From NCBI GenBank assembly GCA_001796335.1, contig MGMF01000005.1, positions 124,001-188,000 of the forward strand: a stretch of 64,000 nt of DNA, in the 5' to 3' direction. Both the position numbers and the translations under genes were made by a program. Position 1 is the stretch's first letter. Every line of letters starts with the position of its first letter. The notes beneath the pieces are model-generated. The model saw nothing but the letters and a program-made list of their open reading frames with translations, was not told the DNA's origin and ran no database searches. The stretch comes from Chloroflexi bacterium GWB2_49_20 (GTDB lineage Bacteria; Chloroflexota; Anaerolineae; Anaerolineales; Villigracilaceae). Of this stretch, positions 1 through 64,000 are shown one piece after another.

Positions 1-2
1 TA

Positions 3-1160
3 AAAGCCATATCAAAGGGAAAGCTTTTTTATAATGAAACCGGCTGTCCCCCACATGCTATGTACCCAGTATTTAAAATTGGTTGGCTTGGGGAGAACCA
101 ATTAGATATTTATCAAAAAACGTCCAAATTTATTTCTGCAAAGGAATATGTTGTTTTTCGCTTAACTGGAGAGTTGATGGTAGACACTTCCGTTGCCTCA
201 GGAAGTGGCCTTCTCAACGTTCATACACTTGATTGGGATCAAAATTCATTAGCAATTGCCGGAATTGGAAGCAATAAGCTTTCAACACTATGCACACCAA
301 TGACTATTATCCCTGAGTTGATTCCCCATATTGCTGACACGATTGGAATTCCTGCGACCACTCCTTTAGTCTTGGGAGCATCGGATGCATTTGCTTCAAG
401 TATTGGTTCAGGTGCTGTAAATTCTTGGCAAGCAACCTGTATGGTGGGGACAAGCGGAGCATTGCGCGTAATCTCCGAATATCCTTGGCTCGATGAAAAG
501 GGCCGTAGCTGGTGCTATTGTATCGAGGAAGGAAGATGGCTTATTGGAGGGGCAATCAATAATGGGGGACTTGCATTTGCTTGGCTTCGTAATTTAGTAA
601 ACAAAAATCTGCCTAATTACGAATTTTCTTTTGATGAACTTATGAACCTGGCCGAAAAGGTAAAACCAGGTGCTAATGACCTTCTTTGTTTGCCTTTCTT
701 TTCTGGCGAACGAAGCCCGAATTGGAATGAGCACGCCCGGGCTGCATTTTATGGCTTGACACTTGAGCATAATTTATCTCATATTAGTAGAGCAATAATT
801 GAAGCGATATGTTTTCGGATTCGAAGTTTACTTGATATTTTGAGCGATTCCCCTATAAAGATTAATCAAGTTAAAGCTTCAGGAGGATTTACAAAATCAA
901 AACTGTGGTTGCAGATAATGTCCGATGTACTTAATAAAGAGCTTATCGTTCCGGCAGTAGGAGAAACATCCTGTCTTGGTACGACTTTCTGGGCATTAAA
1001 AAACCACGGCGTGATTAATAATTATCAAGAATTTGGGGATCTGATTCCGAACGGCAAGATCTTTGAACCTGATAGAATAGAATCAGAAGTCTATCAAGAT
1101 ATTTATCAGAAATATCTCCAACTCTATTCAAAGGTAAGTGATTTGTATAAAAAACCCTAA
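3..1160 (+). CDS. FGGY-family carbohydrate kinase (gluconate/xylulose kinase-like), 5' end outside window
   Basis: The frame is open from base 3, so the N-terminal third of the kinase lies left of the window. A methionine at base 60 is internal, because the residues before it continue the family (NETGCPPHAMYP). Visible family features are the VGTSGALR phosphate-binding region, the GGAINNGG and FFSGERSPNWN segments, and the C-terminal ATP-site motif ASGGFTKSKLW. FGGY kinases phosphorylate a sugar or sugar acid in the cytosol; GntK-like members are closest in feel, but the substrate cannot be read from sequence. It is 14 bp upstream of an RraA-like gene and in the same direction as a transporter, a polyol-type dehydrogenase and KDPG aldolase, which fits sugar-acid catabolism. 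Confidence 0.88.
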   Translation, partial: KAISKGKLFYNETGCPPHAMYPVFKIGWLGENQLDIYQKTSKFISAKEYVVFRLTGELMVDTSVASGSGLLNVHTLDWDQNSLAIAGIGSNKLSTLCTPMTIIPELIPHIADTIGIPATTPLVLGASDAFASSIGSGAVNSWQATCMVGTSGALRVISEYPWLDEKGRSWCYCIEEGRWLIGGAINNGGLAFAWLRNLVNKNLPNYEFSFDELMNLAEKVKPGANDLLCLPFFSGERSPNWNEHARAAFYGLTLEHNLSHISRAIIEAICFRIRSLLDILSDSPIKINQVKASGGFTKSKLWLQIMSDVLNKELIVPAVGETSCLGTTFWALKNHGVINNYQEFGDLIPNGKIFEPDRIESEVYQDIYQKYLQLYSKVSDLYKKP

Positions 1161-1174
1161 GGAGGAATGCGGCT

Positions 1175-1867
1175 ATGAATCAGTTTACATCAAATAAGAG
1201 TGAATTAATCCAAGTTCTACAAAAAATTGATACCCCAACTATCTGTAACGCAATTGAGGCGCTTCGCAACAAGCGGGATCTTGAGGGTTTTTTAGGGATG
1301 GGGATTCGATGTCTACTTCCAAAACTCGGAACGATGGTTGGGTATGCTGTTACCGCGACCGTTGATTCTAGCACGCCAGATATCCCAAAAGACAAGGATG
1401 TATGGTTTGATTGGCCTAAAGCAATGGAGGCTTCTCCAAAACCTTCTATCTTGGTGTTTAAAGATGTTGGTCCACAGCCCCTAAAATCAGCTCATTTTGG
1501 AGAGGTTATGGGAACGATTGCGGTTCGTTTAGGGGCAGTAGGCATTATCACTGATGGTGGGATTCGTGATATTGATGAGCTTTTTGACCTGGGTTTTCAT
1601 TGTTTTGCTGCTGGTTTGGTCCCTTCACATGGAAACCCCAGGATTTTAACTATAAACATTCCTGTCATAATTGATGGTGTTACCATTCATCCAGGTGATT
1701 TACTTCATGGAGATGTAAATGGAGTAACAACAATCCCAGCAGAATTAGCAAGTCGGATTCCGGATGCAGTAGAAAAAATCCGGCAGAGCGAAAAAGAATT
1801 TATGGAATTTGTAAAGGGAACAGAATTCAGTATGGAAGGTTTGTATGAACGGAAGGTTAGCCACTAA
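1175..1867 (+). CDS. RraA-like / 4-hydroxy-4-methyl-2-oxoglutarate aldolase-family protein
   Basis: A 230-residue protein of the RraA/HMG-aldolase family (often mislabelled dimethylmenaquinone methyltransferase). The central GAVGIITDGGIRD segment carries the Arg-Asp pair used for substrate and metal binding, followed by HPGDLLHGDVNGV, equivalent to the usual GDxxGV. Members cleave oxo-acid aldol substrates or bind RNase E; with a kinase and dehydrogenases as neighbours a metabolic role is more likely. The start at 1175 follows a good AAGGAGG-like site 14 bp after the kinase stop, so the two are probably co-transcribed. The exact substrate is unknown. Confidence 0.85.
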   Translation: MNQFTSNKSELIQVLQKIDTPTICNAIEALRNKRDLEGFLGMGIRCLLPKLGTMVGYAVTATVDSSTPDIPKDKDVWFDWPKAMEASPKPSILVFKDVGPQPLKSAHFGEVMGTIAVRLGAVGIITDGGIRDIDELFDLGFHCFAAGLVPSHGNPRILTINIPVIIDGVTIHPGDLLHGDVNGVTTIPAELASRIPDAVEKIRQSEKEFMEFVKGTEFSMEGLYERKVSH

Positions 1868-1875
1868 ATAATAAT

Positions 1876-2026
1876 CAGCAATTCTCACTATGATGATTTC
1901 TCGATCAAGATTCCCAATATTTGAGCCAAAAAGACTTGAATTGAATAAATTACCTATGTGGACGAATATTCAACCGTTTTTTGAAATGCGGGACTAACAC
2001 AGTAATATTCATATTGAGAATTGCTA
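1876..2026. repeat. MITE-like inverted-repeat unit in the rraA-SBP gap
   Basis: The ends of this non-coding unit are inverted copies of each other: AGCAATTCTCA at 1877-1887 and TGAGAATTGCT at 2015-2025, perfect over 11 bp and about 16 of 18 when extended inward. The two arms are about 127 bp apart, so this is more like a short terminal-inverted-repeat element than a terminator. No coding capacity is seen. A clear target duplication is not visible because the flanks are simple AT sequence. Confidence 0.4.
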
Positions 2027-2042
2027 ATAAAAGAAACATGCA

Positions 2043-2078
2043 TTGACAACTAAAAAATAATGTTATACAATGTATTGT
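2043..2078 (+). promoter_or_regulatory. Sigma-70-like promoter with palindrome over the -10
   Basis: TTGACA at 2043-2048 and TACAAT at 2066-2071 are separated by 17 bp, an almost ideal housekeeping promoter. The -10 box is part of an inverted repeat (ACAAT at 2067-2071, ATTGT at 2074-2078), the shape of a GntR/FCD operator. It would drive the binding-protein gene starting at 2241 and the transporter operon behind it. Confidence 0.6.
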
Positions 2079-2187
2079 GCATTATATAATATCTTCTCCT
2101 GATTGAATACTACAATGACAATAATTGCTTCGCACTGTTACCTGCTATTTCAGATAAAGATAGATTCTGTTCTGTAATTAATCGGCC

Positions 2188-2214
2188 AACCGGTTATCAA
2201 TATTTGGTAACCGG
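2188..2214 (+). promoter_or_regulatory. Operator-like palindromes upstream of the binding-protein gene
   Basis: The self-complementary AACCGGTT at 2188-2195 is followed by a matching arm, so that CCGGTTA (2190-2196) pairs with TAACCGG (2208-2214). AACCGGTT resembles the core of LacI-family operators. It lies in the 5' leader between promoter and start codon, so it could be an operator or an mRNA hairpin. No LacI-type gene is in the window. Confidence 0.35.
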
Positions 2215-2240
2215 AAAAGATATTAGAAAAGGAGAATAGA

Positions 2241-3815
2241 ATGAAAAGAGTTTGTCTAAGGATTTTGAGCTTCGTGATCATAGGTTCATTCCTATTGGCA
2301 GGATGCTCACAAGGCGGCGCCACACAAACGGCAACTCAAGCACCTGTTTCAACTGAAGTTGCGACCCAGGCCTCTGTAGCAACCGCAACGGAAAGTAAGG
2401 CGGGCGGTTCTCTGGTAGTCCGAATCCCTGTGGATGTAGGGAATTTGGATACACACACTGATCAGCTTCAAGCCTTTCGTAGCCTAATCCAATGGCAGAT
2501 TTATGAACCGCTGGTGGGTTATGATAAAAATGGCGTTGTTCAGGGAGTATTGGCCTTGTCTTGGGAAAATCCCCAACCAACTGTTTGGAGATTTCATTTG
2601 CGAGAAGGTGTCAAGTTCCAGGATGGTAGCAATTTCAACTCTGATGCTGTGAGATATTCTTTGGAACGGGTGAAAGATCCCAATACTGCTTCGTGGCTTA
2701 TCGGGAGCCTTTCAGATTTGCAAACGATTAGTGTAGTTGACGATTACACCATTGATCTTACTATGACCAAACCTGTCGCTTCGTTCTTGGATAAGTTATC
2801 CGTCATCGGCATAGTACCAGTAGGTTCCGGTGATCAACTGAAAAGTCATCCCGTCGGAACAGGTCCCTTTGAATTCGTAGAATACGTGCCGAATGATCAT
2901 CTTTCTTTAAAGAAAAATCCGAACTACTGGCAGCCTGGCTTACCCTATCTGGATACACTAACATATAAGCCGATCACTGATGGTTCTGTAGCATTAAATG
3001 ATCTGCAAGGCGGCACCATCGATGTCGTTACTTCTATGACTCCTAGCGAAGCTGAAAATGCAAAGACTCTCACAGGTGTGTCCCTTACTATTCAGCCTGC
3101 CACTACGTCACTCGATTTCTTCGAGATCAATCGTAGGAAAACACCTCTAAATGATCCGAAAGTTTTCGCTGCTATCTCTGAGAATTGCTTGAATCGGGAG
3201 CAAGTAGGTTCGCTAGTTTTTAAAGGCTACGGTACGGCAACCAATGTCCCCATTTTACCCAATAGCCCATTCTTCGGTAACATTCCCTATAAATACAATC
3301 CAACAGAAGGCGCGGCCGAACTTGCAGCTCTTGGGTACAAGCCAGGTGATATTAAACTGGAAATAATTTCTTGGGGTGGATATAAGACCCTTGAAGACAT
3401 GGCTGTCATTTTCAAGGAAGGCTTAGCGGAATGCGGTGTCACTGCTACTGTCAACGTCTTAGAGGTTAGTGTTATGCTCGATCGCTATAACAAACATGAC
3501 TTTGATATTGCGACCAATGCCTACGCACCGCCACTGGACCCCGACATTTACTATGATATTATCTGGGGACCGCGCTTGGCTGATGATTATGTCCGGCCTG
3601 ATGCTCAACAACTAATTGCTAACGGTGTTTCTGCTTTGACAACCGATGCACGCAAGCCATTTTATGATCAACTACAACAGTTGGAAGTGACCGATGGACC
3701 CGACTTGCCCGTATGGTTTGAAGCAGGGATTGCTGCACAAACTGATAAAGTAAAAGACGTGGTTATTGATCCCGTTAGTAACTACTACTTTCTTACGACC
3801 TACCTTACAAAATAA
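2241..3815 (+). CDS. Extracellular solute-binding lipoprotein, family 5 (peptide/nickel-type ABC importer)
   Basis: 524 residues. The N-terminus is a lipoprotein signal with Cys22 in the lipobox LAGC, then a Thr/Ala/Gln-rich linker to about residue 52. The mature part is a family-5 (DppA/OppA-like) binding protein, with the typical LSWENPQPTVWRFHLREGV and KNPNYW segments. It delivers ligand at the outer membrane face to the permease pair encoded downstream. Start at 2241 is set by AAAAGGAG at the right distance. Family-5 proteins bind peptides but also sugars and opines; the sugar-acid neighbours suggest a non-peptide ligand. A strong stem-loop separates it from the permease gene. Confidence 0.92.
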   Translation: MKRVCLRILSFVIIGSFLLAGCSQGGATQTATQAPVSTEVATQASVATATESKAGGSLVVRIPVDVGNLDTHTDQLQAFRSLIQWQIYEPLVGYDKNGVVQGVLALSWENPQPTVWRFHLREGVKFQDGSNFNSDAVRYSLERVKDPNTASWLIGSLSDLQTISVVDDYTIDLTMTKPVASFLDKLSVIGIVPVGSGDQLKSHPVGTGPFEFVEYVPNDHLSLKKNPNYWQPGLPYLDTLTYKPITDGSVALNDLQGGTIDVVTSMTPSEAENAKTLTGVSLTIQPATTSLDFFEINRRKTPLNDPKVFAAISENCLNREQVGSLVFKGYGTATNVPILPNSPFFGNIPYKYNPTEGAAELAALGYKPGDIKLEIISWGGYKTLEDMAVIFKEGLAECGVTATVNVLEVSVMLDRYNKHDFDIATNAYAPPLDPDIYYDIIWGPRLADDYVRPDAQQLIANGVSALTTDARKPFYDQLQQLEVTDGPDLPVWFEAGIAAQTDKVKDVVIDPVSNYYFLTTYLTK

Positions 3816-3870
3816 ACAACATAAAAGAACGCTTATACTGGAAATTTGACGCTAAGCAATTCCGTAGTAA

Positions 3871-3911
3871 TATGAAGGAGTAGAGAAATCAACATTTTCT
3901 ACTCCTTCATA
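3871..3911 (+). other. Intercistronic stem-loop after the binding-protein gene
   Basis: A perfect 14-bp stem (3871-3884 with 3898-3911) and a 13-nt loop sit between the binding-protein stop and the first permease. There is no long T-run after it, so it looks like an mRNA-stabilising or attenuating hairpin that lets the binding protein be made in excess, as in other ABC operons. The left arm contains AAGGAG, a Shine-Dalgarno-like string. Confidence 0.6.
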
Positions 3912-3946
3912 CTTATTATGCTTACCAGATTATTGGAGAGTATGTC

Positions 3947-4906
3947 TTGGGAAAATTAATTGTTCAACGGTTAATGCAGTTCATCCCAGTAGTGTTGTTG
4001 AGTACAGTTATCGTTTTTACTATTATTAGACTGGCACCTGGAGATCCTGTTTCCATGCAGTTTGGTACTTATGCATCCGATGCGCGGATGACTGAAGCAG
4101 TCGCTGCATATCGAAAACAGTTAGGATTGGACCAACCGATCGTTATCCAATATTTTTATTGGTTAAAAGAGATAGCAAAGGGTAATTTCGGAAATTCCAT
4201 TCAAAACCAGATTCCAGTTCTAACACTTATAGCAAGAAAGCTACCTTCTACTCTTGAATTAATGGCAGGTGGCCTATTTTTCGGTATTGTTTTGGGGATT
4301 CCCTTGGCCATTATTGCCGCATTGAAACGCGGTTCATTTATAGACTCGTTCGCCTCCATCCTTTCAGTAATAGGACTTGCAGTACCAGGTTTCTGGTTTG
4401 GGATGCTATTAATTTGGATATTTTCGTTAAAATTTAAACTCTTACCTTCCTCCGGATTTATCCCGTTTTCTGAAAATCCCGTACAGAATATAAAATTTCT
4501 GATTATGCCGGCTCTTACCTTGGGTGTTTACGAATTAGCCGTAGTAACACGATTTCTAAGGGCTGAGATTATCGATGTATTAAGATCTGATTATGTTAGA
4601 ACTGCACGGGCAAAAGGAGTGACTGAGAAAAAAGTTATCCTACGGCATGTATTAAAGAACTCAATGATTCCCCTTGTCACCGTTATTGCTCTAGAAATAG
4701 GTTACTTATTAGGAGGTGTAGTTGTTATTGAGCAGGTCTTCAGTTGGTCTGGGATGGGATGGCTTATTGTACAAGCCATTGGTAATCGTGACTTACCAAT
4801 TATCCAGGCCATCGTTGTTCTAATTGCGATTGGATATTCATTTGCAAATTTGCTTGCCGATATAATTTATGGCTACTTGGATCCCCGTATTCGAGAGAAT
4901 AATTAG
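3947..4906 (+). CDS. ABC transporter permease, DppB/OppB type
   Basis: 319 residues, an inner-membrane permease with an N-terminal helix (RLMQFIPVVLLSTVIVF), the family sequence RLAPGDPV, about six transmembrane segments and the cytoplasmic EAA loop (DYVRTARAKGVTEKKV) that contacts the ATPases. It starts with TTG at 3947, supported by GGAGAG six bases upstream; no better ATG exists. It pairs with the DppC-type gene at 5220, from which it is separated by an unusually long 313-bp gap. Confidence 0.92.
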   Translation: MGKLIVQRLMQFIPVVLLSTVIVFTIIRLAPGDPVSMQFGTYASDARMTEAVAAYRKQLGLDQPIVIQYFYWLKEIAKGNFGNSIQNQIPVLTLIARKLPSTLELMAGGLFFGIVLGIPLAIIAALKRGSFIDSFASILSVIGLAVPGFWFGMLLIWIFSLKFKLLPSSGFIPFSENPVQNIKFLIMPALTLGVYELAVVTRFLRAEIIDVLRSDYVRTARAKGVTEKKVILRHVLKNSMIPLVTVIALEIGYLLGGVVVIEQVFSWSGMGWLIVQAIGNRDLPIIQAIVVLIAIGYSFANLLADIIYGYLDPRIRENN

Positions 4907-5219
4907 CCCACATCTGAAGAATATCATGAAAAGATTAATCTAAAAGGAACTTTCCATCTGCTTTACATTCTCTTCTATCGCATGCTTGAGAATATCTAAT
5001 ATCTATATTTCGGACAGCACACAATATGATACTTTCACCCGTAAATAGTATGTGAGCCTCTCGACTAGTTTAGGCATGATCAGCCACCTTCTGGTCGATT
5101 GCTTGCTTACCAGGAAGACTCATCATCGCCGCATTTTCAATGACTACTCACGGTAGACCCTTTCTCTCTGCCCACTTTCTATAGGAATGATTTAATAAAG
5201 ATAATTAAGAAAAGGACCT
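4907..5219. other. Long gap between two permease genes that normally abut
   Basis: Nothing coding is recognisable here. There is no clear terminator or strong promoter, only AT-rich sequence ending in an AAAGGA ribosome site for the next gene. DppB- and DppC-type genes are usually within 20 bp of each other, so a lost small gene or an inserted fragment is possible, but I could not identify one. Confidence 0.4.
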
Positions 5220-6113
5220 ATGAATCAGTCAAATGAGATAGTTTCTGAAATTTTAGAAGAAAAAATCATCCGTCTTTCGGTTGGTAGGAAAATCTTCAAT
5301 AGAGCTCTAAGAAACCATACATTTTTATTCGGGCTATTGATAATTATTTTATTTGCGCTTTTGGCAGCATTTCCAGAATATATAGCGCCTCATGAACCGA
5401 CGACTATCCTAAGCGACTCAGGCATTCAACCTCAATCAACTAAGTATCCATTAGGTCTTGATAATCTTGGTAGGGATGTTCTAAGCCGAGTGGTTTATGG
5501 AGCTCGAGCTTCTTTTATTGTCTCATTTGGATCGGTTACTATAGCTTTATTAATAGGCGTTTCTTTAGGTTTAATTAGCGGCTATGTGGGAGGAATAGTT
5601 GATATTGTTATTTGTCGAATCTTGGATGCTATTTTGGCATTCCCAATCCTCCTGTTTGCAATCCTGACCTTAGCTTTATTGGGTGGAAGTTATACGAATC
5701 TTATCCTCACAATTGGGCTAATCTATATGCCATATTTTGCGCGGTTGGCTCGAGGAAGCACACTTTCGATCGCTAAAAAAGAATATGTTGAGTCCAGCCG
5801 GGCAGTTGGCAGTTCAACCTGGCGAATTGTTACACGTACAATTCTTCCTAATATTATAGTTCCTATAACGGTTCAATCATCTTTAGCATTAGGTGTATCT
5901 ATGCTTATTGAAGCCAATCTCAGTTTTCTTGGCCTTGGTGTACAGCCTCCCACGCCTTCATGGGGCAGAATGATTCTAGAATCGGCGTTATATATTCGTC
6001 AGAATCTATTATTTATGCTTACGCCTGGATTATGTATTTTCATAACCATACTTGCTTATAATTTAGTCGGAGACGGTCTGCGGGATATCCTAGACCCTAA
6101 ATTGATGGATTAA
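5220..6113 (+). CDS. ABC transporter permease, DppC/OppC type
   Basis: 297 residues. The protein has an N-terminal cytoplasmic stretch, one helix, the periplasmic loop with LGLDNLGRDVLSRVVYGAR (the DppC hallmark), then five helices and the EAA loop (EYVESSRAVGSSTWRIV). The C-terminus shows NLSFLGLGVQPPTPSWGRM, typical of this subunit. It forms the inner-membrane heterodimer with the DppB-type protein. The ATG at 5220 follows AAAAGGA. Confidence 0.92.
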   Translation: MNQSNEIVSEILEEKIIRLSVGRKIFNRALRNHTFLFGLLIIILFALLAAFPEYIAPHEPTTILSDSGIQPQSTKYPLGLDNLGRDVLSRVVYGARASFIVSFGSVTIALLIGVSLGLISGYVGGIVDIVICRILDAILAFPILLFAILTLALLGGSYTNLILTIGLIYMPYFARLARGSTLSIAKKEYVESSRAVGSSTWRIVTRTILPNIIVPITVQSSLALGVSMLIEANLSFLGLGVQPPTPSWGRMILESALYIRQNLLFMLTPGLCIFITILAYNLVGDGLRDILDPKLMD

Positions 6114-6141
6114 AGCGACCATTTAATTTCTGGAGAAAAAT

Positions 6142-6984
6142 ATGATGAAGATATCAATCACTCTCAAAAACCTTGTGTTATTGATTTTCATTCCAACCAT
6201 TTTATTGATGATTACGGCATGTGGAGACAGTTCAACCAGTCAGACAACTATTACAGCAACTCCACCTCAGATTAATAAAATTCGCGTGGCTGTTTCGCCA
6301 GATTGGTATCCTTGGGAATATATAGATCCTATAACAAATGAATTAACGGGCTTTGATGTAAATTTGATGAAAACAATTGGTAGAGATGGAAATTTTGAAG
6401 TTGAATTTGTCCAAGTTCCTTTTGATGAAATTTTTGATGGCCTAGGAACAACTTATGACGTTGCGATTTCTGCAATCCAGGTTACACCAGATCGAGAGAA
6501 TAAAGTTCTATTTTCACAAGATTACCAAAATATCGGCGAAGTGCTAGTAGTACCATATTGGAATCGCGCGATTTGGGGTTTAAATGATGTTGCTGGTAAA
6601 AAGGCTGCTGCATTAAAGAATTCAATTGGTGCCAGAAATGTGCAATCGGTTGATCCCAGTGCTTTAGTGGAATATGATAATAACGATCAAATGTTTTCAG
6701 ACCTTCTCGCTGCAGATCGCAAAATTGATATTGTTATCACTGATTATTTAACAGCAGTTAGCTATACTGCTCGGAAACCTGGTAGTGTACGAATAACTGC
6801 GCCAATTACAACTGAAAATCTGGCAGTGGCGATCAGCAAAAATCGAAAAGACATCAAATCAGTTCTTGACTATTACTTTGCCCTTGAGGTAAAAAATTAT
6901 GTGGTTAAAGAATTGATTCAAAAATATTTGGCGATTCCACCCGAGCAAAGTCCTTCTAATTTAAATCTCAACGGCAGCAGGTAG
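6142..6984 (+). CDS. Solute-binding lipoprotein, family 3 (amino-acid type)
   Basis: 280 residues. A hydrophobic signal ends in the lipobox ITAC with Cys27. The mature domain has the family-3 pattern: IRVAVSPDWYPWEY near the start, GFDVNLM, then VAISAIQVTPDRENKVLFSQ and TDYLTAV. Such proteins bind polar amino acids or related small solutes. It sits between the DppC-type permease and the two Opp-type ATPases and is co-directional with short gaps, so it probably belongs to the operon although its family usually works with a different permease type. It may widen ligand range or serve as a sensor. Confidence 0.88.
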   Translation: MMKISITLKNLVLLIFIPTILLMITACGDSSTSQTTITATPPQINKIRVAVSPDWYPWEYIDPITNELTGFDVNLMKTIGRDGNFEVEFVQVPFDEIFDGLGTTYDVAISAIQVTPDRENKVLFSQDYQNIGEVLVVPYWNRAIWGLNDVAGKKAAALKNSIGARNVQSVDPSALVEYDNNDQMFSDLLAADRKIDIVITDYLTAVSYTARKPGSVRITAPITTENLAVAISKNRKDIKSVLDYYFALEVKNYVVKELIQKYLAIPPEQSPSNLNLNGSR

Positions 6985-7052
6985 ATGTTGAGGAATATAT
7001 TATTCCTTACCGCATCTCTTACGATTAACAATTTGCTCAGGAGTTACTTAGC

Positions 7053-8012
7053 ATGCTTTTAGATGTCAAAGGATTAAAGACGGAGTTTGTAACAGCTGAT
7101 GGTATCGTGAATGCTGTCAATGGAATTTCTTATTCCCTAGATGAAGGATGTACTCTGGGAATAGTAGGGGAAAGTGGCTGCGGCAAGAGCGTAAGCGTTC
7201 TTTCAATATTGCGGTTACTTCCTAAATCTATAGCGAGAGTTTCCGGAGAGGCGCTTTTTAACAGTAGGAATTTATTTACTTTGTCAAATAGCGAGCTTAC
7301 TGAAATTCGTGGGAATAAAATCGCAATGATTTTCCAAGATCCAATGACCTGTCTAAACCCGGTGCTCACAATAGGTGATCAGATCAGTGAAGCTATTGAA
7401 ACCCATCTGAATCTATCAAAAACAGACGCCAAAATACGTGCAATTGAAATGTTGCAAATGGTTGGAATTCCATCGGCCGAAAAGCGATTTAACGATTATC
7501 CGCATAAATTCTCGGGTGGTATGCGTCAACGAGTGATGATTGCTATGGCATTAAGTTGTAAACCATCTTTATTAATTGCAGATGAACCTACAACAGCTTT
7601 GGATGTTACCATTCAATCACAAATCGTCGAGCTTGTGAAACGTTTACGAGATGAACTCGGCATGGCTATCATTTGGATTACTCATGATTTGGCAGTAATT
7701 GCTGGTTTGGCCGATAAGATTGTCGTTATGTACGCAGGTTTTATAGTAGAAGAAGCGGATGTAGATACTCTTTATGAAAATCCAAAACACCCATACACCA
7801 TTGGACTATTGAATGCACTCCCTCGTGTTGATGGGAAAAGGGGTACTAGGTTAACCTCCATTGATGGGTTTCCTCCAGATTTAATCAAGCTACCTTTAGG
7901 CTGTCCATTTTATAAACGTTGCAGCTACCATCAACCCCAATGTTTTGAAGAACGCCCAATACTCCGTGAGTACAGTAGTACACATAAAGTTGCTTGTTGG
8001 GTAAATTTATAA
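7053..8012 (+). CDS. ABC transporter ATPase, OppD/DppD type
   Basis: 319 residues. Walker A GESGCGKS (39-46), Q-loop FQDPMTCLNP, signature FSGGMRQR, Walker [13 protein letters not shown] and the H-loop ITHD are all intact. The C-terminal extension keeps the Cys-rich oligopeptide-transporter tail (CPFYKRC...C...VACW), which in characterised OppD proteins can hold a 4Fe-4S cluster. It energises the importer with the OppF-type protein encoded 23 bp downstream. Confidence 0.93.
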   Translation: MLLDVKGLKTEFVTADGIVNAVNGISYSLDEGCTLGIVGESGCGKSVSVLSILRLLPKSIARVSGEALFNSRNLFTLSNSELTEIRGNKIAMIFQDPMTCLNPVLTIGDQISEAIETHLNLSKTDAKIRAIEMLQMVGIPSAEKRFNDYPHKFSGGMRQRVMIAMALSCKPSLLIADEPTTALDVTIQSQIVELVKRLRDELGMAIIWITHDLAVIAGLADKIVVMYAGFIVEEADVDTLYENPKHPYTIGLLNALPRVDGKRGTRLTSIDGFPPDLIKLPLGCPFYKRCSYHQPQCFEERPILREYSSTHKVACWVNL

Positions 8013-8035
8013 CTAGGTATTCAGGATAATCATGC

Positions 8036-9019
8036 ATGGAATCGAATAATAAGTTAATTGATATCAAGAATCTTCAAGTATATTTCCCGATCAATGAAGG
8101 TATTCTGATTCAAAGACACCGCGGGGATTGCAAAGCAGTCGATGATATCAGTTTCAATATCTCTAAAGGTGAGACACTCGGTTTGGTAGGAGAATCCGGT
8201 TGTGGAAAGTCGACGACTGGGAGAGCTATTCTGCAACTGATCAGGCCAACTGCTGGCCATGTATATTTCAAAGGAGAGGACTTAACTAAATCAAATAATA
8301 AAGAATTACGCAAGAAGCGAAGGGAGATGCAGATTGTGTTTCAGGATCCATATGCATCTTTGAATCCTCGTGCTAGTATCGGTGAGATTCTATCGGAACC
8401 GATAGAAGTACATAAGATTTGCAAATCGAAATCTGAAAAAAACGAATATATCAAAGAATTAATGAGTATGGTGGGATTAGCTCCAGGGTTCATAGCACGT
8501 TATCCGCATGAGTTTTCTGGCGGGCAAAGACAACGCATTGTAATTGCTCGGGCATTAGCAGTCAAACCAGAATTCATCGTATGTGACGAACCCGTGTCTG
8601 CTTTAGATGTCTCTATTCAGGCACAAATCATTAATCTGCTATGTGATTTACAAAGTAAGTTTTTCCTCACCTATTTATTTATTGCTCACGATCTAAGTGT
8701 TGTTCGCCACATGAGTAACCGCATAGCAGTTATGTATCTGGGTAAGCTTGTGGAGATCGCAGATGATGAAGAACTATATCATCATGCACAACATCCTTAC
8801 AGTCTGGCCCTACTTAGTTCTGTTCCGTTAGCCAACCCTAAGGAAGAAAAACTTCGAAAACGTATAGTTCTAGAGGGCGATGTCCCATCACCGACCAATC
8901 CACCAATCGGGTGTCGCTTTTCGACTCGTTGCTGGCGTGTTACTGATATTTGTCGAGAAGTTTCCCCGGAATTAAAGGATATTGGAGGAGGACATTTCGT
9001 AGCCTGCTATCACTTATGA
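8036..9019 (+). CDS. ABC transporter ATPase, OppF/DppF type
   Basis: 327 residues. GESGCGKST Walker A, FQDPYASLNPR Q-loop region, signature FSGGQRQRI, Walker B FIVCDEPVSALD and the C-terminal oligopeptide domain with paired cysteines (GCRFSTRCW, VACYHL) identify the OppF partner. It is the last transporter gene of the first operon; a 205-bp gap follows before the dehydrogenase gene. Confidence 0.93.
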   Translation: MESNNKLIDIKNLQVYFPINEGILIQRHRGDCKAVDDISFNISKGETLGLVGESGCGKSTTGRAILQLIRPTAGHVYFKGEDLTKSNNKELRKKRREMQIVFQDPYASLNPRASIGEILSEPIEVHKICKSKSEKNEYIKELMSMVGLAPGFIARYPHEFSGGQRQRIVIARALAVKPEFIVCDEPVSALDVSIQAQIINLLCDLQSKFFLTYLFIAHDLSVVRHMSNRIAVMYLGKLVEIADDEELYHHAQHPYSLALLSSVPLANPKEEKLRKRIVLEGDVPSPTNPPIGCRFSTRCWRVTDICREVSPELKDIGGGHFVACYHL

Positions 9020-9224
9020 CTATTCATTTTGAGTTTTACTTCATCTGCAAAATTCTAATTGTCTTGGAATAAAGGAGGAGCGCCAGAATCTTTTCATTCT
9101 TATTAATCGCCAAAATACGGTTTGCTAGCGAGCGTATTATGAAAAAATTGTGATTACTTCCTGCTAGTTTTTCAACACTGCCACAGTTATATAAATTAAC
9201 AATAATGAAAGTGAGCTTTATACT

Positions 9225-10271
9225 ATGGAAACTGAAATGATTGGCTTGTATAAAACCCAAAAAGGGGATGGGTTTCTAGAGTTACGAACGGCAAAAATTC
9301 CAAAACCAGTGGCAAATGAAGTATTAGTTGAGATCAAGGCTGCTGGAATCTGTGGAACGGATATTCATATTATGCATGATCAATTTCCATATTGGCCACC
9401 GGTTATTTTAGGGCACGAGTATTCAGGTGTTATTGTAGAAACAGGTAAGGAAGTTGAAAATTATAAGGTAAATGACAGGGTAATTGGCGAGCCTCATACG
9501 CGGGCATGTGGCAAGTGTGCACTTTGTCGATCAGGGAACATCCAATTATGTAGTCAGAAACGATCGCCTGGATGGGGAATTGATGGAGCTTTTGCTAAAT
9601 ACCTTACGGTTCCAGAGCATCTACTTCACAAAATTCCAGATTCTATGACATTTGAAGAAGCGGCACTGATTGAGCCAACTGCAAATGCTGTGCAAGATGT
9701 ATTAGAACGTGGTCAAGTGGTGGCAAATGACACTGTCGTTGTTATTGGACCAGGCCCTATCGGATTGCTCTCAATTGGAGCCGCGAAAGCAGGAGGGGCA
9801 GGAAAGGTGATTGCAATTGGAACCTCAGTAGATGAGGCTTTTCGGCTTCCTGTTGCTCTTGAAATGGGAGCAGATAACATACTCTTAGCAGATAAACAAG
9901 ATGCTGTTTCTGAAGTTATGAGGCTTACAGATGATCGAGGTGCTGATCTTGTGGTTGAGGCATCAGGATCTATGCAGGGTATCCAATCGGCAGTAAAAAT
10001 GGTTAAGCGCTTGGGTAGAATTTCTCAAATTGGTTTAACAGGAAAAGGAAATATTGATTTCCCGTGGGATGCTGCCGCGTGGAAGGTTTGTACAATTATT
10101 TTTAATTTAAGCACTGCCTTTAGTTGTTGGAACCGTTCAATTGGTTTAGTTGCATCAAAAAAGATTGATGTATCAAAGCTGATTTCCCATAAATATCCAT
10201 TATCAGAATGGAAAAAAGCATTTGAAGTGGTTGAAAAAGCAGAAGGGTTAAAGGTTTTACTCATCCCGTAA
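9225..10271 (+). CDS. Zinc-dependent medium-chain alcohol/polyol dehydrogenase
   Basis: 348 residues of the MDR family (sorbitol/threonine/galactitol-phosphate dehydrogenase group). Catalytic zinc ligands are visible as Cys in GICGTDIH and His-Glu in GHEYSG. The four-Cys structural zinc lobe is complete (CGKCALC...C), and the NAD(P) Rossmann motif is VIGPGPIGLLSIG. The enzyme oxidises a secondary alcohol of a sugar, polyol or hydroxy-amino acid. The substrate is not deducible; its place between transporter and KDPG aldolase suggests an oxidative step in sugar-acid breakdown. Confidence 0.9.
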   Translation: METEMIGLYKTQKGDGFLELRTAKIPKPVANEVLVEIKAAGICGTDIHIMHDQFPYWPPVILGHEYSGVIVETGKEVENYKVNDRVIGEPHTRACGKCALCRSGNIQLCSQKRSPGWGIDGAFAKYLTVPEHLLHKIPDSMTFEEAALIEPTANAVQDVLERGQVVANDTVVVIGPGPIGLLSIGAAKAGGAGKVIAIGTSVDEAFRLPVALEMGADNILLADKQDAVSEVMRLTDDRGADLVVEASGSMQGIQSAVKMVKRLGRISQIGLTGKGNIDFPWDAAAWKVCTIIFNLSTAFSCWNRSIGLVASKKIDVSKLISHKYPLSEWKKAFEVVEKAEGLKVLLIP

Positions 10272-10296
10272 GGAAGATAAAGGAGCACATTGGGTT

Positions 10297-11511
10297 ATGA
10301 ACAATAGCAACAAAGTTTTTCAAAACACATTTGAATTCTTGATGCAGTTGATAAAAATTCCTTCTACTCGTGGGAAAGAGGGGGAGGTTGCTAAGTACAT
10401 CTACCAGACGATTGGTCCTTATGTGGACGAGGTTGAATTAGTCCCTGTGGAAGATGCAATTATCAGTGATCCTGAATATGCTTTTTATATCCCCGACTTC
10501 ACTTATAAAAATACGTATAATGTCCGGTGCCGAATTAAGGGATCTGAGAAAGGAAAGAGGATCATCTTTAATGCTCATATGGATGTTGTTCCACCAAATG
10601 AAGGAATGAAAGATTCGTTTAACCCGCGGTATGAGAATGGAATTATATATGGCCGAGGAGCATGTGACGATAAAGGTCCATTATCTGCTCTTTTCGCGAT
10701 GGCTGTTTCTTTTCATGAAAAAGGTCAGAAGCCGAAAAATAATTTAGAGTTCCACTTTGTGGTTGAAGAGGAAAGTGGAGGTAATGGGACTTTGGCATTG
10801 ATCCGTCAAGGCGTTCATGCGGACGCCGTTGTAGTGATGGAAACTTGCGAAATGGAATTAAAAGCAGCTGTCAGAGGTGCAGTATGGTTTCAGCTTGAGT
10901 TATACGGGCAAGCTGGCCATTCTGGCTCACAGGAAACCCGAATTAGTGCACTAGATCAAGCATTCGAAGCTATACGGATTTTAAGAGATTATCATGACAA
11001 GATCTTGTCAGAATCTAAAAACTTGCCCTTATTTGACCAGTTTAAAGATCCCATGCCGTTAACCGTTGGGTTGTGCGAAGCTGGAACATGGCCTGCTTCT
11101 ATTCCTGCAAAAGCAGTCCTGAAAGGTGTTATGGGTTTTCTTCCAAATAAATCACGGCAACAAATCCAAGATGGAATTCATCGTGCTCTAAAAGAAGAAG
11201 GGAATGCATGGTTAAAAGAACATTTTAATTTGACCTTTCCAATGTTGCGGAATGAAGGTAATCAGCTTCCACAAGATCATCCACTTGTCACATCTTTTGC
11301 AAGATCTATGGAGACCTGTGGTGTCCTGCCCAAGATTACAGCTATGACAGCTTCTTGCGATGCATGGAAGTACGATAAGCTGAGCGGGATTCCTGTTATT
11401 GCATTTGGGCCTGGACGAATTAAATATGCGCATTCGGCACAGGAGCAAATCGCATTTGAAGATGTTATGACTGCTGCCCAGGTTATTGAAGATTTTAGCA
11501 ATACATTCTAA
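10297..11511 (+). CDS. M20-family metallo-amidohydrolase (ArgE/DapE/YgeY-like)
   Basis: 404 residues. The di-zinc site is intact: NAHMDVVPP (His, Asp), GRGACDDKGP (bridging Asp), VVEEESGGNG (Glu pair), VMETCE, and a C-terminal His in YAHSAQEQ. A lid/dimerisation domain with the RGAVWFQLELYGQAGHSG segment lies in the middle. The family hydrolyses N-acyl amino acids, small peptides or carbamoyl compounds. It starts 25 bp after the dehydrogenase gene and is likely in the same transcript; with a peptide-type importer it may release an amino acid from an imported conjugate. Confidence 0.9.
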   Translation: MNNSNKVFQNTFEFLMQLIKIPSTRGKEGEVAKYIYQTIGPYVDEVELVPVEDAIISDPEYAFYIPDFTYKNTYNVRCRIKGSEKGKRIIFNAHMDVVPPNEGMKDSFNPRYENGIIYGRGACDDKGPLSALFAMAVSFHEKGQKPKNNLEFHFVVEEESGGNGTLALIRQGVHADAVVVMETCEMELKAAVRGAVWFQLELYGQAGHSGSQETRISALDQAFEAIRILRDYHDKILSESKNLPLFDQFKDPMPLTVGLCEAGTWPASIPAKAVLKGVMGFLPNKSRQQIQDGIHRALKEEGNAWLKEHFNLTFPMLRNEGNQLPQDHPLVTSFARSMETCGVLPKITAMTASCDAWKYDKLSGIPVIAFGPGRIKYAHSAQEQIAFEDVMTAAQVIEDFSNTF

Positions 11512-11544
11512 ATGCTCCAAACGGTTTATCATGTGGAGGTCGTC

Positions 11545-12067
11545 ATGGATATAAAACAATGCCGAATACTATTTACACCGAGATCTTAAGGAAAGTATGA
11601 TCAAGACTAATAACCGAGCCATAGAATATAGTAGGTGAAGTAATTATTTACCCTACTGGAAAAGTGCTTTTATTGGAAGAGATAGCATGTTTGTTAACCC
11701 GGTGTTGATAGGTATTTATCTGGGTTGGACTAAATTGATCGAACTGCTTTAGATGCAGTAGGTTGGCTTTAGGTAAATTCCCATTATAAAGTTGGATGGA
11801 GAATATTAATATGTATCAGGAGAGATGGATATTTTTGTGATGAATACAACTTGAACCAACCCTACCTCATTTGCAGACCTTGCTCTGGCACTGATACTAT
11901 CCCTTCCCAGGCAAGTCCCAAATGCGGCTATTATTATTTTTGATGGTAAATGGCCGCGGCAGCAAGCGGTTGCGTACATAGATGAGGTAGTTCTCATTGA
12001 CCTGGTGGGAGGCAATATCATCCGTCATTTGGGATCGCTAGATAATTATTTGCATCCCAATGCTTGA
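11545..12067 (+). pseudogene. Decayed N-terminal half of a D-2-hydroxyacid dehydrogenase (paralogue of the next gene)
   Basis: This stretch is a ruined copy of the gene that follows it. A GGAGG site and ATG at 11545 begin MDIKQCRILFTPRS, matching the intact neighbour's MDLKSCRVLVTPTS. Further matches occur in different frames: EVIIYPTGK (NVVYNTTGR), IDRTALDAVGWL (IDRPALAAADRL), ENINMYQER, and, after a TGA at 11852, ADLALALILSLPRQ (AELTVGLILSLARK) and the Rossmann part GGNIIRHLGS. At least three frameshifts and several stops are present. The C-terminal half (catalytic Arg, Glu, His) is missing, and the remnant ends at a stop just 15 bp before the intact start. It is visibly more AT-rich than the intact gene. 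Confidence 0.8.
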
Positions 12068-12082
12068 ATGAAAGGAATCTTC

Positions 12083-13048
12083 ATGGATCTGAAATCTTGT
12101 CGGGTGCTCGTCACCCCAACCTCTTATGGAAAGACCGATGCACGTCTAATGGCTGATTTGGAGGCTAAGGTCAGGAATGTTGTCTATAACACCACTGGTA
12201 GACCACTGTCCTCGGATGAGGTGGCAAGCCTGTTGCCCGGGATGGACGGCTATATTGCCGGACTGGATGTGATCGATCGCCCGGCTCTGGCTGCAGCTGA
12301 TCGGCTGAAAGTTATTGCCCGCTATGGGGTCGGCGTAGACAATGTAGATCTGACTGCAACACATGAGAAAAACATCCGTGTGACCAACACTCCCGGAGCA
12401 AACTCGATTTCCGTAGCCGAGCTGACTGTAGGGCTGATCCTATCACTGGCGCGCAAGATCTCTGATTCCATTCTCGCTATGCGTGGCGGCGACTGGCCGC
12501 GCCTGAGCGGACTTTCCTTAGAGGGGAAGACAGTTGGGTTGCTCGGATTGGGATCCATTGGCAAACAGGTTGCCTGTCGCCTTGAAGGATTTGAATGCCA
12601 TTTGCTAGCTTACGACGTTGCAGCAGATGAAGCATTTGCCCGCGCCCACAATGTGAACTTAGCTTCGATGAGAGAGGTGGCAGCTCACGCCGATTTCCTC
12701 TCCCTGCATCTGCCACTCCTACCAGAGACGAGAGCCTTAGTCAACACTACTTTTCTGCAGGGGATGAAGTCGAATGCTTTCCTAATCAACACTGCCCGTG
12801 GAGAACTGGTCGTTGATACAGCCTTGGCGGAGGCAATCAAAAATGGTCACCTGGCAGGTGCAGCCTTGGATGTGTTTGACAAGGAACCACCGGAAGCGGA
12901 CAACCCGCTTCTTAAGTTACCGCAAGTTCTGCTTACTCCGCACATTGCGGCGCACACCGACGGGGCTCAGAATGCCATGGGCTGGATGGCCTTGAACGAT
13001 TGTCTGGCGGTCCTGTGCGGAGAGGAACCGCGCAATCCAGTAGGATAA
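12083..13048 (+). CDS. D-isomer-specific 2-hydroxyacid dehydrogenase (phosphoglycerate dehydrogenase-like)
   Basis: 322 residues. The NAD site is GLLGLGSIGKQV; the catalytic set is Arg in NTARGELV, Glu in DVFDKEPPE and His in LTPHIAAHT, in the usual order. It would interconvert a 2-oxoacid and a D-2-hydroxyacid in the cytosol. I prefer the ATG at 12083, because AAAGGA at 12071-12076 sits seven bases before it and the intact start aligns with the pseudogene start; an upstream in-frame ATG at 12068 lacks a ribosome site. The gene is GC-richer than the operon upstream and runs directly into KDPG aldolase. Confidence 0.92.
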   Translation: MDLKSCRVLVTPTSYGKTDARLMADLEAKVRNVVYNTTGRPLSSDEVASLLPGMDGYIAGLDVIDRPALAAADRLKVIARYGVGVDNVDLTATHEKNIRVTNTPGANSISVAELTVGLILSLARKISDSILAMRGGDWPRLSGLSLEGKTVGLLGLGSIGKQVACRLEGFECHLLAYDVAADEAFARAHNVNLASMREVAAHADFLSLHLPLLPETRALVNTTFLQGMKSNAFLINTARGELVVDTALAEAIKNGHLAGAALDVFDKEPPEADNPLLKLPQVLLTPHIAAHTDGAQNAMGWMALNDCLAVLCGEEPRNPVG

Positions 13049-13069
13049 CACTTTTCGAAAGGATTAAAG

Positions 13070-13726
13070 ATGAACAAACAGAAAACACTTGAGAGAATAA
13101 AAGAACTTGGCTTGATTGCAGTCATCCGGGGACCATCTCCAGAACTAACGGTCCAGATGGTAACCGCCCTTGTGGAAGGCGGGGTGCTGGGGATAGAGAT
13201 TACGTACACAACTCCCAACGCGATTGAAGTCGTGCGCAGTTTGGACAAGCAGTTCGGCGACCAGATCGTCCTCGGCATGGGAACGTTAACCGAATCTACC
13301 CAGGTTGCAGAAGCTAGAGCCGCCGGGGCGCGTTTCTTGGTTAGTCCGGTCTGTGAACCCACCTTGATTCAGACAATGGTATCTTCCGGCTTGCCGGTTA
13401 TGATAGGTGCCTTGACCCCCACGGAGGTCCTCCAAGCTTATAAAATGGGAGCGGATGTTGTCAAGATTTTCCCGGGATCTCTAGGAGGCCCAGCCTATAT
13501 CAAAGCACTCAAAGGCCCATTTCCTTATATCCCAATGATTCCGACTGGCGGCGTCTCAATAGCGAATGTCGAGGGTTGGTTTGCAGCTGGGGTTTTTAGT
13601 GTCGGCGCAGGCAGCGAACTGTGCCCACCGAACTTGGCAAAAGAAGGCCGTTTCGAGGAAATCACACTCAAGGCGACTGAGTTTGTCCAGGCAGTAATGG
13701 CTGCCCGGTCCAAAATCAAATCCTGA
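13070..13726 (+). CDS. eda: 2-dehydro-3-deoxyphosphogluconate (KDPG) aldolase
   Basis: 218 residues, the normal size for bacterial KDPG/KHG aldolase. Key residues are visible: Glu in GIEITYTT, the GMGTLT phosphate/substrate strand, the Schiff-base Lys in ADVVKIFPG, and IPTGGVS near the C-terminus. It cleaves KDPG to pyruvate and glyceraldehyde-3-phosphate (or a close analogue), the last step of an Entner-Doudoroff-type route. It follows the dehydrogenase gene by 22 bp with a GAAAGGA site, and shares its higher GC, suggesting the pair was acquired together. Confidence 0.9.
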   Translation: MNKQKTLERIKELGLIAVIRGPSPELTVQMVTALVEGGVLGIEITYTTPNAIEVVRSLDKQFGDQIVLGMGTLTESTQVAEARAAGARFLVSPVCEPTLIQTMVSSGLPVMIGALTPTEVLQAYKMGADVVKIFPGSLGGPAYIKALKGPFPYIPMIPTGGVSIANVEGWFAAGVFSVGAGSELCPPNLAKEGRFEEITLKATEFVQAVMAARSKIKS

Positions 13727-13743
13727 TCAGGAATAAAATTATA

Positions 13744-13961
13744 ATGAAAGTAACATTCACAATTGGCAAATACAACGTTATCAACAAGCAAGTCCCAACT
13801 TTTTACATCATCTGAGAGACGACTGTAAAATCATTGATCATGTAAGCCTTCCCGTTATGGGCCATTCGGATATCGTCATGGAAGACATTTGCCTAAAAAT
13901 CCATGAACAGCCGGAAGCTTTCTTATTGATTAAAACCGAGGTCAAGTATGATCCGCAATAG
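13744..13961 (+). pseudogene. Unrecognised frameshifted coding remnant
   Basis: A short reading frame begins MKVTFTIGKYNVINKQV and stops, while a different frame continues with protein-like sequence (DCKIIDHVSLPVMGHSD, then EAFLLIKTEVKYDPQ) to a TAG at 13959-13961. Together they look like one small gene broken by a frameshift. I do not recognise the family. Confidence 0.3.
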
Positions 13962-14311
13962 TTAGGCGCGCTACGATCATCATTAAAGTAGGTTTTCCAA
14001 TACCATTATACGTTTCTACTACTAATAACCCCTTGGGAAGGTGTAGCAGTTTCAGGCGAACGATACAACAACATGTTCATAATTATTACATTTAACCAGG
14101 ACCAATTGTTTCAGTGCTAGCTGTAAAGTCCAAAGTTTTCAAATGGTGAATTCTATTCTGGTGCCTAAATATTCTACAGCTATCTTACAGCTAACAGAAA
14201 AGAAACCATGGAAAACATGGAAAAAATAGACGATTTAACCACCATATATACTACTGGATAGGGAAAACAACACCAGATATACTAGGTATACAGCCCTAGC
14301 CCGTTCTCTTA
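13962..14311. other. Non-coding stretch left of the tRNA-like repeat
   Basis: AT-rich sequence with no convincing gene, promoter or RNA. The last bases before the repeat read CTCTTAA, which would fit a tRNA anticodon loop (see the repeat at 14312), but the 5' half of a tRNA is not present. Confidence 0.4.
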
Positions 14312-14361
14312 ATCAATTGGTTCGCGGTTCGAGCCCGCGGTCGGTCACCTAAATATGGGGG
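14312..14361 (+). repeat. 50-bp direct repeat, copy 1: tRNA 3' end (attachment-site-like)
   Basis: Identical over 50 bp to 30079-30128. It contains a perfect tRNA T-arm (CGCGG, loop TTCGAGC, CCGCG at 14324-14340), then a seven-base acceptor strand GTCGGTC, discriminator A and CC. The five bases before the T-arm have variable-loop size, and upstream in this copy the sequence CTCTTAA fits a Lys(CTT) anticodon loop, so identity begins around tRNA position 38. The 5' half of the tRNA is missing. This is the expected footprint of an integration site (attL or attR) left by a tRNA-targeting element. Confidence 0.75.
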
Positions 14362-14424
14362 CATAACCCCTGAACACCCCCATATATGGGTACAAAAAGA
14401 GCCTCTTTGAAAGAAGGCTCTTTT
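14353..14424 (+). terminator. Conserved hairpin plus rho-independent terminator behind tRNA fragment 1
   Basis: ATATGGGGG (14353-14361) pairs with CCCCCATAT (14377-14385). A second stem, AAAAGAGCCT (14395-14404) with AGGCTCTTTT (14415-14424), ends in a T-run. The same two-hairpin layout follows copy 2, with a different terminator stem sequence. Confidence 0.7.
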
Positions 14425-14704
14425 ATTTGATAGTTAATTGACAGTTAACAGAATCAATGGAGACGCAAATATATTTCCTGGTTTTCAAGTGAAATTATTA
14501 ATTACGCTGATCTTCTTCACTTCCATATTCACCCCAAAAGTTTCTACAAATTCATTTAGTTATCCAGCTCTTCCTCATGCCAGTTGGATACCTCAACGGG
14601 GAAATCGCCTTTTTGAAAATTTCATTTTCGAGTTTGTAATTGAAAACAAGATACAAAACGATTACTATTAATTATCTCACAGGGACCTTGTAATATATTA
14701 GATG

Positions 14705-14740
14705 TTGCAAATAATAATATCATATGTTATATTATGATAT
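14705..14740 (+). promoter_or_regulatory. Promoter with overlapping palindromic operator, upstream of the GntR gene
   Basis: TTGCAA (14705-14710) and TATATT (14728-14733) are 17 bp apart. A perfect inverted repeat, ATATCATA (14717-14724) and TATGATAT (14733-14740), covers the spacer and -10. This is where a GntR/FCD repressor would act on its own gene and perhaps the cassette behind it. Confidence 0.5.
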
Positions 14741-14837
14741 ATCACTAATGCTCTAAAAGATATCAACAGGAAGATCAAACTTGGTTATCCCATATAAAAA
14801 ATTAGTATGACGATTACGAAAAAGAAGGAGATTAAAA

Positions 14838-15539
14838 ATGGTCAAGGATCAAATTTACAAAGAATTGCGCCGCTCTATTATTAAAGGATATCTCAAGCCT
14901 GGTGAGAGACTGGACATAGTAAAACTGACCAAACATTACGAAACCAGCATTACTCCACTTCGCGATGCGATTAGTCTTCTAAGTCAGGAGGGTCTGGTTA
15001 CGATCAAGCCTCGCCGGGGTTACTTTGTTTGCCAAATCACAGTCCACCAACTAATTGACCTGTTTGAGGTTCGTGAAATTCTTGAAACAGCATCTATTCA
15101 GCGCGCAGTTGGCCGAATTACAGATGAGCAGATTGAGCAATTAACCCACGATTACACCGGCTACGATGATGATTCTTATGACCGATACATTGATGAAAAT
15201 CGACGCTTCCACTGCCTGATTGCCAAAGCTACTGGCAACGAAGAGCTGGTACAAATGATGGGTCGTGTGCATGACCTGTTAGCACGGTTCATGTTTTTGG
15301 TATTTCGTCAAACTGTCAAGACGCAGGATAAGACTCACACTTGCATCATCGAGGCACTCCAGGCGCGTGATGAAGAAGCTGTGTTGAAAGCAATAATTGA
15401 CGAGATACGCACAACTCGAGATTTTGTAATAGCTCGTGTTATGGAGGAGCAGGGCGATTCTTGGCAAATAGGAAACTTTGAAACTAGTAAATTAAAAAAT
15501 TTGGAGATTAAGATTCCGATTGTCAATTCGCTACAGTAG
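14838..15539 (+). CDS. GntR-family transcriptional regulator, FCD type
   Basis: 233 residues. Residues 1-68 form the winged helix (DQIYKELRRSIIKGYLKPGE, then TPLRDAISLLSQEGLV and KPRRGYFV). The remainder is an all-helical FCD effector domain with FEVREILE and the metal-binding-type His positions (FHCLIAKATGN, H in KTHTCIIEAL). FCD regulators usually respond to small carboxylates and repress adjacent catabolic genes. It is the first gene inside the tRNA-bounded cassette and is preceded by a palindromic operator candidate. AAGGAG supports the start. Confidence 0.9.
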   Translation: MVKDQIYKELRRSIIKGYLKPGERLDIVKLTKHYETSITPLRDAISLLSQEGLVTIKPRRGYFVCQITVHQLIDLFEVREILETASIQRAVGRITDEQIEQLTHDYTGYDDDSYDRYIDENRRFHCLIAKATGNEELVQMMGRVHDLLARFMFLVFRQTVKTQDKTHTCIIEALQARDEEAVLKAIIDEIRTTRDFVIARVMEEQGDSWQIGNFETSKLKNLEIKIPIVNSLQ

Positions 15540-15674
15540 TATTTCGCATAGAAGTTCAGGACATGGATACTTGATTCCTACTGAGCTTATTGGTTTCGTT
15601 CCTATCCCTTCATTTATTGTCTTTCGAATTTTGCACAATTAACATCACAAGCTCACTTAAGGAGATTATTAACC

Positions 15675-16325
15675 ATGGGAAATGTTTTACAGGAAATCGC
15701 ATCGAATTTATATGATGGTGAAGATAAAGGGGTGGCTGGTCTAGTACGGAATGCATTGGATTCCGATATAGACCCCCAAGAAATCCTGTCCGCTGGTTTG
15801 ATCGCTGGTATGGACAAGGTTGGTAAGGACTTCAAAGCGGGTGTGCTTTATGTACCAGAAGTATTACAGACAGCACGTGCCATGAATGCCGGTATGGAGA
15901 TACTTCGACCATTTCTGGTACAAGGTGACTCGGGCTTTAGTGTAGACAAATGCATCATTGGCACCGTCAAAGGCGACCTGCACGATATAGGTAAGAATCT
16001 GGTCAAAATGCTATTAGAGGGTGCAGGGTATGAGATAGTCGACCTTGGAACGGATGTAGGTTCTGAAGCGTTCGTGGATTCAATACGTCAACATCAACCA
16101 AAGCTCCTGGGTTTGAGTGCTATGCTGACAACAACGATGGTCTATATGAAATCCACGATCGAAGCTATAACTGCGTCAGGATTGAGGGACTCTGTCAAAA
16201 TTATGATCGGTGGAGCGCCAGTGACTGCAGAATTCGCCAAGCAGATCGGAGCCGATGCCTATGCATCCGACGCAGCAAGCGCTGTGGAAGTAGCCCGGAC
16301 GCTAGTCGCGTCAGCGACGAATTGA
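15675..16325 (+). CDS. Corrinoid (B12-binding) methyltransferase carrier protein, MtbC/MttC-like
   Basis: 216 residues. An N-terminal helical cap (about 1-85) is followed by a B12-binding Rossmann domain. The cobalt-ligating signature DLHDIG lies in GTVKGDLHDIGKNLV, with the partner motifs GLSAMLTT and GGAPVT. Such proteins carry the methyl group between a substrate:corrinoid methyltransferase and a corrinoid:THF methyltransferase, both encoded later in the cassette. The ATG follows TTAAGGAG. No RamA-like reductive activator is in the window. Confidence 0.93.
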   Translation: MGNVLQEIASNLYDGEDKGVAGLVRNALDSDIDPQEILSAGLIAGMDKVGKDFKAGVLYVPEVLQTARAMNAGMEILRPFLVQGDSGFSVDKCIIGTVKGDLHDIGKNLVKMLLEGAGYEIVDLGTDVGSEAFVDSIRQHQPKLLGLSAMLTTTMVYMKSTIEAITASGLRDSVKIMIGGAPVTAEFAKQIGADAYASDAASAVEVARTLVASATN

Positions 16326-16513
16326 TTATCCGTACCTCATCACCTCGCAAAATACACTATGAAAAATTATGGAAGCAGAGATAGGTAACAGCGATCAAAA
16401 AATGCGAGCTCGGTGGCCAATAGAAAGGAGGTCTTCCAAATAGATGTCAGCAAATAAAAAGGACTTCAATTAACTTGCAGCACTATCATAAAGAAAGCCA
16501 AAAGGAGGCAGTA

Positions 16514-18145
16514 ATGATAGACAAAAGATCAGCATTACTCTTGCGTGTTATGTCAGCCATGTTGGTTGTAAGTTTACTTGTAAGCTGCGCACCGACAGCG
16601 ACAGAAACACCTGTGGCAGGAGAGCCTACAGCTACCGAGGAACAACCCGCTCCCACCGAAGCATTACCCACTCCCACAGATGCACCAGTAAGCAAAGGTG
16701 AGCTAAAGATTGCGAGTTGGGGAGATATAAACACTTTAGATCCCGCCTTTATGACCAGCACAGAGAGAGAGTTCACTATTATGAATAGTATATATAGTGG
16801 GCTTGTTAAATATAAGGAAGGAACTTGGGATACCGTGCCGGACTTAGCCCTTAGTTGGGATATTTCAACGGATAACAAGGAATTAACTTTCCATTTACGG
16901 CAGGGTGTTCAGTTTCAAAAAGGGTATGGGGAGTTTACTGCTGCAGATGTAAAATTCTCCTTCGAAAGAATAATCGATCCAGCTCAGAATTCTCCTGAGG
17001 CATCCACATGGGATGCATTGGATCACGTAGAAATAATTGATGATTACACTGTCAAGCTTGTCCTTAAGGCACCCTCTGCCAAACTCTTCACATCAACTTT
17101 GCCTCTAAATGCGGGTTTCATCGTTTCAAAAAAAGCTGTAGAAGCATTGGGCAATGATGCCTTTGGTCTCGATCCCGTAGGAACGGGACCCTATGAGTTT
17201 GACCACTGGACTCCTGGGCAGGAAACCGTGCTCCTAGCCTTTAAGGACTACTTTGGAGCGCCGCCAAAGATAGCAAAACTGACCTTTATCCCTATACCAG
17301 AGGTTGGGACTGTAGAAATGGCGCTTAAAGCAGGTGAGATCAATGTTGGCGGGATCTCGTTGACAAGTCTTAAGGCATTCCAGGCGAATCCGGACCTAAA
17401 TGTTTACTTGAAACCTGGCCTTAAGTACTGGTGGATAGGATTTACGGTGAATACACCACCATTTGATAATTTAAAGGTTCGAGAGGCTGTTAGATACGCC
17501 ATCAATGTTGATGAAATTCTTCAAGCTGCGTTTAATGGTATCCCACAGCGAGCAAATACAATGTTCCCGCCAGGGATGCTAGGACGTTGGGAAGATGCCC
17601 CAGCTTATCAACCGGATCTTGAAAAAGCAAAAGCGCTGCTTGTTGAGGCTGGCTATCCAGGTGGAACCGGACTCAACGTCACCTTCCTGATGTGGCCAGA
17701 CGAAACGAATACTATTATTGGTGAAGTGGTTAAATCCCAGCTGGAAAAGATCGGAATAACAGTGAACGTTGTAGTGGAAGAGGTAGGATCTTTCAACGAT
17801 TCCACAACATCAGGGAAAGACAATAACTTTCATATTTCCTACTTCGCAACGACTGTGGATCCAGGATATGCCACTACATGGTTCCTTTGTGATGAAACAT
17901 GGAATCTCAGTAAGTGGTGCAATCCAGAATATGACACACTCTGGAAGCAGGCCGATGCAGAAATGGATCCCCAAAAGCGGGCGGACCTATATGTCGAGAT
18001 GCAGAAAATAATCGACAAGGATGCATGGGCAATTTGGCTTACTAATGATGTCGAGGCTGTTGCGATGCAGAAATATGTAATTCCAGGAGAACTCTTCCCC
18101 AATGGTCGACTGGCACCTTGGCAGATGGATGTGACAGAACACTAA
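16514..18145 (+). CDS. Solute-binding lipoprotein, family 5 (second importer)
   Basis: 543 residues from the ATG at 16514, which has AAAGGAGG five bases upstream; an in-frame TTG at 16475 would only add 13 residues in front of the signal. The lipobox LVSC places Cys25 as the lipidated residue, followed by a Thr/Pro/Ala-rich linker to about residue 68. The mature domain is DppA/OppA-like (LALSWDISTDNKELTFHLRQ, DPVGTGPYEF). It is only distantly similar to the family-5 protein at 2241, so this is not a recent duplication. In this setting it probably captures a methylated amine or small peptide rather than general oligopeptides. Confidence 0.92.
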   Translation: MIDKRSALLLRVMSAMLVVSLLVSCAPTATETPVAGEPTATEEQPAPTEALPTPTDAPVSKGELKIASWGDINTLDPAFMTSTEREFTIMNSIYSGLVKYKEGTWDTVPDLALSWDISTDNKELTFHLRQGVQFQKGYGEFTAADVKFSFERIIDPAQNSPEASTWDALDHVEIIDDYTVKLVLKAPSAKLFTSTLPLNAGFIVSKKAVEALGNDAFGLDPVGTGPYEFDHWTPGQETVLLAFKDYFGAPPKIAKLTFIPIPEVGTVEMALKAGEINVGGISLTSLKAFQANPDLNVYLKPGLKYWWIGFTVNTPPFDNLKVREAVRYAINVDEILQAAFNGIPQRANTMFPPGMLGRWEDAPAYQPDLEKAKALLVEAGYPGGTGLNVTFLMWPDETNTIIGEVVKSQLEKIGITVNVVVEEVGSFNDSTTSGKDNNFHISYFATTVDPGYATTWFLCDETWNLSKWCNPEYDTLWKQADAEMDPQKRADLYVEMQKIIDKDAWAIWLTNDVEAVAMQKYVIPGELFPNGRLAPWQMDVTEH

Positions 18146-18186
18146 AACATCAATTTAATTAATAAACAAGAAGTGAAATGTAGATG

Positions 18187-18245
18187 GAAGGAGACGTCAG
18201 CTAGGTTACATTTGACAGCCAAAGACTTAGTTTGACGTCTCCTTC
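18187..18245 (+). other. Intercistronic stem-loop after the second binding-protein gene
   Basis: GAAGGAGACGTCA (18187-18199) pairs perfectly with TGACGTCTCCTTC (18233-18245) around a 33-nt loop. No T-run follows. It occupies the same place, between binding protein and permease, as the hairpin at 3871 and also buries AAGGAG in its stem. Confidence 0.6.
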
Positions 18246-18477
18246 TTACAAATCTATTCTGGACAAAGTCGCGAATATCAAAGATTTTATACAAGTACTG
18301 TATGAGCGTATTATTTACACAAATAGTACTCGATAAAACTGAGATATGGTCAAATATCTATGTCTTTTACTGAGCTAAATAAGTCTGATTTCACCCAATT
18401 AGGGAGCCTCCCAAATATCTCTCCCAGACTATTATATATAATGAAACTCATGTGTACTATTTTCAGGTAGGCATATT

Positions 18478-19419
18478 TTGTTAAAGTATTTTACCAAACG
18501 CGTTCTCGGGATTATTCCAACACTACTATGTGTACTACTTTTCTTGTTCAGTTTGATCTACCTTCTCCCCGGCGATCCGGCCTCAATCATGCTTGGACCC
18601 AGGGCTACACCTACTATGGTAGAGGCATTAAATAAAAGTTTAGGCCTTGATCAACCCGTATATGTTCGGTTGGGACACTACGTTTGGGATATTTTGCACG
18701 GAGATCTGGGTGAATCCGTTTGGTCCAAACACTCAGTTGTCAACTTATTAATGTCAGCCTTACCCTACACAATAGCATTAACTTTGTCCAGCATGGGCTT
18801 AGCGGCCTTTTTCGGGATAATCATGGGAGTTTTGGCTGCGACCCATGAGAAAACTTTAATTGATCATTTGATTACTGTACTCTCGCTAATAGCAGTTTCA
18901 ATACCGGATTTTGTTGCAGCTTGTTTATTGATGCTGATTTTTGCGGTTCGGCTGCGCTTTTTTCCGGTTTTGGGAGGAGGAGAAGAGGGTAACATTGGAG
19001 ATCAGATCCGTCATTTGATCCTGCCGGTAATTGCACTTACTTTGGGTTGGCTCGGGTACATCGCTAGATTGGTAAGAGATACTACGCTTGAAATACTTGA
19101 TATGGACTATATCAAGGTAATAAAATCATTTGGTGCTCCGATGAGTTATATCGCCTTTAAATATGCCCTCAAAAATGCAATTATTCCTGTTGTTGCAACT
19201 ATTGGTCTGGGAGTTGGTAAGCTGTTGGGAGGCGCTGTATTTGTAGAACTGATCTTCAATCGGCCAGGAATCGGGAAAGTAATTACAGACGCGGTCTTTG
19301 CCCGAGATTTACCTGTGGTGCAGGGAGGAGTCCTTATTGCAGCGCTTCTATTCATCCTGGCGAATCTGGTCGCTGACCTCTCTTATGCTTACTTTGATCC
19401 GCGGATACAGTACGAATAA
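18478..19419 (+). CDS. ABC transporter permease, DppB type (second importer)
   Basis: 313 residues with the N-terminal helix and IYLLPGDPAS motif of DppB proteins, about six membrane helices and the EAA loop DYIKVIKSFGAPMSYI. The start is TTG at 18478; an AGGTAGG string lies about ten bases upstream and no ATG fits better. The next permease begins 16 bp after its stop. Confidence 0.9.
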   Translation: MLKYFTKRVLGIIPTLLCVLLFLFSLIYLLPGDPASIMLGPRATPTMVEALNKSLGLDQPVYVRLGHYVWDILHGDLGESVWSKHSVVNLLMSALPYTIALTLSSMGLAAFFGIIMGVLAATHEKTLIDHLITVLSLIAVSIPDFVAACLLMLIFAVRLRFFPVLGGGEEGNIGDQIRHLILPVIALTLGWLGYIARLVRDTTLEILDMDYIKVIKSFGAPMSYIAFKYALKNAIIPVVATIGLGVGKLLGGAVFVELIFNRPGIGKVITDAVFARDLPVVQGGVLIAALLFILANLVADLSYAYFDPRIQYE

Positions 19420-19435
19420 GAGGAAATAATTTAAA

Positions 19436-20356
19436 ATGCCCAAGAATAAAGTATTAATTGAAATCTCGCACAGATGGGATAGTTACAAGATAAAATCCCG
19501 TCTGCAAATTAAAAAAATCACCCAAGTAATTAAAGTAATCAGGCGGGAGCCTCGGGGATTAATCGGGGCTTCTATTATTGGAATAATATTATTGTGCGCC
19601 CTCTTCTCTCCTTTGATTGCACCATTTGATCCAAATGAACAAGATATTGCAAATCGCTTTTCAGTACCGTCCTCAGAGCATCTGCTAGGAACGGATTATA
19701 TTGGCAGGGATATCTTGTCCAGACTCATCTATGGTGCCAGAGCCGCTGCAATTGTATCAATATGCTCCGTTGGGATTGCAGTAATGATTGGAGTCCCTTT
19801 GGGGGCTATCGCTGCTTATAATGGCGGAATCGTTGATTATGTGGTGATTCTTATATTCGATGTGATCAGGTCTTTTCCATCGGTTATCATGATCCTAGTC
19901 CTGGCGGCAATCTTCGGACCGTCTCTTCTGAATATTATCCTCATCTTGGCATTTACGTCATTTCCAGCATACGGAAGGGTGGCCAGGGCTCAAACACTCT
20001 GTATGAAGGAAGAAGAGTCTATTTTGGCAGCTAAATCTCTTGGCGCTACCACAGGTCGGATTCTACTTCATCACATCACTCCTAATATTCTGTCACCGAT
20101 TATCGTATTAGCTGGTATGGATCTAGCTGTCATGATCATGTGGGAATCAGCCCTCTCATTTTTAGGATTGGGTCTGCAGCCACCGGCGGCTTCATGGGGA
20201 ATTATGCTGAAACAAGGATATACATACATAGAGACCGCACCTCTAATGATCATCTGGCCCGCAATCGTCCTGATAATTACAATGTTGGGCTGCTCCTTAT
20301 TCGCTGAAGTATTGCGGATCGCTCTCAACCCCAAGGAGCGTTTACCAAATGAATGA
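19436..20356 (+). CDS. ABC transporter permease, DppC type (second importer)
   Basis: 306 residues. A basic cytoplasmic N-terminus of about 45 residues precedes the first helix, then comes LLGTDYIGRDILSRLIYGAR (periplasmic DppC signature), the EAA loop (ESILAAKSLGATTGRIL) and ALSFLGLGLQPPAASWG. It overlaps the following ATPase gene by 8 bp, so translation is probably coupled. Confidence 0.92.
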   Translation: MPKNKVLIEISHRWDSYKIKSRLQIKKITQVIKVIRREPRGLIGASIIGIILLCALFSPLIAPFDPNEQDIANRFSVPSSEHLLGTDYIGRDILSRLIYGARAAAIVSICSVGIAVMIGVPLGAIAAYNGGIVDYVVILIFDVIRSFPSVIMILVLAAIFGPSLLNIILILAFTSFPAYGRVARAQTLCMKEEESILAAKSLGATTGRILLHHITPNILSPIIVLAGMDLAVMIMWESALSFLGLGLQPPAASWGIMLKQGYTYIETAPLMIIWPAIVLIITMLGCSLFAEVLRIALNPKERLPNE

Positions 20357-21344
20357 CAGCCTCTTAAGGGTGCGAGATTTGACCGTCGAGTATTCAACAC
20401 ATAAGGGTATCGGTAACGCACTCGATAATATCAACCTTGATGTTCGGGAAGGACAGGTCTTGGGTTTAGTTGGGGAGAGTGGTTGCGGAAAAACAACTTT
20501 GGGTCTCTCGATAATGAGACTTCTACCTCGGTTTGGGAGGGTAGCGCAAGGTGAGATCCTATTCAAAGAAAGAAACCTTCTCGATCTCCCAGAGAAGATT
20601 ATGAATAAGAAAATTAGGGGGAGAGAGATTGCAATGATCATTCAAGATCCCCTGCATGCATTAAATCCTGTTTTCACGATTCAGACTCAAATTATAGATA
20701 TATTGCGATTTCATAAAGATCGGCTGTTAACCACTCAATGGAAGGGAAAACAGCTCCGCAATAAAGCTATCAATATGTTGGAAGAAGTAGGAATTGCAGA
20801 TCCCTTGGAAAGACTAACCGATTACCCTTTTCAATTTAGCGGTGGGATGATCCAAAGGGTTATGGTTGCAATGGCCTTCAACTGTAATCCATCTCTATTG
20901 ATTGCGGATGAGCCAACAACTGCCTTGGATGTTACTGTCGAGGCACAGATCCTGGAATTATTAAAGAGTCTGGTAAAAAGATATGGAGCATCAGTTCTTT
21001 ATATTTCTCACGATCTGGGAGTGATCTCCGAGATAAGTGATCGAGTTGCTGTCATGTACGCTGGAAATATCGTCGAGTATGCTGATACCAAATTATTATT
21101 TGAAAACCCTGCCCACCCTTATACTGAGGCTCTGCTCCGATGTCTTCCTGGAGCTGAAGTTAGGGGTAAGCGGCTCGGAACAATTCCAGGCCGAGTACCA
21201 GATCTTACCGAACGACCCAAAGGATGTAAATTTAATCCGAGATGTCCACACGTAATGGAAATCTGTAAGGAAAAAGCACCGACTATGCTGGATATTGCAT
21301 CTGATCATTCTGTTGCCTGTTTCAGGTATGAAAACCATGAATAA
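20349..21344 (+). CDS. ABC transporter ATPase, OppD type (second importer)
   Basis: 331 residues. Walker [10 protein letters not shown]-loop [10 protein letters not shown], signature FSGGMIQRV, Walker [14 protein letters not shown]-loop ISHD. The C-terminal Cys cluster ([15 protein letters not shown]...VACF) of OppD proteins is present. It overlaps the permease upstream and the OppF-type gene downstream by 8 bp each. Confidence 0.93.
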
Positions 21345-22353
21345 GACAATTGATAAAGTACCTCTGGTTCAAGTTCAGGGGTTAAAGACTTACTTCTACA
21401 AAGGAAAAGGGATCCTTTCCAAGGTTTTTGGCAAGGGGTTACGAATTGTTCACGCAGTGGATAATGTGAGCTTTTCCATAGAGGCAGGGAAAAACTTCAG
21501 TTTGGTAGGTGAGACAGGGTGTGGAAAAAGCACTGTTGGCAGGAGTATCTTGCGTCTGGTTGAACCAATAGAAGGAAAGATCTTTTTCGAAGATCAGAAT
21601 ATATTGGAACTGGGCAAAGGAGAAATGCAGAGGTTTAGACGCAAAGCCCAGATTGTTATGCAAGATCCACGTTCTTCCCTTAATCCACGGATGACTGCAG
21701 GCGAGCTCATCGCGGAACCGTTAAGGATCCATCGGATAAAAAATTCCGAGAGAGAGATTCAAGATGAAGTTGCCCATTTACTTGAAACAGTGAGATTGTC
21801 TGGCGATGATGCTGAAAAATATCCTCATGAATTTAGTGGAGGACAGGCAAGGAGGATCGGTATAGCCCGTGCGCTGGTCCTCCGCCCGCAATTCATCGTT
21901 GCAGATGAACTTACCTCCGGGCTGGACGTCTCCATCTCTGCCGCGATCCTTGATCTGATGCAAGATTTACAGGCCCAATTCAAATTAACGTACATGTGGA
22001 TTTCTCATGATCTCCATATGGTTAAGTACATCAGCGATCATATTGCCATCATGTATTTAGGAAAGATTGTAGAGATAGGCAGGGCTCAAGATATTTCTGA
22101 AAAACCTATGCATCCATACAGCCAGGCTTTGTTTTCAGCCATCCCTAGTGTAAAACCCGGCCAGGCAACCAAGAAGATCATCCTGGAAGGAGAGGTACCC
22201 AGTCCCATCCATCCACCCAGTGGTTGCACTTTCCATACCCGTTGTCCACGGAAACTGGGCAGCATCTGCGAAGCGCAAATACCACCCTGGTTGGATGCTG
22301 GTGATGGACATCATATTTCATGCCACATTCCTCTTGAGACTTTGAGAAAATAA
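21337..22353 (+). CDS. ABC transporter ATPase, OppF type (second importer)
   Basis: 338 residues from the ATG at 21337, which overlaps the previous stop by 8 bp; an ATG at 21328 is also possible, and a TTG further upstream is unlikely. Walker A GETGCGKS and signature FSGGQARRIG are normal. The Walker B region reads VADELTSGLD, where Leu replaces the almost invariant Pro of DEP; the catalytic Glu is kept, so activity is expected. The C-terminus has the oligopeptide domain with CTFHTRCP and SCHI. Confidence 0.9.
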   Translation: MNKTIDKVPLVQVQGLKTYFYKGKGILSKVFGKGLRIVHAVDNVSFSIEAGKNFSLVGETGCGKSTVGRSILRLVEPIEGKIFFEDQNILELGKGEMQRFRRKAQIVMQDPRSSLNPRMTAGELIAEPLRIHRIKNSEREIQDEVAHLLETVRLSGDDAEKYPHEFSGGQARRIGIARALVLRPQFIVADELTSGLDVSISAAILDLMQDLQAQFKLTYMWISHDLHMVKYISDHIAIMYLGKIVEIGRAQDISEKPMHPYSQALFSAIPSVKPGQATKKIILEGEVPSPIHPPSGCTFHTRCPRKLGSICEAQIPPWLDAGDGHHISCHIPLETLRK

Positions 22354-22367
22354 AGGAGTAGAAGACG

Positions 22368-23399
22368 ATGGCTCAGATCAAACGCATCATATCAACCATA
22401 GATTCACATACCGCCGGTGAACCGACCCGTCTGATAGTTGGTGGCTTGCCTCCCCTTAAAGGTGTGAACATGGAGGAGAGAATGATGTATGCGCGCAATC
22501 ACTTGGATGACTTAAGAGGATTGCTACTCCTAGAACCACGTGGTCGTCAGGATATGTATGGCGCAGTTCTCACAACACCCACTGACCCTCAGGCAGATTT
22601 CGGCTTGATCTTCATGAACACCCAGCAATACACAACCATGTGTGGTCATGCGGTTATAGGTGCCGCAACTACTTTGGTGGAAACTGGTATGGTAAATGTC
22701 ATCGAGCCAGAAACAATCGTGACATTTGATACTCCAGTTGGTCTGGTTCGCACCCGGGTAAAAATAAATGCGGGGCGGGTTCTTGAGGTTTCTTTCGACA
22801 ATACACCAGTCTTTGCCTTTCAACTTGATGTGCACATCTCGGTCCCCAACCTGGGGGATGTGAGTGTTGATGTTGCCTACAGTGGTGGTTTTTTTGCGCT
22901 GGTGGACGCTCAAAAAATCGGACTGGAGATCGAAACAGCAAATGTGGAAGCCCTGCTTAACACGGGGATGCGTATTCGTGATGCTGCACAATCCCAACTC
23001 TCTGTTCGCCACCCAGATCTTGCTTTCACGAATCGCATCGATTGTGTTGAGTTTTGTGGTCCGACAAAGCGCCTGGAGGATGGCTCGCTATATGCTCGCA
23101 ACACCGTAATTCTAGGTAATCGGACCATGGATCGATCTCCCTGTGGGACTGGGACATGCGCCAAGATTGCGGTGCTGCATGCCAAAAACGAATTGAAAGT
23201 GAACGAAAAGTTTGTCAGCGAAAGCATCATCAACACCCGTTTTGTGGGTCAAATCATGGGTGAAACGTATGTTGGCGATATAAAAGCTATCCTTCCACGG
23301 GTTACGGGACGAGCCTACTTAACCGGCCACCACCAATTTGTCCTTGATCCTGATGATCCTTTTCAACGCGGCTTCAACCTGTTTGATTCAAATAAATAA
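22368..23399 (+). CDS. Proline racemase-family enzyme (proline racemase / hydroxyproline 2-epimerase type)
   Basis: 343 residues, the family's normal length. Both catalytic cysteines are present: the first in TTMCGHAVIG and the second in DRSPCGTGTCAK. This two-Cys pattern is that of racemases and epimerases; the related 3-hydroxyproline dehydratases have Thr at the second site. The N-terminal IDSHTAGEPTRLIVGG is also typical. It starts 14 bp after the OppF-type gene with AAAGGAG and its stop abuts the methyltransferase gene, so it is clearly part of the cassette operon. The likely substrate is proline or a hydroxy/N-methyl derivative released by the methyltransferases; specificity is inferred. 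Confidence 0.92.
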   Translation: MAQIKRIISTIDSHTAGEPTRLIVGGLPPLKGVNMEERMMYARNHLDDLRGLLLLEPRGRQDMYGAVLTTPTDPQADFGLIFMNTQQYTTMCGHAVIGAATTLVETGMVNVIEPETIVTFDTPVGLVRTRVKINAGRVLEVSFDNTPVFAFQLDVHISVPNLGDVSVDVAYSGGFFALVDAQKIGLEIETANVEALLNTGMRIRDAAQSQLSVRHPDLAFTNRIDCVEFCGPTKRLEDGSLYARNTVILGNRTMDRSPCGTGTCAKIAVLHAKNELKVNEKFVSESIINTRFVGQIMGETYVGDIKAILPRVTGRAYLTGHHQFVLDPDDPFQRGFNLFDSNK

Positions 23400-23417
23400 A
23401 TGAGGAGTAATTCGATT

Positions 23418-24866
23418 ATGAAAGCTGGCTCTACAACACTGTTCACGCCGCGATTACAAATACTGACCGAAGATCAAAAAGAAACCCTTTTCCTGAGTGT
23501 TTTGGATACCCTGCAAACTACAGGAGTAAGAGTAGATAACGACGAGGGATTGGAACTGCTTAGTGGAGCTGGTGCACATGTTGGTCCACAACGACGCGTG
23601 CACATCCCTTCGTACATGGTGGAAGATGCATTGGCTGGAGCGCCTCGGAGTATTGCTATCTATAATCGAGATGGCGAGCCAGCTGCGATATTGGAAAGTG
23701 GGCAAGTTTACTTTAGCAGCCAGGTGGACTCTACCTACTTTTTCGACCCATACACCCGTAGCCGTCGCCTGTCAATCCGGGAGGATGCCCACTTGGGTGC
23801 TGTCCTTTGTGATGCGCTACCAAACATTGACTTTGTATCATTCTCGTCGATCTATAGCGATGTTCCTGGTAATATCGCTATTCGAATTGGCCATAAGGAA
23901 ACTGTAAAAAACTGTACCAAGCCTTTGATGCACGGTACGGGAGATTTTGCAAGTTTGAAGGCCATCGCCGAGATGGCAGCGATGGTGGTGGGTGGATGGG
24001 ATGAGTTGGCTAGGCGACCTTACTATGTCCATTATGCAGAACCTTTCTCTCCATTTATGCATACAAACGAAGGAGTTGCCAAGCTACTCTTCTGTGTCGA
24101 GCACGGTATTCCCGTTATCTATACGCCAATGACTCTGGCCGGGAGTTCAGCCCCGGTAACAGGAGCAGGCAACCTGGTGCAGTGTATGGCAGAATCGTTG
24201 AGTGGACTGGTAATTGCCCAGCTGAAACGACGTGGGGCACCCTTCATTTTTGGCGGTGTGCCAACCATTATGGATATGAAGAGCACGTTGGTTTCCTATG
24301 GAGCTCCGGAGTTAAGCCTGTGGGCAGCTGGGTTGACTGAGATGGCACACTACTTGCATTTGCCAATGTTCAGCACAGCAGGTTGTACGGATTCAGTGGA
24401 ATTCGACCAACAAGCCGCAGCGGAATCATCTATCTCAATCCTGATGGCAGCCCTGAGCGGAGCGAACCTAGTACATGATGTGGGCTTCACGGAAGCGGCA
24501 AACTCGGCATCGTTGGAATTGATCGTTGCTTCCGATGAGTTCATTAGCATGGTGAAATGCATTATGAAGGGGATCGAGATCACTCCGGAAACATTGGCCC
24601 TGGATGTGATGGCTAAAGTGGGACCAGGGGGAAGCTACCTTTCCGAGATTCATACTTTACACAATTTCCGAAAAAACTGGTTTCCAAGATTATCAAATCG
24701 GGATAATTATCAGCAATGGAAAAAATCTGGAGGATTATCATTCGGAGACAAGGCCAATCAACGCGTGCTTCAGATCCTCAAAGAGCACAAGCCAAATCCA
24801 CTGCGAGAAGGACTTGAGGTTGAATTGGATACATTGGAAGAGAAGTGGCTGCGTGAGACCTCGTAA
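23418..24866 (+). CDS. MttB-superfamily methylamine/betaine:corrinoid methyltransferase, copy 1 (non-pyrrolysine)
   Basis: 482 residues from the ATG at 23418, for which GAGGAG at 23402-23407 is the ribosome site; an in-frame ATG at 23400 directly on the preceding stop has none. Recognisable family segments are DTLQTTGVRV near the N-terminus, the conserved CDALPNIDFV, and the C-terminal HTLHNFRKNWFPRLSNRDNY. No in-frame amber codon interrupts the gene, so it belongs to the non-Pyl branch (relatives MtgB, MtpB, MtcB act on glycine betaine, proline betaine and carnitine). It would move one methyl group from a quaternary amine to the corrinoid protein at 15675. Confidence 0.9.
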   Translation: MKAGSTTLFTPRLQILTEDQKETLFLSVLDTLQTTGVRVDNDEGLELLSGAGAHVGPQRRVHIPSYMVEDALAGAPRSIAIYNRDGEPAAILESGQVYFSSQVDSTYFFDPYTRSRRLSIREDAHLGAVLCDALPNIDFVSFSSIYSDVPGNIAIRIGHKETVKNCTKPLMHGTGDFASLKAIAEMAAMVVGGWDELARRPYYVHYAEPFSPFMHTNEGVAKLLFCVEHGIPVIYTPMTLAGSSAPVTGAGNLVQCMAESLSGLVIAQLKRRGAPFIFGGVPTIMDMKSTLVSYGAPELSLWAAGLTEMAHYLHLPMFSTAGCTDSVEFDQQAAAESSISILMAALSGANLVHDVGFTEAANSASLELIVASDEFISMVKCIMKGIEITPETLALDVMAKVGPGGSYLSEIHTLHNFRKNWFPRLSNRDNYQQWKKSGGLSFGDKANQRVLQILKEHKPNPLREGLEVELDTLEEKWLRETS

Positions 24867-24929
24867 TACCAATAAAAAAATATATTTTGCATGAATAATT
24901 GAAATCAAAATACAGAGGAGATTATAAAT

Positions 24930-26393
24930 ATGAAATCATCGAACGGCATACGCGCCAATGACAGTAGTTTAGATAGCCCATACTTTAACAAGCTTTCAGC
25001 GCAACAATGCGAAAAACTACACAACGCAAGCCTGGAAATCTTGGAACGAACCGGGGTGCGTCTCTTTGATCCTGAAGCAGTAGAATTGCTCCGAAACGCG
25101 GGTGCATTTATCTCCGAAGAGAACCGCGTGCGAATTCCTTCTGGTCTGGTTGAAAAAGCTTTCACTACTGTTCCCAAGCGGGTGGTTCTCTGTAATCGCT
25201 TTGGGGAGCGGGTGATTTTTCTTGAAGATCACCGCTCGTTCTACGGTCCTGGATCAGATTGTCTCCATCTCATGGATCATCGAACAGGAGCACGCCGTCA
25301 ACCTGTGCTTCAAGACCTCGTCGAAGGTATGACAGTATGCGACGCTTTGCCTAACATTGACTTTGTTATGTCATTAATTCTACCAAATGACGTTAATCAG
25401 GCTATCGCAGAACGATATCAAATGGAGGCAATGCTCTCCTATACGACTAAACCGATTGTCTTCGTGACTTACGATTTCGAAGGTTGTGTGGATGCTGTCG
25501 AGATGGCTGAGGCTGTCGTTGGTAGTCCTGAAGCACTTCGGCAAAACCCCTTGATTGCTTGCTACATCAACGTTACCACTGGGTTGAAGCACAATGCTGA
25601 AGCGCTGCAGAAATTGCTCTATCTGGCTGGCAAGGGATTACCGGCGATTTACGTCCCAGTGGTTTCAGGTGGCATGACTGGACCGGTCACGCTGGCCGGG
25701 GATATGGCTTGTGTTAATGCGGGTGTCCTGACGGGGCTTGTCCTTTCACAGCTCAAGCGAGAAGGAGCTCCATTTATCATGCCCGGTTGGGGTGGTGAAG
25801 CCCTGGACATGCGAACAATGGTCGGGCCGTATTGTGCTCCTGACCTTCGGGGAATGGCAATGGCACTGGCCCACTATTACAATCTGCCAGCTTTTGGGTA
25901 TGCGGGTGCAAGTGAATCAAAACTGGTTGACTCGCAGTCCGGTGCGGAACCAGTGTTAACCCTGGTATCAGAGACTTTGGCTGGAGCCAACCTGATCCAT
26001 GATTTGGGCTACTTGGAATCAGGAATGACTTATTCGTTTGTTCAACTGGTATTATGTGATGAGATCGTCAGTTGGATCAGGAATTTCATGGCCGGCATCG
26101 AGATCAACGACGAGACTCTTGCCCTCGACCTTATTGACAAAATGGGTCCTGACGGTCAATACTTGGATTCAGAACACACTCTTGCCCACTTCCGTGAGCG
26201 CTGGTACCCACGAGTTTTCGAGCGAGATAATTATGACAACTGGTTAGGCCGCGGGGGTAAGTCCTTTGCTGAACGGGCTTCTGACCGCGTGAACGAAATA
26301 TTGGCAGAGCATAAACCGGCAATGTTGACAAAGGACGTACAGGAAAAAGTCAATGCCATCGTGAGGCGAGCTGAGCAGAAATTAAAAAGTTAG
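24930..26393 (+). CDS. MttB-superfamily betaine:corrinoid methyltransferase, copy 2 (non-pyrrolysine)
   Basis: 487 residues with AGAGGAG before the ATG. It shares the whole length with the upstream copy (LEILERTGVRLFDPEA, CDALPNIDFV, HTLAHFRERWYPRVFERDNY) but is clearly diverged, so the two probably differ in substrate or act on successive methyl groups rather than being a fresh duplication. No internal amber codon. The 63-bp gap between the copies has no terminator. Confidence 0.9.
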   Translation: MKSSNGIRANDSSLDSPYFNKLSAQQCEKLHNASLEILERTGVRLFDPEAVELLRNAGAFISEENRVRIPSGLVEKAFTTVPKRVVLCNRFGERVIFLEDHRSFYGPGSDCLHLMDHRTGARRQPVLQDLVEGMTVCDALPNIDFVMSLILPNDVNQAIAERYQMEAMLSYTTKPIVFVTYDFEGCVDAVEMAEAVVGSPEALRQNPLIACYINVTTGLKHNAEALQKLLYLAGKGLPAIYVPVVSGGMTGPVTLAGDMACVNAGVLTGLVLSQLKREGAPFIMPGWGGEALDMRTMVGPYCAPDLRGMAMALAHYYNLPAFGYAGASESKLVDSQSGAEPVLTLVSETLAGANLIHDLGYLESGMTYSFVQLVLCDEIVSWIRNFMAGIEINDETLALDLIDKMGPDGQYLDSEHTLAHFRERWYPRVFERDNYDNWLGRGGKSFAERASDRVNEILAEHKPAMLTKDVQEKVNAIVRRAEQKLKS

Positions 26394-26525
26394 GATAATT
26401 ATTGACTCTAAAAGATGCAGGGGTACTCCGCAGATGGTGAATATAAACGTCAGCAGGCTTATTGGGTATGCCAGGCAGTGCGGTGGCTCCTTTACAGCTT
26501 CCCATATTGGCATACTAGGAGACAA

Positions 26526-27803
26526 ATGATAGATACACCAGCATTTCAATACCACTCAGGCGAACTCAATTGTGAGAACGTATCCATAATGGATATCATT
26601 TCCACAATAGGTACGCCATTCTATCTCTATTCCGCTGCCCGGCTTGAACAAAATTATCAACGATTTTCTGCAGCTTTTGCTACCTTGCAACCACGAATAT
26701 TTTATTCAGTAAAAGCCAACACCAACCTTTCCATTCTGCACCTGCTAAAGGAGAAAGGTTGTGGCTTTGATATCGTATCCGGTGGTGAATTATTTCGCAC
26801 GTTGAATGCCGGAGCATCGCCAGCAGGGATTGTTTTTGCAGGTGTTGGAAAGATGCAAGCTGAATTGGAGTTTGCTGTTAAAAGTCGTATCGGGTGGTTC
26901 AACATCGAATCGATCTGTGAGGCAGAAAGATTGAATTCGGTGGCTGAACAAAGTGGCGATGTGGTGAAGGTCGCTCTTCGTTTACGACCAGACGTCAAAG
27001 CTGGGGGGCACCCATATCTTGTTACTGGTCACGCATCATCAAAATTCGGTATGTGCCCTGATGAGGGCATCAGCTTGATTAAACGTGCTGCTGATTTTCC
27101 ATATCTTGAGCTGGGAGGCGTTCATATCCACATCGGTTCCCAGTTGGCTGATCCAGCTGCGACCTTGGCAGCAATTGATGTCGTTCTTGACTTCATCGCC
27201 ACTTCCGGATTAGGACAATTGACAAAAACCCGAGGGAAAGTACCTCTGCTCAACATTGGAGGTGGATTTCCTGTTCCTTACCATGATGGTGTCGCCGTCA
27301 CTTCGATTGAGGATTTCGCGGCGTCGATCATCTCACGCTTGCAACCCATGGCTGCCAATCTTAATTTTGCCATCGAACCAGGTCGTTTCCTTACCGCTGA
27401 TATTGGGGCACTGATCCTCTCAGTTCAATATAAAAAAGAAGTCGACGGGCATTGTGTTCTTGTAGTTGATGGTGGAATCAATGCACTCCTGCGACCAGCA
27501 CTTTACGATGCATACCACCGTGTTTTGCCTCTCACCAGTCCCAAGTCCAATGAAGAACAGTTACTCACATCGATTGTGGGACCGATCTGTGAATCGTCCG
27601 ATGTATTGGCTCGAAACCGGATCCTCCCATGTCTCAAACCAGGTGATTGCATCGCAATACTTGACACCGGAGCATATGGATTCACTATGGCTTCAAATTA
27701 CAACTCCCAACCGCGGCCTGCTGAAGTATTAGTGGAAGGAAAAACCTTTCGTCTGATTCGTCGTAGAGAAACCTACAATGATCTTGTAGCTGATGAATCT
27801 TAA
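26526..27803 (+). CDS. Fold-III PLP decarboxylase, LysA (diaminopimelate decarboxylase)-like
   Basis: 425 residues from the ATG at 26526, which has AGGAGA just upstream and gives the family's normal length; the frame stays open upstream to 26415 but without homology. The PLP lysine is in FYSVKANTN; the other fold-III marks are HIGSQ, GGGFPVPYHDG, EPGRFLTADIG, the active-site CESSD and the C-terminal GAYGFTM. LysA acts on the D-centre of meso-diaminopimelate, and relatives decarboxylate D-amino acids or polyamine precursors. Sitting between methyltransferases and next to a racemase, a catabolic role on a demethylated D-amino acid is plausible but unproven; a housekeeping LysA is the alternative. 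Confidence 0.87.
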   Translation: MIDTPAFQYHSGELNCENVSIMDIISTIGTPFYLYSAARLEQNYQRFSAAFATLQPRIFYSVKANTNLSILHLLKEKGCGFDIVSGGELFRTLNAGASPAGIVFAGVGKMQAELEFAVKSRIGWFNIESICEAERLNSVAEQSGDVVKVALRLRPDVKAGGHPYLVTGHASSKFGMCPDEGISLIKRAADFPYLELGGVHIHIGSQLADPAATLAAIDVVLDFIATSGLGQLTKTRGKVPLLNIGGGFPVPYHDGVAVTSIEDFAASIISRLQPMAANLNFAIEPGRFLTADIGALILSVQYKKEVDGHCVLVVDGGINALLRPALYDAYHRVLPLTSPKSNEEQLLTSIVGPICESSDVLARNRILPCLKPGDCIAILDTGAYGFTMASNYNSQPRPAEVLVEGKTFRLIRRRETYNDLVADES

Positions 27804-27954
27804 TCAGAGAAAAATAGGTTGTTTAGAACCAAAAAAATAGCAAGATGTATCCTTACGATCATCAATTTATCATCGATATAACTGTCCTGCAACTGGAGAC
27901 TTAAAACCATTCTCATTCTGAATGTTATAAGTCTCGATAAACTTAGGAGAACTT

Positions 27955-28827
27955 ATGCACACAATTCTCAAAGGTAAAGCAAAAGAAATAGTCATTGGTA
28001 TCGACCATCCGTTTGTGATGATTGGCGAAAAGATTAATCCAACCGGTCGCAAGAAATTGGCTGCTGCTCTGACTGAAGGAAATTTGGATTATGTTCGTCA
28101 ATTGGTTGAGAGCCAGATAGCATGGGGAGCGGAGATTCTAGATATAAATGTCGGTGTACCAGGGTTGGATGAGGTAGCGATGATACCAAAAATCATAGAT
28201 CTGGTCACGTCGATCACGGACACTCCTCTATGCCTTGATTCGGGAAATCCGGAAGTATTGGCTGCAGGCCTGGCAGTGACTCCAGGAAAACCACTGGTCA
28301 ATTCGGTAAGTGGAGAAGAAAAACGCCTTGAGAGCGTGCTGCCAATCGTTAAAGATCGTGGTGCAGCTGTCATAGGATTGACCATGGATGACAATGGTAT
28401 ACCTGCGACCGCTGAAGAACGCGTTGCCGTAGCTGAGAAGATTATTGAACGCGCTGCGAAAATTGGAATACCGATTGAGGACATTATCATTGATCCATTA
28501 GTACTTACAGTAGGTTCAGATCCGAAAGCTGCTCTAGTCACTCTTCAAACCGTGGAGTTATTACGCAGGACCTTTGGAGTGAATATCAACCTTGGTGCCA
28601 GTAATGTCTCTTTTGGCCTACCTGACCGGCTGACCATCAATCAAGCATTCCTGACTCTCGCCATCCAGATGGGTGCCACCTGTTCAATCACAGATCCTGC
28701 CAAACTAGGCATGACTGTTCGGGCGACGGATATGCTTCTTGGGCGCGATGATAATTCGATCAGATATCTGAAGTATTTCCGGGTTGCTGAAAAGCAAAAA
28801 GCTCTCGAAGCTGAAAAAACCGTTTAA
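27955..28827 (+). CDS. Methyltetrahydrofolate:corrinoid methyltransferase-like protein (MtgA/AcsE family, pterin-binding)
   Basis: 290 residues forming a single pterin-binding TIM barrel: GEKINPTGRKK near the N-terminus, GAEILDINVG, CLDSGNPEVL, NSVSGEEKR, and LGASNVSFGLP at the folate site. The family moves methyl groups between a corrinoid protein and tetrahydrofolate; in betaine demethylation it takes the methyl from the corrinoid to form methyl-THF. It closes the set MttB + corrinoid + MtgA-type. TAGGAGA precedes the ATG, and a terminator follows 38 bp after the stop. Confidence 0.92.
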   Translation: MHTILKGKAKEIVIGIDHPFVMIGEKINPTGRKKLAAALTEGNLDYVRQLVESQIAWGAEILDINVGVPGLDEVAMIPKIIDLVTSITDTPLCLDSGNPEVLAAGLAVTPGKPLVNSVSGEEKRLESVLPIVKDRGAAVIGLTMDDNGIPATAEERVAVAEKIIERAAKIGIPIEDIIIDPLVLTVGSDPKAALVTLQTVELLRRTFGVNINLGASNVSFGLPDRLTINQAFLTLAIQMGATCSITDPAKLGMTVRATDMLLGRDDNSIRYLKYFRVAEKQKALEAEKTV

Positions 28828-28865
28828 AACCAAGAATCGAATTAAAGTACGAGCATTTATTAAAG

Positions 28866-28900
28866 AGGCTGCTTGCTTATTACCCGGTAAGCAGCCTTTT
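28866..28900 (+). terminator. Rho-independent terminator of the methyltransferase operon
   Basis: AGGCTGCTT (28866-28874) pairs with AAGCAGCCT (28889-28897) and is followed by TTTT. It lies between the pterin methyltransferase gene and the EamA gene, marking the end of the main operon. Confidence 0.75.
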
Positions 28901-29154
28901 CAAGAATTATTTCCAGAAATCCGTTTCAGGAACCATTCTATGCCAAGAATAAATTTGTTGCTTGAGACTTAAAGTAATTGGATTTAATAAATACACATAC
29001 CAATATTCTCATAAGAAAGATTATTTGAATATAAGTCCATCTAAGAACAAGAACAATATTAATATGAGCAAACAAAAGCTGATCGCTCTATAACGAATAT
29101 TCGAATATACTATGGACGGGTAAACATAATCCCACTTTTTTATTAAGAGGATTT

Positions 29155-30054
29155 ATGGTCATTATCGGCGAAATCGCAGCCATTTTTACTTCATTTTGCT
29201 GGTCCTTATCAGCTATTGGATTCACCAAATCATCCCAACAGGTTGGTTCTCAGGTCACCAACCGGGTTCGGGTACTTGTTGCCTTGATCATGCTTATCCT
29301 CATCAATATTGTTTTATATAATCAACCGATTCCCCTTAATGCTGGAATTTCACGCTGGGTCTGGTTAAGCATTTCAGGCATAATAGGGCTGTCCTTGGGC
29401 GATGCCTTCCTTTTTGCAGCATATCGTGAGATTGGTCCGCGTCTCGGCTTGCTTCTGCTTAGCCTGGCTCCGGTTTTCGGAAGTACAATTGCCTGGATAT
29501 TCTTCGGTCAGACATTACCTTTCCTACAGATCATCGGGATCGTGATCACACTTGGGGGGATCTCCTGGGTAGTTTGGACACACCAGAAAAATGGTAATGA
29601 GAATGTCCAAAAAATAACTGGACGCGGCATAGTATTCGGAATTCTCGCCGCACTTGGTCAGGCAATCGGCCTGGTCTTTTCCCAGCAAGGAATGGCTGGG
29701 AACTTTTCACCATTTGCAGGGACATTGATCCGCATGCTTGCTGCTTTTGCTGTACTCTGGATCATCGCTATCTTCCAGCACCAGGCTGGATCCACTGTTT
29801 CTCTTATGAGCAAGGAACCTGCGGCACTCCGTTGGATCATCTTTGGTGCACTATTTGGTCCGGTCATTGGAGTCTCTTCATCGCTTCTTGCAATCCAGCA
29901 TACGGAGATTGGGATAGCTAGTACGTTAATGGCACTGCCACCAATCTTCATGCTTCCAATCAGTCATTTTGTATTCAAGGAAAGTTTGAACTGGCAAACA
30001 ATTTTTGGGACCTTTATTGCCATTGCTGGTGTAGCTATACTATTCTCGAAATAG
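29155..30054 (+). CDS. EamA/DMT-family permease
   Basis: 299 residues with about ten hydrophobic helices arranged as two EamA repeats (first about 5-140, second about 160-299). Such carriers export or exchange amino acids and other metabolites; direction and substrate cannot be inferred. AAGAGGA precedes the ATG. It is the last gene inside the cassette, only 24 bp before the right-hand tRNA-like repeat, and could export the demethylated product. Confidence 0.88.
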   Translation: MVIIGEIAAIFTSFCWSLSAIGFTKSSQQVGSQVTNRVRVLVALIMLILINIVLYNQPIPLNAGISRWVWLSISGIIGLSLGDAFLFAAYREIGPRLGLLLLSLAPVFGSTIAWIFFGQTLPFLQIIGIVITLGGISWVVWTHQKNGNENVQKITGRGIVFGILAALGQAIGLVFSQQGMAGNFSPFAGTLIRMLAAFAVLWIIAIFQHQAGSTVSLMSKEPAALRWIIFGALFGPVIGVSSSLLAIQHTEIGIASTLMALPPIFMLPISHFVFKESLNWQTIFGTFIAIAGVAILFSK

Positions 30055-30078
30055 GAAACAATATTATTCTGATCTCTG

Positions 30079-30128
30079 ATCAATTGGTTCGCGGTTCGAG
30101 CCCGCGGTCGGTCACCTAAATATGGGGG
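30079..30128 (+). repeat. 50-bp direct repeat, copy 2: tRNA 3' end (attachment-site-like)
   Basis: Identical to 14312-14361, in the same orientation, and 15,767 bp away. It again contains the T-arm CGCGG/TTCGAGC/CCGCG and acceptor strand. Identity stops just left of tRNA position 38 (here the preceding bases are CTCTG instead of TCTTA), consistent with a crossover in the anticodon loop. It coincides with the change to GC-rich, core-type sequence. Confidence 0.75.
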
Positions 30129-30195
30129 TAAACCACTACAATAAACCCCCATATATGGGTATAAAAAGAGACTTTTAGACAAAGTCTCTTTTGTT
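30120..30195 (+). terminator. Conserved hairpin plus terminator behind tRNA fragment 2
   Basis: ATATGGGGG (30120-30128) pairs with CCCCCATAT (30146-30154), then AAAGAGACTTT (30165-30175) with AAAGTCTCTTT (30181-30191) and TTGTTTT. The first hairpin arms equal those behind copy 1; the terminator stem differs on both sides in a compensating way. Confidence 0.7.
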
Positions 30196-30328
30196 TTACC
30201 GCAACCTTACAGCCACCCAAAATTTCACCGAAAACTTTTATATTGGCAAATATCTCCATTCCAACGGCGATGAATCTACCGGAAAAACAAGGATCGGGTC
30301 ATCAAAACGACATTCTGTTTGACTATAT

Positions 30329-30592
30329 TCACAAAATGCGGCGATTACGGGGCGAGATGTTGAAGATCACAACCAGGATGATGGTTCCCAGGAGTGTTAC
30401 CCCCAGGGTTGGAAAGTTGAAGGCAGAATTGATCGTTCTGACATGGAAATAGGGGGTTAGAAAGTTACCCGCCAGGAAAGCACCCAGAACTGCCAGCAAG
30501 AGATTGAATAAAAGGCTTGGGCGGTTGTGCATGAGATCTGTGATTACCCAACCAATGACTATCGCAATAAAAAAATAGTAAAGGATATTCAT
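30329..30592 (-). CDS. GlsB/YeaQ/YmgE-family small membrane protein
   Basis: 87 residues with three hydrophobic helices (FFIAIVIGWVITDLM, LLLAVLGAFLAGNFL, LGVTLLGTIILVVIF) and the Gly pattern of the transglycosylase-associated/YeaQ family. Its role is unknown; in other bacteria these are stress-induced. AAAAGGAG precedes the start. It is the first gene outside the cassette, on the opposite strand. Confidence 0.75.
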   Translation of the reverse strand: MNILYYFFIAIVIGWVITDLMHNRPSLLFNLLLAVLGAFLAGNFLTPYFHVRTINSAFNFPTLGVTLLGTIILVVIFNISPRNRRIL

Positions 30593-30991
30593 TATTCTCC
30601 TTTTGATTCATTAGTGTTAACTGAAACCACTCATCTTGTTATGTTTATTATAACGTTTTGGACCTCCTAAAACAATCAGCAATAAACAGATTTGTGCATT
30701 GGATCATGTTGCAGCCGATTGTGGGTACTTATCCCACACCTGCTCTTTTATTACCATCCCGGTTCCTCCATAAAAGATTTCTTCAAAGATCTTACTGTAA
30801 AAACACTTTACCACCATCCCCAAAGAGCGGGGACATGAGTCGCAAAGCCACTAAGATTTATTTTTTCTTTATGCCCTGGTGGCTTTGTGGTGAAAAGATC
30901 TTTTGCCTGCGGGTTGACCTGCACTGGGCGGAAATACCTGATAAAATCTCCTTGTTGGATGAATAATCATGTGACTAAATTGGAGTACGAC
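30593..30991. other. Gap between the small membrane protein gene and rpiA
   Basis: No gene is supported. The frame of rpiA stays open back to 30887, but those residues do not resemble the enzyme. No clear terminator or repeat is seen. Confidence 0.4.
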
Positions 30992-31723
30992 GTGACTATT
31001 AATGAAGCGAGTGGTCCCGAACTGCACAGCGAGGCAGATGTTTTGAAACTGGCCGCGGCCGAGATGGCTCTGGGTTTCGTCGAATCGGGCATGCTGCTCG
31101 GCCTGGGCGCCGGGAGTACCGCCCATCTGGCGGTTCGCCGCCTGGCGGAGTGGCTGCGCCTGGGCCGCCTGCGGAATATCCAGGGCGTGCCCTGCTCGCT
31201 CGAAACCGAACGACTGGCTCTCAGCCTGGGCATCCCGCTGACCACCCTGGAGGCGCACCTGGTCCTTGATCTGACTATCGACGGCGCGGATGAGGTTGAC
31301 CCGCAGTTGGATCTGATCAAGGGCGGGGGCGGGGCGCTGCTGCGTGAAAAGATCGTGGCCCAGGCCAGCCGCCGCGAGATCATCATCGTGGACGAGTCCA
31401 AGCTCTCTCCGCAGCTGGGGACGCGCTGGGCCGTGCCGGTGGAGGTCATCCCGTTTGGCCGGGGCTCCCAGGCGGCCTACCTCGAATCGCTGGGGGCGCA
31501 TATCCAGCCGCGCCAGGCAGCAGACGGGTCTCCCTATCATACCGACCAGGGTAACCTGATCCTGGACTGTGACTTTGGACCCATCCCCAACCCTGCCGCA
31601 CTGGCCGGGGCGCTCGGCAACCGGGCCGGGATCGTAGCGCACGGCCTGTTCATCCACCTGGCTAGCGATGTGATCGTGGCCGGGCTGGCTGGCTGCCGGC
31701 ATTTGCTGCGAGGTGCATCATGA
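30992..31723 (+). CDS. rpiA: Ribose-5-phosphate isomerase A
   Basis: 243 residues from the GTG at 30992, chosen because TTGGAG lies six bases before it; an ATG at 30959 has no ribosome site. The family motifs are complete: GLGAGSTAHLAVRRL, DLTIDGADEVDP, LIKGGGGALLREKIVA, IVDESK and the catalytic Glu/Lys context. It interconverts ribose-5-phosphate and ribulose-5-phosphate in the pentose phosphate pathway. It overlaps rpe by 4 bp (ATGA), so the two are translated together. GC content is far above that of the cassette to the left. Confidence 0.95.
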   Translation: MTINEASGPELHSEADVLKLAAAEMALGFVESGMLLGLGAGSTAHLAVRRLAEWLRLGRLRNIQGVPCSLETERLALSLGIPLTTLEAHLVLDLTIDGADEVDPQLDLIKGGGGALLREKIVAQASRREIIIVDESKLSPQLGTRWAVPVEVIPFGRGSQAAYLESLGAHIQPRQAADGSPYHTDQGNLILDCDFGPIPNPAALAGALGNRAGIVAHGLFIHLASDVIVAGLAGCRHLLRGAS

Positions 31724-32379
31724 TCGTAATCGAACCCTCCATCCTTTCGGCAGACATGACCTGCCTGGGCGAGCAAGTGCGCCAGGTGCAGGCGGCAGGT
31801 GGCACCGTCATCCAGGTGGACGTCATGGACGGGCAATTCGTCCCCAATCTCAGCTTTGGGCCGGGCGTCGTGCGCGCCTTGCGCCCGCTGGCGGACATGC
31901 AGTTGGACGTGCACCTGATGATCGTGCAGCCGGAACGCTTCCTGGAGCAGTTCGTACAGGCGGGTGCGGACCGTTTGATCGTGCACCAGGAAACCTGCCC
32001 GCAGCTTGGGAACACCCTGCAGCGTATCCGCGCCTTGGGCGTGGAAGCCGGTGTCAGCCTCAACCCGGATACCCCGGCCGAAACCCTGACTGAGGTGCTC
32101 GAGCTGGCCGACCTGATCCAGGTCATGACCGTCCAGCCGGGCTTTGGCGGGCAGGCCTTCCTGTCTGACCAGTTGCCCAAGATCCGCCAGTTGAGAACCA
32201 TGCTGGAGCAGCGCGGGTTGACCATCCCCATTGCCGTGGATGGCGGCATCGATATTCATACCACCCCGCTGGCTGTGGCGGCTGGGGCCAGTGTTTTGGT
32301 GGCCGGGTCGAGCGTGTTCAATAAAAAGGGGTCCATCGAGGAGAATTTTGCCGCATTGAGAGCAAGTGTGGGGAGGTGA
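31720..32379 (+). CDS. rpe: Ribulose-phosphate 3-epimerase
   Basis: 219 residues, TIM barrel. The catalytic and metal residues are in PSILSADM, QVDVMDGQFVPNLSFG, LDVHLMI, MTVQPGFGGQ and IAVDGGID, all intact. It converts ribulose-5-phosphate to xylulose-5-phosphate. It starts inside the rpiA stop codon and forms a two-gene pentose phosphate operon. Confidence 0.96.
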   Translation: MIVIEPSILSADMTCLGEQVRQVQAAGGTVIQVDVMDGQFVPNLSFGPGVVRALRPLADMQLDVHLMIVQPERFLEQFVQAGADRLIVHQETCPQLGNTLQRIRALGVEAGVSLNPDTPAETLTEVLELADLIQVMTVQPGFGGQAFLSDQLPKIRQLRTMLEQRGLTIPIAVDGGIDIHTTPLAVAAGASVLVAGSSVFNKKGSIEENFAALRASVGR

Positions 32380-32401
32380 AGTGCAATAAGGTTGCATCTG
32401 A

Positions 32402-32432
32402 GACTTCCGAAGTCTTTAAGACTTCGGAAGTC
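32402..32432. repeat. Perfect 13-bp palindromic hairpin behind rpe
   Basis: GACTTCCGAAGTC (32402-32414) and GACTTCGGAAGTC (32420-32432) flank a TTTAA loop. Each arm is itself nearly self-complementary. There is no T-run, so it may be a short repeat element rather than a classical terminator. Confidence 0.55.
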
Positions 32433-32436
32433 CTGC

Positions 32437-32547
32437 TTACGGGAATTGGCAACCCCTCTTCCGGGGTGCTTCGCGATGGTCGCAATCCCGAAAAGTATGG
32501 ATTTAGCCAACGAAAAGAGGGATTGCCACGCTCGCTCGCGATGACAT
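32437..32547. repeat. REP-like intergenic element (family shared with 54270-54374)
   Basis: Contains GCAATCCCG and, in inverted position, GGGATTGCCACG (32519-32530) followed by CTCGC repeats and GATGACA. The 12-mer GGGATTGCCACG occurs exactly, inverted, at 54298-54309. No coding capacity. Confidence 0.45.
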
Positions 32548-32638
32548 AGTTCTAAAAGCTGGCAATTGATTGCCACTGTATCGTCAATTCCTCACCTTAA
32601 AAACCGATCTACCCCCATCCCAACCGCGCTCACACCAC

Positions 32639-32766
32639 TAAACCTTCGTGTTAATACACTGTACACATAAGGGCGACCCATCCCCTTACTCTCTGATTAA
32701 ACACCAGAGACCGGGCGACCCATAGGTCACCTCTACATCGCAACTGCGACCATTAAACCTTCGTGT
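32639..32766. repeat. Short direct repeats in the rpe-hypothetical gap
   Basis: TAAACCTTCGTGT occurs at 32639-32651 and 32754-32766, and GGGCGACCCAT at 32671-32681 and 32713-32723. The region up to 32876 holds further hairpins (CCCCGGCGC/GCGTCGGGG) that may terminate the minus-strand gene. No gene is seen. Confidence 0.4.
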
Positions 32767-32876
32767 CCTGGTGTCTAGTGGTAAGAATCTTATGGTCAAT
32801 TGTCTGTCGTTTGGGCGAAGGAGCCGTCCTTAGCGACTATCGCCCACCCCGGCGCATGAGCGTCGGGGCAAACCTC

Positions 32877-33722
32877 TCACTTCTTACTCCGATCGATGGC
32901 GGCTTTGACCAGTTTCACGGCGATGCTGCCGCCGGGTACCAGCATCCCGGCTGCATCTGCGGTCACATCGAAGATCAGGTCGCGCGTGAGCATGCCTCTC
33001 ACCTGGCTGCCCATCTTTTTGCCGCCGCTGTGGATCTCGCCGGTCAGCCCATCGAATTCGAGCACCACCCGTTTGTTCTTCGTAACCCAGTTATATTCCA
33101 GGGCGTAGATCGGCCGAAAGTTGATATCCAGCGCTTCCAGGTTGACCCGCTCTTCATGGATGACCTGGGCCTGGACCGGTTTGATGACCTCCGCCAGGAC
33201 TGTCCGCACCACCGTGCTGGCATGCGCCTGTGGCGGTACCAGCAGCACACCTTCGGGAGAAAAATGTTCCAGGTCTGTGATCTCGGTCTTGGCAAAGTCT
33301 TGGTACTTGCTCAGGTCCAATTTTGCCCCGGCCCCATCAAAGGTGAAATTATGGTGACGCTCTTCCATGCAATGCTCCACGCCCTCCAGCGAAAAACTGG
33401 CGCTGCCTTTGGCTCCAACGCTAACGGGCAGGTCCTGTCCCAGGGCGGTGACATGCTGGATCTCCCCGCCGCTGACCGGGACCGTATAGGTGTGGGTCCG
33501 CTCATACGAAGTCCGCAGAAAGACGCTGATCTGCCAGAAGGCCTCCAGGCGGCTTTCGACCGACACGAGTTGAATATCCTCCGGTTTGGGGCGCGAGAGC
33601 AAGGCTCCCATGGTGCCGGATACCAGGCTGGTTTTCTTTTGTTCAAGCCGGTCCTGCGCCACCTCGAGAGTGATCTGGGGAATGAGGTGAAAAGCACGTT
33701 CAGCGGCAATAAAAATATCCAT
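32877..33722 (-). CDS. Hypothetical protein (281 aa), family not recognised
   Basis: The minus-strand frame has normal amino-acid composition and a good start: GGAG six bases before the ATG at 33722 (an extension to 33746 lacks a site). A long + strand frame over the same DNA is a GC-rich shadow. The protein is soluble, without a signal peptide; it is rich in beta-type segments (VLEFDGLTGEIHSGGKKMGS) and ends in a hydrophobic-basic tail. I do not recognise a family. It is encoded alone, head-to-head with the cupin gene. Confidence 0.65.
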   Translation of the reverse strand: MDIFIAAERAFHLIPQITLEVAQDRLEQKKTSLVSGTMGALLSRPKPEDIQLVSVESRLEAFWQISVFLRTSYERTHTYTVPVSGGEIQHVTALGQDLPVSVGAKGSASFSLEGVEHCMEERHHNFTFDGAGAKLDLSKYQDFAKTEITDLEHFSPEGVLLVPPQAHASTVVRTVLAEVIKPVQAQVIHEERVNLEALDINFRPIYALEYNWVTKNKRVVLEFDGLTGEIHSGGKKMGSQVRGMLTRDLIFDVTADAAGMLVPGGSIAVKLVKAAIDRSKK

Positions 33723-33860
33723 ACAGCACTCCTTGGCAACGATCATCTATTAAATGAAAGGGACATCTGCCCCCATTATCGCACAATTCTGGAAAAATGT
33801 GCCTGTGCGTGCCTGCCAGATCTCCGGGCAGTTGTTCCCGTCACCCATCCGCTATATAAT

Positions 33861-33927
33861 GAATACAGGTAGCACCTCAATAATTCGGGGAAAGGTTCCC
33901 CATTTTTTTGAGAAGTTACGAATACAG
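33861..33927. mobile_element. MITE-like element R1 with 8-bp target duplication
   Basis: Element body 33869-33919 (51 bp), flanked by GAATACAG at 33861-33868 and 33920-33927. Left end GTAGCACCTCAATAATTC and right end TTTTTTGAGAAGTTAC match the ends of the elements at 50817 and 57693. Between them is a small hairpin (GGGGAA/TTCCCC). It lies in the leader of the cupin gene. Confidence 0.65.
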
Positions 33928-33975
33928 GCTCAATCAGCCGCCCCCCAACTTAAAGTGCAAACACAGGAGGCAAGT

Positions 33976-34365
33976 ATGACAGGTTATGTCGGACCGATTG
34001 AAGAGCAAACCTTGGAGAACAACTATTTCCGCAAGGTGCTGTTCACCGGGCAGCACACCCAACTGGTGCTGATGTGTCTTCAGCCCGGCGAGGAGATCGG
34101 CAGCGAAGTCCATGAAAACGTGGATCAATTCTTCCGCGTCGAGCAGGGCACAGCTCAATTCATCTTCAATTCCAAGGAAGAACACAAGGTGCATGCCAAC
34201 GAGGCCGTGGTCGTCCCGGCCGGCACGCAGCATAATGTCATCAACGTGTCCAAGACCACTCAGTTGAAGCTGTATACATTGTACTCACCGCCCAACCACC
34301 CGGATGGCACCATCCATAAAGACAAGGCCGAGGCCGAAGCCGCCGAGGCAGCCGCGCATCATTAG
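33976..34365 (+). CDS. Small cupin-domain protein
   Basis: 129 residues from the ATG at 33976 with AGGAGG upstream; the open frame further left runs through a repeat element and is not coding. A single conserved cupin barrel is visible: LQPGEEIGSEVHENVDQFF (motif 1) with RVEQGTAQ, and VVPAGTQHNVINVS (motif 2, His). The C-terminus is Ala/Glu-rich and ends in HH. Cupins of this type bind a metal and a small ligand; function unknown. Confidence 0.85.
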   Translation: MTGYVGPIEEQTLENNYFRKVLFTGQHTQLVLMCLQPGEEIGSEVHENVDQFFRVEQGTAQFIFNSKEEHKVHANEAVVVPAGTQHNVINVSKTTQLKLYTLYSPPNHPDGTIHKDKAEAEAAEAAAHH

Positions 34366-34409
34366 GCGGGTTAAAAAAATGTAACGCACCTCAAAAGTGC
34401 GTCGCACTG

Positions 34410-34524
34410 ACGTTGGCAATCCTACTCGATCTCCTCGACCCCGAGCGGATAATTGGACATCGTCTCGCAGCCGGTGGGCGACCTCCGCGGTCCATTCTGG
34501 GCTGAGGTATTTTAAGGTGGGCAT
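34410..34524 (-). pseudogene. Truncated coding remnant with intact start (possibly SCP2-like N-terminus)
   Basis: AGGAG precedes an ATG at 34524 and the frame begins MPTLKYLSPEWTAEVAHRL, which looks like a genuine protein N-terminus, then degenerates into unrelated sequence near position 34450. My impression of an SCP2-like N-terminus is from memory and weak. The region from 34525 to 34867 holds nothing else I can identify. Confidence 0.3.
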
Positions 34525-34867
34525 GGGCACTCTCCTGTGGGATTTGGGTGAACTGTGCAGTCATTCTATCTGCATTTTCACCGGCTGACTCATCCCCACA
34601 ACGCGATCCCAACCCGTCCTTGCCCCTAACTCCTTTCGGAGACCTTTGGCAGGGACCTTCGGCGGACACCTTCCCCAAAGCCACAGAATTTGTAGATGGG
34701 TGGAAAAGAAGTGAAAAGATCATGAGTTTATAATATAATTCTAACCTTATTTGTCTAATATAAAGTATAATAATATTGGGAGACCTTAGATGAAACAGGG
34801 GATCCAGTTTGCTGCCATGCTGATCCGGCACGGTTCAGCGGCGTTCACTGCAGACCAATGATCATTA

Positions 34868-37800
34868 ATGCAATTTCAGACCAACCCATACCTCATCTGG
34901 CAGTTAATTCCCGCCTTCACCACGCTGTGGCTGGGCATCTATGTTCAAAGCCGCCCCCGCAAAAAGCCTGAATCCAATGTGTTGGCACTGATGATGTTTG
35001 CCGGAGCGTTCTGGCCCTTGATGAACGCCATCCAACTGGTCAGCCCGGCGCCTGCCTGGCAGATCTTCTGGCACACAGCCACTTTTGCAGCCATCGTAGT
35101 CATCCCCACGGCCTGGTTCCTGCTGGCAGTCAAGTTCAGCGGTTATTTTCGGGAACAGATAACGAAAGTGCAGGGTCAGTTATTTGTGATCCCCACCATG
35201 ACGCTGCTGGCTGTACTGACCAATGGGGAGCATAATTTATTCTTTTCATCATCACAGATGATTGTTTTTAATGGGTTCACGACTTTAACGGTAAGTTCGG
35301 GACCCTTATTTCTTTTGCATACCTGGTATTCGTATGCGCTGATCGCCCTGGGGGTGGTCTTCCTGGGAATTGCCCTGCTCAGCAATTTTAAGAAATATGG
35401 AAGCCAAGCTTATGGCTTGATCATCGGCGTGCTGACGCCTTTGGTGGGTAATATTCTGTATCTGCGCGGAGCGTTCCCGCCCGGCTTTCCGGATCCCACC
35501 CCGATCACCTTTACGATCACGGGCATTACCTTTGCCTGGGCCATCTTTTCCGGTCGCATGCTGGATGTTGTTCCGATCGCCCACGAGACTGTGGTCGCCA
35601 ATTTATCCTACGGGATCGTGGTGCTGGATCTGGAAAACAGGATCATGGATTTCAACCAGGCCGCGAAAGAGATCCTGGGTCTTGACCAGTCAAACATTTT
35701 AGAGCGCACCATTGCGGAAGTCCTTGAGCAGGATGCCGGGGTGTTGAATATCCTCCAGACTGGTTTGGAAGAATCCCCATCCATTAGACAGGAACTGTAT
35801 ATCATGCCACAGGGGCGAACGAACACTTATGAAGTGCATGTATCCGGCATCCAGGATAAGCACGGTCACTTTAGCGGACGTGTGCTTCAATTCACGGATG
35901 TCAGCCGGCGGCGGCAGGCAGAGAAAAACCTGGCAGACTCGCAAGAAACCATGGCTACCATTCTGGATACGCTCCAGGATTATTATTTTGAGACGGATAT
36001 AAATGGGTATGTGATCAACATTAATAAGGCTTTTTATTCACACCTTGGATATGCCAGAAAAGAAGACTTGGTTGGCAAACATTTTCGGCATTTCACCGAT
36101 CGACAATCTGTGCGCGATGTTTTTTTGAATTTTACAAAGGTTTTTGAAACCAAAGAAACGCTTGAAATGTTCCGATATTCCTACCGCACAAAGGATGGAA
36201 GCGAATATATCGGTGAAGCCACGGTCTCCCCGGTTATGGACGGAGATGTGGTTGTAGGAGCTAGGGGTGTTTTAAGGAATATCACGGACAAGGTGGTGGC
36301 GGAAGAAAATCTGCGCCAGGCAAAGGAAGAGGCGGAGGCCCGTGTGCGGGAGCTGTCTTCCATCAATCGAATTGCCACGATCAGCTCAGACTCATTGTAC
36401 CTGGAGAACATTCTACAAACACTGTGTGTGGAGCTAACCCATATCTTCCCGGTTCGAAACGCGGGCATTGGTTTGATCACTGCTGACAAAGAATCGCTGG
36501 AAATCGTTGCTTTTCATTCGGCAGATTCCGAAGAGAAGAGTGCCCTGGGAATGATCCTGCTTTTGGTGGGCAATTCAGCCACCCAGGAGGTAATTGAAAA
36601 TAAGAAGACCGTTGTCGTACAAAATTTACAAAAGGATGATGGCACGAAACCAATGGCAGGTGTCTCCCAAATAGGCGGCACCAAGGCGCTTATGATCGTA
36701 CCATTGATGAAGCGCGGAACTGTGATCGGTACGATCGGGATGCCAGCCAGAGAGCCGGAGTATAGTTTCAATAAAAATGAGATCAGACTGGCGGAAACAA
36801 TTGCCATTCAGATTGCTACAGCCATTGATAACGCCCAGTTATATGCAAAAACCGAATCAGCCCTGGATTTTGCCGAGGGAGACCTGGAAATTGGGCGCCA
36901 GATCCAATCCGGTTTTTTCCCTGAGACAATCCCGGAAATCCCGGGCTGGGAGATTGCAGTTCATTTTGAAGCCTCCCGGCAGGTTGCCGGTGATTTCTAT
37001 GATTTTTTTCAATTTGAAAATTCGAGATTTACAGCTCTCGTTATTGCAGATGTATGTGATAAAGGTGTGGGAGCTGCCCTGTTCATGGTGCTTTTCCGCA
37101 GCCTGCTGAGAGCCTTTAGCAAAGTTGACATAAATCAAGGTAATCTAAACGAGCATCTGAAAAATATTATTTCAAAAACCAATAATTACATAACTGAAAT
37201 TCATGGAAACTCCAACATGTTCGCAACAATGTTCTTGGGGATATTGGACCCGGACAACGGAATTTTATATTATGTGAATTGCGGGCATGAACCACCGGTT
37301 ATATTGGACAAAGAAGGAAAGATCATCCGAAGGCTGCCACCAACCGGCCCCGCCGTGGGTGTGTTCCCGGATATGGATTATGAAGTGCGGCAAATTGAAT
37401 TAAATAAGGGTGATTTCCTGGTGGGTTATACGGATGGAACCACGGACGCACGCAATAGTGACGGGGAATTATTTTCGGAAGAACGGCTGCTAAAATGCAT
37501 GCAAGCCCCCTGGACATCATTATTTAGCATGGTATATGAGCTAAAAAATGAACTGCATAATTATGCCGGTTCCCAACAACAATTTGACGATATTACACTC
37601 ATATCCATAAGAAGGAAACTGACGCCGGATCGTGAACAGCATGCCATTTGTCGTGAGGCTCGCATGGAAATCCTGGACGAGTTGTGTGATTTCGTGGAAG
37701 CTTCAGCGGCGCAGAGTGAGCTCAGACATGATGAAGCCTTGGCCTTCAAACTTGCCACGGAAGAGGTATGCAAAACCATCATCCAGAATGGTTTTGAAGA

Positions 37801-38083
37801 CAGGGATCCCGGATTTATTTCACTTTCTTTTGAAAAAGACCCTCAAAAAGCCAGGCTTGTCATTCGGGATGATGGGAAATTTTTTTATCCAGACCAGGCT
37901 CAACCCCCAGATCTTACCGAAGATTGGAAAGAGATAAAAATTGGCGGTCCGGGAATTCATCTTGTGAAGGAACTGATGGATAATGTCTCGTATGAGAAAA
38001 TGAAAGAACAGGGAAATGAATTAATCATGGAAAAAAAGATACACCTGCAATTGCAAGAAAAGATGAATGTCAATGGATTTTAG
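34868..38083 (+). CDS. Multidomain 7TM-PAS-PAS-GAF-SpoIIE phosphatase-HATPase signalling protein
   Basis: 1071 residues. About 1-230 form seven membrane helices of the histidine-kinase 7TM type. Then come a PAS domain (about 240-350), a second PAS/PAC (about 360-480), a GAF domain (about 500-655), a PP2C/SpoIIE phosphatase domain with GDFYD near 707, ADVCDKGVGAALF and YTDGTTD near 854, and a C-terminal RsbW-like ATPase domain (about 920-1065; DDGKFFYP, GGPGIHLVKELMDN). There is no HisKA phosphoacceptor helix. It thus resembles a one-protein partner-switching device, carrying both phosphatase and anti-sigma-type kinase activities behind a membrane sensor. No STAS antagonist or sigma factor gene is adjacent. 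The ribosome site is weak. Confidence 0.88.
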   Translation: MQFQTNPYLIWQLIPAFTTLWLGIYVQSRPRKKPESNVLALMMFAGAFWPLMNAIQLVSPAPAWQIFWHTATFAAIVVIPTAWFLLAVKFSGYFREQITKVQGQLFVIPTMTLLAVLTNGEHNLFFSSSQMIVFNGFTTLTVSSGPLFLLHTWYSYALIALGVVFLGIALLSNFKKYGSQAYGLIIGVLTPLVGNILYLRGAFPPGFPDPTPITFTITGITFAWAIFSGRMLDVVPIAHETVVANLSYGIVVLDLENRIMDFNQAAKEILGLDQSNILERTIAEVLEQDAGVLNILQTGLEESPSIRQELYIMPQGRTNTYEVHVSGIQDKHGHFSGRVLQFTDVSRRRQAEKNLADSQETMATILDTLQDYYFETDINGYVININKAFYSHLGYARKEDLVGKHFRHFTDRQSVRDVFLNFTKVFETKETLEMFRYSYRTKDGSEYIGEATVSPVMDGDVVVGARGVLRNITDKVVAEENLRQAKEEAEARVRELSSINRIATISSDSLYLENILQTLCVELTHIFPVRNAGIGLITADKESLEIVAFHSADSEEKSALGMILLLVGNSATQEVIENKKTVVVQNLQKDDGTKPMAGVSQIGGTKALMIVPLMKRGTVIGTIGMPAREPEYSFNKNEIRLAETIAIQIATAIDNAQLYAKTESALDFAEGDLEIGRQIQSGFFPETIPEIPGWEIAVHFEASRQVAGDFYDFFQFENSRFTALVIADVCDKGVGAALFMVLFRSLLRAFSKVDINQGNLNEHLKNIISKTNNYITEIHGNSNMFATMFLGILDPDNGILYYVNCGHEPPVILDKEGKIIRRLPPTGPAVGVFPDMDYEVRQIELNKGDFLVGYTDGTTDARNSDGELFSEERLLKCMQAPWTSLFSMVYELKNELHNYAGSQQQFDDITLISIRRKLTPDREQHAICREARMEILDELCDFVEASAAQSELRHDEALAFKLATEEVCKTIIQNGFEDRDPGFISLSFEKDPQKARLVIRDDGKFFYPDQAQPPDLTEDWKEIKIGGPGIHLVKELMDNVSYEKMKEQGNELIMEKKIHLQLQEKMNVNGF

Positions 38084-38161
38084 TGGCACACAGGTAAAAG
38101 ATGCAAACAGGAATGGCTTCGCTCTCCACTTGCTGGAAGACCAATGGTTTGGGTTATACCC

Positions 38162-38581
38162 CTAGTACTGGGCCGGGGGACCCCACTGGCTGAAATCCCA
38201 ACTACCCAATAGAAGCCGCATTTCGGCCTTGCTGTGAAACTGGAACTTTACCAGGACCTGGCGTACATAACCCTTGACGGTATCCGGAGCCAGTTTTAAC
38301 CTGGAAGCCATTTGACGATTGGTATAGCCCAGGCAGGTAAAAGCGGCGATATCCTGTTCACGCGGCGAGAGGGACAGCCAGCGCTGCCAGAGTTCTGCAT
38401 GCGTATGGCGGCGGGCCAGCCCTGCCGCGAGCAGGTCAGCCTGGATTTCCTGGGCGGGGCGCTGCTCTTGGTGGGCGATACCCATCAGGGCGGTGTGCAG
38501 GTTTTCATCCAATTCAAAATAGTGTGATCCTGAATCGCGTTTAATCCCCAGCAGAGTAAGTAGACGGCCCCAAGTAGACAT
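38162..38581 (-). CDS. LuxR-type helix-turn-helix protein
   Basis: From the ATG at 38581 the product is about 139 residues; longer starts upstream would overlap the divergent gene's leader. The C-terminal GerE/LuxR domain is clear: LSPREQDIAAFTCLGYTNRQ, then ASRLKLAPDTVKGYVRQVL. The N-terminal part (about 70 residues) has no receiver-domain features. It faces away from the DUF255 gene and could regulate it or the signalling protein upstream. Confidence 0.75.
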   Translation of the reverse strand: MSTWGRLLTLLGIKRDSGSHYFELDENLHTALMGIAHQEQRPAQEIQADLLAAGLARRHTHAELWQRWLSLSPREQDIAAFTCLGYTNRQMASRLKLAPDTVKGYVRQVLVKFQFHSKAEMRLLLGSWDFSQWGPPAQY

Positions 38582-38729
38582 TTGACTAAGATTATATAGA
38601 ACATTTGTTCTGAAGTCAAGTAAAAACATGAAGTGGCACTTTTGCAGACAACCCAACGCGGCCAGCCATGTGGAACAACACAGCAAACAAGCTATAATCA
38701 GTCAACTCATTAAAGGATCGGCTCCTGCC

Positions 38730-40808
38730 ATGCCCAATCACCTCGCCAGTTCCACTTCCCCCTATCTCGTCCAGCATGCCAACAACCCGGTGGACTGGTA
38801 TCCGTGGGGAGCGGAAGCACTTGGAAAAGCCCGGCATGAAGACAAGCCCATCTTCCTGAGTATCGGCTATGCGGCCTGCCACTGGTGCCATGTCATGGCG
38901 CACGAATCTTTTGAGGACCCCGAGACAGCCGCCATTCTGAAGGCTGGCTACATCAGCATCAAGGTGGATCGCGAGGAACGCCCCGACCTGGACAGCATCT
39001 ACATGACAGCGGTGGTGGCACTGACCGGACAGGGCGGCTGGCCGATGTCGGTTTTCCTGACCCCCGATCTGCAGCCTTTCTACGGCGGCACCTATTTTCC
39101 ACCCGAGCGGCGTCATGGACTGCCGGCTTTCAAGGAGCTGTTACTGTTCCTGGCTGAAGCTTGGCAGAACCGCCGCGCGGAGATCAGCAATTCTGCACAA
39201 CAGATCAGCGTGCACCTGAGAGAGCAATCTGGCCGGGATAAGGTGCAAGGCACTTTTGAGCCGGCAACACTGGAAAGTGCGCTCAACATCCTGGTTGCGA
39301 ATTACGATTGGCAACATGGCGGCTGGGGAGCAGCTCCCAGGTTCCCACAGCCGATGACAATAGAATTTTTGCTGCTGCGTCACCTGGCAGGGCAGGCGGA
39401 AGCACTCAAGCCCGCTTTGCACGTGCTGCATGCCATGGCACGCGGGGGTATGTACGATGTGGTCGGAGGTGGTTTTTCGCGTTATTCCACCGATAACAAT
39501 TGGCGCGTTCCCCATTTTGAAAAAATGCTGTATGACAATGCCCAACTGGCACGCGTTTACCTGCATGCCTGGCAGGTGAGCGGCGATCCCTTCTTTCGGT
39601 GCGTAGTTGAGGAAACCCTGGGATTCGTGTCCCGCGAGATGCTGTCCTCACAGGGCGGCTTTTATTCCAGCCTGGATGCCGATTCGGAAGGCGAGGAAGG
39701 CAAGTTCTATGTCTGGAGCATGGAGGAACTGCGCAGTGTGCTGGGCGAAACGAGTGCCTTTTTTGAAAGTGCTTATGAGGTCAGTGCGCTGGGGAATTGG
39801 GAAGGAAAGACCGTTCTCCAACGTGCGGTAGATGATGCGACACTTGCCAGCCGGTTTGGGTTAACCCGTGAGGAAGTTACCGAAAAATTGACAGATTGCC
39901 ATGCTCGGCTGCTGGCAGTTCGAAACACGCGCATCCGTCCCGGCACGGACGACAAGGTGCTGACAGCCTGGAATGGGCTGATGTTATCCGCCTTTGCCGA
40001 AGCCGGGCGGGTCTTTAATAACGATGCATATCTTCAAATTGCCAACCGCAACGCAGATTTTCTCCTGACCGCCCTGCGCCCGGACGGAAAACTGCGCCGC
40101 ACCTGGCGCCTTGGACAAACCGGGCAGGAAGTTTTCCTGGAAGACCATGCCGCCCTGATCCTGGGGCTGCTTGAACTCTACCAAAGCGACTTCAACCAGC
40201 GCTGGTTTTTGGAAGCCAATGAACTGGCCGGGGAAATGCTCGAAAATTACACAGATCCGGCTGGCGGCTTCTTTGATACAGCCAAAGATGCCGAAACTCT
40301 GCTGACCCGCCCCAAAGACCTGCAGGACAATGCCACTCCATCCGGGAACGCACTGGCTGTCGAAGCTTTGCTGCGGCTGGCCGCACTGATTGAAAAATCC
40401 GAATGGAGTCAGATTGCCGATAATGCTTTTGGCCTGGTGGCCGAGTTGGCTGCCCGACACCCGACTGCGTTTGGGCGCTGGCTATCTGCGGCAGATTTTG
40501 GGCTGGGGAAGGTCAACCAGGTTGCCATAATCGGAGACCCTGCTGATGAGCGAACCAGGGCGCTGGTGGGAGAGATCCGCAATGCGTACCATCCCAACCT
40601 GGTGGTGGCAGCCAGTTCCCACCCGCCACCGGAAGGAGCGCCGGCTTTACTGGCCGGGCGTCCGTTGTTGGAGGGTAAACCGACAGCCTATGTCTGCCAG
40701 GGCTTTGTCTGCCTGCAGCCGGTGACACTGCCGGACGAACTGGGCAGGCAGTTGATCGACCCCCGGATATTTGATGCCCGTTTTGAAGAATCGGGAGAGA
40801 AGGTTTGA
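38730..40808 (+). CDS. Thioredoxin-domain protein, DUF255/YyaL (spermatogenesis-associated protein 20 family)
   Basis: 692 residues from the ATG at 38730, where the conserved N-terminus [21 protein letters not shown] begins directly. The thioredoxin-like domain has the CHWC motif ([16 protein letters not shown]), followed by [13 protein letters not shown]-type sequence, [11 protein letters not shown] and GGTYFPPE. The C-terminal two thirds is an alpha/alpha-toroid (six-hairpin) domain with [15 protein letters not shown]. Molecular function is not established for the family. The open frame upstream to 38628 is not conserved. Confidence 0.93.
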
Positions 40809-40954
40809 AGTACAATTTGAATTGATTGCAACCCAAGACTCTTGATGACAACAGGTAAAGCAGTAAGAAAAGCACAACCATAAACATTGTTCGGCAAACA
40901 GTTGACCATAATTCATACTGAATAAAATATATCCACATTAAAAGGAGTAAGCAT

Positions 40955-41827
40955 ATGAGCATAATTGAGGTTAATAAACTAACCAAGTTTTACGGAAAAG
41001 CCAGGGGTATCGAAAATGTTACTTTTAATGTGGATGAAGGAGAGATCTTTGGCTTTATTGGGCCAAACGGAGCTGGAAAATCAACCACCATTAGATTGTT
41101 TTTGGGTTTAATTCACCCCACTGGTGGAGATGCAAAGATCTTTGGCAAGGATTGTATCCAATATGGACCCGAGATAAGACAAGAAATCGGCTACCTTCCG
41201 TCAGAGGTGTTTTATTATGACAGGATGAAGGTGCTTGACCTGTTAAAATATTCCGCCAGCTTTTATAAAAAGGATTGTACGGCAAGATTGCATGAATTGG
41301 CCGACATAATGGAACTCGACCTGAAGCGGAGGATCGATGACCTGTCTTATGGGAATAGGAAGAAAGTTGGCATTGTGCAAGGGCTTTTACACCAGCCCAA
41401 ACTAATATTGTTGGATGAACCAACCAGCGGACTTGATCCGCTCATGCAGCAAAAGTTCTTTAACCTGATCCGACAAGAGAATAAACGCGGCGCAACCATC
41501 TTCTTTTCATCCCATATCCTGGGCGAAGTGCAAAAAATGTGCAACAGGGTTGCGATCATCAAAGATGGCAGCATCATTAAGATTCAAGATATCAAAACAT
41601 TGCAAAACGAAAACTACAAAAAGATCAAAATTACAGCGAGCGAACTTGATGAAAAGCGATTTGGTGTAACTGGTGTAATCAAACTGGAGAGGGAGAATGG
41701 TGGGGTAAGTTTCTTTTACCGGGGCGATATCAATTTGATCATGAAATTGATCAGTGAACAAGAAGTCTCCGATGTAACCATTGAAGAGCCCAGCCTGGAA
41801 GAAATTTTCATGCACTATTACGAATAG
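40955..41827 (+). CDS. ABC transporter ATPase (ABC-2 type exporter)
   Basis: 290 residues. Walker A GPNGAGKST, signature LSYGNRKKV (a Tyr replaces the usual Gly after LS, common in this subfamily), Walker B LILLDEPTSGLD and H-loop FSSH. The C-terminal ~80 residues match the regulatory extension of BcrA/CcmA-like exporters. AAAGGAG precedes the ATG. With the two membrane proteins downstream it forms a complete exporter, substrate unknown (peptide or drug efflux is usual). Confidence 0.92.
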   Translation: MSIIEVNKLTKFYGKARGIENVTFNVDEGEIFGFIGPNGAGKSTTIRLFLGLIHPTGGDAKIFGKDCIQYGPEIRQEIGYLPSEVFYYDRMKVLDLLKYSASFYKKDCTARLHELADIMELDLKRRIDDLSYGNRKKVGIVQGLLHQPKLILLDEPTSGLDPLMQQKFFNLIRQENKRGATIFFSSHILGEVQKMCNRVAIIKDGSIIKIQDIKTLQNENYKKIKITASELDEKRFGVTGVIKLERENGGVSFFYRGDINLIMKLISEQEVSDVTIEEPSLEEIFMHYYE

Positions 41828-41836
41828 GTGATGACT

Positions 41837-42640
41837 ATGAATATATACAAGCATGAATTCAAAATGAGTATTAATTCTGTCATTACCTGGTCTGTATCAA
41901 TTTCACTATTGCTGCTGGTCTTTATGTCAATATTCTCTGCTCTTGCAGTTGATGCAGCCATACTGAATGAAACCCTGGCAAAAATGCCTAAAGAGTTATT
42001 AACTGCATTTGGTATGAATGGCATGGACCTGTCAACGGTGCTTGGTTTTTACAGTTTCACCTTTCTCTTTTGCCAGATATGTCTGGCCATCCAGGCCTCC
42101 AATTACGGCTTTGGGTTGGTTTCCCTTGAGGAAAGAGACATGACGGCAGATTTTCTACTGGCAAAACCGGTGGGACGCTCCAGTATCTTAACCAGCAAAC
42201 TTCTGGCTGCGCTTACCGGGTTGACGATCACAAATATCGTTATTTGGATAAGCAGTTTTGTTTATATTAATCTATTTAGAGGTGGGAGAACCTATGACAC
42301 CAAGACTTTGCTTTTACTGCTTTCAAGCATCGTCTTGTTTCAATTGTTCTTCCTTACAGTTGGCATCCTGGTCTCATTGTTAATGAAAAAGGTCAGAAGC
42401 GTAACACCGCTTTCCATGGCGCTGGCGTTTGGGATGTATGTGTTGAGTGCTTTTGGTGGAATGCTGGGCGATGCCAAATTGGAGAACATCACGCCATTCA
42501 AACATTTTGATGCAGCCTATATCATCACCAACGCGGCATACGATGTGCCATTGGTGCTATTAAGTGTCTCTGTAATTATTATTTCTATTACAGGCAGTTA
42601 TCTGCTGTATGCAAAGAGAAATATTCGCTCAGCAGTATGA
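41837..42640 (+). CDS. ABC-2 type permease, subunit 1
   Basis: 267 residues from the ATG at 41837 (AGGTGA upstream; earlier GTG/ATG at 41828/41831 are possible). Six hydrophobic segments, with SLEERDMTADFLLAKPVGRS after the second, a loop typical of ABC-2 permeases of the BcrB kind. It nearly overlaps the ATPase stop and is 12 bp before its sister subunit. Confidence 0.87.
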   Translation: MNIYKHEFKMSINSVITWSVSISLLLLVFMSIFSALAVDAAILNETLAKMPKELLTAFGMNGMDLSTVLGFYSFTFLFCQICLAIQASNYGFGLVSLEERDMTADFLLAKPVGRSSILTSKLLAALTGLTITNIVIWISSFVYINLFRGGRTYDTKTLLLLLSSIVLFQLFFLTVGILVSLLMKKVRSVTPLSMALAFGMYVLSAFGGMLGDAKLENITPFKHFDAAYIITNAAYDVPLVLLSVSVIIISITGSYLLYAKRNIRSAV

Positions 42641-42652
42641 GGAGGAGAATAG

Positions 42653-43447
42653 ATGAATATATTCTTTAGAGAACTCAAGGCAAATTTTAGATCCCTGCTC
42701 ATCTGGAGTGGCATTGTGTTGTTGTTGGTCTTAGTCGGGTTTGCAAAGTTTTCAGCCTATGCAGGAAACCCCGAGCTATTGGCCATATTGGACACAATGC
42801 CGCAGGCAATGATTCAGGCGATGAGTCTTAGAGCTTTTGATCTGACCACCGTAACGGGTTTTTATGGTGTGATGTTTGCCTATTTTGCTCTAATGCTATC
42901 CATCGCTTCAGTGATGTGGGGAAGTGAATTTATTTCAAAAGAAGAGCGTGATAAAACCGTTGAGTTTTCTCTTTCCCTGCCAGTCACCAGGGGGAGGCTG
43001 ATCACAGCGAAGACGCTGGCTGCGGTGGTAGATTGCATTGTCTTGCTGATAGTGACTTGGGTGGGTACACTGATGGGTGCGGCAACCTATCAGCCCGACA
43101 GCGAATTTTTCGGTTTTGTCGCCTTGAGTATGCTTGCCCTGTTTATCCTGCAGATGATATTCCTGGCGATTGGTGTATTCCTTGGATGTGCCATGAAGTA
43201 TTACAAGCAGGCGAACTCAATGGCAGTATCCATATTACTGGTAACCTTTTTCCTCTCCATCATTTCTGGATTGAATAAGAATCTGGAGTTCCTAAAATAC
43301 TTTTCTCCCTTTAATTATTTCAACCCGCTTGATATGTTGAATAAGTCAAGAATTGATATATACTTTGTATTTTTATCGGCAGGTATAATCGCAGTTTGTA
43401 TGGTTGGAGCATATGCGACCTACTCAAAGAGAGACTTGTATATTTAA
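42653..43447 (+). CDS. ABC-2 type permease, subunit 2
   Basis: 264 residues, same architecture as the preceding gene (ISKEERDKTVEFSLSLPVTR after helix two), so the two arose by old duplication and probably form a heterodimer. AGGAGGAG precedes the ATG. A strong terminator follows 37 bp after the stop. Confidence 0.87.
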   Translation: MNIFFRELKANFRSLLIWSGIVLLLVLVGFAKFSAYAGNPELLAILDTMPQAMIQAMSLRAFDLTTVTGFYGVMFAYFALMLSIASVMWGSEFISKEERDKTVEFSLSLPVTRGRLITAKTLAAVVDCIVLLIVTWVGTLMGAATYQPDSEFFGFVALSMLALFILQMIFLAIGVFLGCAMKYYKQANSMAVSILLVTFFLSIISGLNKNLEFLKYFSPFNYFNPLDMLNKSRIDIYFVFLSAGIIAVCMVGAYATYSKRDLYI

Positions 43448-43483
43448 TACCCCAGTCTTTTTAGAGAACGGTAAGATTGTCAA

Positions 43484-43534
43484 AAAATGCAAGGGGCTCC
43501 CCCAACCAGCATTTGGGACAGCCCCTTGCATTTT
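43484..43534 (+). terminator. Strong, bidirectional-looking terminator
   Basis: AAAATGCAAGGGGCT (43484-43498) pairs perfectly with AGCCCCTTGCATTTT (43520-43534); T-run on the + side, A-run on the left side. It closes the exporter operon, though the converging SulP gene ends about 200 bp away. Confidence 0.85.
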
Positions 43535-43554
43535 AAGTATCTATCCGAAAATTA
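43535..43554 (+). repeat. 20-bp repeat AAGTATC(T/C)ATCCGAAAATTA
   Basis: The same sequence with one mismatch is at 53503-53522. Both copies lie directly behind a rho-independent terminator on the + strand. Significance unknown. Confidence 0.4.
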
Positions 43555-43735
43555 CCAGGTGAAGGTAAAGTGGATAACAACAGTCAGAACGCACAATAAA
43601 TACCCATAATATCCCAAAAAAATTATCCACTCTATTGTCAGCGTCCCTTTTCAGCAAAAAAAATGGAAAAGGGAATAAATTGAATCATCAAGATATAACC
43701 TTATCCATTAATTATTCAATCCCCCGTAATTTTTA

Positions 43736-45391
43736 CTACCCGCAGAAAGCACAACCGCGCTGCTCGGCTGCCACGATGGCCTGGTCGCTGCTCCAGAAAA
43801 AATTTTCAATGCCGATGGCATCCGTCAGACCAGCGCGTTTAAACATCCGGCATACATTATCATGTACACCCGAAAACATCAGGGTACCACCCTGCTGATG
43901 GATCTTCTCATACAGGCGGTGGATGGCTTCAATCCCGGCAGTATCCACGAGGGGCACACCACGCATTGAGAGGATCAGGGCATGGGTATTGCCCAGGTCA
44001 GAAAAAGCTTCATTGAAGAAACCTGTGGCAGCAAAAAACAGTGGCCCGGTCAGAAATGCCACACGCACATGCGTGCACTTGCCCTGAGCATCAATACCCT
44101 TGAGTCGCAATTTCCGGGCGTCCACTTCGGTCACTTCCACATCCAGGTCGGCAATGCGGTTCAGGAAGATGGCACCTGTTACCAGGGAACCGATCAGGAT
44201 GGCTTTGGTCAGATCAAGGCTGATGGTGGCGAGCATGGTGACCAGGAAGGCCAGGATGTCACTCTTGAAGTGTTTTCCAAACATGAACCGGATGGCTTTC
44301 CACTCGTTCATGCGCCAGGCCGTAATCATCAGCACACCAGCCAGCGCCGCCAGCGGGATCTTTGCCATGACCGGTGCCAGCAGGAACATGGACAGGAGCA
44401 AGCCCAGGGCGTGGATGATGCTGACCAGGCGTGTTTGCCCGCCTGATTCGATGCCCACACTGGAACGGGCAATTGCTGCTGTAGCCGGGACGCCTCCGAA
44501 GAATGGGATGAGCATGTTACCAATTCCCTGCCCAACCAGTTCCTGGTTGGCTTGCAGGCGGATCCCGGTCATATTGGAGGCCACTGCACCGCACAACAGA
44601 CTTTCAACTGCACCCAGGGCGGTGATCGTCAGGGCCGGGGCGATAAATTGGGGGAGTAGGGACCAGTCAAATGCAAACGGGTTAAAGCGGTCTGCCAGCA
44701 ACAGGGTTTGGGGGATTTCGCCGATGCGGGCAACGTCCCATTTCAACACAAAGTTCAAGGCTGTTGCCAGGATAATACCCAACAGCGAAGCCGGGAAGCG
44801 CGCATTGAGTTTTTTCGGCCAAAAGATCATGGTCAGGATGATGACCAGACCGAATAAAATGGTGTGCCAATCAGGAGTAAAACCGCCTTTGAAGTAACCC
44901 AGCAGCTTGGAGAGGGCTGCCTCCGTCCCAGGCGTTTTCACACCCAGGAAGTTGTCGATCTGGCCGATGAAGATGATCAGAGCGATGCCGGAGGTGAAAC
45001 CAGTAATGACTGCAGAAGGGATGAAGGCGATGAAGCGTCCCAGCTTGAGAAGACCGATGATGAGGAGAAAGAAACCGGAAAGCAACCCGGCCACCCAGAT
45101 ACCCTGCAAGCCATAGCGCTGAACCAGAACGACCAGCACCGCGCTCATGGCACCGGTGGGACCGCTAATCTGGTAGGGTGCGCCTGAGAGGGCGCCGATC
45201 ACAAAACCAGCCAGAATGGCTGTAACCAGGCCAGCAGCCGCGCTGGCACCGGAGGCCACACCGAAGGCGAGCGCCAATGGCAAGGCAACTGAAGCGACCG
45301 TGAGACCGGCCAATACATCCAATTGAAATTTAGCCAGGGAATAACCCTTGAATTCATCCTGGTATATACGTTTCAAACTTCTGCGAGGCAT
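43736..45391 (-). CDS. SulP-family anion transporter with STAS domain
   Basis: 551 residues from the ATG at 45391 (GGGAGA upstream; the open frame to 45484 is not conserved). About 1-410 hold the SulP membrane core: LAGLTVASVALPLALAFG, YQISGPTGAMSAVL, and GQGIGNMLIPFFGGVPATAA (the classic SulP signature). The STAS domain is about 430-545 (HALILSMRGVPLVDTAGIEA). Substrates in this family are sulfate, bicarbonate or dicarboxylates; not resolvable here. Confidence 0.93.
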   Translation of the reverse strand: MPRRSLKRIYQDEFKGYSLAKFQLDVLAGLTVASVALPLALAFGVASGASAAAGLVTAILAGFVIGALSGAPYQISGPTGAMSAVLVVLVQRYGLQGIWVAGLLSGFFLLIIGLLKLGRFIAFIPSAVITGFTSGIALIIFIGQIDNFLGVKTPGTEAALSKLLGYFKGGFTPDWHTILFGLVIILTMIFWPKKLNARFPASLLGIILATALNFVLKWDVARIGEIPQTLLLADRFNPFAFDWSLLPQFIAPALTITALGAVESLLCGAVASNMTGIRLQANQELVGQGIGNMLIPFFGGVPATAAIARSSVGIESGGQTRLVSIIHALGLLLSMFLLAPVMAKIPLAALAGVLMITAWRMNEWKAIRFMFGKHFKSDILAFLVTMLATISLDLTKAILIGSLVTGAIFLNRIADLDVEVTEVDARKLRLKGIDAQGKCTHVRVAFLTGPLFFAATGFFNEAFSDLGNTHALILSMRGVPLVDTAGIEAIHRLYEKIHQQGGTLMFSGVHDNVCRMFKRAGLTDAIGIENFFWSSDQAIVAAEQRGCAFCG

Positions 45392-45616
45392 AAGTATGCT
45401 CTCCCTGTTATACAAAAAATCGTGCCGAAAGGTTTCGGCACAAGCTGGGATTATACTACCAGCAGGGTGCTCCTGGTAGGGCAAAGCTGGACCAAGTCTT
45501 TAAATAAACAATATTCGGAGATGATCTTTAGTAGAATGCTGCAGATCAAGTGATGCATTCCATTAATTTTAGCTCAGCTAAAAATTCAGGGTGGCATAAC
45601 GGTCGGCAAACGACTC

Positions 45617-46135
45617 TTAAATGAGGATGGAGTCCAACCCGGTGCGCTGAGCGGTGTACTGCGGCTCAGCCAGCGATGGGCATTCGGCCAGATTCTTTTG
45701 CGATGCAGCCAATTTTAGGGCAAATGTGTAACAGGTTTGCTCGCCGCATTGCTTACAGTTCGTGTTGGGCAACAATTTATAGATTGCCATCGGTGTGGGG
45801 CGCTTACGCGTGGTGGTATCAGGGGTGATGTCAGCCCGGCGCTCCCAGGTGCGGTTGACCAGGTCGATCAGCCCTTTAAGTTCCTTTTCCGCCCCGTCGC
45901 GATTTTCAACGTTGCTGATGGCAATTTCGTAAGGATGGAAAGCAATGGTATGTCTGCCCTTTTTCCAGGTCAGGGCGTTGGCTCCTTTGAGATAAACTGC
46001 GCCGTCCAGGGTGGCATTGAGATAAGGCATGATTTCAGAGATGTCCGTAGTTAAGCGTGCCCGCGCTGCATACCGTTCCGCGCCCGGGTCACAGGGTGGC
46101 GTGAAGACTTCGAGGTCGTATTTTTCGATCAACAT
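45617..46135 (-). CDS. Fe-S cluster (CFeSP/RnfB-type 4Fe-4S) domain protein
   Basis: 172 residues from the ATG at 46135 with GGAGGG upstream. Residues about 125-160 carry the four-Cys pattern LPNTNCKQCGEQTCYTFA ... C of the 4Fe-4S domain found in the corrinoid Fe-S protein large subunit, RnfB and related electron carriers. The first ~120 residues form a domain I do not recognise. It lies at the end of the arsenic-related minus-strand genes, next to a broken thioredoxin gene; an electron-transfer role is an inference. Confidence 0.8.
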   Translation of the reverse strand: MLIEKYDLEVFTPPCDPGAERYAARARLTTDISEIMPYLNATLDGAVYLKGANALTWKKGRHTIAFHPYEIAISNVENRDGAEKELKGLIDLVNRTWERRADITPDTTTRKRPTPMAIYKLLPNTNCKQCGEQTCYTFALKLAASQKNLAECPSLAEPQYTAQRTGLDSILI

Positions 46136-46156
46136 CGTTTCCCTCCACACGAAATC

Positions 46157-46368
46157 TTATTTCGCCCTGTCTGCGGTCTGTTGCAAAATCGCTACGATTT
46201 TCTTTATACCACGATACACCATCGTCAAGACCTGCCCATTGATGACCAGTACGGGGGACATGATTTTCCCCACGGAGTATCCAGTTTCAGCCGTGCATCC
46301 AGCCTTTCCACGTCATGGTGCACCCTTTGGCAAGTGGTACACCCTGCTCTAGAAATTGTGATATTCAT
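46157..46368 (-). pseudogene. Frameshifted TM0996-like thioredoxin (redox-active disulfide protein)
   Basis: One frame from an ATG at 46368 reads MNITISRAGCTTCQRVHHDV, the CxxC N-terminus of small glutaredoxin-like proteins. The second half, MSPVLVINGQVLT then IKKIVAILQQT, ends at 46157 in another frame and matches the C-terminal half of the same fold (compare TPGLVINEKVV in the intact gene at 48333). Roughly ten residues between the halves are also missing. It is a decayed second thioredoxin beside an operon that has an intact one. Confidence 0.65.
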
Positions 46369-46422
46369 TTTACTACAACCGGTTGATCAACCAGCGGGTG
46401 AGAAAGGTGGTAGCGCCTCGCA

Positions 46423-46596
46423 TCATACCGCGCCCTTTTCCAGGTGGCTGCGCAACTCTTTGTGGTGAATGGCCTGTATCTGGGACCAGATCACCTCTTT
46501 TAAAAAGAGCAAAGCCGCCTCTGCATCCTTGTCAACCAGGATCATCTGCAACTCAGTCTGTTGCTGCTCATCCAACACCACGCTTATTTTGAGCAT
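46423..46596 (-). CDS. Small hypothetical protein (57 aa)
   Basis: MLKISVVLDEQQQTELQMIL at the start, helical and charged throughout, ending in LRSHLEKGAV. AAAGGAG precedes the ATG at 46596. I do not recognise a family. It is co-directional with acr3, about 120 bp downstream of it, and could be in the same transcript. Confidence 0.55.
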   Translation of the reverse strand: MLKISVVLDEQQQTELQMILVDKDAEAALLFLKEVIWSQIQAIHHKELRSHLEKGAV

Positions 46597-46719
46597 TTTA
46601 TCTCCTTTCACCAGGCTATCAAGTGCGTTGTGCAGCGCTGTGAATAGCCTGATAGGTAATCAGGTCGCGAAAAATATAATTGGAGGCTTGGGCAAAATGC
46701 CCATATTATCCATTTCAAA

Positions 46720-47790
46720 TCAAGGTTGAGTTTGTTCGTTACTGGTCCTCAACTCCTGGATACCACAAGAACCAGCCGTATTCGTCCGGAACAGTTTCCA
46801 CTCAAATTTCTTGGCAAGATACACGATGGTTAGCATTAAGGGCACTTCGATCAGTGGGCCGATTACCGTGGATACACCAACCATCGGGGTTGAGGCGAAA
46901 GCGGTCAGAGCGATCGCTATGGCTAACTCAAAGTTACGGCCTGTACAATGGAAAGCTGTGGTTGCTGAATCGGTGTAGCAAAAACCAACTTTGCGACTAA
47001 GCATTAATACGCTGAAGAAGAGTAAAAAGAAGAAAAGGATCAAGGGCACAGCCATCAGGTAGATCAATTCGGGGTGCTGCAAGATCACATCACCCTGCAG
47101 GGCAAACATAACCACCAACGTCAAGATTAAAGCGACAAGCTGCACATCGTCCAGGATCGGGAGAGCCTTTTTTATAAACCATTCCTCTCCCTTCTTCTTT
47201 AACATCCATTTCCTTGAGAGGACACCTGTTAATAAAGGTAAGCCTAGATATAACAAAACGCTTTGAGCAACCAACTTAATATCGACAGTCACGTGCGCAC
47301 CCAGGATCAGCCAGATGAAAAAAGGAGTGGTCACGATTTGGATCAACGAATTCCAGGCCATCAATACTATTCCCAAAGGAGCATTGCCCCGCGCAAGGTC
47401 AGTCCAAACCAACACCATTGCTATACAGGGAGCCACACCCAACAAGACTAACCCAGTCCACAAATCGGGATAGTTGCGCAGGAAGACCCAACCGATCAGG
47501 TAAAGAAGAAAGGGATTGAAGGCATAGTTGAAAAAAATCACGATTGCGGCTGGTTTCCAGTCCTTCACAGCGCTGCGGACCTCACCAAGCTTTAACTTGG
47601 TCATGGCCGGGTAGATCATAATGAAGAGGCCGATGGGAATCCCTGGCTGCAGAGCCTTACCAACCTGTGGAAGATATTTTCCCAGGAGCAAACCGATCAC
47701 CATGGCCAGCATGATCCATAAAGGCAAGAGTTTGCTGACCAAACCAAGCTTGGGCTGCTTTTGAGGTATTGCAATTGCTGGGACAGTCAT
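46720..47790 (-). CDS. acr3: Arsenite efflux permease, ACR3 family
   Basis: 356 residues with ten hydrophobic helices. The essential Cys of helix 4 is in GVAPCIAMVLVWTDLARGN and the Glu of helix 9 in GRNFELAIAIALTAF, both diagnostic for ACR3. It extrudes arsenite across the inner membrane using the proton gradient. GGAGAAG precedes the start. It follows arsC, the thioredoxin and the OsmC/DGC genes in one minus-strand run. Confidence 0.94.
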   Translation of the reverse strand: MTVPAIAIPQKQPKLGLVSKLLPLWIMLAMVIGLLLGKYLPQVGKALQPGIPIGLFIMIYPAMTKLKLGEVRSAVKDWKPAAIVIFFNYAFNPFLLYLIGWVFLRNYPDLWTGLVLLGVAPCIAMVLVWTDLARGNAPLGIVLMAWNSLIQIVTTPFFIWLILGAHVTVDIKLVAQSVLLYLGLPLLTGVLSRKWMLKKKGEEWFIKKALPILDDVQLVALILTLVVMFALQGDVILQHPELIYLMAVPLILFFFLLFFSVLMLSRKVGFCYTDSATTAFHCTGRNFELAIAIALTAFASTPMVGVSTVIGPLIEVPLMLTIVYLAKKFEWKLFRTNTAGSCGIQELRTSNEQTQP

Positions 47791-47907
47791 TTTCTTCTCC
47801 TATTTTGTGAATATTATGTTGGTTTTCTGTCTTTTCTAACTTATTTCACGCCAATTTTGGATCTATTTCAGTTTTGCAAACTGGGAATGGGCAGCCCGGA
47901 ATTGCGG

Positions 47908-48333
47908 TTATTGTGTGTTTCCCATAGGGTTACCATAAGCCTCCAGCAAAGCTATGATTTCGTGCGCCATATCATCTCGAACTTTGCGGAAATCGTCCAT
48001 CTCGTCCGTTTTGGCCGGGTCGGGAAAACTGTGGTGGATTCTTTTTCCTTTTCCCAGCCAGGCAGGGCATTCCTCCGCTGCCGAATCGCAGACCGTGACC
48101 ACCAGGTCGAAGTCCATGCCGTGGAATTCATCCACCGGCTTGGTATGACCTGTATGCTGGATGCCGATCTCTGCCAGCACTGCCAGCGCCTTGGGGTGAA
48201 CATAGCCCGCAGGTTTCGTCCCCGCACTGACCGCTTCCCATTTTTCACCGAGGCGGTAATTGACAATCGCTTCGGCCATCTGTGAACGGCAGGAATTGCC
48301 AGTGCAGAGAAAGAGTACTTTAAACCTGGACAT
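47908..48333 (-). CDS. arsC: Arsenate reductase, thioredoxin-coupled (low-MW phosphatase fold)
   Basis: 141 residues from the ATG at 48333; a TTG just before it is unlikely. The P-loop is LFLCTGNSCRSQMAEA, with the second redox Cys in VVTVCDSAAEECPAW and the catalytic Asp in FPDPAKTDE. It reduces arsenate to arsenite for export by Acr3. The start codon overlaps the stop of the thioredoxin gene by one base (TGATG), coupling reductase and reductant. Confidence 0.94.
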   Translation of the reverse strand: MSRFKVLFLCTGNSCRSQMAEAIVNYRLGEKWEAVSAGTKPAGYVHPKALAVLAEIGIQHTGHTKPVDEFHGMDFDLVVTVCDSAAEECPAWLGKGKRIHHSFPDPAKTDEMDDFRKVRDDMAHEIIALLEAYGNPMGNTQ

Positions 48334-48584
48334 CAAGCAGTTATCAATGCGTTTGTCAGGAAGGTGGTGATCTCGGCCTGGCTGGGTACGCGGCCGGCGC
48401 AGACAACTTTTTCGTTGATGACCAATCCGGGTGTTGCCAGGATCTTGTATTTCATGATATCGGTGTAATCGGTCAATTTCTCGACCCTGGCTTCAATAGC
48501 CAAGTTGGTAATTGCCCGTTCAGCCAGAGAGGCCAGCCGCTTACAATTATCACACCCGGGACCTAGAACTTTGATGGTAAGCAT
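48333..48584 (-). CDS. TM0996-like small thioredoxin (redox-active disulfide protein)
   Basis: 83 residues: KVLGPGCDNCKRL carries the CxxC active site near the N-terminus, and the cis-Pro region is ILATPGLVINEKVV. It most likely supplies electrons to ArsC, whose start overlaps its stop. AAGGAG-like sequence precedes the ATG. Confidence 0.88.
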   Translation of the reverse strand: MLTIKVLGPGCDNCKRLASLAERAITNLAIEARVEKLTDYTDIMKYKILATPGLVINEKVVCAGRVPSQAEITTFLTNALITA

Positions 48585-48701
48585 TTTTATTGTTCTCCTT
48601 ATACAAATAATTTTTTGTAACCAAGTTCAAGTACTATCCCGACAAGCAGCAGCTCAATTGCCGCAATTATTTTGTCTTTCGGAATCAAAGGCAATCCGAC
48701 C

Positions 48702-49154
48702 TCAAGCCAGCACCTCGATGAGTGGTTCGATGATGATCTCGGATTTCACCGAGTTGGCGACCAGGCTGTATTTCTGCGCAGATTTCAGAGCGCGTTGGAT
48801 GCGGACTTGCACCATGTGCGGGTCTTCAATTCCGGCAGAGACGCGGATGACCGGCCAGAAACGCAGGTGGGTGAAGATCTCGGTGCGATCCAACTCGATC
48901 AACTTCGTGCCTTCGGCGCGGCATTCAAAAGAGAGCAGGTTAAGTTTGAAGCGTTCGCTGGCCCAGATGAACATCATCATGATGCAGGAATTGGCGGCCG
49001 CCACAAAAGCATCTTCCGGGGTCAGGACGCCAGGGTAGCCTTGTGCATCCGGTGGGGCGGAGAAGTCCATTTCCGGACCGTTGCCCATGACGATGTGCCC
49101 CCAATGCCCTCCCTTCCAGGTGACGTTGGTGTTATAGACGGCGGTGTTGCTCAT
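48702..49154 (-). CDS. OsmC/Ohr-family protein
   Basis: 150 residues. The OsmC fold is recognised from LTPEDAFVAAANSCIMMMF, which holds the peroxidatic-type Cys, and the N-terminal VTWKGGHWG. A second conserved Cys is in LLSFECRAEG. Members reduce organic hydroperoxides or bind other thiol-reactive compounds. It overlaps the stop of the DGC-domain gene upstream by 4 bp (ATGA). Confidence 0.87.
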   Translation of the reverse strand: MSNTAVYNTNVTWKGGHWGHIVMGNGPEMDFSAPPDAQGYPGVLTPEDAFVAAANSCIMMMFIWASERFKLNLLSFECRAEGTKLIELDRTEIFTHLRFWPVIRVSAGIEDPHMVQVRIQRALKSAQKYSLVANSVKSEIIIEPLIEVLA

Positions 49155-49885
49155 GCGGCTGCTTCCTTGTTTTTACAAAATTCTAAATATGCGAGCAGTA
49201 AGGCTGCCGCGTAGGTTTCTTCCTCAGCGGCTGGTATGGCGTTATAAACCCTGACTGTTTCCAGCAGCTCGCCCAGCGTTCCATTGGCGGGCATTTTCCC
49301 ATCCTGGCGGAACTGCTCAAAAATGAGCGGCAGGGCAACCAGTGTCACCGTTTTTCCATTGATCTCAACTTTCTGAATAGGTATGCCGGAAACACACGAG
49401 CAGGTTGCCTCGACCGGTTGCCCTGCTTCGGGCTGCGGCATCTCCTGAATGAACTCTCCCCGGCGGCGATCCCAGTGTTTATCCAGAAAGCTGTCCACCA
49501 GCCCAGCGACATGCAGGGCAGTGACCTCAACGGTTTGCAACCCGGCTGGGTTCAAACTGCGCAGACCTTCGGGCTTACCCAGCCCGTGTTCAATAATCAG
49601 ATCTGTTACCACCACACTGGCGGCGGGCTTGCCGGAATACAGCTTAGTGGCTCGTGCCGCACAGCGCTGGTCACAGCCATCAATGGCTACGGTGGGATAG
49701 AAGCGCGCAAAGGCACGGTCGCCTTCGCCACCGGCCAGGAAGAGCGGCAGGCAGATGGTCACCGTGTCTGCGGGCCGCAGTTGTTCAAGCACCTTAAGCG
49801 CTGCCAGGCGCGTGACGGTGCCTTCAGCCAATTCTTCGCCGGAGCAGGCCACGATGCCAACCTTTTTCCTTGGTAGTTCAGGCAT
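49151..49885 (-). CDS. DGC-domain putative zinc-binding protein, long form
   Basis: 244 residues from the ATG at 49885, overlapping the stop of the previous gene by 8 bp. The N-terminal half is a DGC domain: VGIVACSGEELAEGTVTR, then VAIDGCDQRCAARA with the Asp-Gly-Cys motif. The C-terminal half (about 140-244) adds CSCVSGIPIQKVEINGK, a putative extra metal or cluster site, and a helical end. The family has no established biochemical function. Confidence 0.82.
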   Translation of the reverse strand: MPELPRKKVGIVACSGEELAEGTVTRLAALKVLEQLRPADTVTICLPLFLAGGEGDRAFARFYPTVAIDGCDQRCAARATKLYSGKPAASVVVTDLIIEHGLGKPEGLRSLNPAGLQTVEVTALHVAGLVDSFLDKHWDRRRGEFIQEMPQPEAGQPVEATCSCVSGIPIQKVEINGKTVTLVALPLIFEQFRQDGKMPANGTLGELLETVRVYNAIPAAEEETYAAALLLAYLEFCKNKEAAA

Positions 49886-50303
49886 GAGGGTCTCCCTGGC
49901 TGCCGGAGGTGAGATCATCCACGACTGCGGCAATTTCCTCGGCCAGGGCGCACGCTAGTTGCTGACCACCCTGGTTAAGCTCAGAAATGCCCTGCGGCTT
50001 GAACTGTTTATAGCGACGGTAAACATCCAAGACGGCAAAATCCCGGGCAACCGTTCCGCCACTCTCCTGCACCATTTTAGTGGCACAGCCCAGCTTGCAG
50101 CCGTCGATGGTGATGGCCGGATTCCTGGCAACTGCGGCTCGGGCAGACTCATCTCCCAAAACCAGCAGAGAAAGCGCCACAAGTTGTGTTTCTTCCGGGC
50201 GGATGTTCCCGGTTACTTCATAGGCGGCTTCCCGGCTGACCGTGCCGTAGGTTTTGCCGATGCCGCTGCATGGTACGATGACTACCTTGGGTTGAGGGTT
50301 CAT
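49878..50303 (-). CDS. DGC-domain putative zinc-binding protein, short form
   Basis: 141 residues, a single DGC domain: VVIVPCSGIGKTYGTVSREA near the N-terminus and TIDGCKLGCATK with the Asp-Gly-Cys motif and a second Cys. It is a paralogue of the longer protein encoded next. Its ATG overlaps the H-protein stop by one base and its stop overlaps the next start by 8 bp, so the three products are probably made in fixed ratio. Confidence 0.85.
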   Translation of the reverse strand: MNPQPKVVIVPCSGIGKTYGTVSREAAYEVTGNIRPEETQLVALSLLVLGDESARAAVARNPAITIDGCKLGCATKMVQESGGTVARDFAVLDVYRRYKQFKPQGISELNQGGQQLACALAEEIAAVVDDLTSGSQGDPHA

Positions 50304-50755
50304 TATTTCTCTGCTTCCTGCCCGGCTTGATCAATCATCAGCAGGAAGTAAGCCTGCGCATCGAGCAAGGCGAGGCGGTCTGCTTCCCAATTGGTGGCCT
50401 CCAGCACAGCCAACCAACCGTCGCCAAACGGGTCCTGGTTGATGACTTCCGGTGCAGTGTCCATGACCGGATTGATTTCAATGACTTTGCCAGTGACGGG
50501 AGAGGTCAGGCTTATGTTAACTTTGATCGTTTCAATTACAGCCACCTCATCCTCGCAGGTCAACTGTGTGCCTTCCGGTTTGACTTCAGCAAAGGCAACA
50601 TCGCCGCTGCGTTGTTGCAGAAAATCCGAGATGCCAATGCGGATACGGTTGTCATCCGCCTGCGCCCACAGACCTTCACTGCTGTAGTAACGGTCGGCGG
50701 CAACTTTGAAAATAAATTTATCAATTGTAGTTTCGAGAAATTTGAGAGTGGACAT
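50303..50755 (-). CDS. Glycine-cleavage H protein-like lipoyl carrier
   Basis: 150 residues with the GcvH fold: AQADDNRIRIGISDFLQ, DVAFAEVKPEGTQL, and the lipoyl-lysine hairpin VIETIKVNISLTSPVTGKV, where Lys in ETIK takes the place of the lipoylated Lys of GcvH (ESVKA). The C-terminus matches GcvH too (GDGWLAVLEATN). No P, T or L protein of the glycine cleavage system is nearby; instead it leads the DGC/OsmC/arsenic operon. Stand-alone H-like proteins serve as lipoyl carriers in sulfur metabolism, so a thiol or sulfur-transfer role is possible. Confidence 0.88.
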   Translation of the reverse strand: MSTLKFLETTIDKFIFKVAADRYYSSEGLWAQADDNRIRIGISDFLQQRSGDVAFAEVKPEGTQLTCEDEVAVIETIKVNISLTSPVTGKVIEINPVMDTAPEVINQDPFGDGWLAVLEATNWEADRLALLDAQAYFLLMIDQAGQEAEK

Positions 50756-50816
50756 GTCTGGCCTTTGTGGTTTATTCGATTATTTGAATATGATTGGTGC
50801 AAAATAAAAACCCGAT

Positions 50817-50908
50817 GTATCTTCTCAGTAATTCAGGGGAAGGAGGGGATGTGAAAGCGAGTGTAGCTCGCTTTCACATCCCCTGCCCCCACTTTTTTAA
50901 GAAGTTAT
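50817..50908. mobile_element. MITE-like element R2 with a 17-bp internal hairpin
   Basis: Left end GTATCTTCTCAGTAATTC and right end CTTTTTTAAGAAGTTAT match R1 and R3. Inside is a perfect 17-bp stem (50845-50861 with 50867-50883). The 8-bp flanks (AACCCGAT, GGCCCTAT) are only partly alike, so any target duplication has decayed. It separates arsR from the operon it would control. Confidence 0.6.
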
Positions 50909-50929
50909 GGCCCTATTAAGAAGAGGGCA

Positions 50930-51322
50930 TTATTCGGAAGAATGGATGACCTGTCTGGAAACGGGCAAACCTGCCTCGGGGTGGCACTTGGGGCAGGGAC
51001 AATTGGCATTGGAGTGGGCATGTGGAATCGGTTCTGGATGTCCGCTCAGGGCGAACATGGTGTCTATGACTACAAAAACTTCGGGGCAGGTGATATGGTA
51101 GTACATGTTCCAGCCATCCCTGCGCACTGAAACGATCCCGGCATCCTTTAATACTTTAAGGTGCTGGGAGATATAGGCCTGGCGCAATTTGAGCATGGCT
51201 TCGATATGACAGACGCATTGTTCGCCATCCCGCAAAATGGACAGGATGGTCAAGCGCGCCGGATGCGCCAGGATCTTGAATAGATCTGCAGAGGCCTGAT
51301 AAGGCTTGAATATATTCGACAT
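50930..51322 (-). CDS. arsR: ArsR-family metalloregulator
   Basis: 130 residues from the ATG at 51322; the open frame to 51397 is not conserved. The winged helix begins SADLFKILAHPARLTILSIL, with the metal-sensing Cys pair in GEQCVCHIEAML (equivalent to ELCVCDL of ArsR) and recognition helix QAYISQHLKVLKDAG. A Cys/His-rich tail (HAHSNANCPCPKCHPEAG) adds a second possible metal site. It would repress until As(III) or another thiophilic metal binds. Confidence 0.92.
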   Translation of the reverse strand: MSNIFKPYQASADLFKILAHPARLTILSILRDGEQCVCHIEAMLKLRQAYISQHLKVLKDAGIVSVRRDGWNMYYHITCPEVFVVIDTMFALSGHPEPIPHAHSNANCPCPKCHPEAGLPVSRQVIHSSE

Positions 51323-51331
51323 TCCGAATAT
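51312..51331 (-). promoter_or_regulatory. Palindromic operator candidate over the arsR start
   Basis: ATATTCG (51312-51318) and CGAATAT (51325-51331) form a perfect inverted repeat with a 6-bp spacer, overlapping the arsR start codon at 51320-51322. ArsR-family operators have this size and AT-flanked form, so autoregulation is likely. Confidence 0.5.
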
Positions 51332-51429
51332 GATTATACAACAATAGATGCACGCTGCAAGAGGCAGGTGTAATGATTGCCTTATGACAGATATCACAAT
51401 GCGAACAAATTTTTATTTGTGGGGGGAGG

Positions 51430-51641
51430 TCAATTATAGTTGCTCTGGGCTTTTATTCGGTCTGGGACCAATTCCACCAGTACTTTGCCTGCCACCTTGT
51501 GACCCAGGGCGACTTCACGATGATTGATCTCAGCCAGCATGGAACCACCAAATGGCGCCATGCGATGACCCGGATCAGATCTCCGGGGAAGAGTCCAAAT
51601 TGATGAAGTGTGCCGATCAGGCGATTGTTACCATCCACGCC
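51430..51641 (-). pseudogene. Frameshifted feoA-like gene
   Basis: The upper frame reads NRLIGTLHQFGLFPGDLIRV, a FeoA/SH3-like N-terminal half. The rest continues in another frame as MAPFGGSMLAEINHREVALG followed by HKVAGKVLVELVPDR, ending at a TGA (51430-51432). A frameshift near 51555 thus splits one FeoA-type domain, and no start codon with a ribosome site is seen. It lies directly behind the FTR1 iron permease gene on the same strand. Confidence 0.6.
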
Positions 51642-51643
51642 AA

Positions 51644-51670
51644 CCTTCCCCCCAATTATTGAAAAGACAC
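51644..51670 (-). repeat. Half copy of the MITE-like element (left end only)
   Basis: On the minus strand GTGTCTTTTCAATAATT followed by a G-run and AAGG matches the left end of elements R2 and R3. The right end (TTTTTTGAGAAGTTAC) is absent. It sits between FTR1 and the broken feoA, where the feoA start should be. Confidence 0.4.
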
Positions 51671-51674
51671 TGTG

Positions 51675-52496
51675 TCAGGTTGTCTGTGATAGGGTCGTTT
51701 TCCTGACCATCGTTTTCCACAAAATTCCCAGGCCGAGAAAATAGGCAAGATAAGCCAGGCTTTCGGTCAGGGATGGGTTGGCATTGTAGCCAAAAAGTGC
51801 AGTCAGCATCTGCCCAACAGGTTGCTTTTCATTCAGAATTGGATTGAGATCCCAGATATGCTCGATGATCGAGGGGATGATCCCGGCTTCATTAAACTCA
51901 TGAATGCCATGTGCCAGCAGCCCGGCTGCGAAAAACACCAGCAGGATATTGATGATAAGAAAGAATTGACCCAGGCGCAGACGTTTGCTGGAGGCAAACA
52001 GACCCCAGCCGAGCAGGATGGCGGTTAAAAGACCCAACAAGGCTCCCAGCGTGGTTTGCAGCGTACCGATGGTGAGTTTTGTTGCGACCAGGAATAGGAC
52101 CAATTCGAGCCCTTCACGTCCAACCGCAAAGAAGGATAACCCGAACAGCGCCCAGTGATTGTCCTGCTGGGCAGCCTGGCTGATACCAGCCTCCAGGTTT
52201 TTTTGCTGGTTAACGGCCTGGCGCCGCATCCAGAAGATCATCCAGGTCAGCAGGATGGCTGCAGCCAGCATGGTGCTGCCTTCAAAGATCTGTTCGGCAC
52301 GACCTTCAAACTCAGCTCCCAGCCAGGTGAGCACCAAACCAGCAACCAGGCTGGTGGCAACGGCCGCAGCAAGGCCGCGCCAGACAAACGGTGATAAACC
52401 TGCCCGGTTGGTTTTGCGCAGAGCAGCCAGGACGATCCCAATGATCAGTGCGGCTTCCAGCCCTTCACGTAGAGATAAGAGAAAACTTGCCAGCAT
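51675..52496 (-). CDS. FTR1-family high-affinity iron permease
   Basis: 273 residues from the ATG at 52496, with GGAGG six bases upstream. Seven hydrophobic helices; the two iron-binding motifs REGLE are present in SLREGLEAALIIG (helix 1) and VGREGLELVLFL (helix 4). The family takes up ferrous/ferric iron in the inner membrane, often with a ferroxidase or EfeO-like partner, which is not seen here. It is divergent from a DtxR-type regulator and shares its regulatory region. Confidence 0.9.
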   Translation of the reverse strand: MLASFLLSLREGLEAALIIGIVLAALRKTNRAGLSPFVWRGLAAAVATSLVAGLVLTWLGAEFEGRAEQIFEGSTMLAAAILLTWMIFWMRRQAVNQQKNLEAGISQAAQQDNHWALFGLSFFAVGREGLELVLFLVATKLTIGTLQTTLGALLGLLTAILLGWGLFASSKRLRLGQFFLIINILLVFFAAGLLAHGIHEFNEAGIIPSIIEHIWDLNPILNEKQPVGQMLTALFGYNANPSLTESLAYLAYFLGLGILWKTMVRKTTLSQTT

Positions 52497-52568
52497 TTCA
52501 TCCTCCATGGGTAAAAATATAATGCCAATGTGAGAGTTACTTGATTTTTGATTAATTTGTGAAATTGC

Positions 52569-52655
52569 TTGACAACCCGGTTGCGCATGATAGAATGGAT
52601 TAGTATAAAGCATTAACAATAGTTAGTATATACTAATAATTAATATTAGTATAGA
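52569..52655 (+). promoter_or_regulatory. Promoter and DtxR-type operator between FTR1 and dtxR-like genes
   Basis: TTGACA (52569-52574) and TAGAAT (52591-52596) are 16 bp apart. Immediately downstream is the perfect palindrome TTAGTATATACTAA (52623-52636), and overlapping it ACTAATA (52632-52638) pairs with TATTAGT (52644-52650). A further TTAGTATA lies near 52599. The repeated TTAGTA/TACTAA half-sites suit a metal-dependent dimeric repressor acting on both divergent genes. Confidence 0.6.
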
Positions 52656-52682
52656 TTAAATATCACCGACTTAACCTGTCAA

Positions 52683-53378
52683 ATGTCATATTTAGAATCT
52701 GATCTCAGCACATCCCGCCCCACCCACACGGTAGAAAACTATTTAATGACCATGCAGGTCATGGAGCGCGACCAGGGGGAGATTGTGGCTGCGCGCCTGG
52801 CAGAAGAATTAAATGTTACACCGGCCACTGTGGCCATGACCCTGAAACGGATGGAACGCGATAACTGGATCGACGGCAAAGGGCGCCACAAAGGCATTCA
52901 CCTGACTGAAACCGGGCGAAAAGCGGCGTATTCGGTAGTGCGCAGGCATATGCTGACCGAGTGGCTGTTGTTGAAAATATTAAAACTCCCCATGCTTGAG
53001 ATCCACGCTGAAGCCCACAATATTGAACATGCCATCTCTCCCCAGTTGGAAGAGCGCCTGGTGGACATCCTGAACAATCCACAGGTCTGCCCGCATGGTA
53101 ATCCATTTCCGGGATGCGAGGAAGCCACGCTTGCCTGGACCCCACTGACTGAAATTGAAAGCGGGGCAAGGGTGGTTGTCCATCGAGTGCATGAACTGGC
53201 TGAAAACAACCAGGAATTGTTGGGATATTTGATCCAGAACGGGATCCTGCCTGGAGCACAGGCTGAAGTTAGCGAGGTGTTGCCTTTCAACCAGACTCTG
53301 ACGATAAAAGTTGATGGAAAAACCTGTACTCTCGGGTTTTCTGCAGCCCGGTATATCTTTGTTGAAAAGCTGCCCTGA
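52683..53378 (+). CDS. DtxR/IdeR-family metal-dependent regulator
   Basis: 231 residues in three parts: winged helix (about 15-75; TVENYLMTMQVMERDQGEIV, TPATVAMTLKRMERD), metal-binding dimerisation domain (about 76-145; EAHNIEHAISPQLEER and CPHGNPFPGCEE), and a C-terminal FeoA/SH3-like domain (about 155-228). Iron or manganese binding would trigger repression of the divergent FTR1 gene and of itself through the palindromes upstream. The start at 52683 lacks a strong ribosome site, suggesting leaderless or weak translation. Confidence 0.92.
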   Translation: MSYLESDLSTSRPTHTVENYLMTMQVMERDQGEIVAARLAEELNVTPATVAMTLKRMERDNWIDGKGRHKGIHLTETGRKAAYSVVRRHMLTEWLLLKILKLPMLEIHAEAHNIEHAISPQLEERLVDILNNPQVCPHGNPFPGCEEATLAWTPLTEIESGARVVVHRVHELAENNQELLGYLIQNGILPGAQAEVSEVLPFNQTLTIKVDGKTCTLGFSAARYIFVEKLP

Positions 53379-53456
53379 TTACCAGGCACATTGCGCCGGC
53401 TTTGAGCGGGAATCGTGATATAATTGGGTTACAAATCCCAAGATTGACGGTTTCTG

Positions 53457-53498
53457 AGCGCCATTCCTTTCCCAGGGCTGGCGCTTTTGTTCTTTTTT
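53457..53498 (+). terminator. Rho-independent terminator
   Basis: AGCGCCA (53457-53463) pairs with TGGCGCT (53479-53485), followed by a T-rich run to 53498. It ends the dtxR-like transcript before the CarD-type gene. Confidence 0.65.
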
Positions 53499-53585
53499 AG
53501 CAAAGTATCCATCCGAAAATTAACGGATGAAATTGAGCTGCATCCCGATTTTCAGGACAGGTAGAAATTACAAAAAGGAGGCACT

Positions 53586-54077
53586 GTGGGCTATAAAATT
53601 GGAGATCCGGTCATGCACTGGACCTATGGTTTCGGCCAGGTTGTCGGGCTGGAAGAACGGGTTTTATCCGGTCAAGCGACTCTTTACTACGCGGTCAAGC
53701 TGCATGATCTGACCGTGTGGGTACCTGCGGATGACAACCTGGGCAGCCGTCTGCGGCCTCCGACCACAGCAGCCGGGTTTGAAAAATTATTTGCCATCCT
53801 GTCCGGTTCAGAGGAACCGCTCTCGGATGACCGCCATGAACGCAAGCTTCACCTGGTGGAACAACTCAAGGATGGCCGGGCCGAATCACTCTGCAGGGTG
53901 ATCCGTGACCTGTTTGCCTTTCAAAAGCGCAAGTCATTGAACGAAAACGATCAGCACCTTATGAAGCGAGTGCAAAGTGTACTGTTGGGAGAATGGGAAT
54001 TTTCCATGTCCATCCCGCCAACCCAGGCTGCCTCGGACCTGCACCGCCTGTTGAATGCCGGCACTGCCGGGGATTGA
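53586..54077 (+). CDS. CarD/CdnL-like RNA polymerase-binding regulator
   Basis: 163 residues, GTG start at 53586 with AAAGGAGG upstream. The N-terminal Tudor-like RNAP-interacting domain (GDPVMHWTYGFGQVVGLEER, then LYYAVKLHDLTVWVP) matches the CarD_CdnL_TRCF fold; the C-terminal part is helical (LVEQLKDGRAESLCRVIRDL), as in CarD. It would bind the RNAP beta subunit and stabilise open complexes. Confidence 0.85.
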   Translation: MGYKIGDPVMHWTYGFGQVVGLEERVLSGQATLYYAVKLHDLTVWVPADDNLGSRLRPPTTAAGFEKLFAILSGSEEPLSDDRHERKLHLVEQLKDGRAESLCRVIRDLFAFQKRKSLNENDQHLMKRVQSVLLGEWEFSMSIPPTQAASDLHRLLNAGTAGD

Positions 54078-54194
54078 TAAGCCCCATCCTTCAAAAAGTT
54101 TACTGACTTTTTTGCACCTGACCGTTGGCGCCTGAGGCTGGCCTCAGTTAATGCAGGCCGAATTATGATGGATGTTTTACTGCTTCTTGGTAAC

Positions 54195-54374
54195 TACTCA
54201 CAGCAATAATTGTGAGTAACTCCACAGCGGAAGAACGCCGCTGGTTAATGCGCAAGTACTCTAATTTCTGTCTTTGCGAGGAGCATCCTCCCAGCGACGT
54301 GGCAATCCCCATACCGGAGAGGAAACTGCTTACCCCAAGGGTACGCTGCGCGGTCGTTCCTCGCAGTGACAAAA
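54195..54374. repeat. Palindromic intergenic repeats, including a REP-like unit
   Basis: TACTCACA (54195-54202) is inverted at 54211-54218. A second unit, 54270-54374, has arms TGCGAGGA (54275-54282) and TCCTCGCA (54358-54365) and contains CGTGGCAATCCC, the inverse of a 12-mer in the element at 32437. The rest of 54078-54661 holds no gene I can support. Confidence 0.5.
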
Positions 54375-54661
54375 TCTGATATGGTGAGTAGATACGCTTC
54401 TTGCATTAATTTCTGAACTCGGCGTCATCAAATTTCTCACAAATGCGCAGAAATCTGGTTCAGATATTTACGCAGTACTTTGTAAAATAAAAAATCCGCT
54501 CTTCTGGGCAGTAGAATCAATACGTCAGATACCGTTTGAGATTGAAATTGTTTATTAACAAACCGACCCCATTTGAACCACTCTTAAGCGGTCGAGACAT
54601 TTATGGCAAATCACCCCATACACATAACAATGTATTCACTATCCGCTGGAGGTAGGTTTGT

Positions 54662-55522
54662 TTAGCTATCAAAAAAAGATAACCCGTGTTTATAAACGAA
54701 AAGGCCATCTCCTCTTTCGTCTGGTTCTTCTAGATGGTGAGCATTTCTTTTCGTGAGGTAAACAAATAGGTCTAGATAGGTTAACCATTCTGACTGATTA
54801 GATTTTGTTATATTGACAGTTTGTATTAGATGTTTATCCTGTTCATCGTATGGAACGTTATAATAAATACGCCCAATAGGTGTGGCAATAAATTTTTGAC
54901 CAATTATTTCATAGATGAAAATATGACAATTTTGAATATTAACTGACCATTCTAAGCAACGCTCATCATTTTGGATTCCAACAATAGCGCTAATAACAGC
55001 ATGTTTAAGATATGAATGAGAAAGCATTAAGAACATTTCAGTAATATCAATAAAGTCTAAAACTTCATCGCTTCCTATCGTTTTATACTTGTGTTCGACT
55101 AAGTTGCGTTTCTGATTTAGAGTTTCAAGTAATTTAACTGGAAAGGCATTTAATTCTTTCATAATTTTCAATTTGAGCGGAAAGTTTGCCCTCGAATATG
55201 CAGTCTTAAGCCCCCAAACTTTAAACAAAGATTCAATTGTAAGGTGCATAGCTCTATTGGCATTGCTTAGACCATTGATAGCACCTTGAATTTTTTCAGA
55301 ACACACATCATTTTTTGCATAACTTAAATACTCAAATGGTTGTGGCCCTTTTAGGTTTACTCGCGTATAGTAAGCAAACCCACTCTCTAGTGTATATCTT
55401 AGGAAATGTCTTTTCCCTTCGGCAAAACCAAGAGTTTTATCTTTGAATAGGTATCCGCTGCCATCAAAACTATCTAAAGTGATTGGATCATTCTCTGTAG
55501 GTTCTTCCAATGAAACTCCCAA
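54662..55522 (-). CDS. AT-rich orphan protein with HEPN-like RNLVEH motif
   Basis: 286 residues, start uncertain: the longest frame begins at TTG (55522) without a clear ribosome site, so the N-terminus may be truncated. The central helices (NRAMHLTIESLFKVWG ... LETLNQKRNLVEHKYK) have the layout of a HEPN domain, with Arg-x4-His in RNLVEH, the ribonuclease-type signature. Base composition is clearly more AT-rich than neighbours on both sides, suggesting transfer. HEPN proteins act in toxin-antitoxin and antiphage systems, but no partner nucleotidyltransferase is adjacent, so function is unknown. Confidence 0.6.
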   Translation of the reverse strand: MGVSLEEPTENDPITLDSFDGSGYLFKDKTLGFAEGKRHFLRYTLESGFAYYTRVNLKGPQPFEYLSYAKNDVCSEKIQGAINGLSNANRAMHLTIESLFKVWGLKTAYSRANFPLKLKIMKELNAFPVKLLETLNQKRNLVEHKYKTIGSDEVLDFIDITEMFLMLSHSYLKHAVISAIVGIQNDERCLEWSVNIQNCHIFIYEIIGQKFIATPIGRIYYNVPYDEQDKHLIQTVNITKSNQSEWLTYLDLFVYLTKRNAHHLEEPDERGDGLFVYKHGLSFFDS

Positions 55523-55746
55523 CTAGATTCTCAGCTGTTTTCAGGTTCCGTGCGCGAAATAATCACCTAAGATTTTCCTGCTTGTTTCTTGGTTTATTGT
55601 AAATTCGTTCCACCAATTTAATGATTATTTGTTGATACGGTTTTTCCATTTTTATACCTTGCTGAAATTCATTTTTAGCATAATCCTTACTTTTTCAGTT
55701 TATACTTTCCACAATAATCCTACAACATGCCTATAGGTGGAAAGTG

Positions 55747-55887
55747 ATGAAAGAATCAAAATTATTCAGCTCATTGTTACCCTCAAATCCTGATCTTTTA
55801 CCAATCATACAAGAAATCAGGAAGAAATACAACATACCCGAGATCAGCCCTAAAGATGACGATATCACGAATATGTTCATTCATTAA
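55747..55887 (+). CDS. Very short ORF or gene fragment (46 aa)
   Basis: MKESKLFSSLLPSNPDLLPI begins a coherent helical sequence that ends after KYNIPEISPKDDDITNMF. AGGTGG precedes the ATG. It reads like the N-terminal piece of a longer protein that has been truncated, in the same AT-rich patch as the HEPN-like gene. Family not recognised. Confidence 0.35.
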   Translation: MKESKLFSSLLPSNPDLLPIIQEIRKKYNIPEISPKDDDITNMFIH

Positions 55888-56002
55888 TACCTCTCATCGT
55901 ATTTTTACCGACGGTTGCATAATTCTCTGAACTTGCTCTTGTATAATTCCCCCAACATAGCAAAAATAGGGTTCAAATATTTACTCAGTACTCTTTAAAC
56001 GA

Positions 56003-57085
56003 CTAAGCCGCATCTTTCCTGGCATGAGCATGACGGTGATGCAGGTCGGGTGCATGCGGATGGGCGTGGTGCCCTTCGGAATGAGTATGGGTGTGAGCGT
56101 GCCTGTCATTCGGCAGTGATTCACCCGCCGGATGCAGGTGCTGGTGGTGTTCATCTGGATGGCTGTGGGCATGGGCATGTTCCAGATCCTCATGGATATG
56201 CTGATGAAGATGGTTTTCGGTCAACATCAACCAGGCACCCAAGAGCATGAACGGTACTGCCGCCCAGAACAGAATTTGCGGTATCTCGCGCAGGATCAAA
56301 AGTGAAAGGATCGTTCCCACAAACGGGGCGATCCCAAACAGGGCGCCGGTGCGGGCAGCGCCCAGGTTACGAAGGGCCAGGATGAATAATTGGATGCTTA
56401 ACCCATAGCATACCATTCCAACCAGCATGGCCAGCCCCAAAAAACCCGGCGCCGGAAGTGGCTTCCCTAAAGTAAGAGCCAGTACCAGCGAAAACGCTCC
56501 GGCTCCCAAACCCTTAACTCCCACGATGACCAGTGGGTTCTTGGCGCTGATTTGGCGGGTGAAATTATTATCCAGACCCCACAGCAGACACGCTCCAAGG
56601 ATCCCCAGGGCACCCGGTGAAAATCCCCACTCCCCGCCCGTCCAGGAGAGCAGGATGCTGGCCAGGGTGATCAACCCGACCGCCCACAGGATACGCTTAT
56701 CCACGGCCTCTTTGAATGCCAGGACAGCGATCAGGGCTGTGGCGACCACCTCGAAGTTGAGCAGGAGTGAGGCGGTCGAGGCCGGTGTCTGCTCCAAGCC
56801 CAGCAGGAGCAGGATCGGCGCTCCGACCCCGCCAGCCAGTATGGCCCCAAGCAACCAGGGCAGATCCGCCCTGGAGAGGTGCGCCTCGGTGTGCTTCCCC
56901 CGGCTGCCGGTGCGCTGGATGGCAAACAACAGCCAGGATCCGATCCCCGAACCCAGATAGAGGAATGCAGCCAGCGGGATGGGATTAATCTCTCCCAGTA
57001 ACAGCTTGGATAATGGCGCGGAAGCGCCAAATAACACGGCAGCCAGCAACGCCTGGAGGATGGCACCTGCAGAGACATGTTTCAT
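56003..57085 (-). CDS. EamA/DMT-family transporter with histidine-rich C-terminal tail
   Basis: 360 residues. About 1-290 form ten helices in two EamA repeats (LLAAVLFGASAPLSKLLLG at the start, ACLLWGLDNNFTRQISAKN in repeat two). The last ~65 residues are soluble and extremely His-rich (about one residue in three), with runs such as EHAHAHSHPDEHHQHLHP, as in CDF or ZIP metal carriers. A role in handling Zn, Ni or Co is therefore likely, either as metal sensor or chaperone for the membrane part. Most EamA proteins lack such a tail. Confidence 0.88.
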   Translation of the reverse strand: MKHVSAGAILQALLAAVLFGASAPLSKLLLGEINPIPLAAFLYLGSGIGSWLLFAIQRTGSRGKHTEAHLSRADLPWLLGAILAGGVGAPILLLLGLEQTPASTASLLLNFEVVATALIAVLAFKEAVDKRILWAVGLITLASILLSWTGGEWGFSPGALGILGACLLWGLDNNFTRQISAKNPLVIVGVKGLGAGAFSLVLALTLGKPLPAPGFLGLAMLVGMVCYGLSIQLFILALRNLGAARTGALFGIAPFVGTILSLLILREIPQILFWAAVPFMLLGAWLMLTENHLHQHIHEDLEHAHAHSHPDEHHQHLHPAGESLPNDRHAHTHTHSEGHHAHPHAPDLHHRHAHARKDAA

Positions 57086-57256
57086 AAAAATCCTTGTTTA
57101 AAATAGTAGTATGCTGATTTTATCAGGCAAGATATGAATTTGGGAGTGATGATTGACCTGAGAATCATCAACATCGAAAAAGTCTGCCCGTTTTTCCGAC
57201 CTTCAGAACGTATTCTCCTTAACCAAGGTTTCTGCACTCGGATACAATATAAATGC

Positions 57257-57577
57257 AACCCACTGATGCCTAATCTGCCCCTGGCCATTACGGTTTTGCT
57301 GGCGCGCTTCAGCATCTCGCAGATGGATGTGCCGACGCGCCAGTCATATACCATGGCAGTGGTCGCCCCGGATGAGAGGTCGGCGGCCTCCGGAGTGACC
57401 AGCATTGCGCGCTCGCTGGGCGCGGCCATTTCTCCCACGCTGACGGGTATCTTCCTGTCTTTTCCGCTGCTGTTGAGCGTGCCGTTCTTCCTGGCCGGAG
57501 GGTTGAAGATCGTTTATGACCTGCTGCTCTACCGCAGTTTTCGCCGTCTGAAGCCACCCGAAGAACAGGCGGGATAG
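57257..57577 (+). pseudogene. C-terminal fragment of an MFS transporter
   Basis: The frame gives LPLAITVLLARFSISQMDVP, then DERSAASGVTSIARSLGAAI and FFLAGGLKIVYDLLLYRSFR: the last three or four helices of a major-facilitator permease. Everything before about residue 300 of a normal MFS protein is missing, and the upstream part of the frame (to 57134) is unrelated. A deletion remnant. Confidence 0.7.
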
Positions 57578-57684
57578 GCGGTTGGTGGAAGACTGCCGAA
57601 ACCGGCAGGTATCCTCCTTCCCTGCGGTCGGGAGTGCTGCGCAGAAACCAACATTACCATCCTCTGGATTGGATTCTGTTATAC

Positions 57685-57781
57685 TCCAAATGGTAACTTA
57701 TCAATAATTTGGGGAAAGGTTGTGGTGAGAAAGCCAGCGCACACCACAACGCCCTCCTTTTTTGAGAAGTTACTCCAAATG
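57685..57781. mobile_element. MITE-like element R3 with 8-bp target duplication
   Basis: Element body 57693-57773 (81 bp) between exact duplications TCCAAATG (57685-57692, 57774-57781). Terminal inverted repeats: GTAACTTATCAATAA at the left, the inverse of TTTTTTGAGAAGTTAC at the right. Internal hairpin GTTGTGGTG (57719-57727) with CACCACAAC (57742-57750). It ends just upstream of the response-regulator gene. Confidence 0.7.
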
Positions 57782-57796
57782 TGAGAAGAGAGGATC

Positions 57797-58480
57797 ATGC
57801 AAAAGAAAATCCTGATAGTTGATGATGAAAAACGTCTGGTTTCACTGGTGAGTGAGTACCTGCAGCAGGCCGGGTACCGGGTGGTCAGCGCCTACGACGG
57901 CAAAGAAGCGCTGAGCATCGCCCGCCTGGAGAAACCGGATTTGATCATCCTGGACCTGATGATGCCTGAGATGAATGGTTATGAATTTATTCAAGCTCAT
58001 CGCAAAGAAATGGATACCCCCATCATCCTGTTGACGGCGCGCGTGGAAGATGAAGAAAAAGTGATCGGGCTGGAGCTAGGTGCGGATGACTACGTCACCA
58101 AACCTTTCAGGCCGCGCGAACTGGTGGCGCGCGTCCGTTCCGTTCTGCGACGTTCCGGGAAAAGCGAATCGGAGACTTCCGTTCTGCATGTATCCGACGT
58201 GCGCCTCGACCGGAACATCCGGACGGTGCGGGTGGGTGAGACTTACATCAACCTGACGCCATCCGAATTTGACCTTTTGGCGGCCCTGATGGCCAACCCC
58301 GGAAAAGTTTTTACACGCCTCGATCTGCTCGACATTCTGCAGGGCATCCGCTATGAAGGTTATGAACGTACCATCGATTCGCATATCAAGAACCTGCGCG
58401 CCAAAATGGAGCCGGATTCCAGATCGCCTCGTTATATTGAAACCGTCTACGGCATCGGTTATCGTTTTACAAGGGAGTAG
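57797..58480 (+). CDS. OmpR-family response regulator
   Basis: 227 residues. Receiver domain (1-118): acidic pair in IVDDEKRLV, phospho-acceptor Asp in LIILDLMMPEMNGYE (about 52), Thr in LLTARVEDEE, Lys in DDYVTKPF. The winged-helix DNA-binding domain (about 130-225) shows INLTPSEFDLLAALMANPGK and TIDSHIKNLRAKME. It is encoded 3 bp before the sensor kinase gene. The MITE R3 is in its immediate leader, so expression may be affected by that insertion. Confidence 0.95.
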   Translation: MQKKILIVDDEKRLVSLVSEYLQQAGYRVVSAYDGKEALSIARLEKPDLIILDLMMPEMNGYEFIQAHRKEMDTPIILLTARVEDEEKVIGLELGADDYVTKPFRPRELVARVRSVLRRSGKSESETSVLHVSDVRLDRNIRTVRVGETYINLTPSEFDLLAALMANPGKVFTRLDLLDILQGIRYEGYERTIDSHIKNLRAKMEPDSRSPRYIETVYGIGYRFTRE

Positions 58481-58483
58481 GAA

Positions 58484-59851
58484 ATGCGCTCCATTACAGC
58501 AAAACTTATCATCTATTTCCTGGTCGTCAGCCTGGCCAGTGTCAGCCTGATCTCCATCCTGGCGCGCTGGAACACGCAACAGGAATTCAGCAATTTCGTA
58601 TTCGACCGGAATAGTTCGGAAATGGTCTCCGTTCTGACAGAATACTATCGAGCCCAGGGGACTTGGGACGGTGTCAACCCATTCATCTTCATGCCCAATT
58701 TTAACCCGACATTTAACCATGGTAATCTTCAACCACCAAACTTTACCCTGGCTGATAAGACCGGCAAAGTGATCGTTGAAGGTCCCGGCTATCATCTCGG
58801 CGAAATTGTCCCCAACGATAAAATGGTCCTGGGCATCCCCATACGCGTGGACAATATTGTGGTTGGCACCCTGCTGGTCGGGCAGGAAACTTTTCAGGTC
58901 AACCCGCTGGAACAAAATTTCATCCAAAGGACAGGCAATTTGCTGTTGTTTTCCGCCCTCAGAGCAGCAGTCCTGGCACTTATTTTGGGTGGCCTGCTGG
59001 CTTACAATATTACTCGTCCCATCCACGAGCTGATCAAGGCGACCCAGGCAATTTCACAAGGCACACTGGGAGAACAGGTGATCGTGCGCGGTCGGGATGA
59101 AATGAGTAAACTGGCGACTTCCTTCAACAAAATGAGCGCCGACCTGGCACGCTCGACCCATGCCCGCCGGCAAATGACCGCTGACATTGCCCATGAACTG
59201 CGCACCCCGCTCAGCCTGATCATCGGGCAAGCCGAAGCCGTCCACGACGGGGTATTGCCGCCTTCGCGTGAGAATTTTGAGATCATCCGCGAGGAAGCGG
59301 ACCGGCTGGAGAAATTGGTGGATGATCTGCGCATCCTCTCCCTGGCGGACGCGGGTGAGCTTTCGATCAGTCTGCAACCTGTCTCCCCTCAAAAATTAAT
59401 GCAGGAATTAGGTGGAATTTATCAATATCGATTGCAGGAAAGACACATTGTGCTAGACACGGAAATTGCACCCAATTTACCATTGATTTCAATTGACCCC
59501 GGGCGCATGACTCAGGTGTTGACGAATATCATTGACAATGCCTTGCACTATACCCCCGAAAACGGAAAGATCACTCTCTCTGCCCGCCAAGTGGATGAGC
59601 GGGTGGAGCTTGCCGTCCAGGACAGTGGACCGGGTGTCCCGGACGGAGACCTTGAGCGCATCTTCGACCGCCTGTACCGGGTGGACGCCTCGCGCCAGCA
59701 TGACGAAAGCGGTTCCGGCCTGGGGCTGGCCATCGCCAAATCCATTGTCGAAATGCACGCTGGGCAGATCAGGGCCACCAGCCCGGCAGGCGCCGGATTG
59801 ACGATCAGCATCCAGCTGCAACACTCCGGACAACGCCTCGCTGCAGGTTGA
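58484..59851 (+). CDS. Sensor histidine kinase
   Basis: 455 residues. Two membrane helices (about 7-27 and 150-172) flank a periplasmic sensor domain, followed by HAMP (about 172-225), HisKA with the phospho-His in IAHELRTPLSLI (about 238) and HATPase_c (N-box NIIDNALHYTPENG, G1 VQDSGPGVPDGD, G2 SGSGLGLAIAKS). It works with the response regulator directly upstream. The signal is unknown. Confidence 0.95.
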   Translation: MRSITAKLIIYFLVVSLASVSLISILARWNTQQEFSNFVFDRNSSEMVSVLTEYYRAQGTWDGVNPFIFMPNFNPTFNHGNLQPPNFTLADKTGKVIVEGPGYHLGEIVPNDKMVLGIPIRVDNIVVGTLLVGQETFQVNPLEQNFIQRTGNLLLFSALRAAVLALILGGLLAYNITRPIHELIKATQAISQGTLGEQVIVRGRDEMSKLATSFNKMSADLARSTHARRQMTADIAHELRTPLSLIIGQAEAVHDGVLPPSRENFEIIREEADRLEKLVDDLRILSLADAGELSISLQPVSPQKLMQELGGIYQYRLQERHIVLDTEIAPNLPLISIDPGRMTQVLTNIIDNALHYTPENGKITLSARQVDERVELAVQDSGPGVPDGDLERIFDRLYRVDASRQHDESGSGLGLAIAKSIVEMHAGQIRATSPAGAGLTISIQLQHSGQRLAAG

Positions 59852-59855
59852 AATC

Positions 59856-60133
59856 TTGCTGTTGGTGACAACCACTTCCCCGGATGGAAGCAAGCTCCAG
59901 GTGGGCATCTCTGTCTACAATTACGGGCAGATTGCAGGCACGCTTTCAGATAGCGATGTTTCGCTGACCCCTGAAGGCGGCTCGCCTGTGGCGCCTGTGC
60001 TGGCCGAACCCCCCTGCCGCTTGAGCTCGCACCTGGCACGACGCAGACCATCTACTTTGCGTTCCCACGCCCGTCCACAGTCACGGCAACTTTAAAAATA
60101 TTATCGGTCGAATACATAATTGAAGGGTATTGA
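59856..60133 (+). pseudogene. Frameshifted C-terminal beta-sandwich fragment
   Basis: Starting right after the kinase gene, one frame reads SKLQVGISVYNYGQIAGTLS and on to VAPVLAEPP; after a run of six C (60009-60014) the sense continues in another frame as LPLELAPGTTQTIYFAFPRP and ends LSVEYIIEGY at a TGA (60131-60133). It looks like the last ~95 residues of a secreted or membrane beta-sandwich protein with one frameshift. No start or upstream part is present. From here to 60432 nothing else is evident. Confidence 0.5.
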
Positions 60134-60432
60134 TTACTTTCCGTGATGGAAAACAAAAACCCATCCAAAGGTTCCGGGGTTCTCTTCAACCCTGGGTATG
60201 CCGCAAATCAGTGCAAAATAATTATTTCAACTGTCCATATCAGGTTGCAAATCGAATATTCGTATTTAATAAACCGGGGACGGGCGCCGGACTGGGTGCA
60301 GGTTTACGAGGCGTAACAGGGGAATTGCCACATAGCTGCTGGCAGCTCCTCTCAACAAGATGAAGTGATCTCCAGGAGCGGGATCCCGGTCTGCAAAGAC
60401 GAGGCCTCCGGGATGTTGAGGGAGGTGATCTC

Positions 60433-61428
60433 TTACGGCAGCAAATCGCCGCGGATGACAAATCCGCTCAGTCCGCTGCCGGATGGCAGGAGCAGGGTTA
60501 GCCCGGTGCGGGATTGGTCCAGCAGGGTGGGGATGACCATGTCACCCGGGATGGCCAGGGACAGGCTGTAGGTGGCTGTACTGCAATCTGCCCAGGTGAC
60601 GGTGGCAGTGTCGTCCACCCCAATTTCAGTGATCAGGGTAAGGTTGTCTGCGGAGGGGTTTAACACGAAAACGGTGTTGTTGGTGGTGCCTTCGACCCAG
60701 GAAGCCTGTTTGGGATGAGAGAGGGGGATCTCCAGGGATCCATCCGGGAGGGGTTTAATGGTACGAAAATCAAAAGTCTGTGGCCCAACGACCAGGCTCT
60801 GGGGACAGCCGTTGCCGGGGAAAAACCTTGCAGCCAGGTCATTCAACTTCGGCCACGCGAAAGTTAACTCGGCTACCAGGACGATGGCCAGCAATCCCAG
60901 CATGGTCCAGAGCAGGATGCCGGCGGGGGAGCCTGAAAACTTTCTGAATTTGTCACCCCTGGGTGAGCTGGTGGGAGTTAAGTCTTTTTTAGTCTGGGAA
61001 TTTAACCCGGGACTACCTTGCAATGAAAAAGACGGTTCAACCTGGATTGGTGATGATTCCTGTGGTTCAAATAACAAATCATCTTGCAGAGGTTCGTATG
61101 TTGTAACCGGCCCTTCATTTGCCTGTTCACTTGCCTGTTCATCGGTTTCAACGTTCAACGGCTTTATTTGCAGCCGGGTGTTTGCCCAATCCAGCGCTTT
61201 TTGAGCCGGTTGGCTGTCCGGATTGATCTCTAATGCTTTGTGGATGTGAGCCAGGCTTTCTTCCGGGCTGGAAAGGGCAGCCAGGATCAACCAGGGCTGC
61301 TCCAATTCGGGCGCCAGGATGATGGCATCCTCAGCCATACGCCGGGCTGTGGGGTTGTCGCCGCTTTTCAGGGCTGCCAGAGCATCCTGGACGAGACTGT
61401 TGGCTTGGTTGATCAAATATGAGTTCAT
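60433..61428 (-). CDS. TPR-containing single-pass membrane protein
   Basis: 331 residues. About 8-95 contain two TPR-like helical pairs (ARRMAEDAIILAPELEQPWL, ALEINPDSQPAQKALDWANT). A low-complexity acidic linker follows, then one membrane helix (LLWTMLGLLAIVLVAELTFA, about 170-190) and an extracellular beta-rich domain of ~130 residues with a Cys pair. Function unknown; the layout suggests a cell-surface protein. The ribosome site is weak. Confidence 0.75.
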   Translation of the reverse strand: MNSYLINQANSLVQDALAALKSGDNPTARRMAEDAIILAPELEQPWLILAALSSPEESLAHIHKALEINPDSQPAQKALDWANTRLQIKPLNVETDEQASEQANEGPVTTYEPLQDDLLFEPQESSPIQVEPSFSLQGSPGLNSQTKKDLTPTSSPRGDKFRKFSGSPAGILLWTMLGLLAIVLVAELTFAWPKLNDLAARFFPGNGCPQSLVVGPQTFDFRTIKPLPDGSLEIPLSHPKQASWVEGTTNNTVFVLNPSADNLTLITEIGVDDTATVTWADCSTATYSLSLAIPGDMVIPTLLDQSRTGLTLLLPSGSGLSGFVIRGDLLP

Positions 61429-61675
61429 GGTATAAATTCTTTAATGAGGGAAAGGTTACCTGCAGTTAACAGATTGATGTGAAATGCAATCATAATCCAT
61501 TTCTCCCTTGATTCTATCACGGGTCTTCTCATTTAAGTCACTGAACCCTGACCAATCCTCAGGGTCAATATACTACGTACGAGGTTTCAGCGCAAGGATT
61601 GTGTGAAAAGCGTCCGGGTTTTAACGTAAATTCAGTTGCCGTAAGGAGACGCGCATAGGCAAGGAGGTATTCTCA

Positions 61676-61852
61676 TCACAGCCATGCAAACTTGCCCTCT
61701 TGGGAGAGGCCGAGCCAGAGTTGCAGCATAGGCTGCTCAGCGCCTGCATACTTGCGGTACCTTTTCCAGGTAGAGTATAATGAAATTAGTAGGCTAAACC
61801 GCTTACGGTTGGAAGACTCATTTTTGCCAGATGCGTTACGAAACTTGTCCAT
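61676..61852 (-). CDS. Candidate small basic protein (58 aa)
   Basis: An ATG at 61852 with GGAAAG shortly upstream opens a frame rich in Lys/Arg: RKRFSLLISLYSTWKRYRKY, then EQPMLQLWLGLSQEGKFAWL to the stop at 61676. It resembles no family I know. It is the only plausible coding stretch in the 580-bp gap between 61429 and 62008, and may be chance. Confidence 0.3.
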   Translation of the reverse strand: MDKFRNASGKNESSNRKRFSLLISLYSTWKRYRKYAGAEQPMLQLWLGLSQEGKFAWL

Positions 61853-62008
61853 CGTAACTTTCCATAGAACTTCTTAATTCCCCTCGCATACGCGCGATGA
61901 CTTCCATATCCAGCCACATCATCAATACCAGCCACAGCCTGGTTGATTGAGGTTTCCAATACTTAATCCTGCTACATTGGCAGTCTGAAAGAATGGAAGG
62001 GATGACCC

Positions 62009-62968
62009 ATGTTAGATCCTATTCTCGTCCCATTGGACGGTTCTCAACTGGCCGAGTGCGTTCTACCCCATGTTGTTACTATTGCCCGTTCTTTTGACGC
62101 AGAGATCACACTGCTTCGCATGCTGGAAAAGAGCCAGGCGAGTTCAACCGCGCAATTGTTTGATTTACTTAACTGGCAAATCAATAAAACAAAGGCAAGC
62201 CTCTATCTGGAAAAAACAAAGGCACATTTTCAAGCAGCGGGGCTTCGGGCGCGAACGGCAATATTGGAAGGGTTGGTAGCTGAAGGGATATCGGAATACG
62301 CCCAAAATCAGGGAATGAAATTGATCATTTTGAGCAGTCACGGGCATGGCGGATTGACTCAATGGGGACTCAGCAGTATTACGCAAAAAATCATCTTGAG
62401 TGCATCAACCTCAGTACTTATCGTTCGGGCACACCAATATAAGGTCTACTCAGGTGAATTATCAGCAAACCCAATGTACCAGCGCATCCTGGTGCCGTTG
62501 GATGGATCCCAACGGGCAGAAAATGTATTCCCAATCATTACACAATTAGCGCAATTTCATAAGTCCCAGATTCATCTTGTACGTGTCGTACAAACACCAG
62601 AAATGGCGCGCCAAATGCCCATGGCGCGCGAAGATATAAATCTATCTAACCTAGTCGTAGCGCGTAATCGGGAAGAAGCCGAACATTATCTCGAACAAGT
62701 GAAATCCCGCTCTTACCTGGAGGGCATTGCCATTCAAACCCATCTCATTACCAGTGACAATGCAGCTACCGCACTACATCAGCTCGGGGAGCAAGAACAT
62801 ATCGATATGGTCACGATGAGCGCGCATGGTTATTCAGGAAGTCACCAATGGCCGTATGGCAGCATGGTAAATAATTTCATAATGTACAGCAAAGTACCGC
62901 TTTTGATTGTGCAAGACTTACCCTCTTCCAAACAAAAACCAAATCCCCTTGAATTGCTGCCAGGTTAA
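62009..62968 (+). CDS. Tandem universal stress protein (two UspA domains)
   Basis: 319 residues made of two Usp domains (about 1-145 and 155-305), each starting with a nucleotide-binding strand: ILVPLDGSQLAECVLP and ILVPLDGSQRAENVFP. The ATP-type glycine motif follows in each (SSHGHGGLTQWGLSS, SAHGYSGSHQWPYGS with SVLIV / PLLIV). Such tandem proteins bind ATP or other nucleotides in stress responses. GGAAGGG precedes the ATG; the next gene starts 18 bp downstream. Confidence 0.92.
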   Translation: MLDPILVPLDGSQLAECVLPHVVTIARSFDAEITLLRMLEKSQASSTAQLFDLLNWQINKTKASLYLEKTKAHFQAAGLRARTAILEGLVAEGISEYAQNQGMKLIILSSHGHGGLTQWGLSSITQKIILSASTSVLIVRAHQYKVYSGELSANPMYQRILVPLDGSQRAENVFPIITQLAQFHKSQIHLVRVVQTPEMARQMPMAREDINLSNLVVARNREEAEHYLEQVKSRSYLEGIAIQTHLITSDNAATALHQLGEQEHIDMVTMSAHGYSGSHQWPYGSMVNNFIMYSKVPLLIVQDLPSSKQKPNPLELLPG

Positions 62969-62986
62969 TGCACAGAGCGCAAGCAT

Positions 62987-64000
62987 ATGCAAACCACCCC
63001 TCAGAGCATACTTCCTACCCCGGACAATCCAGACGCAGATAAACGACTGAGAGAGTTTGCTCACCGCCTGGCGAAAACACACACAGTAGAAATATCCCGC
63101 CCCCCCAAAATAAACCTGTTGGAATACCTGCAAAACTGGGAACAGTTCTTGCGCAAAACCAATGCGTTTTTCAAGGTTGTACCTTCCAATGAATTGCAGG
63201 TGTCCCGGGCAGGCGAATGGATGTTGGATAATTTTTACCTCGTCAAACGAACCTTCCACCAAATCGAAGAGGACCTGCCAGTCAATTTTTTCAACCAGCT
63301 GCCAAAACTGGATGGGACGTCATTAATTGGGCATCCGCGCATTTTTGCACTGGCATGGGAATGGGTTGGATACAGCCAGAGCCAGATTGACCTAAATCAA
63401 GCCGCGGCTTTTGTGCAGGACTATCAGCAGGTTATGCCCCTGACGATAGGGGAACTGTGGGCGTTACCGATAATGTTTCGAATCGGGGTTTTGGAACGAC
63501 TCGTCTGTGCTGCTGCAGAAATAACCGGATTGGACGCGCCAAAAAGCCTGAGCGAAATTCCTTTCCAGTTCGCTTCCCCGGAGCTGGCAAACGACACCAT
63601 TGTGGCGAACTGTTTCCTCAGCCTGCGCTTGCTCTCCGCCACAGATTGGAATATCTTCTTTGAGAAAACCAGTCGGGTGGAACAGATTTTACGCGAAGAC
63701 CCGGCAGGGATTTATGCGGAAATGGATTTTAATACTCGAAATAGTTATCGCAGTGTTGTCGAGGAATTGGCGCGCCACTCAAACTCCAACGAAGAACGTG
63801 TTGCGCGCCTTGCAGTTGAATTCGCTCAGAGCGAGGCAGTCAGATCCCCAGGGCGGAAAGCACACGTCGGTTATTATCTGCGGGATGCGGGACGTTCGAC
63901 GCTTGAAAACAGCATCCTTTTTCATCCAGGATTAAATGCGCGCCTGCGGAGTGGGCTGCTGGCATCCCCCACCACCACTTATTTGGGGAGTATCGCCATT
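62987..64000 (+). CDS. N-terminal part of an NdvB-like cyclic beta-glucan synthase (runs off the window)
   Basis: The frame is open from the ATG at 62987 to the end of the window (338 residues) with no stop. The opening resembles NdvB/GH94-GT84 proteins: SRAGEWMLDNFYLVKRTFHQ, LIGHPRIFALAWEWVGYSQS, and the hallmark MPLTIGELWALPIMFRI, then SNEERVARLAVEFAQSEAV. Full-length relatives exceed 2,500 residues and combine glucosyltransferase and phosphorylase domains in the inner membrane. The start is preceded by only a weak ribosome site. Confidence 0.85.
   Translation, partial: MQTTPQSILPTPDNPDADKRLREFAHRLAKTHTVEISRPPKINLLEYLQNWEQFLRKTNAFFKVVPSNELQVSRAGEWMLDNFYLVKRTFHQIEEDLPVNFFNQLPKLDGTSLIGHPRIFALAWEWVGYSQSQIDLNQAAAFVQDYQQVMPLTIGELWALPIMFRIGVLERLVCAAAEITGLDAPKSLSEIPFQFASPELANDTIVANCFLSLRLLSATDWNIFFEKTSRVEQILREDPAGIYAEMDFNTRNSYRSVVEELARHSNSNEERVARLAVEFAQSEAVRSPGRKAHVGYYLRDAGRSTLENSILFHPGLNARLRSGLLASPTTTYLGSIAI

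Follow-up and report, generated by a model that had tools for sequence, protein, structure and literature searches.

An operon in a genomic island of Chloroflexi bacterium GWB2_49_20 carries, side by side, the dead stump of a D-2-hydroxyacid dehydrogenase (hereafter DH') and an intact dehydrogenase of the same family (the live DH), which is followed by a KDPG/KHG aldolase gene (eda) and by the dead beginning of an AroE-like gene. We regard this arrangement as the probable outcome of xenologous gene displacement in situ within the island, in which a resident dehydrogenase gave way to a different version of the enzyme belonging to a DH-eda-AroE-like block (the block). Displacement is supported by the deep divergence of two once-functional genes, by the two compositional layers to which they belong, and by the lack of a second dehydrogenase label in 80 listed loci of relatives. 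The features are collected in Table 1, numbered along the window, i.e., the whole stretch of 64,000 nt analyzed here, which is part of the 203-kb contig C5 in a 28-contig draft genome of 3.37 Mb. L-numbers denote homologous loci and G-numbers sampled genomes.

Table 1. Features at the dehydrogenase site and at the island ends, in window coordinates
Feature	Position	Strand	Evidence and remarks
M20 peptidase/deacylase, last intact old-operon gene before DH'	10297..11511	+	PF01546 3.6e-30
DH', codons 1 to ~140, firm	11545..11959	+	~5 stops, 4 frameshifts; catalytic half missing
Possible further DH' to 12043 (codon ~174), then left junction	11960..12082	+	Frame continuity; not significant alone
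Live D-2-hydroxyacid dehydrogenase	12083..13048	+	PF02826 3.2e-58, PF00389 4.8e-27; ORF also called from 12068
Live KDPG/KHG aldolase (eda)	13070..13726	+	PF01081 2.2e-40; TIGR01182 187.7 bits, cut-off 156
Dead N-terminus of AroE-like gene, ~86 of ~320 codons	13744..13988	+	Alignments, GC3 0.51, spacing
Unassigned stretch holding right junction of block	13989..14305	+	AroE-like C-terminus not above shuffles
Repeat of tRNA-Lys(CTT) 3' half and terminator-like sequence, inner island end	14306..14424	+	88% over 120 bp to C5:103453-103572
Third repeat copy, outer island end	30079..30196 (C5:154079-154196)	+	86%; exact core at 30086

A dead dehydrogenase adjoining a living member of its family

The stretch upstream of the live gene is confirmed as a decayed member of the same dehydrogenase family, as an earlier note on this DNA had claimed from matches spread over three frames with stops. 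Aligned to the live protein with frameshifts allowed, 11545-12067 scores 253 (60 shuffles: mean 43.5, maximum 59) over 165 aligned columns (40.6% identical), which run through three frames with 5 stops and 4 frameshifts. At the DNA level, 11540-12067 scores 49.5 (500 shuffles: 2.4 +/- 1.4, maximum 8), tblastn gives E = 2e-13, and a search of the organism's own genome recovers it as two pieces with stops.

The firm part of the remnant is 11545-11959, which alone scores 243 against the live protein and 274-293 against seven relatives and ends at residue 140. Beyond it, 11960-12067 alone reaches at best 35 over 49 dehydrogenases (15 shuffles: mean 33.5, maximum 42), while 11950-12082, which takes in the preceding WPR codons, scores 52 against a shuffle maximum of 48, and alignments with many relatives extend to ~12043, i.e., codon ~174. 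Hence, of the ~170 matching codons first described, ~140 are firm and the remainder is only possible; likewise, the dead frame does stay open until the TGA of 12065-12067, which leaves 15 bp to the better live start at 12083, but the homology that had been said to end there is firm only to 11959. The left junction is placed within 11960-12082. The loss of the old gene's C-terminal half is borne out, with homology stopping at codon 140-174, ahead of R239, E268 and H287, which are invariant in 6 sequences and which we take to be the catalytic residues of the live DH. The latter carries both domains, PF00389 and PF02826. DH' follows the M20 gene after a gap of 33 bp and the live DH comes after DH', so that the two occupy the same operon position.

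The live DH probably starts at 12083 rather than at 12068, because 3 of 5 homologues begin, in the alignment, at the corresponding Met and the other two start within three residues of it; an AAAGGA seen by eye at the end of 11960..12082 could be its ribosome-binding site. A cupin remnant between DH' and the live DH was considered, as a cupin precedes the dehydrogenase in relatives, and rejected: none of 39 cupins scores above 29, and shuffles reach 34. Neither the DH' C-terminus nor an old eda was found in 13989-14305 or 14430-14837, where scores of 24-33 were obtained without a shuffle control.

The live pair and the dead third gene behind it

A contig scan for homologues of the live DH yielded at least 449 confirmed loci, the best 80 of which were kept. 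Among these 80, the nearest are from Anaerolineae, with 72% identity at best (L052); in trees the live DH is sister to the dehydrogenase of L052 (SH-aLRT 96) and the live eda lies beside the eda of that locus, a position given without a support value. In 31 of the 80, the first label after the dehydrogenase is that of an eda homologue, several loci stopping at contig ends, and a second dehydrogenase label (E <= 1e-15) is found in none. Close homologues of the live DH (at least 57% identity) occur in only 6 of a sample of 149 other genomes from the family and order; one of the six is a fragment and 2 are from the host's own family (G052, G042), and it is from this scarcity that the block looks patchy and mobile.

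The gene that stands behind eda in relatives has ~320 codons, lacks a Pfam match and weakly matches shikimate dehydrogenase (TIGR00507, 9.5e-8 and 2.3e-9, far below the cut-off). We drew 24 eda loci from 30 matches, leaving out L027, L030, L077 and L084; an AroE-like homologue lies downstream of eda in 21 of them, at 34-130 nt in 19 of those. In Anaerolineae, it is this gene that usually comes third, behind the dehydrogenase and eda. Its N-terminus survives here as a remnant: 13744-13988 scores 125-164 against the AroE-like proteins of 11 relatives (30 shuffles, scored with L067: mean 39, maximum 57), with 3-4 stops and 1-3 frameshifts, and is the genome's sole match to that family at E <= 0.01. 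A conserved motif lies 68 nt past the eda stop, compared to 69 in L052 and 57 in L067. Pfam was empty for one frame of the remnant, and its tree placement is uninformative, the ten top-scoring positions differing by no more than 0.5 log units. In 13989-14305, the rest of the AroE-like gene scores no better than shuffles, and the DH C-terminus and eda reach 24-32, without shuffle control; a search of the rest of the genome for a TatD-like gene as a partner of the block, run without a positive control, gave no match. What had been described as the landing of a dehydrogenase-aldolase pair thus stands insofar as DH and eda are joined to DH', but the block is longer and includes the dead third gene.

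Two compositional layers

That the live DH and eda are GC-richer than the surrounding operon, as had been pointed out from the letters, is seen both in overall GC (0.54 and 0.52 vs 0.37-0.45 in ten upstream ORFs of the window) and in GC3 (0.55 for each vs 0.28-0.41). The two dead genes fall on opposite sides of this divide: DH' matches the old operon, and the AroE-like remnant matches the live pair. To 12043, DH' has a GC3 of 0.34 (bootstrap 0.27-0.41), with seven old-operon genes at 0.28-0.35. Its firm part (41/135 = 0.30) does not differ from ten old-operon genes, a set that includes the gene at 2241-3815 (1135/3414, p = 0.52), and is separated from live DH plus eda (297/539, p = 2.7e-7) and from the AroE-like remnant (39/76, p = 0.0032). 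The GC3 of the latter, 0.51 (0.39-0.62) from only 72-81 codons, differs from the ten old genes (p = 0.0013) and agrees with the live pair (p = 0.54). For both remnants, GC3 is nearly unchanged with other guide sequences.

Divergence, decay and phylogeny

DH' and the live DH differ at codon positions 1/2/3 by 0.43/0.21/0.64 in the firm part and by 0.44/0.24/0.63 to 12043, with a second-position excess of DH' over the live gene of 0.06-0.10 (firm part, seven relatives) or 0.09-0.14 (to 12043). DH' thus retains the signature of divergence under function, and its decay is shallow. A recent tandem copy is excluded by this combination of deep and shallow change: the third positions are 63-64% different, against a second-position decay excess of only 0.06-0.14. 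The AroE-like remnant has a second-position excess of 0.13 when guided by L067 and 0.20 by L052, so that the two dead genes need not have decayed equally; the killing of both dead genes in one event would be compatible with the data. As the genome is a draft of 28 contigs, an assembly chimera or sequencing errors might be invoked for the lesions, but this is very improbable indeed with the site inside a 203-kb contig, the AroE-like remnant continuing the block at normal spacing, and ~9 disabling lesions in 135-165 codons accompanied by the elevated first- and second-position differences of real decay.

The trees do not decide the ancestry of DH', and the case therefore rests on composition and divergence. 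A quick tree joins DH' with L067, L071, L072 and L074 (SH-aLRT 100, with a long-branch warning), and placement on a fixed tree, with DH' past ~11992 left out as misplaced by MAFFT, favors L088, L073/L083 or the L067 group as its neighbors. A position sister to the live gene is 6.2 log units worse and is not rejected (p-AU 0.13; 2000 resamples, fewer than the program advises), and in a separate test a tree holding live and dead together came out 8.2 log units above the quick free tree. The 63-row tree leaves out L104 and L114-L131, while the placement and live/dead-together tests used L052-L093 plus the live and dead copies. DH' was also considered as a member of mostly deltaproteobacterial operons with a related kinase (L094-L101, L106) and rejected: they score 173-208, compared to 305 with L067 and 247 with the live gene.

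The same tests give some room to an old tandem duplication in place, whereby DH' and DH would have stood side by side, both long functional, until DH' died: holding the two together is not rejected and even outscores the quick free tree, and the p-AU of the sister position is 0.13. We nevertheless hold this to be distinctly improbable, as DH' equals the upstream operon in GC3 and differs from the live copy (p = 2.7e-7), the two genes are 0.63-0.64 apart at third positions, a distance like that between remote lineages, and none of the 80 listed loci (the best 80 of at least 449) has a second dehydrogenase label.

An island at tRNA-Lys(CTT)

The low-GC operon belongs to an island whose ends are marked by 3' fragments of a tRNA-Lys(CTT) gene. 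The genome has three strong copies of the repeat, all of them on one strand of C5, seven other hits being short and at chance level; the first copy is part of an intact tRNA-Lys(CTT) at C5:103423-103496. A phage-type integrase adjoins this tRNA (C5:103613-104428; PF00589, 1.4e-29; ORF of 271 aa). The catalytic domain is the only one that Pfam detects in its ORF; the integrase may be truncated and the island may no longer be mobile. The old low-GC catabolic operon comprises a kinase, an RraA-like protein, a peptide-type ABC transporter, an alcohol dehydrogenase (ADH) and the M20 enzyme.

In 2-kb steps, GC is 0.39-0.42 over the operon (C5:116000-136000), 0.39-0.54 in the preceding part of the unit and 0.40-0.49 in the second unit, compared to 0.44-0.56 across most of the flanking DNA (C5:86000-104000 and 154000-188000; one step 0.38) and 0.34-0.46 farther left (C5:76000-86000). 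The GC of the live pair (0.52-0.54) is ordinary for the chromosome flanks. This speaks against regarding the GC-rich pair as the obvious stranger: the pair is of Anaerolineae type and within the flank range, whereas the GC-poor operon is island DNA. GC3 does set the intact genes apart from the old operon, and phylogeny places both beside the Anaerolineae-type L052, but in GC they are not foreign-looking relative to the flanks. Of the gene replacement by a foreign pair proposed in the earlier note, displacement by a different version survives on the strength of the divergence and the two layers, while the direction of movement is something we only infer.

A relative that keeps the old operon together with an undamaged DH' did not turn up: M20 matches at E <= 1e-60 are only 33-34% identical and come from 5 of 399 other genomes in one phylum sample. 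Searched through M20, the old operon was likewise not found in plasmids, all 538 records being below 60% identity (28-30% among the matches listed). Nor did an empty site turn up: around the Rpe-like gene of 29 relatives, no tRNA-Lys lies closer than 1.5 kb, a reach that would miss the repeat even in the host genome. Rfam over 13600-15000 gave five matches, none reaching the gathering score, and a promoter/terminator scan of 10200-14900 gave 13 and 5 sites (shuffles: 9.3 and 4.2).

Several other parts of the island and its surroundings can be described. The second unit (window 14425-30078), lying between two tRNA-Lys fragments and with no integrase noted in it, codes for a GntR/FCD regulator and an MtgC-like corrinoid protein and, by eye, for a peptide-type ABC transporter, a proline racemase-type enzyme and two MttB-like methyltransferases; it is possibly a betaine demethylation module. 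Two large reverse-strand ORFs at C5:110430-116313 resemble, by eye, a type III restriction-modification pair (RE_endonuc 7.4e-6 in the scanned part of the second ORF), and their GC of 0.49 and 0.54 forms a further compositional layer of the island. The catabolic genes start with a 5-deoxy-glucuronate isomerase-like gene (C5:117892-118722; TIGR04378 206.7 bits, cut-off 205), which suggests sugar-acid or inositol-type substrates. In the mostly deltaproteobacterial loci L094-L101, L106, L107 and L113, a related dehydrogenase lies near a kinase 46-51% identical to that of the island, with L095, L097 and L106 also having an ADH 44-50% identical to its ADH; such loci are a possible source of the old operon. 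Just beyond the outer island end, two genes at window 30887-32379, RpiA- and Rpe-like by eye, have GC3 values of 0.75 and 0.80, a sharp step in composition.

A proposed scenario for the probable displacement

Under the displacement that we favor, an island integrated at tRNA-Lys(CTT) carries a low-GC catabolic operon that would once have ended in its own dehydrogenase, DH'. A DH-eda-AroE-like block from another Anaerolineae lineage, by then already far from DH', would have been joined inside DH' between codons ~140 and ~174, plausibly by illegitimate recombination, with the join deleting the remaining part of DH' including the catalytic residues. The new DH and eda would thereby have come to lie downstream of the old operon, in a position that permits co-transcription with it. 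The DH' stump and the AroE-like gene, cut at codon ~86, would have decayed afterwards, both decays presumably beginning with that single event, while DH and eda stayed intact.

We take the block to have moved to the operon. The same displacement with the opposite movement, i.e., with a block that was at home near the tRNA-Lys repeat and a low-GC operon that was moved up to it, for example by a deletion fusing DH' to the block, seems to us unlikely, although the block is of Anaerolineae type, has a GC within the chromosome-flank range, and sits at the distal end of the unit, at most ~320 bp from the tRNA repeat. Speaking against a resident block are its position inside the repeats rather than outside them and its own patchy, mobile appearance, close DH homologues being found in 6 of 149 genomes.

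Relation to known systems and implications

Omelchenko et al. (2003, Genome Biol 4:R55) are said to have described how an operon gene can be replaced in place by a horizontally acquired version, giving rise to an operon of mixed origin. The present case differs from that type in that a dead stump of the displaced gene survives and in that the incoming dehydrogenase brought eda and a piece of a third gene along. In situ displacement has mostly been argued from conflicting trees, the old gene being gone. The process is called xenologous gene displacement, and in situ displacement if it occurs inside an operon; the cases described for Thermus and Deinococcus were identified by phylogenetic analysis (PMC1274311). 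Here, by contrast, the tree does not decide, and the argument is borne by the remnant and by composition. The process itself is hence already known, the case being new and well preserved.

For Anaerolineae with a genomic island and tRNA-Lys, our literature search found no paper. A parallel might be struck with Dehalococcoides, which is a genus of the Chloroflexota. Its islands are described as having repeated tRNA 3' fragments and recombinase genes, with a repeated island at tRNA-Lys in strain 195 (PMC2764846). The present island resembles them in its repeated 3' tRNA fragments and recombinase-type gene; on the other hand, its cargo is sugar-acid/peptide-type catabolism with a restriction-like region, in place of the reductive dehalogenases described there, and the repeat here takes in the downstream terminator-like sequence (PMC2764846).

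With remnants on both sides of the live pair and two layers close together, the order and extent of the event become partly readable. The site also illustrates how GC contrast alone misleads: the GC-rich pair seemed foreign, yet it is the surrounding GC-poor operon that sits in an island. More tentatively, we can envisage successive, independently acquired enzyme versions occupying one slot of an island operon, with one illegitimate join having killed both the resident and the newcomer's third gene and left two shallowly decayed remnants. If this is true, islands at this tRNA would renew their catabolic cargo by block-wise displacement, in events datable via paired remnants.
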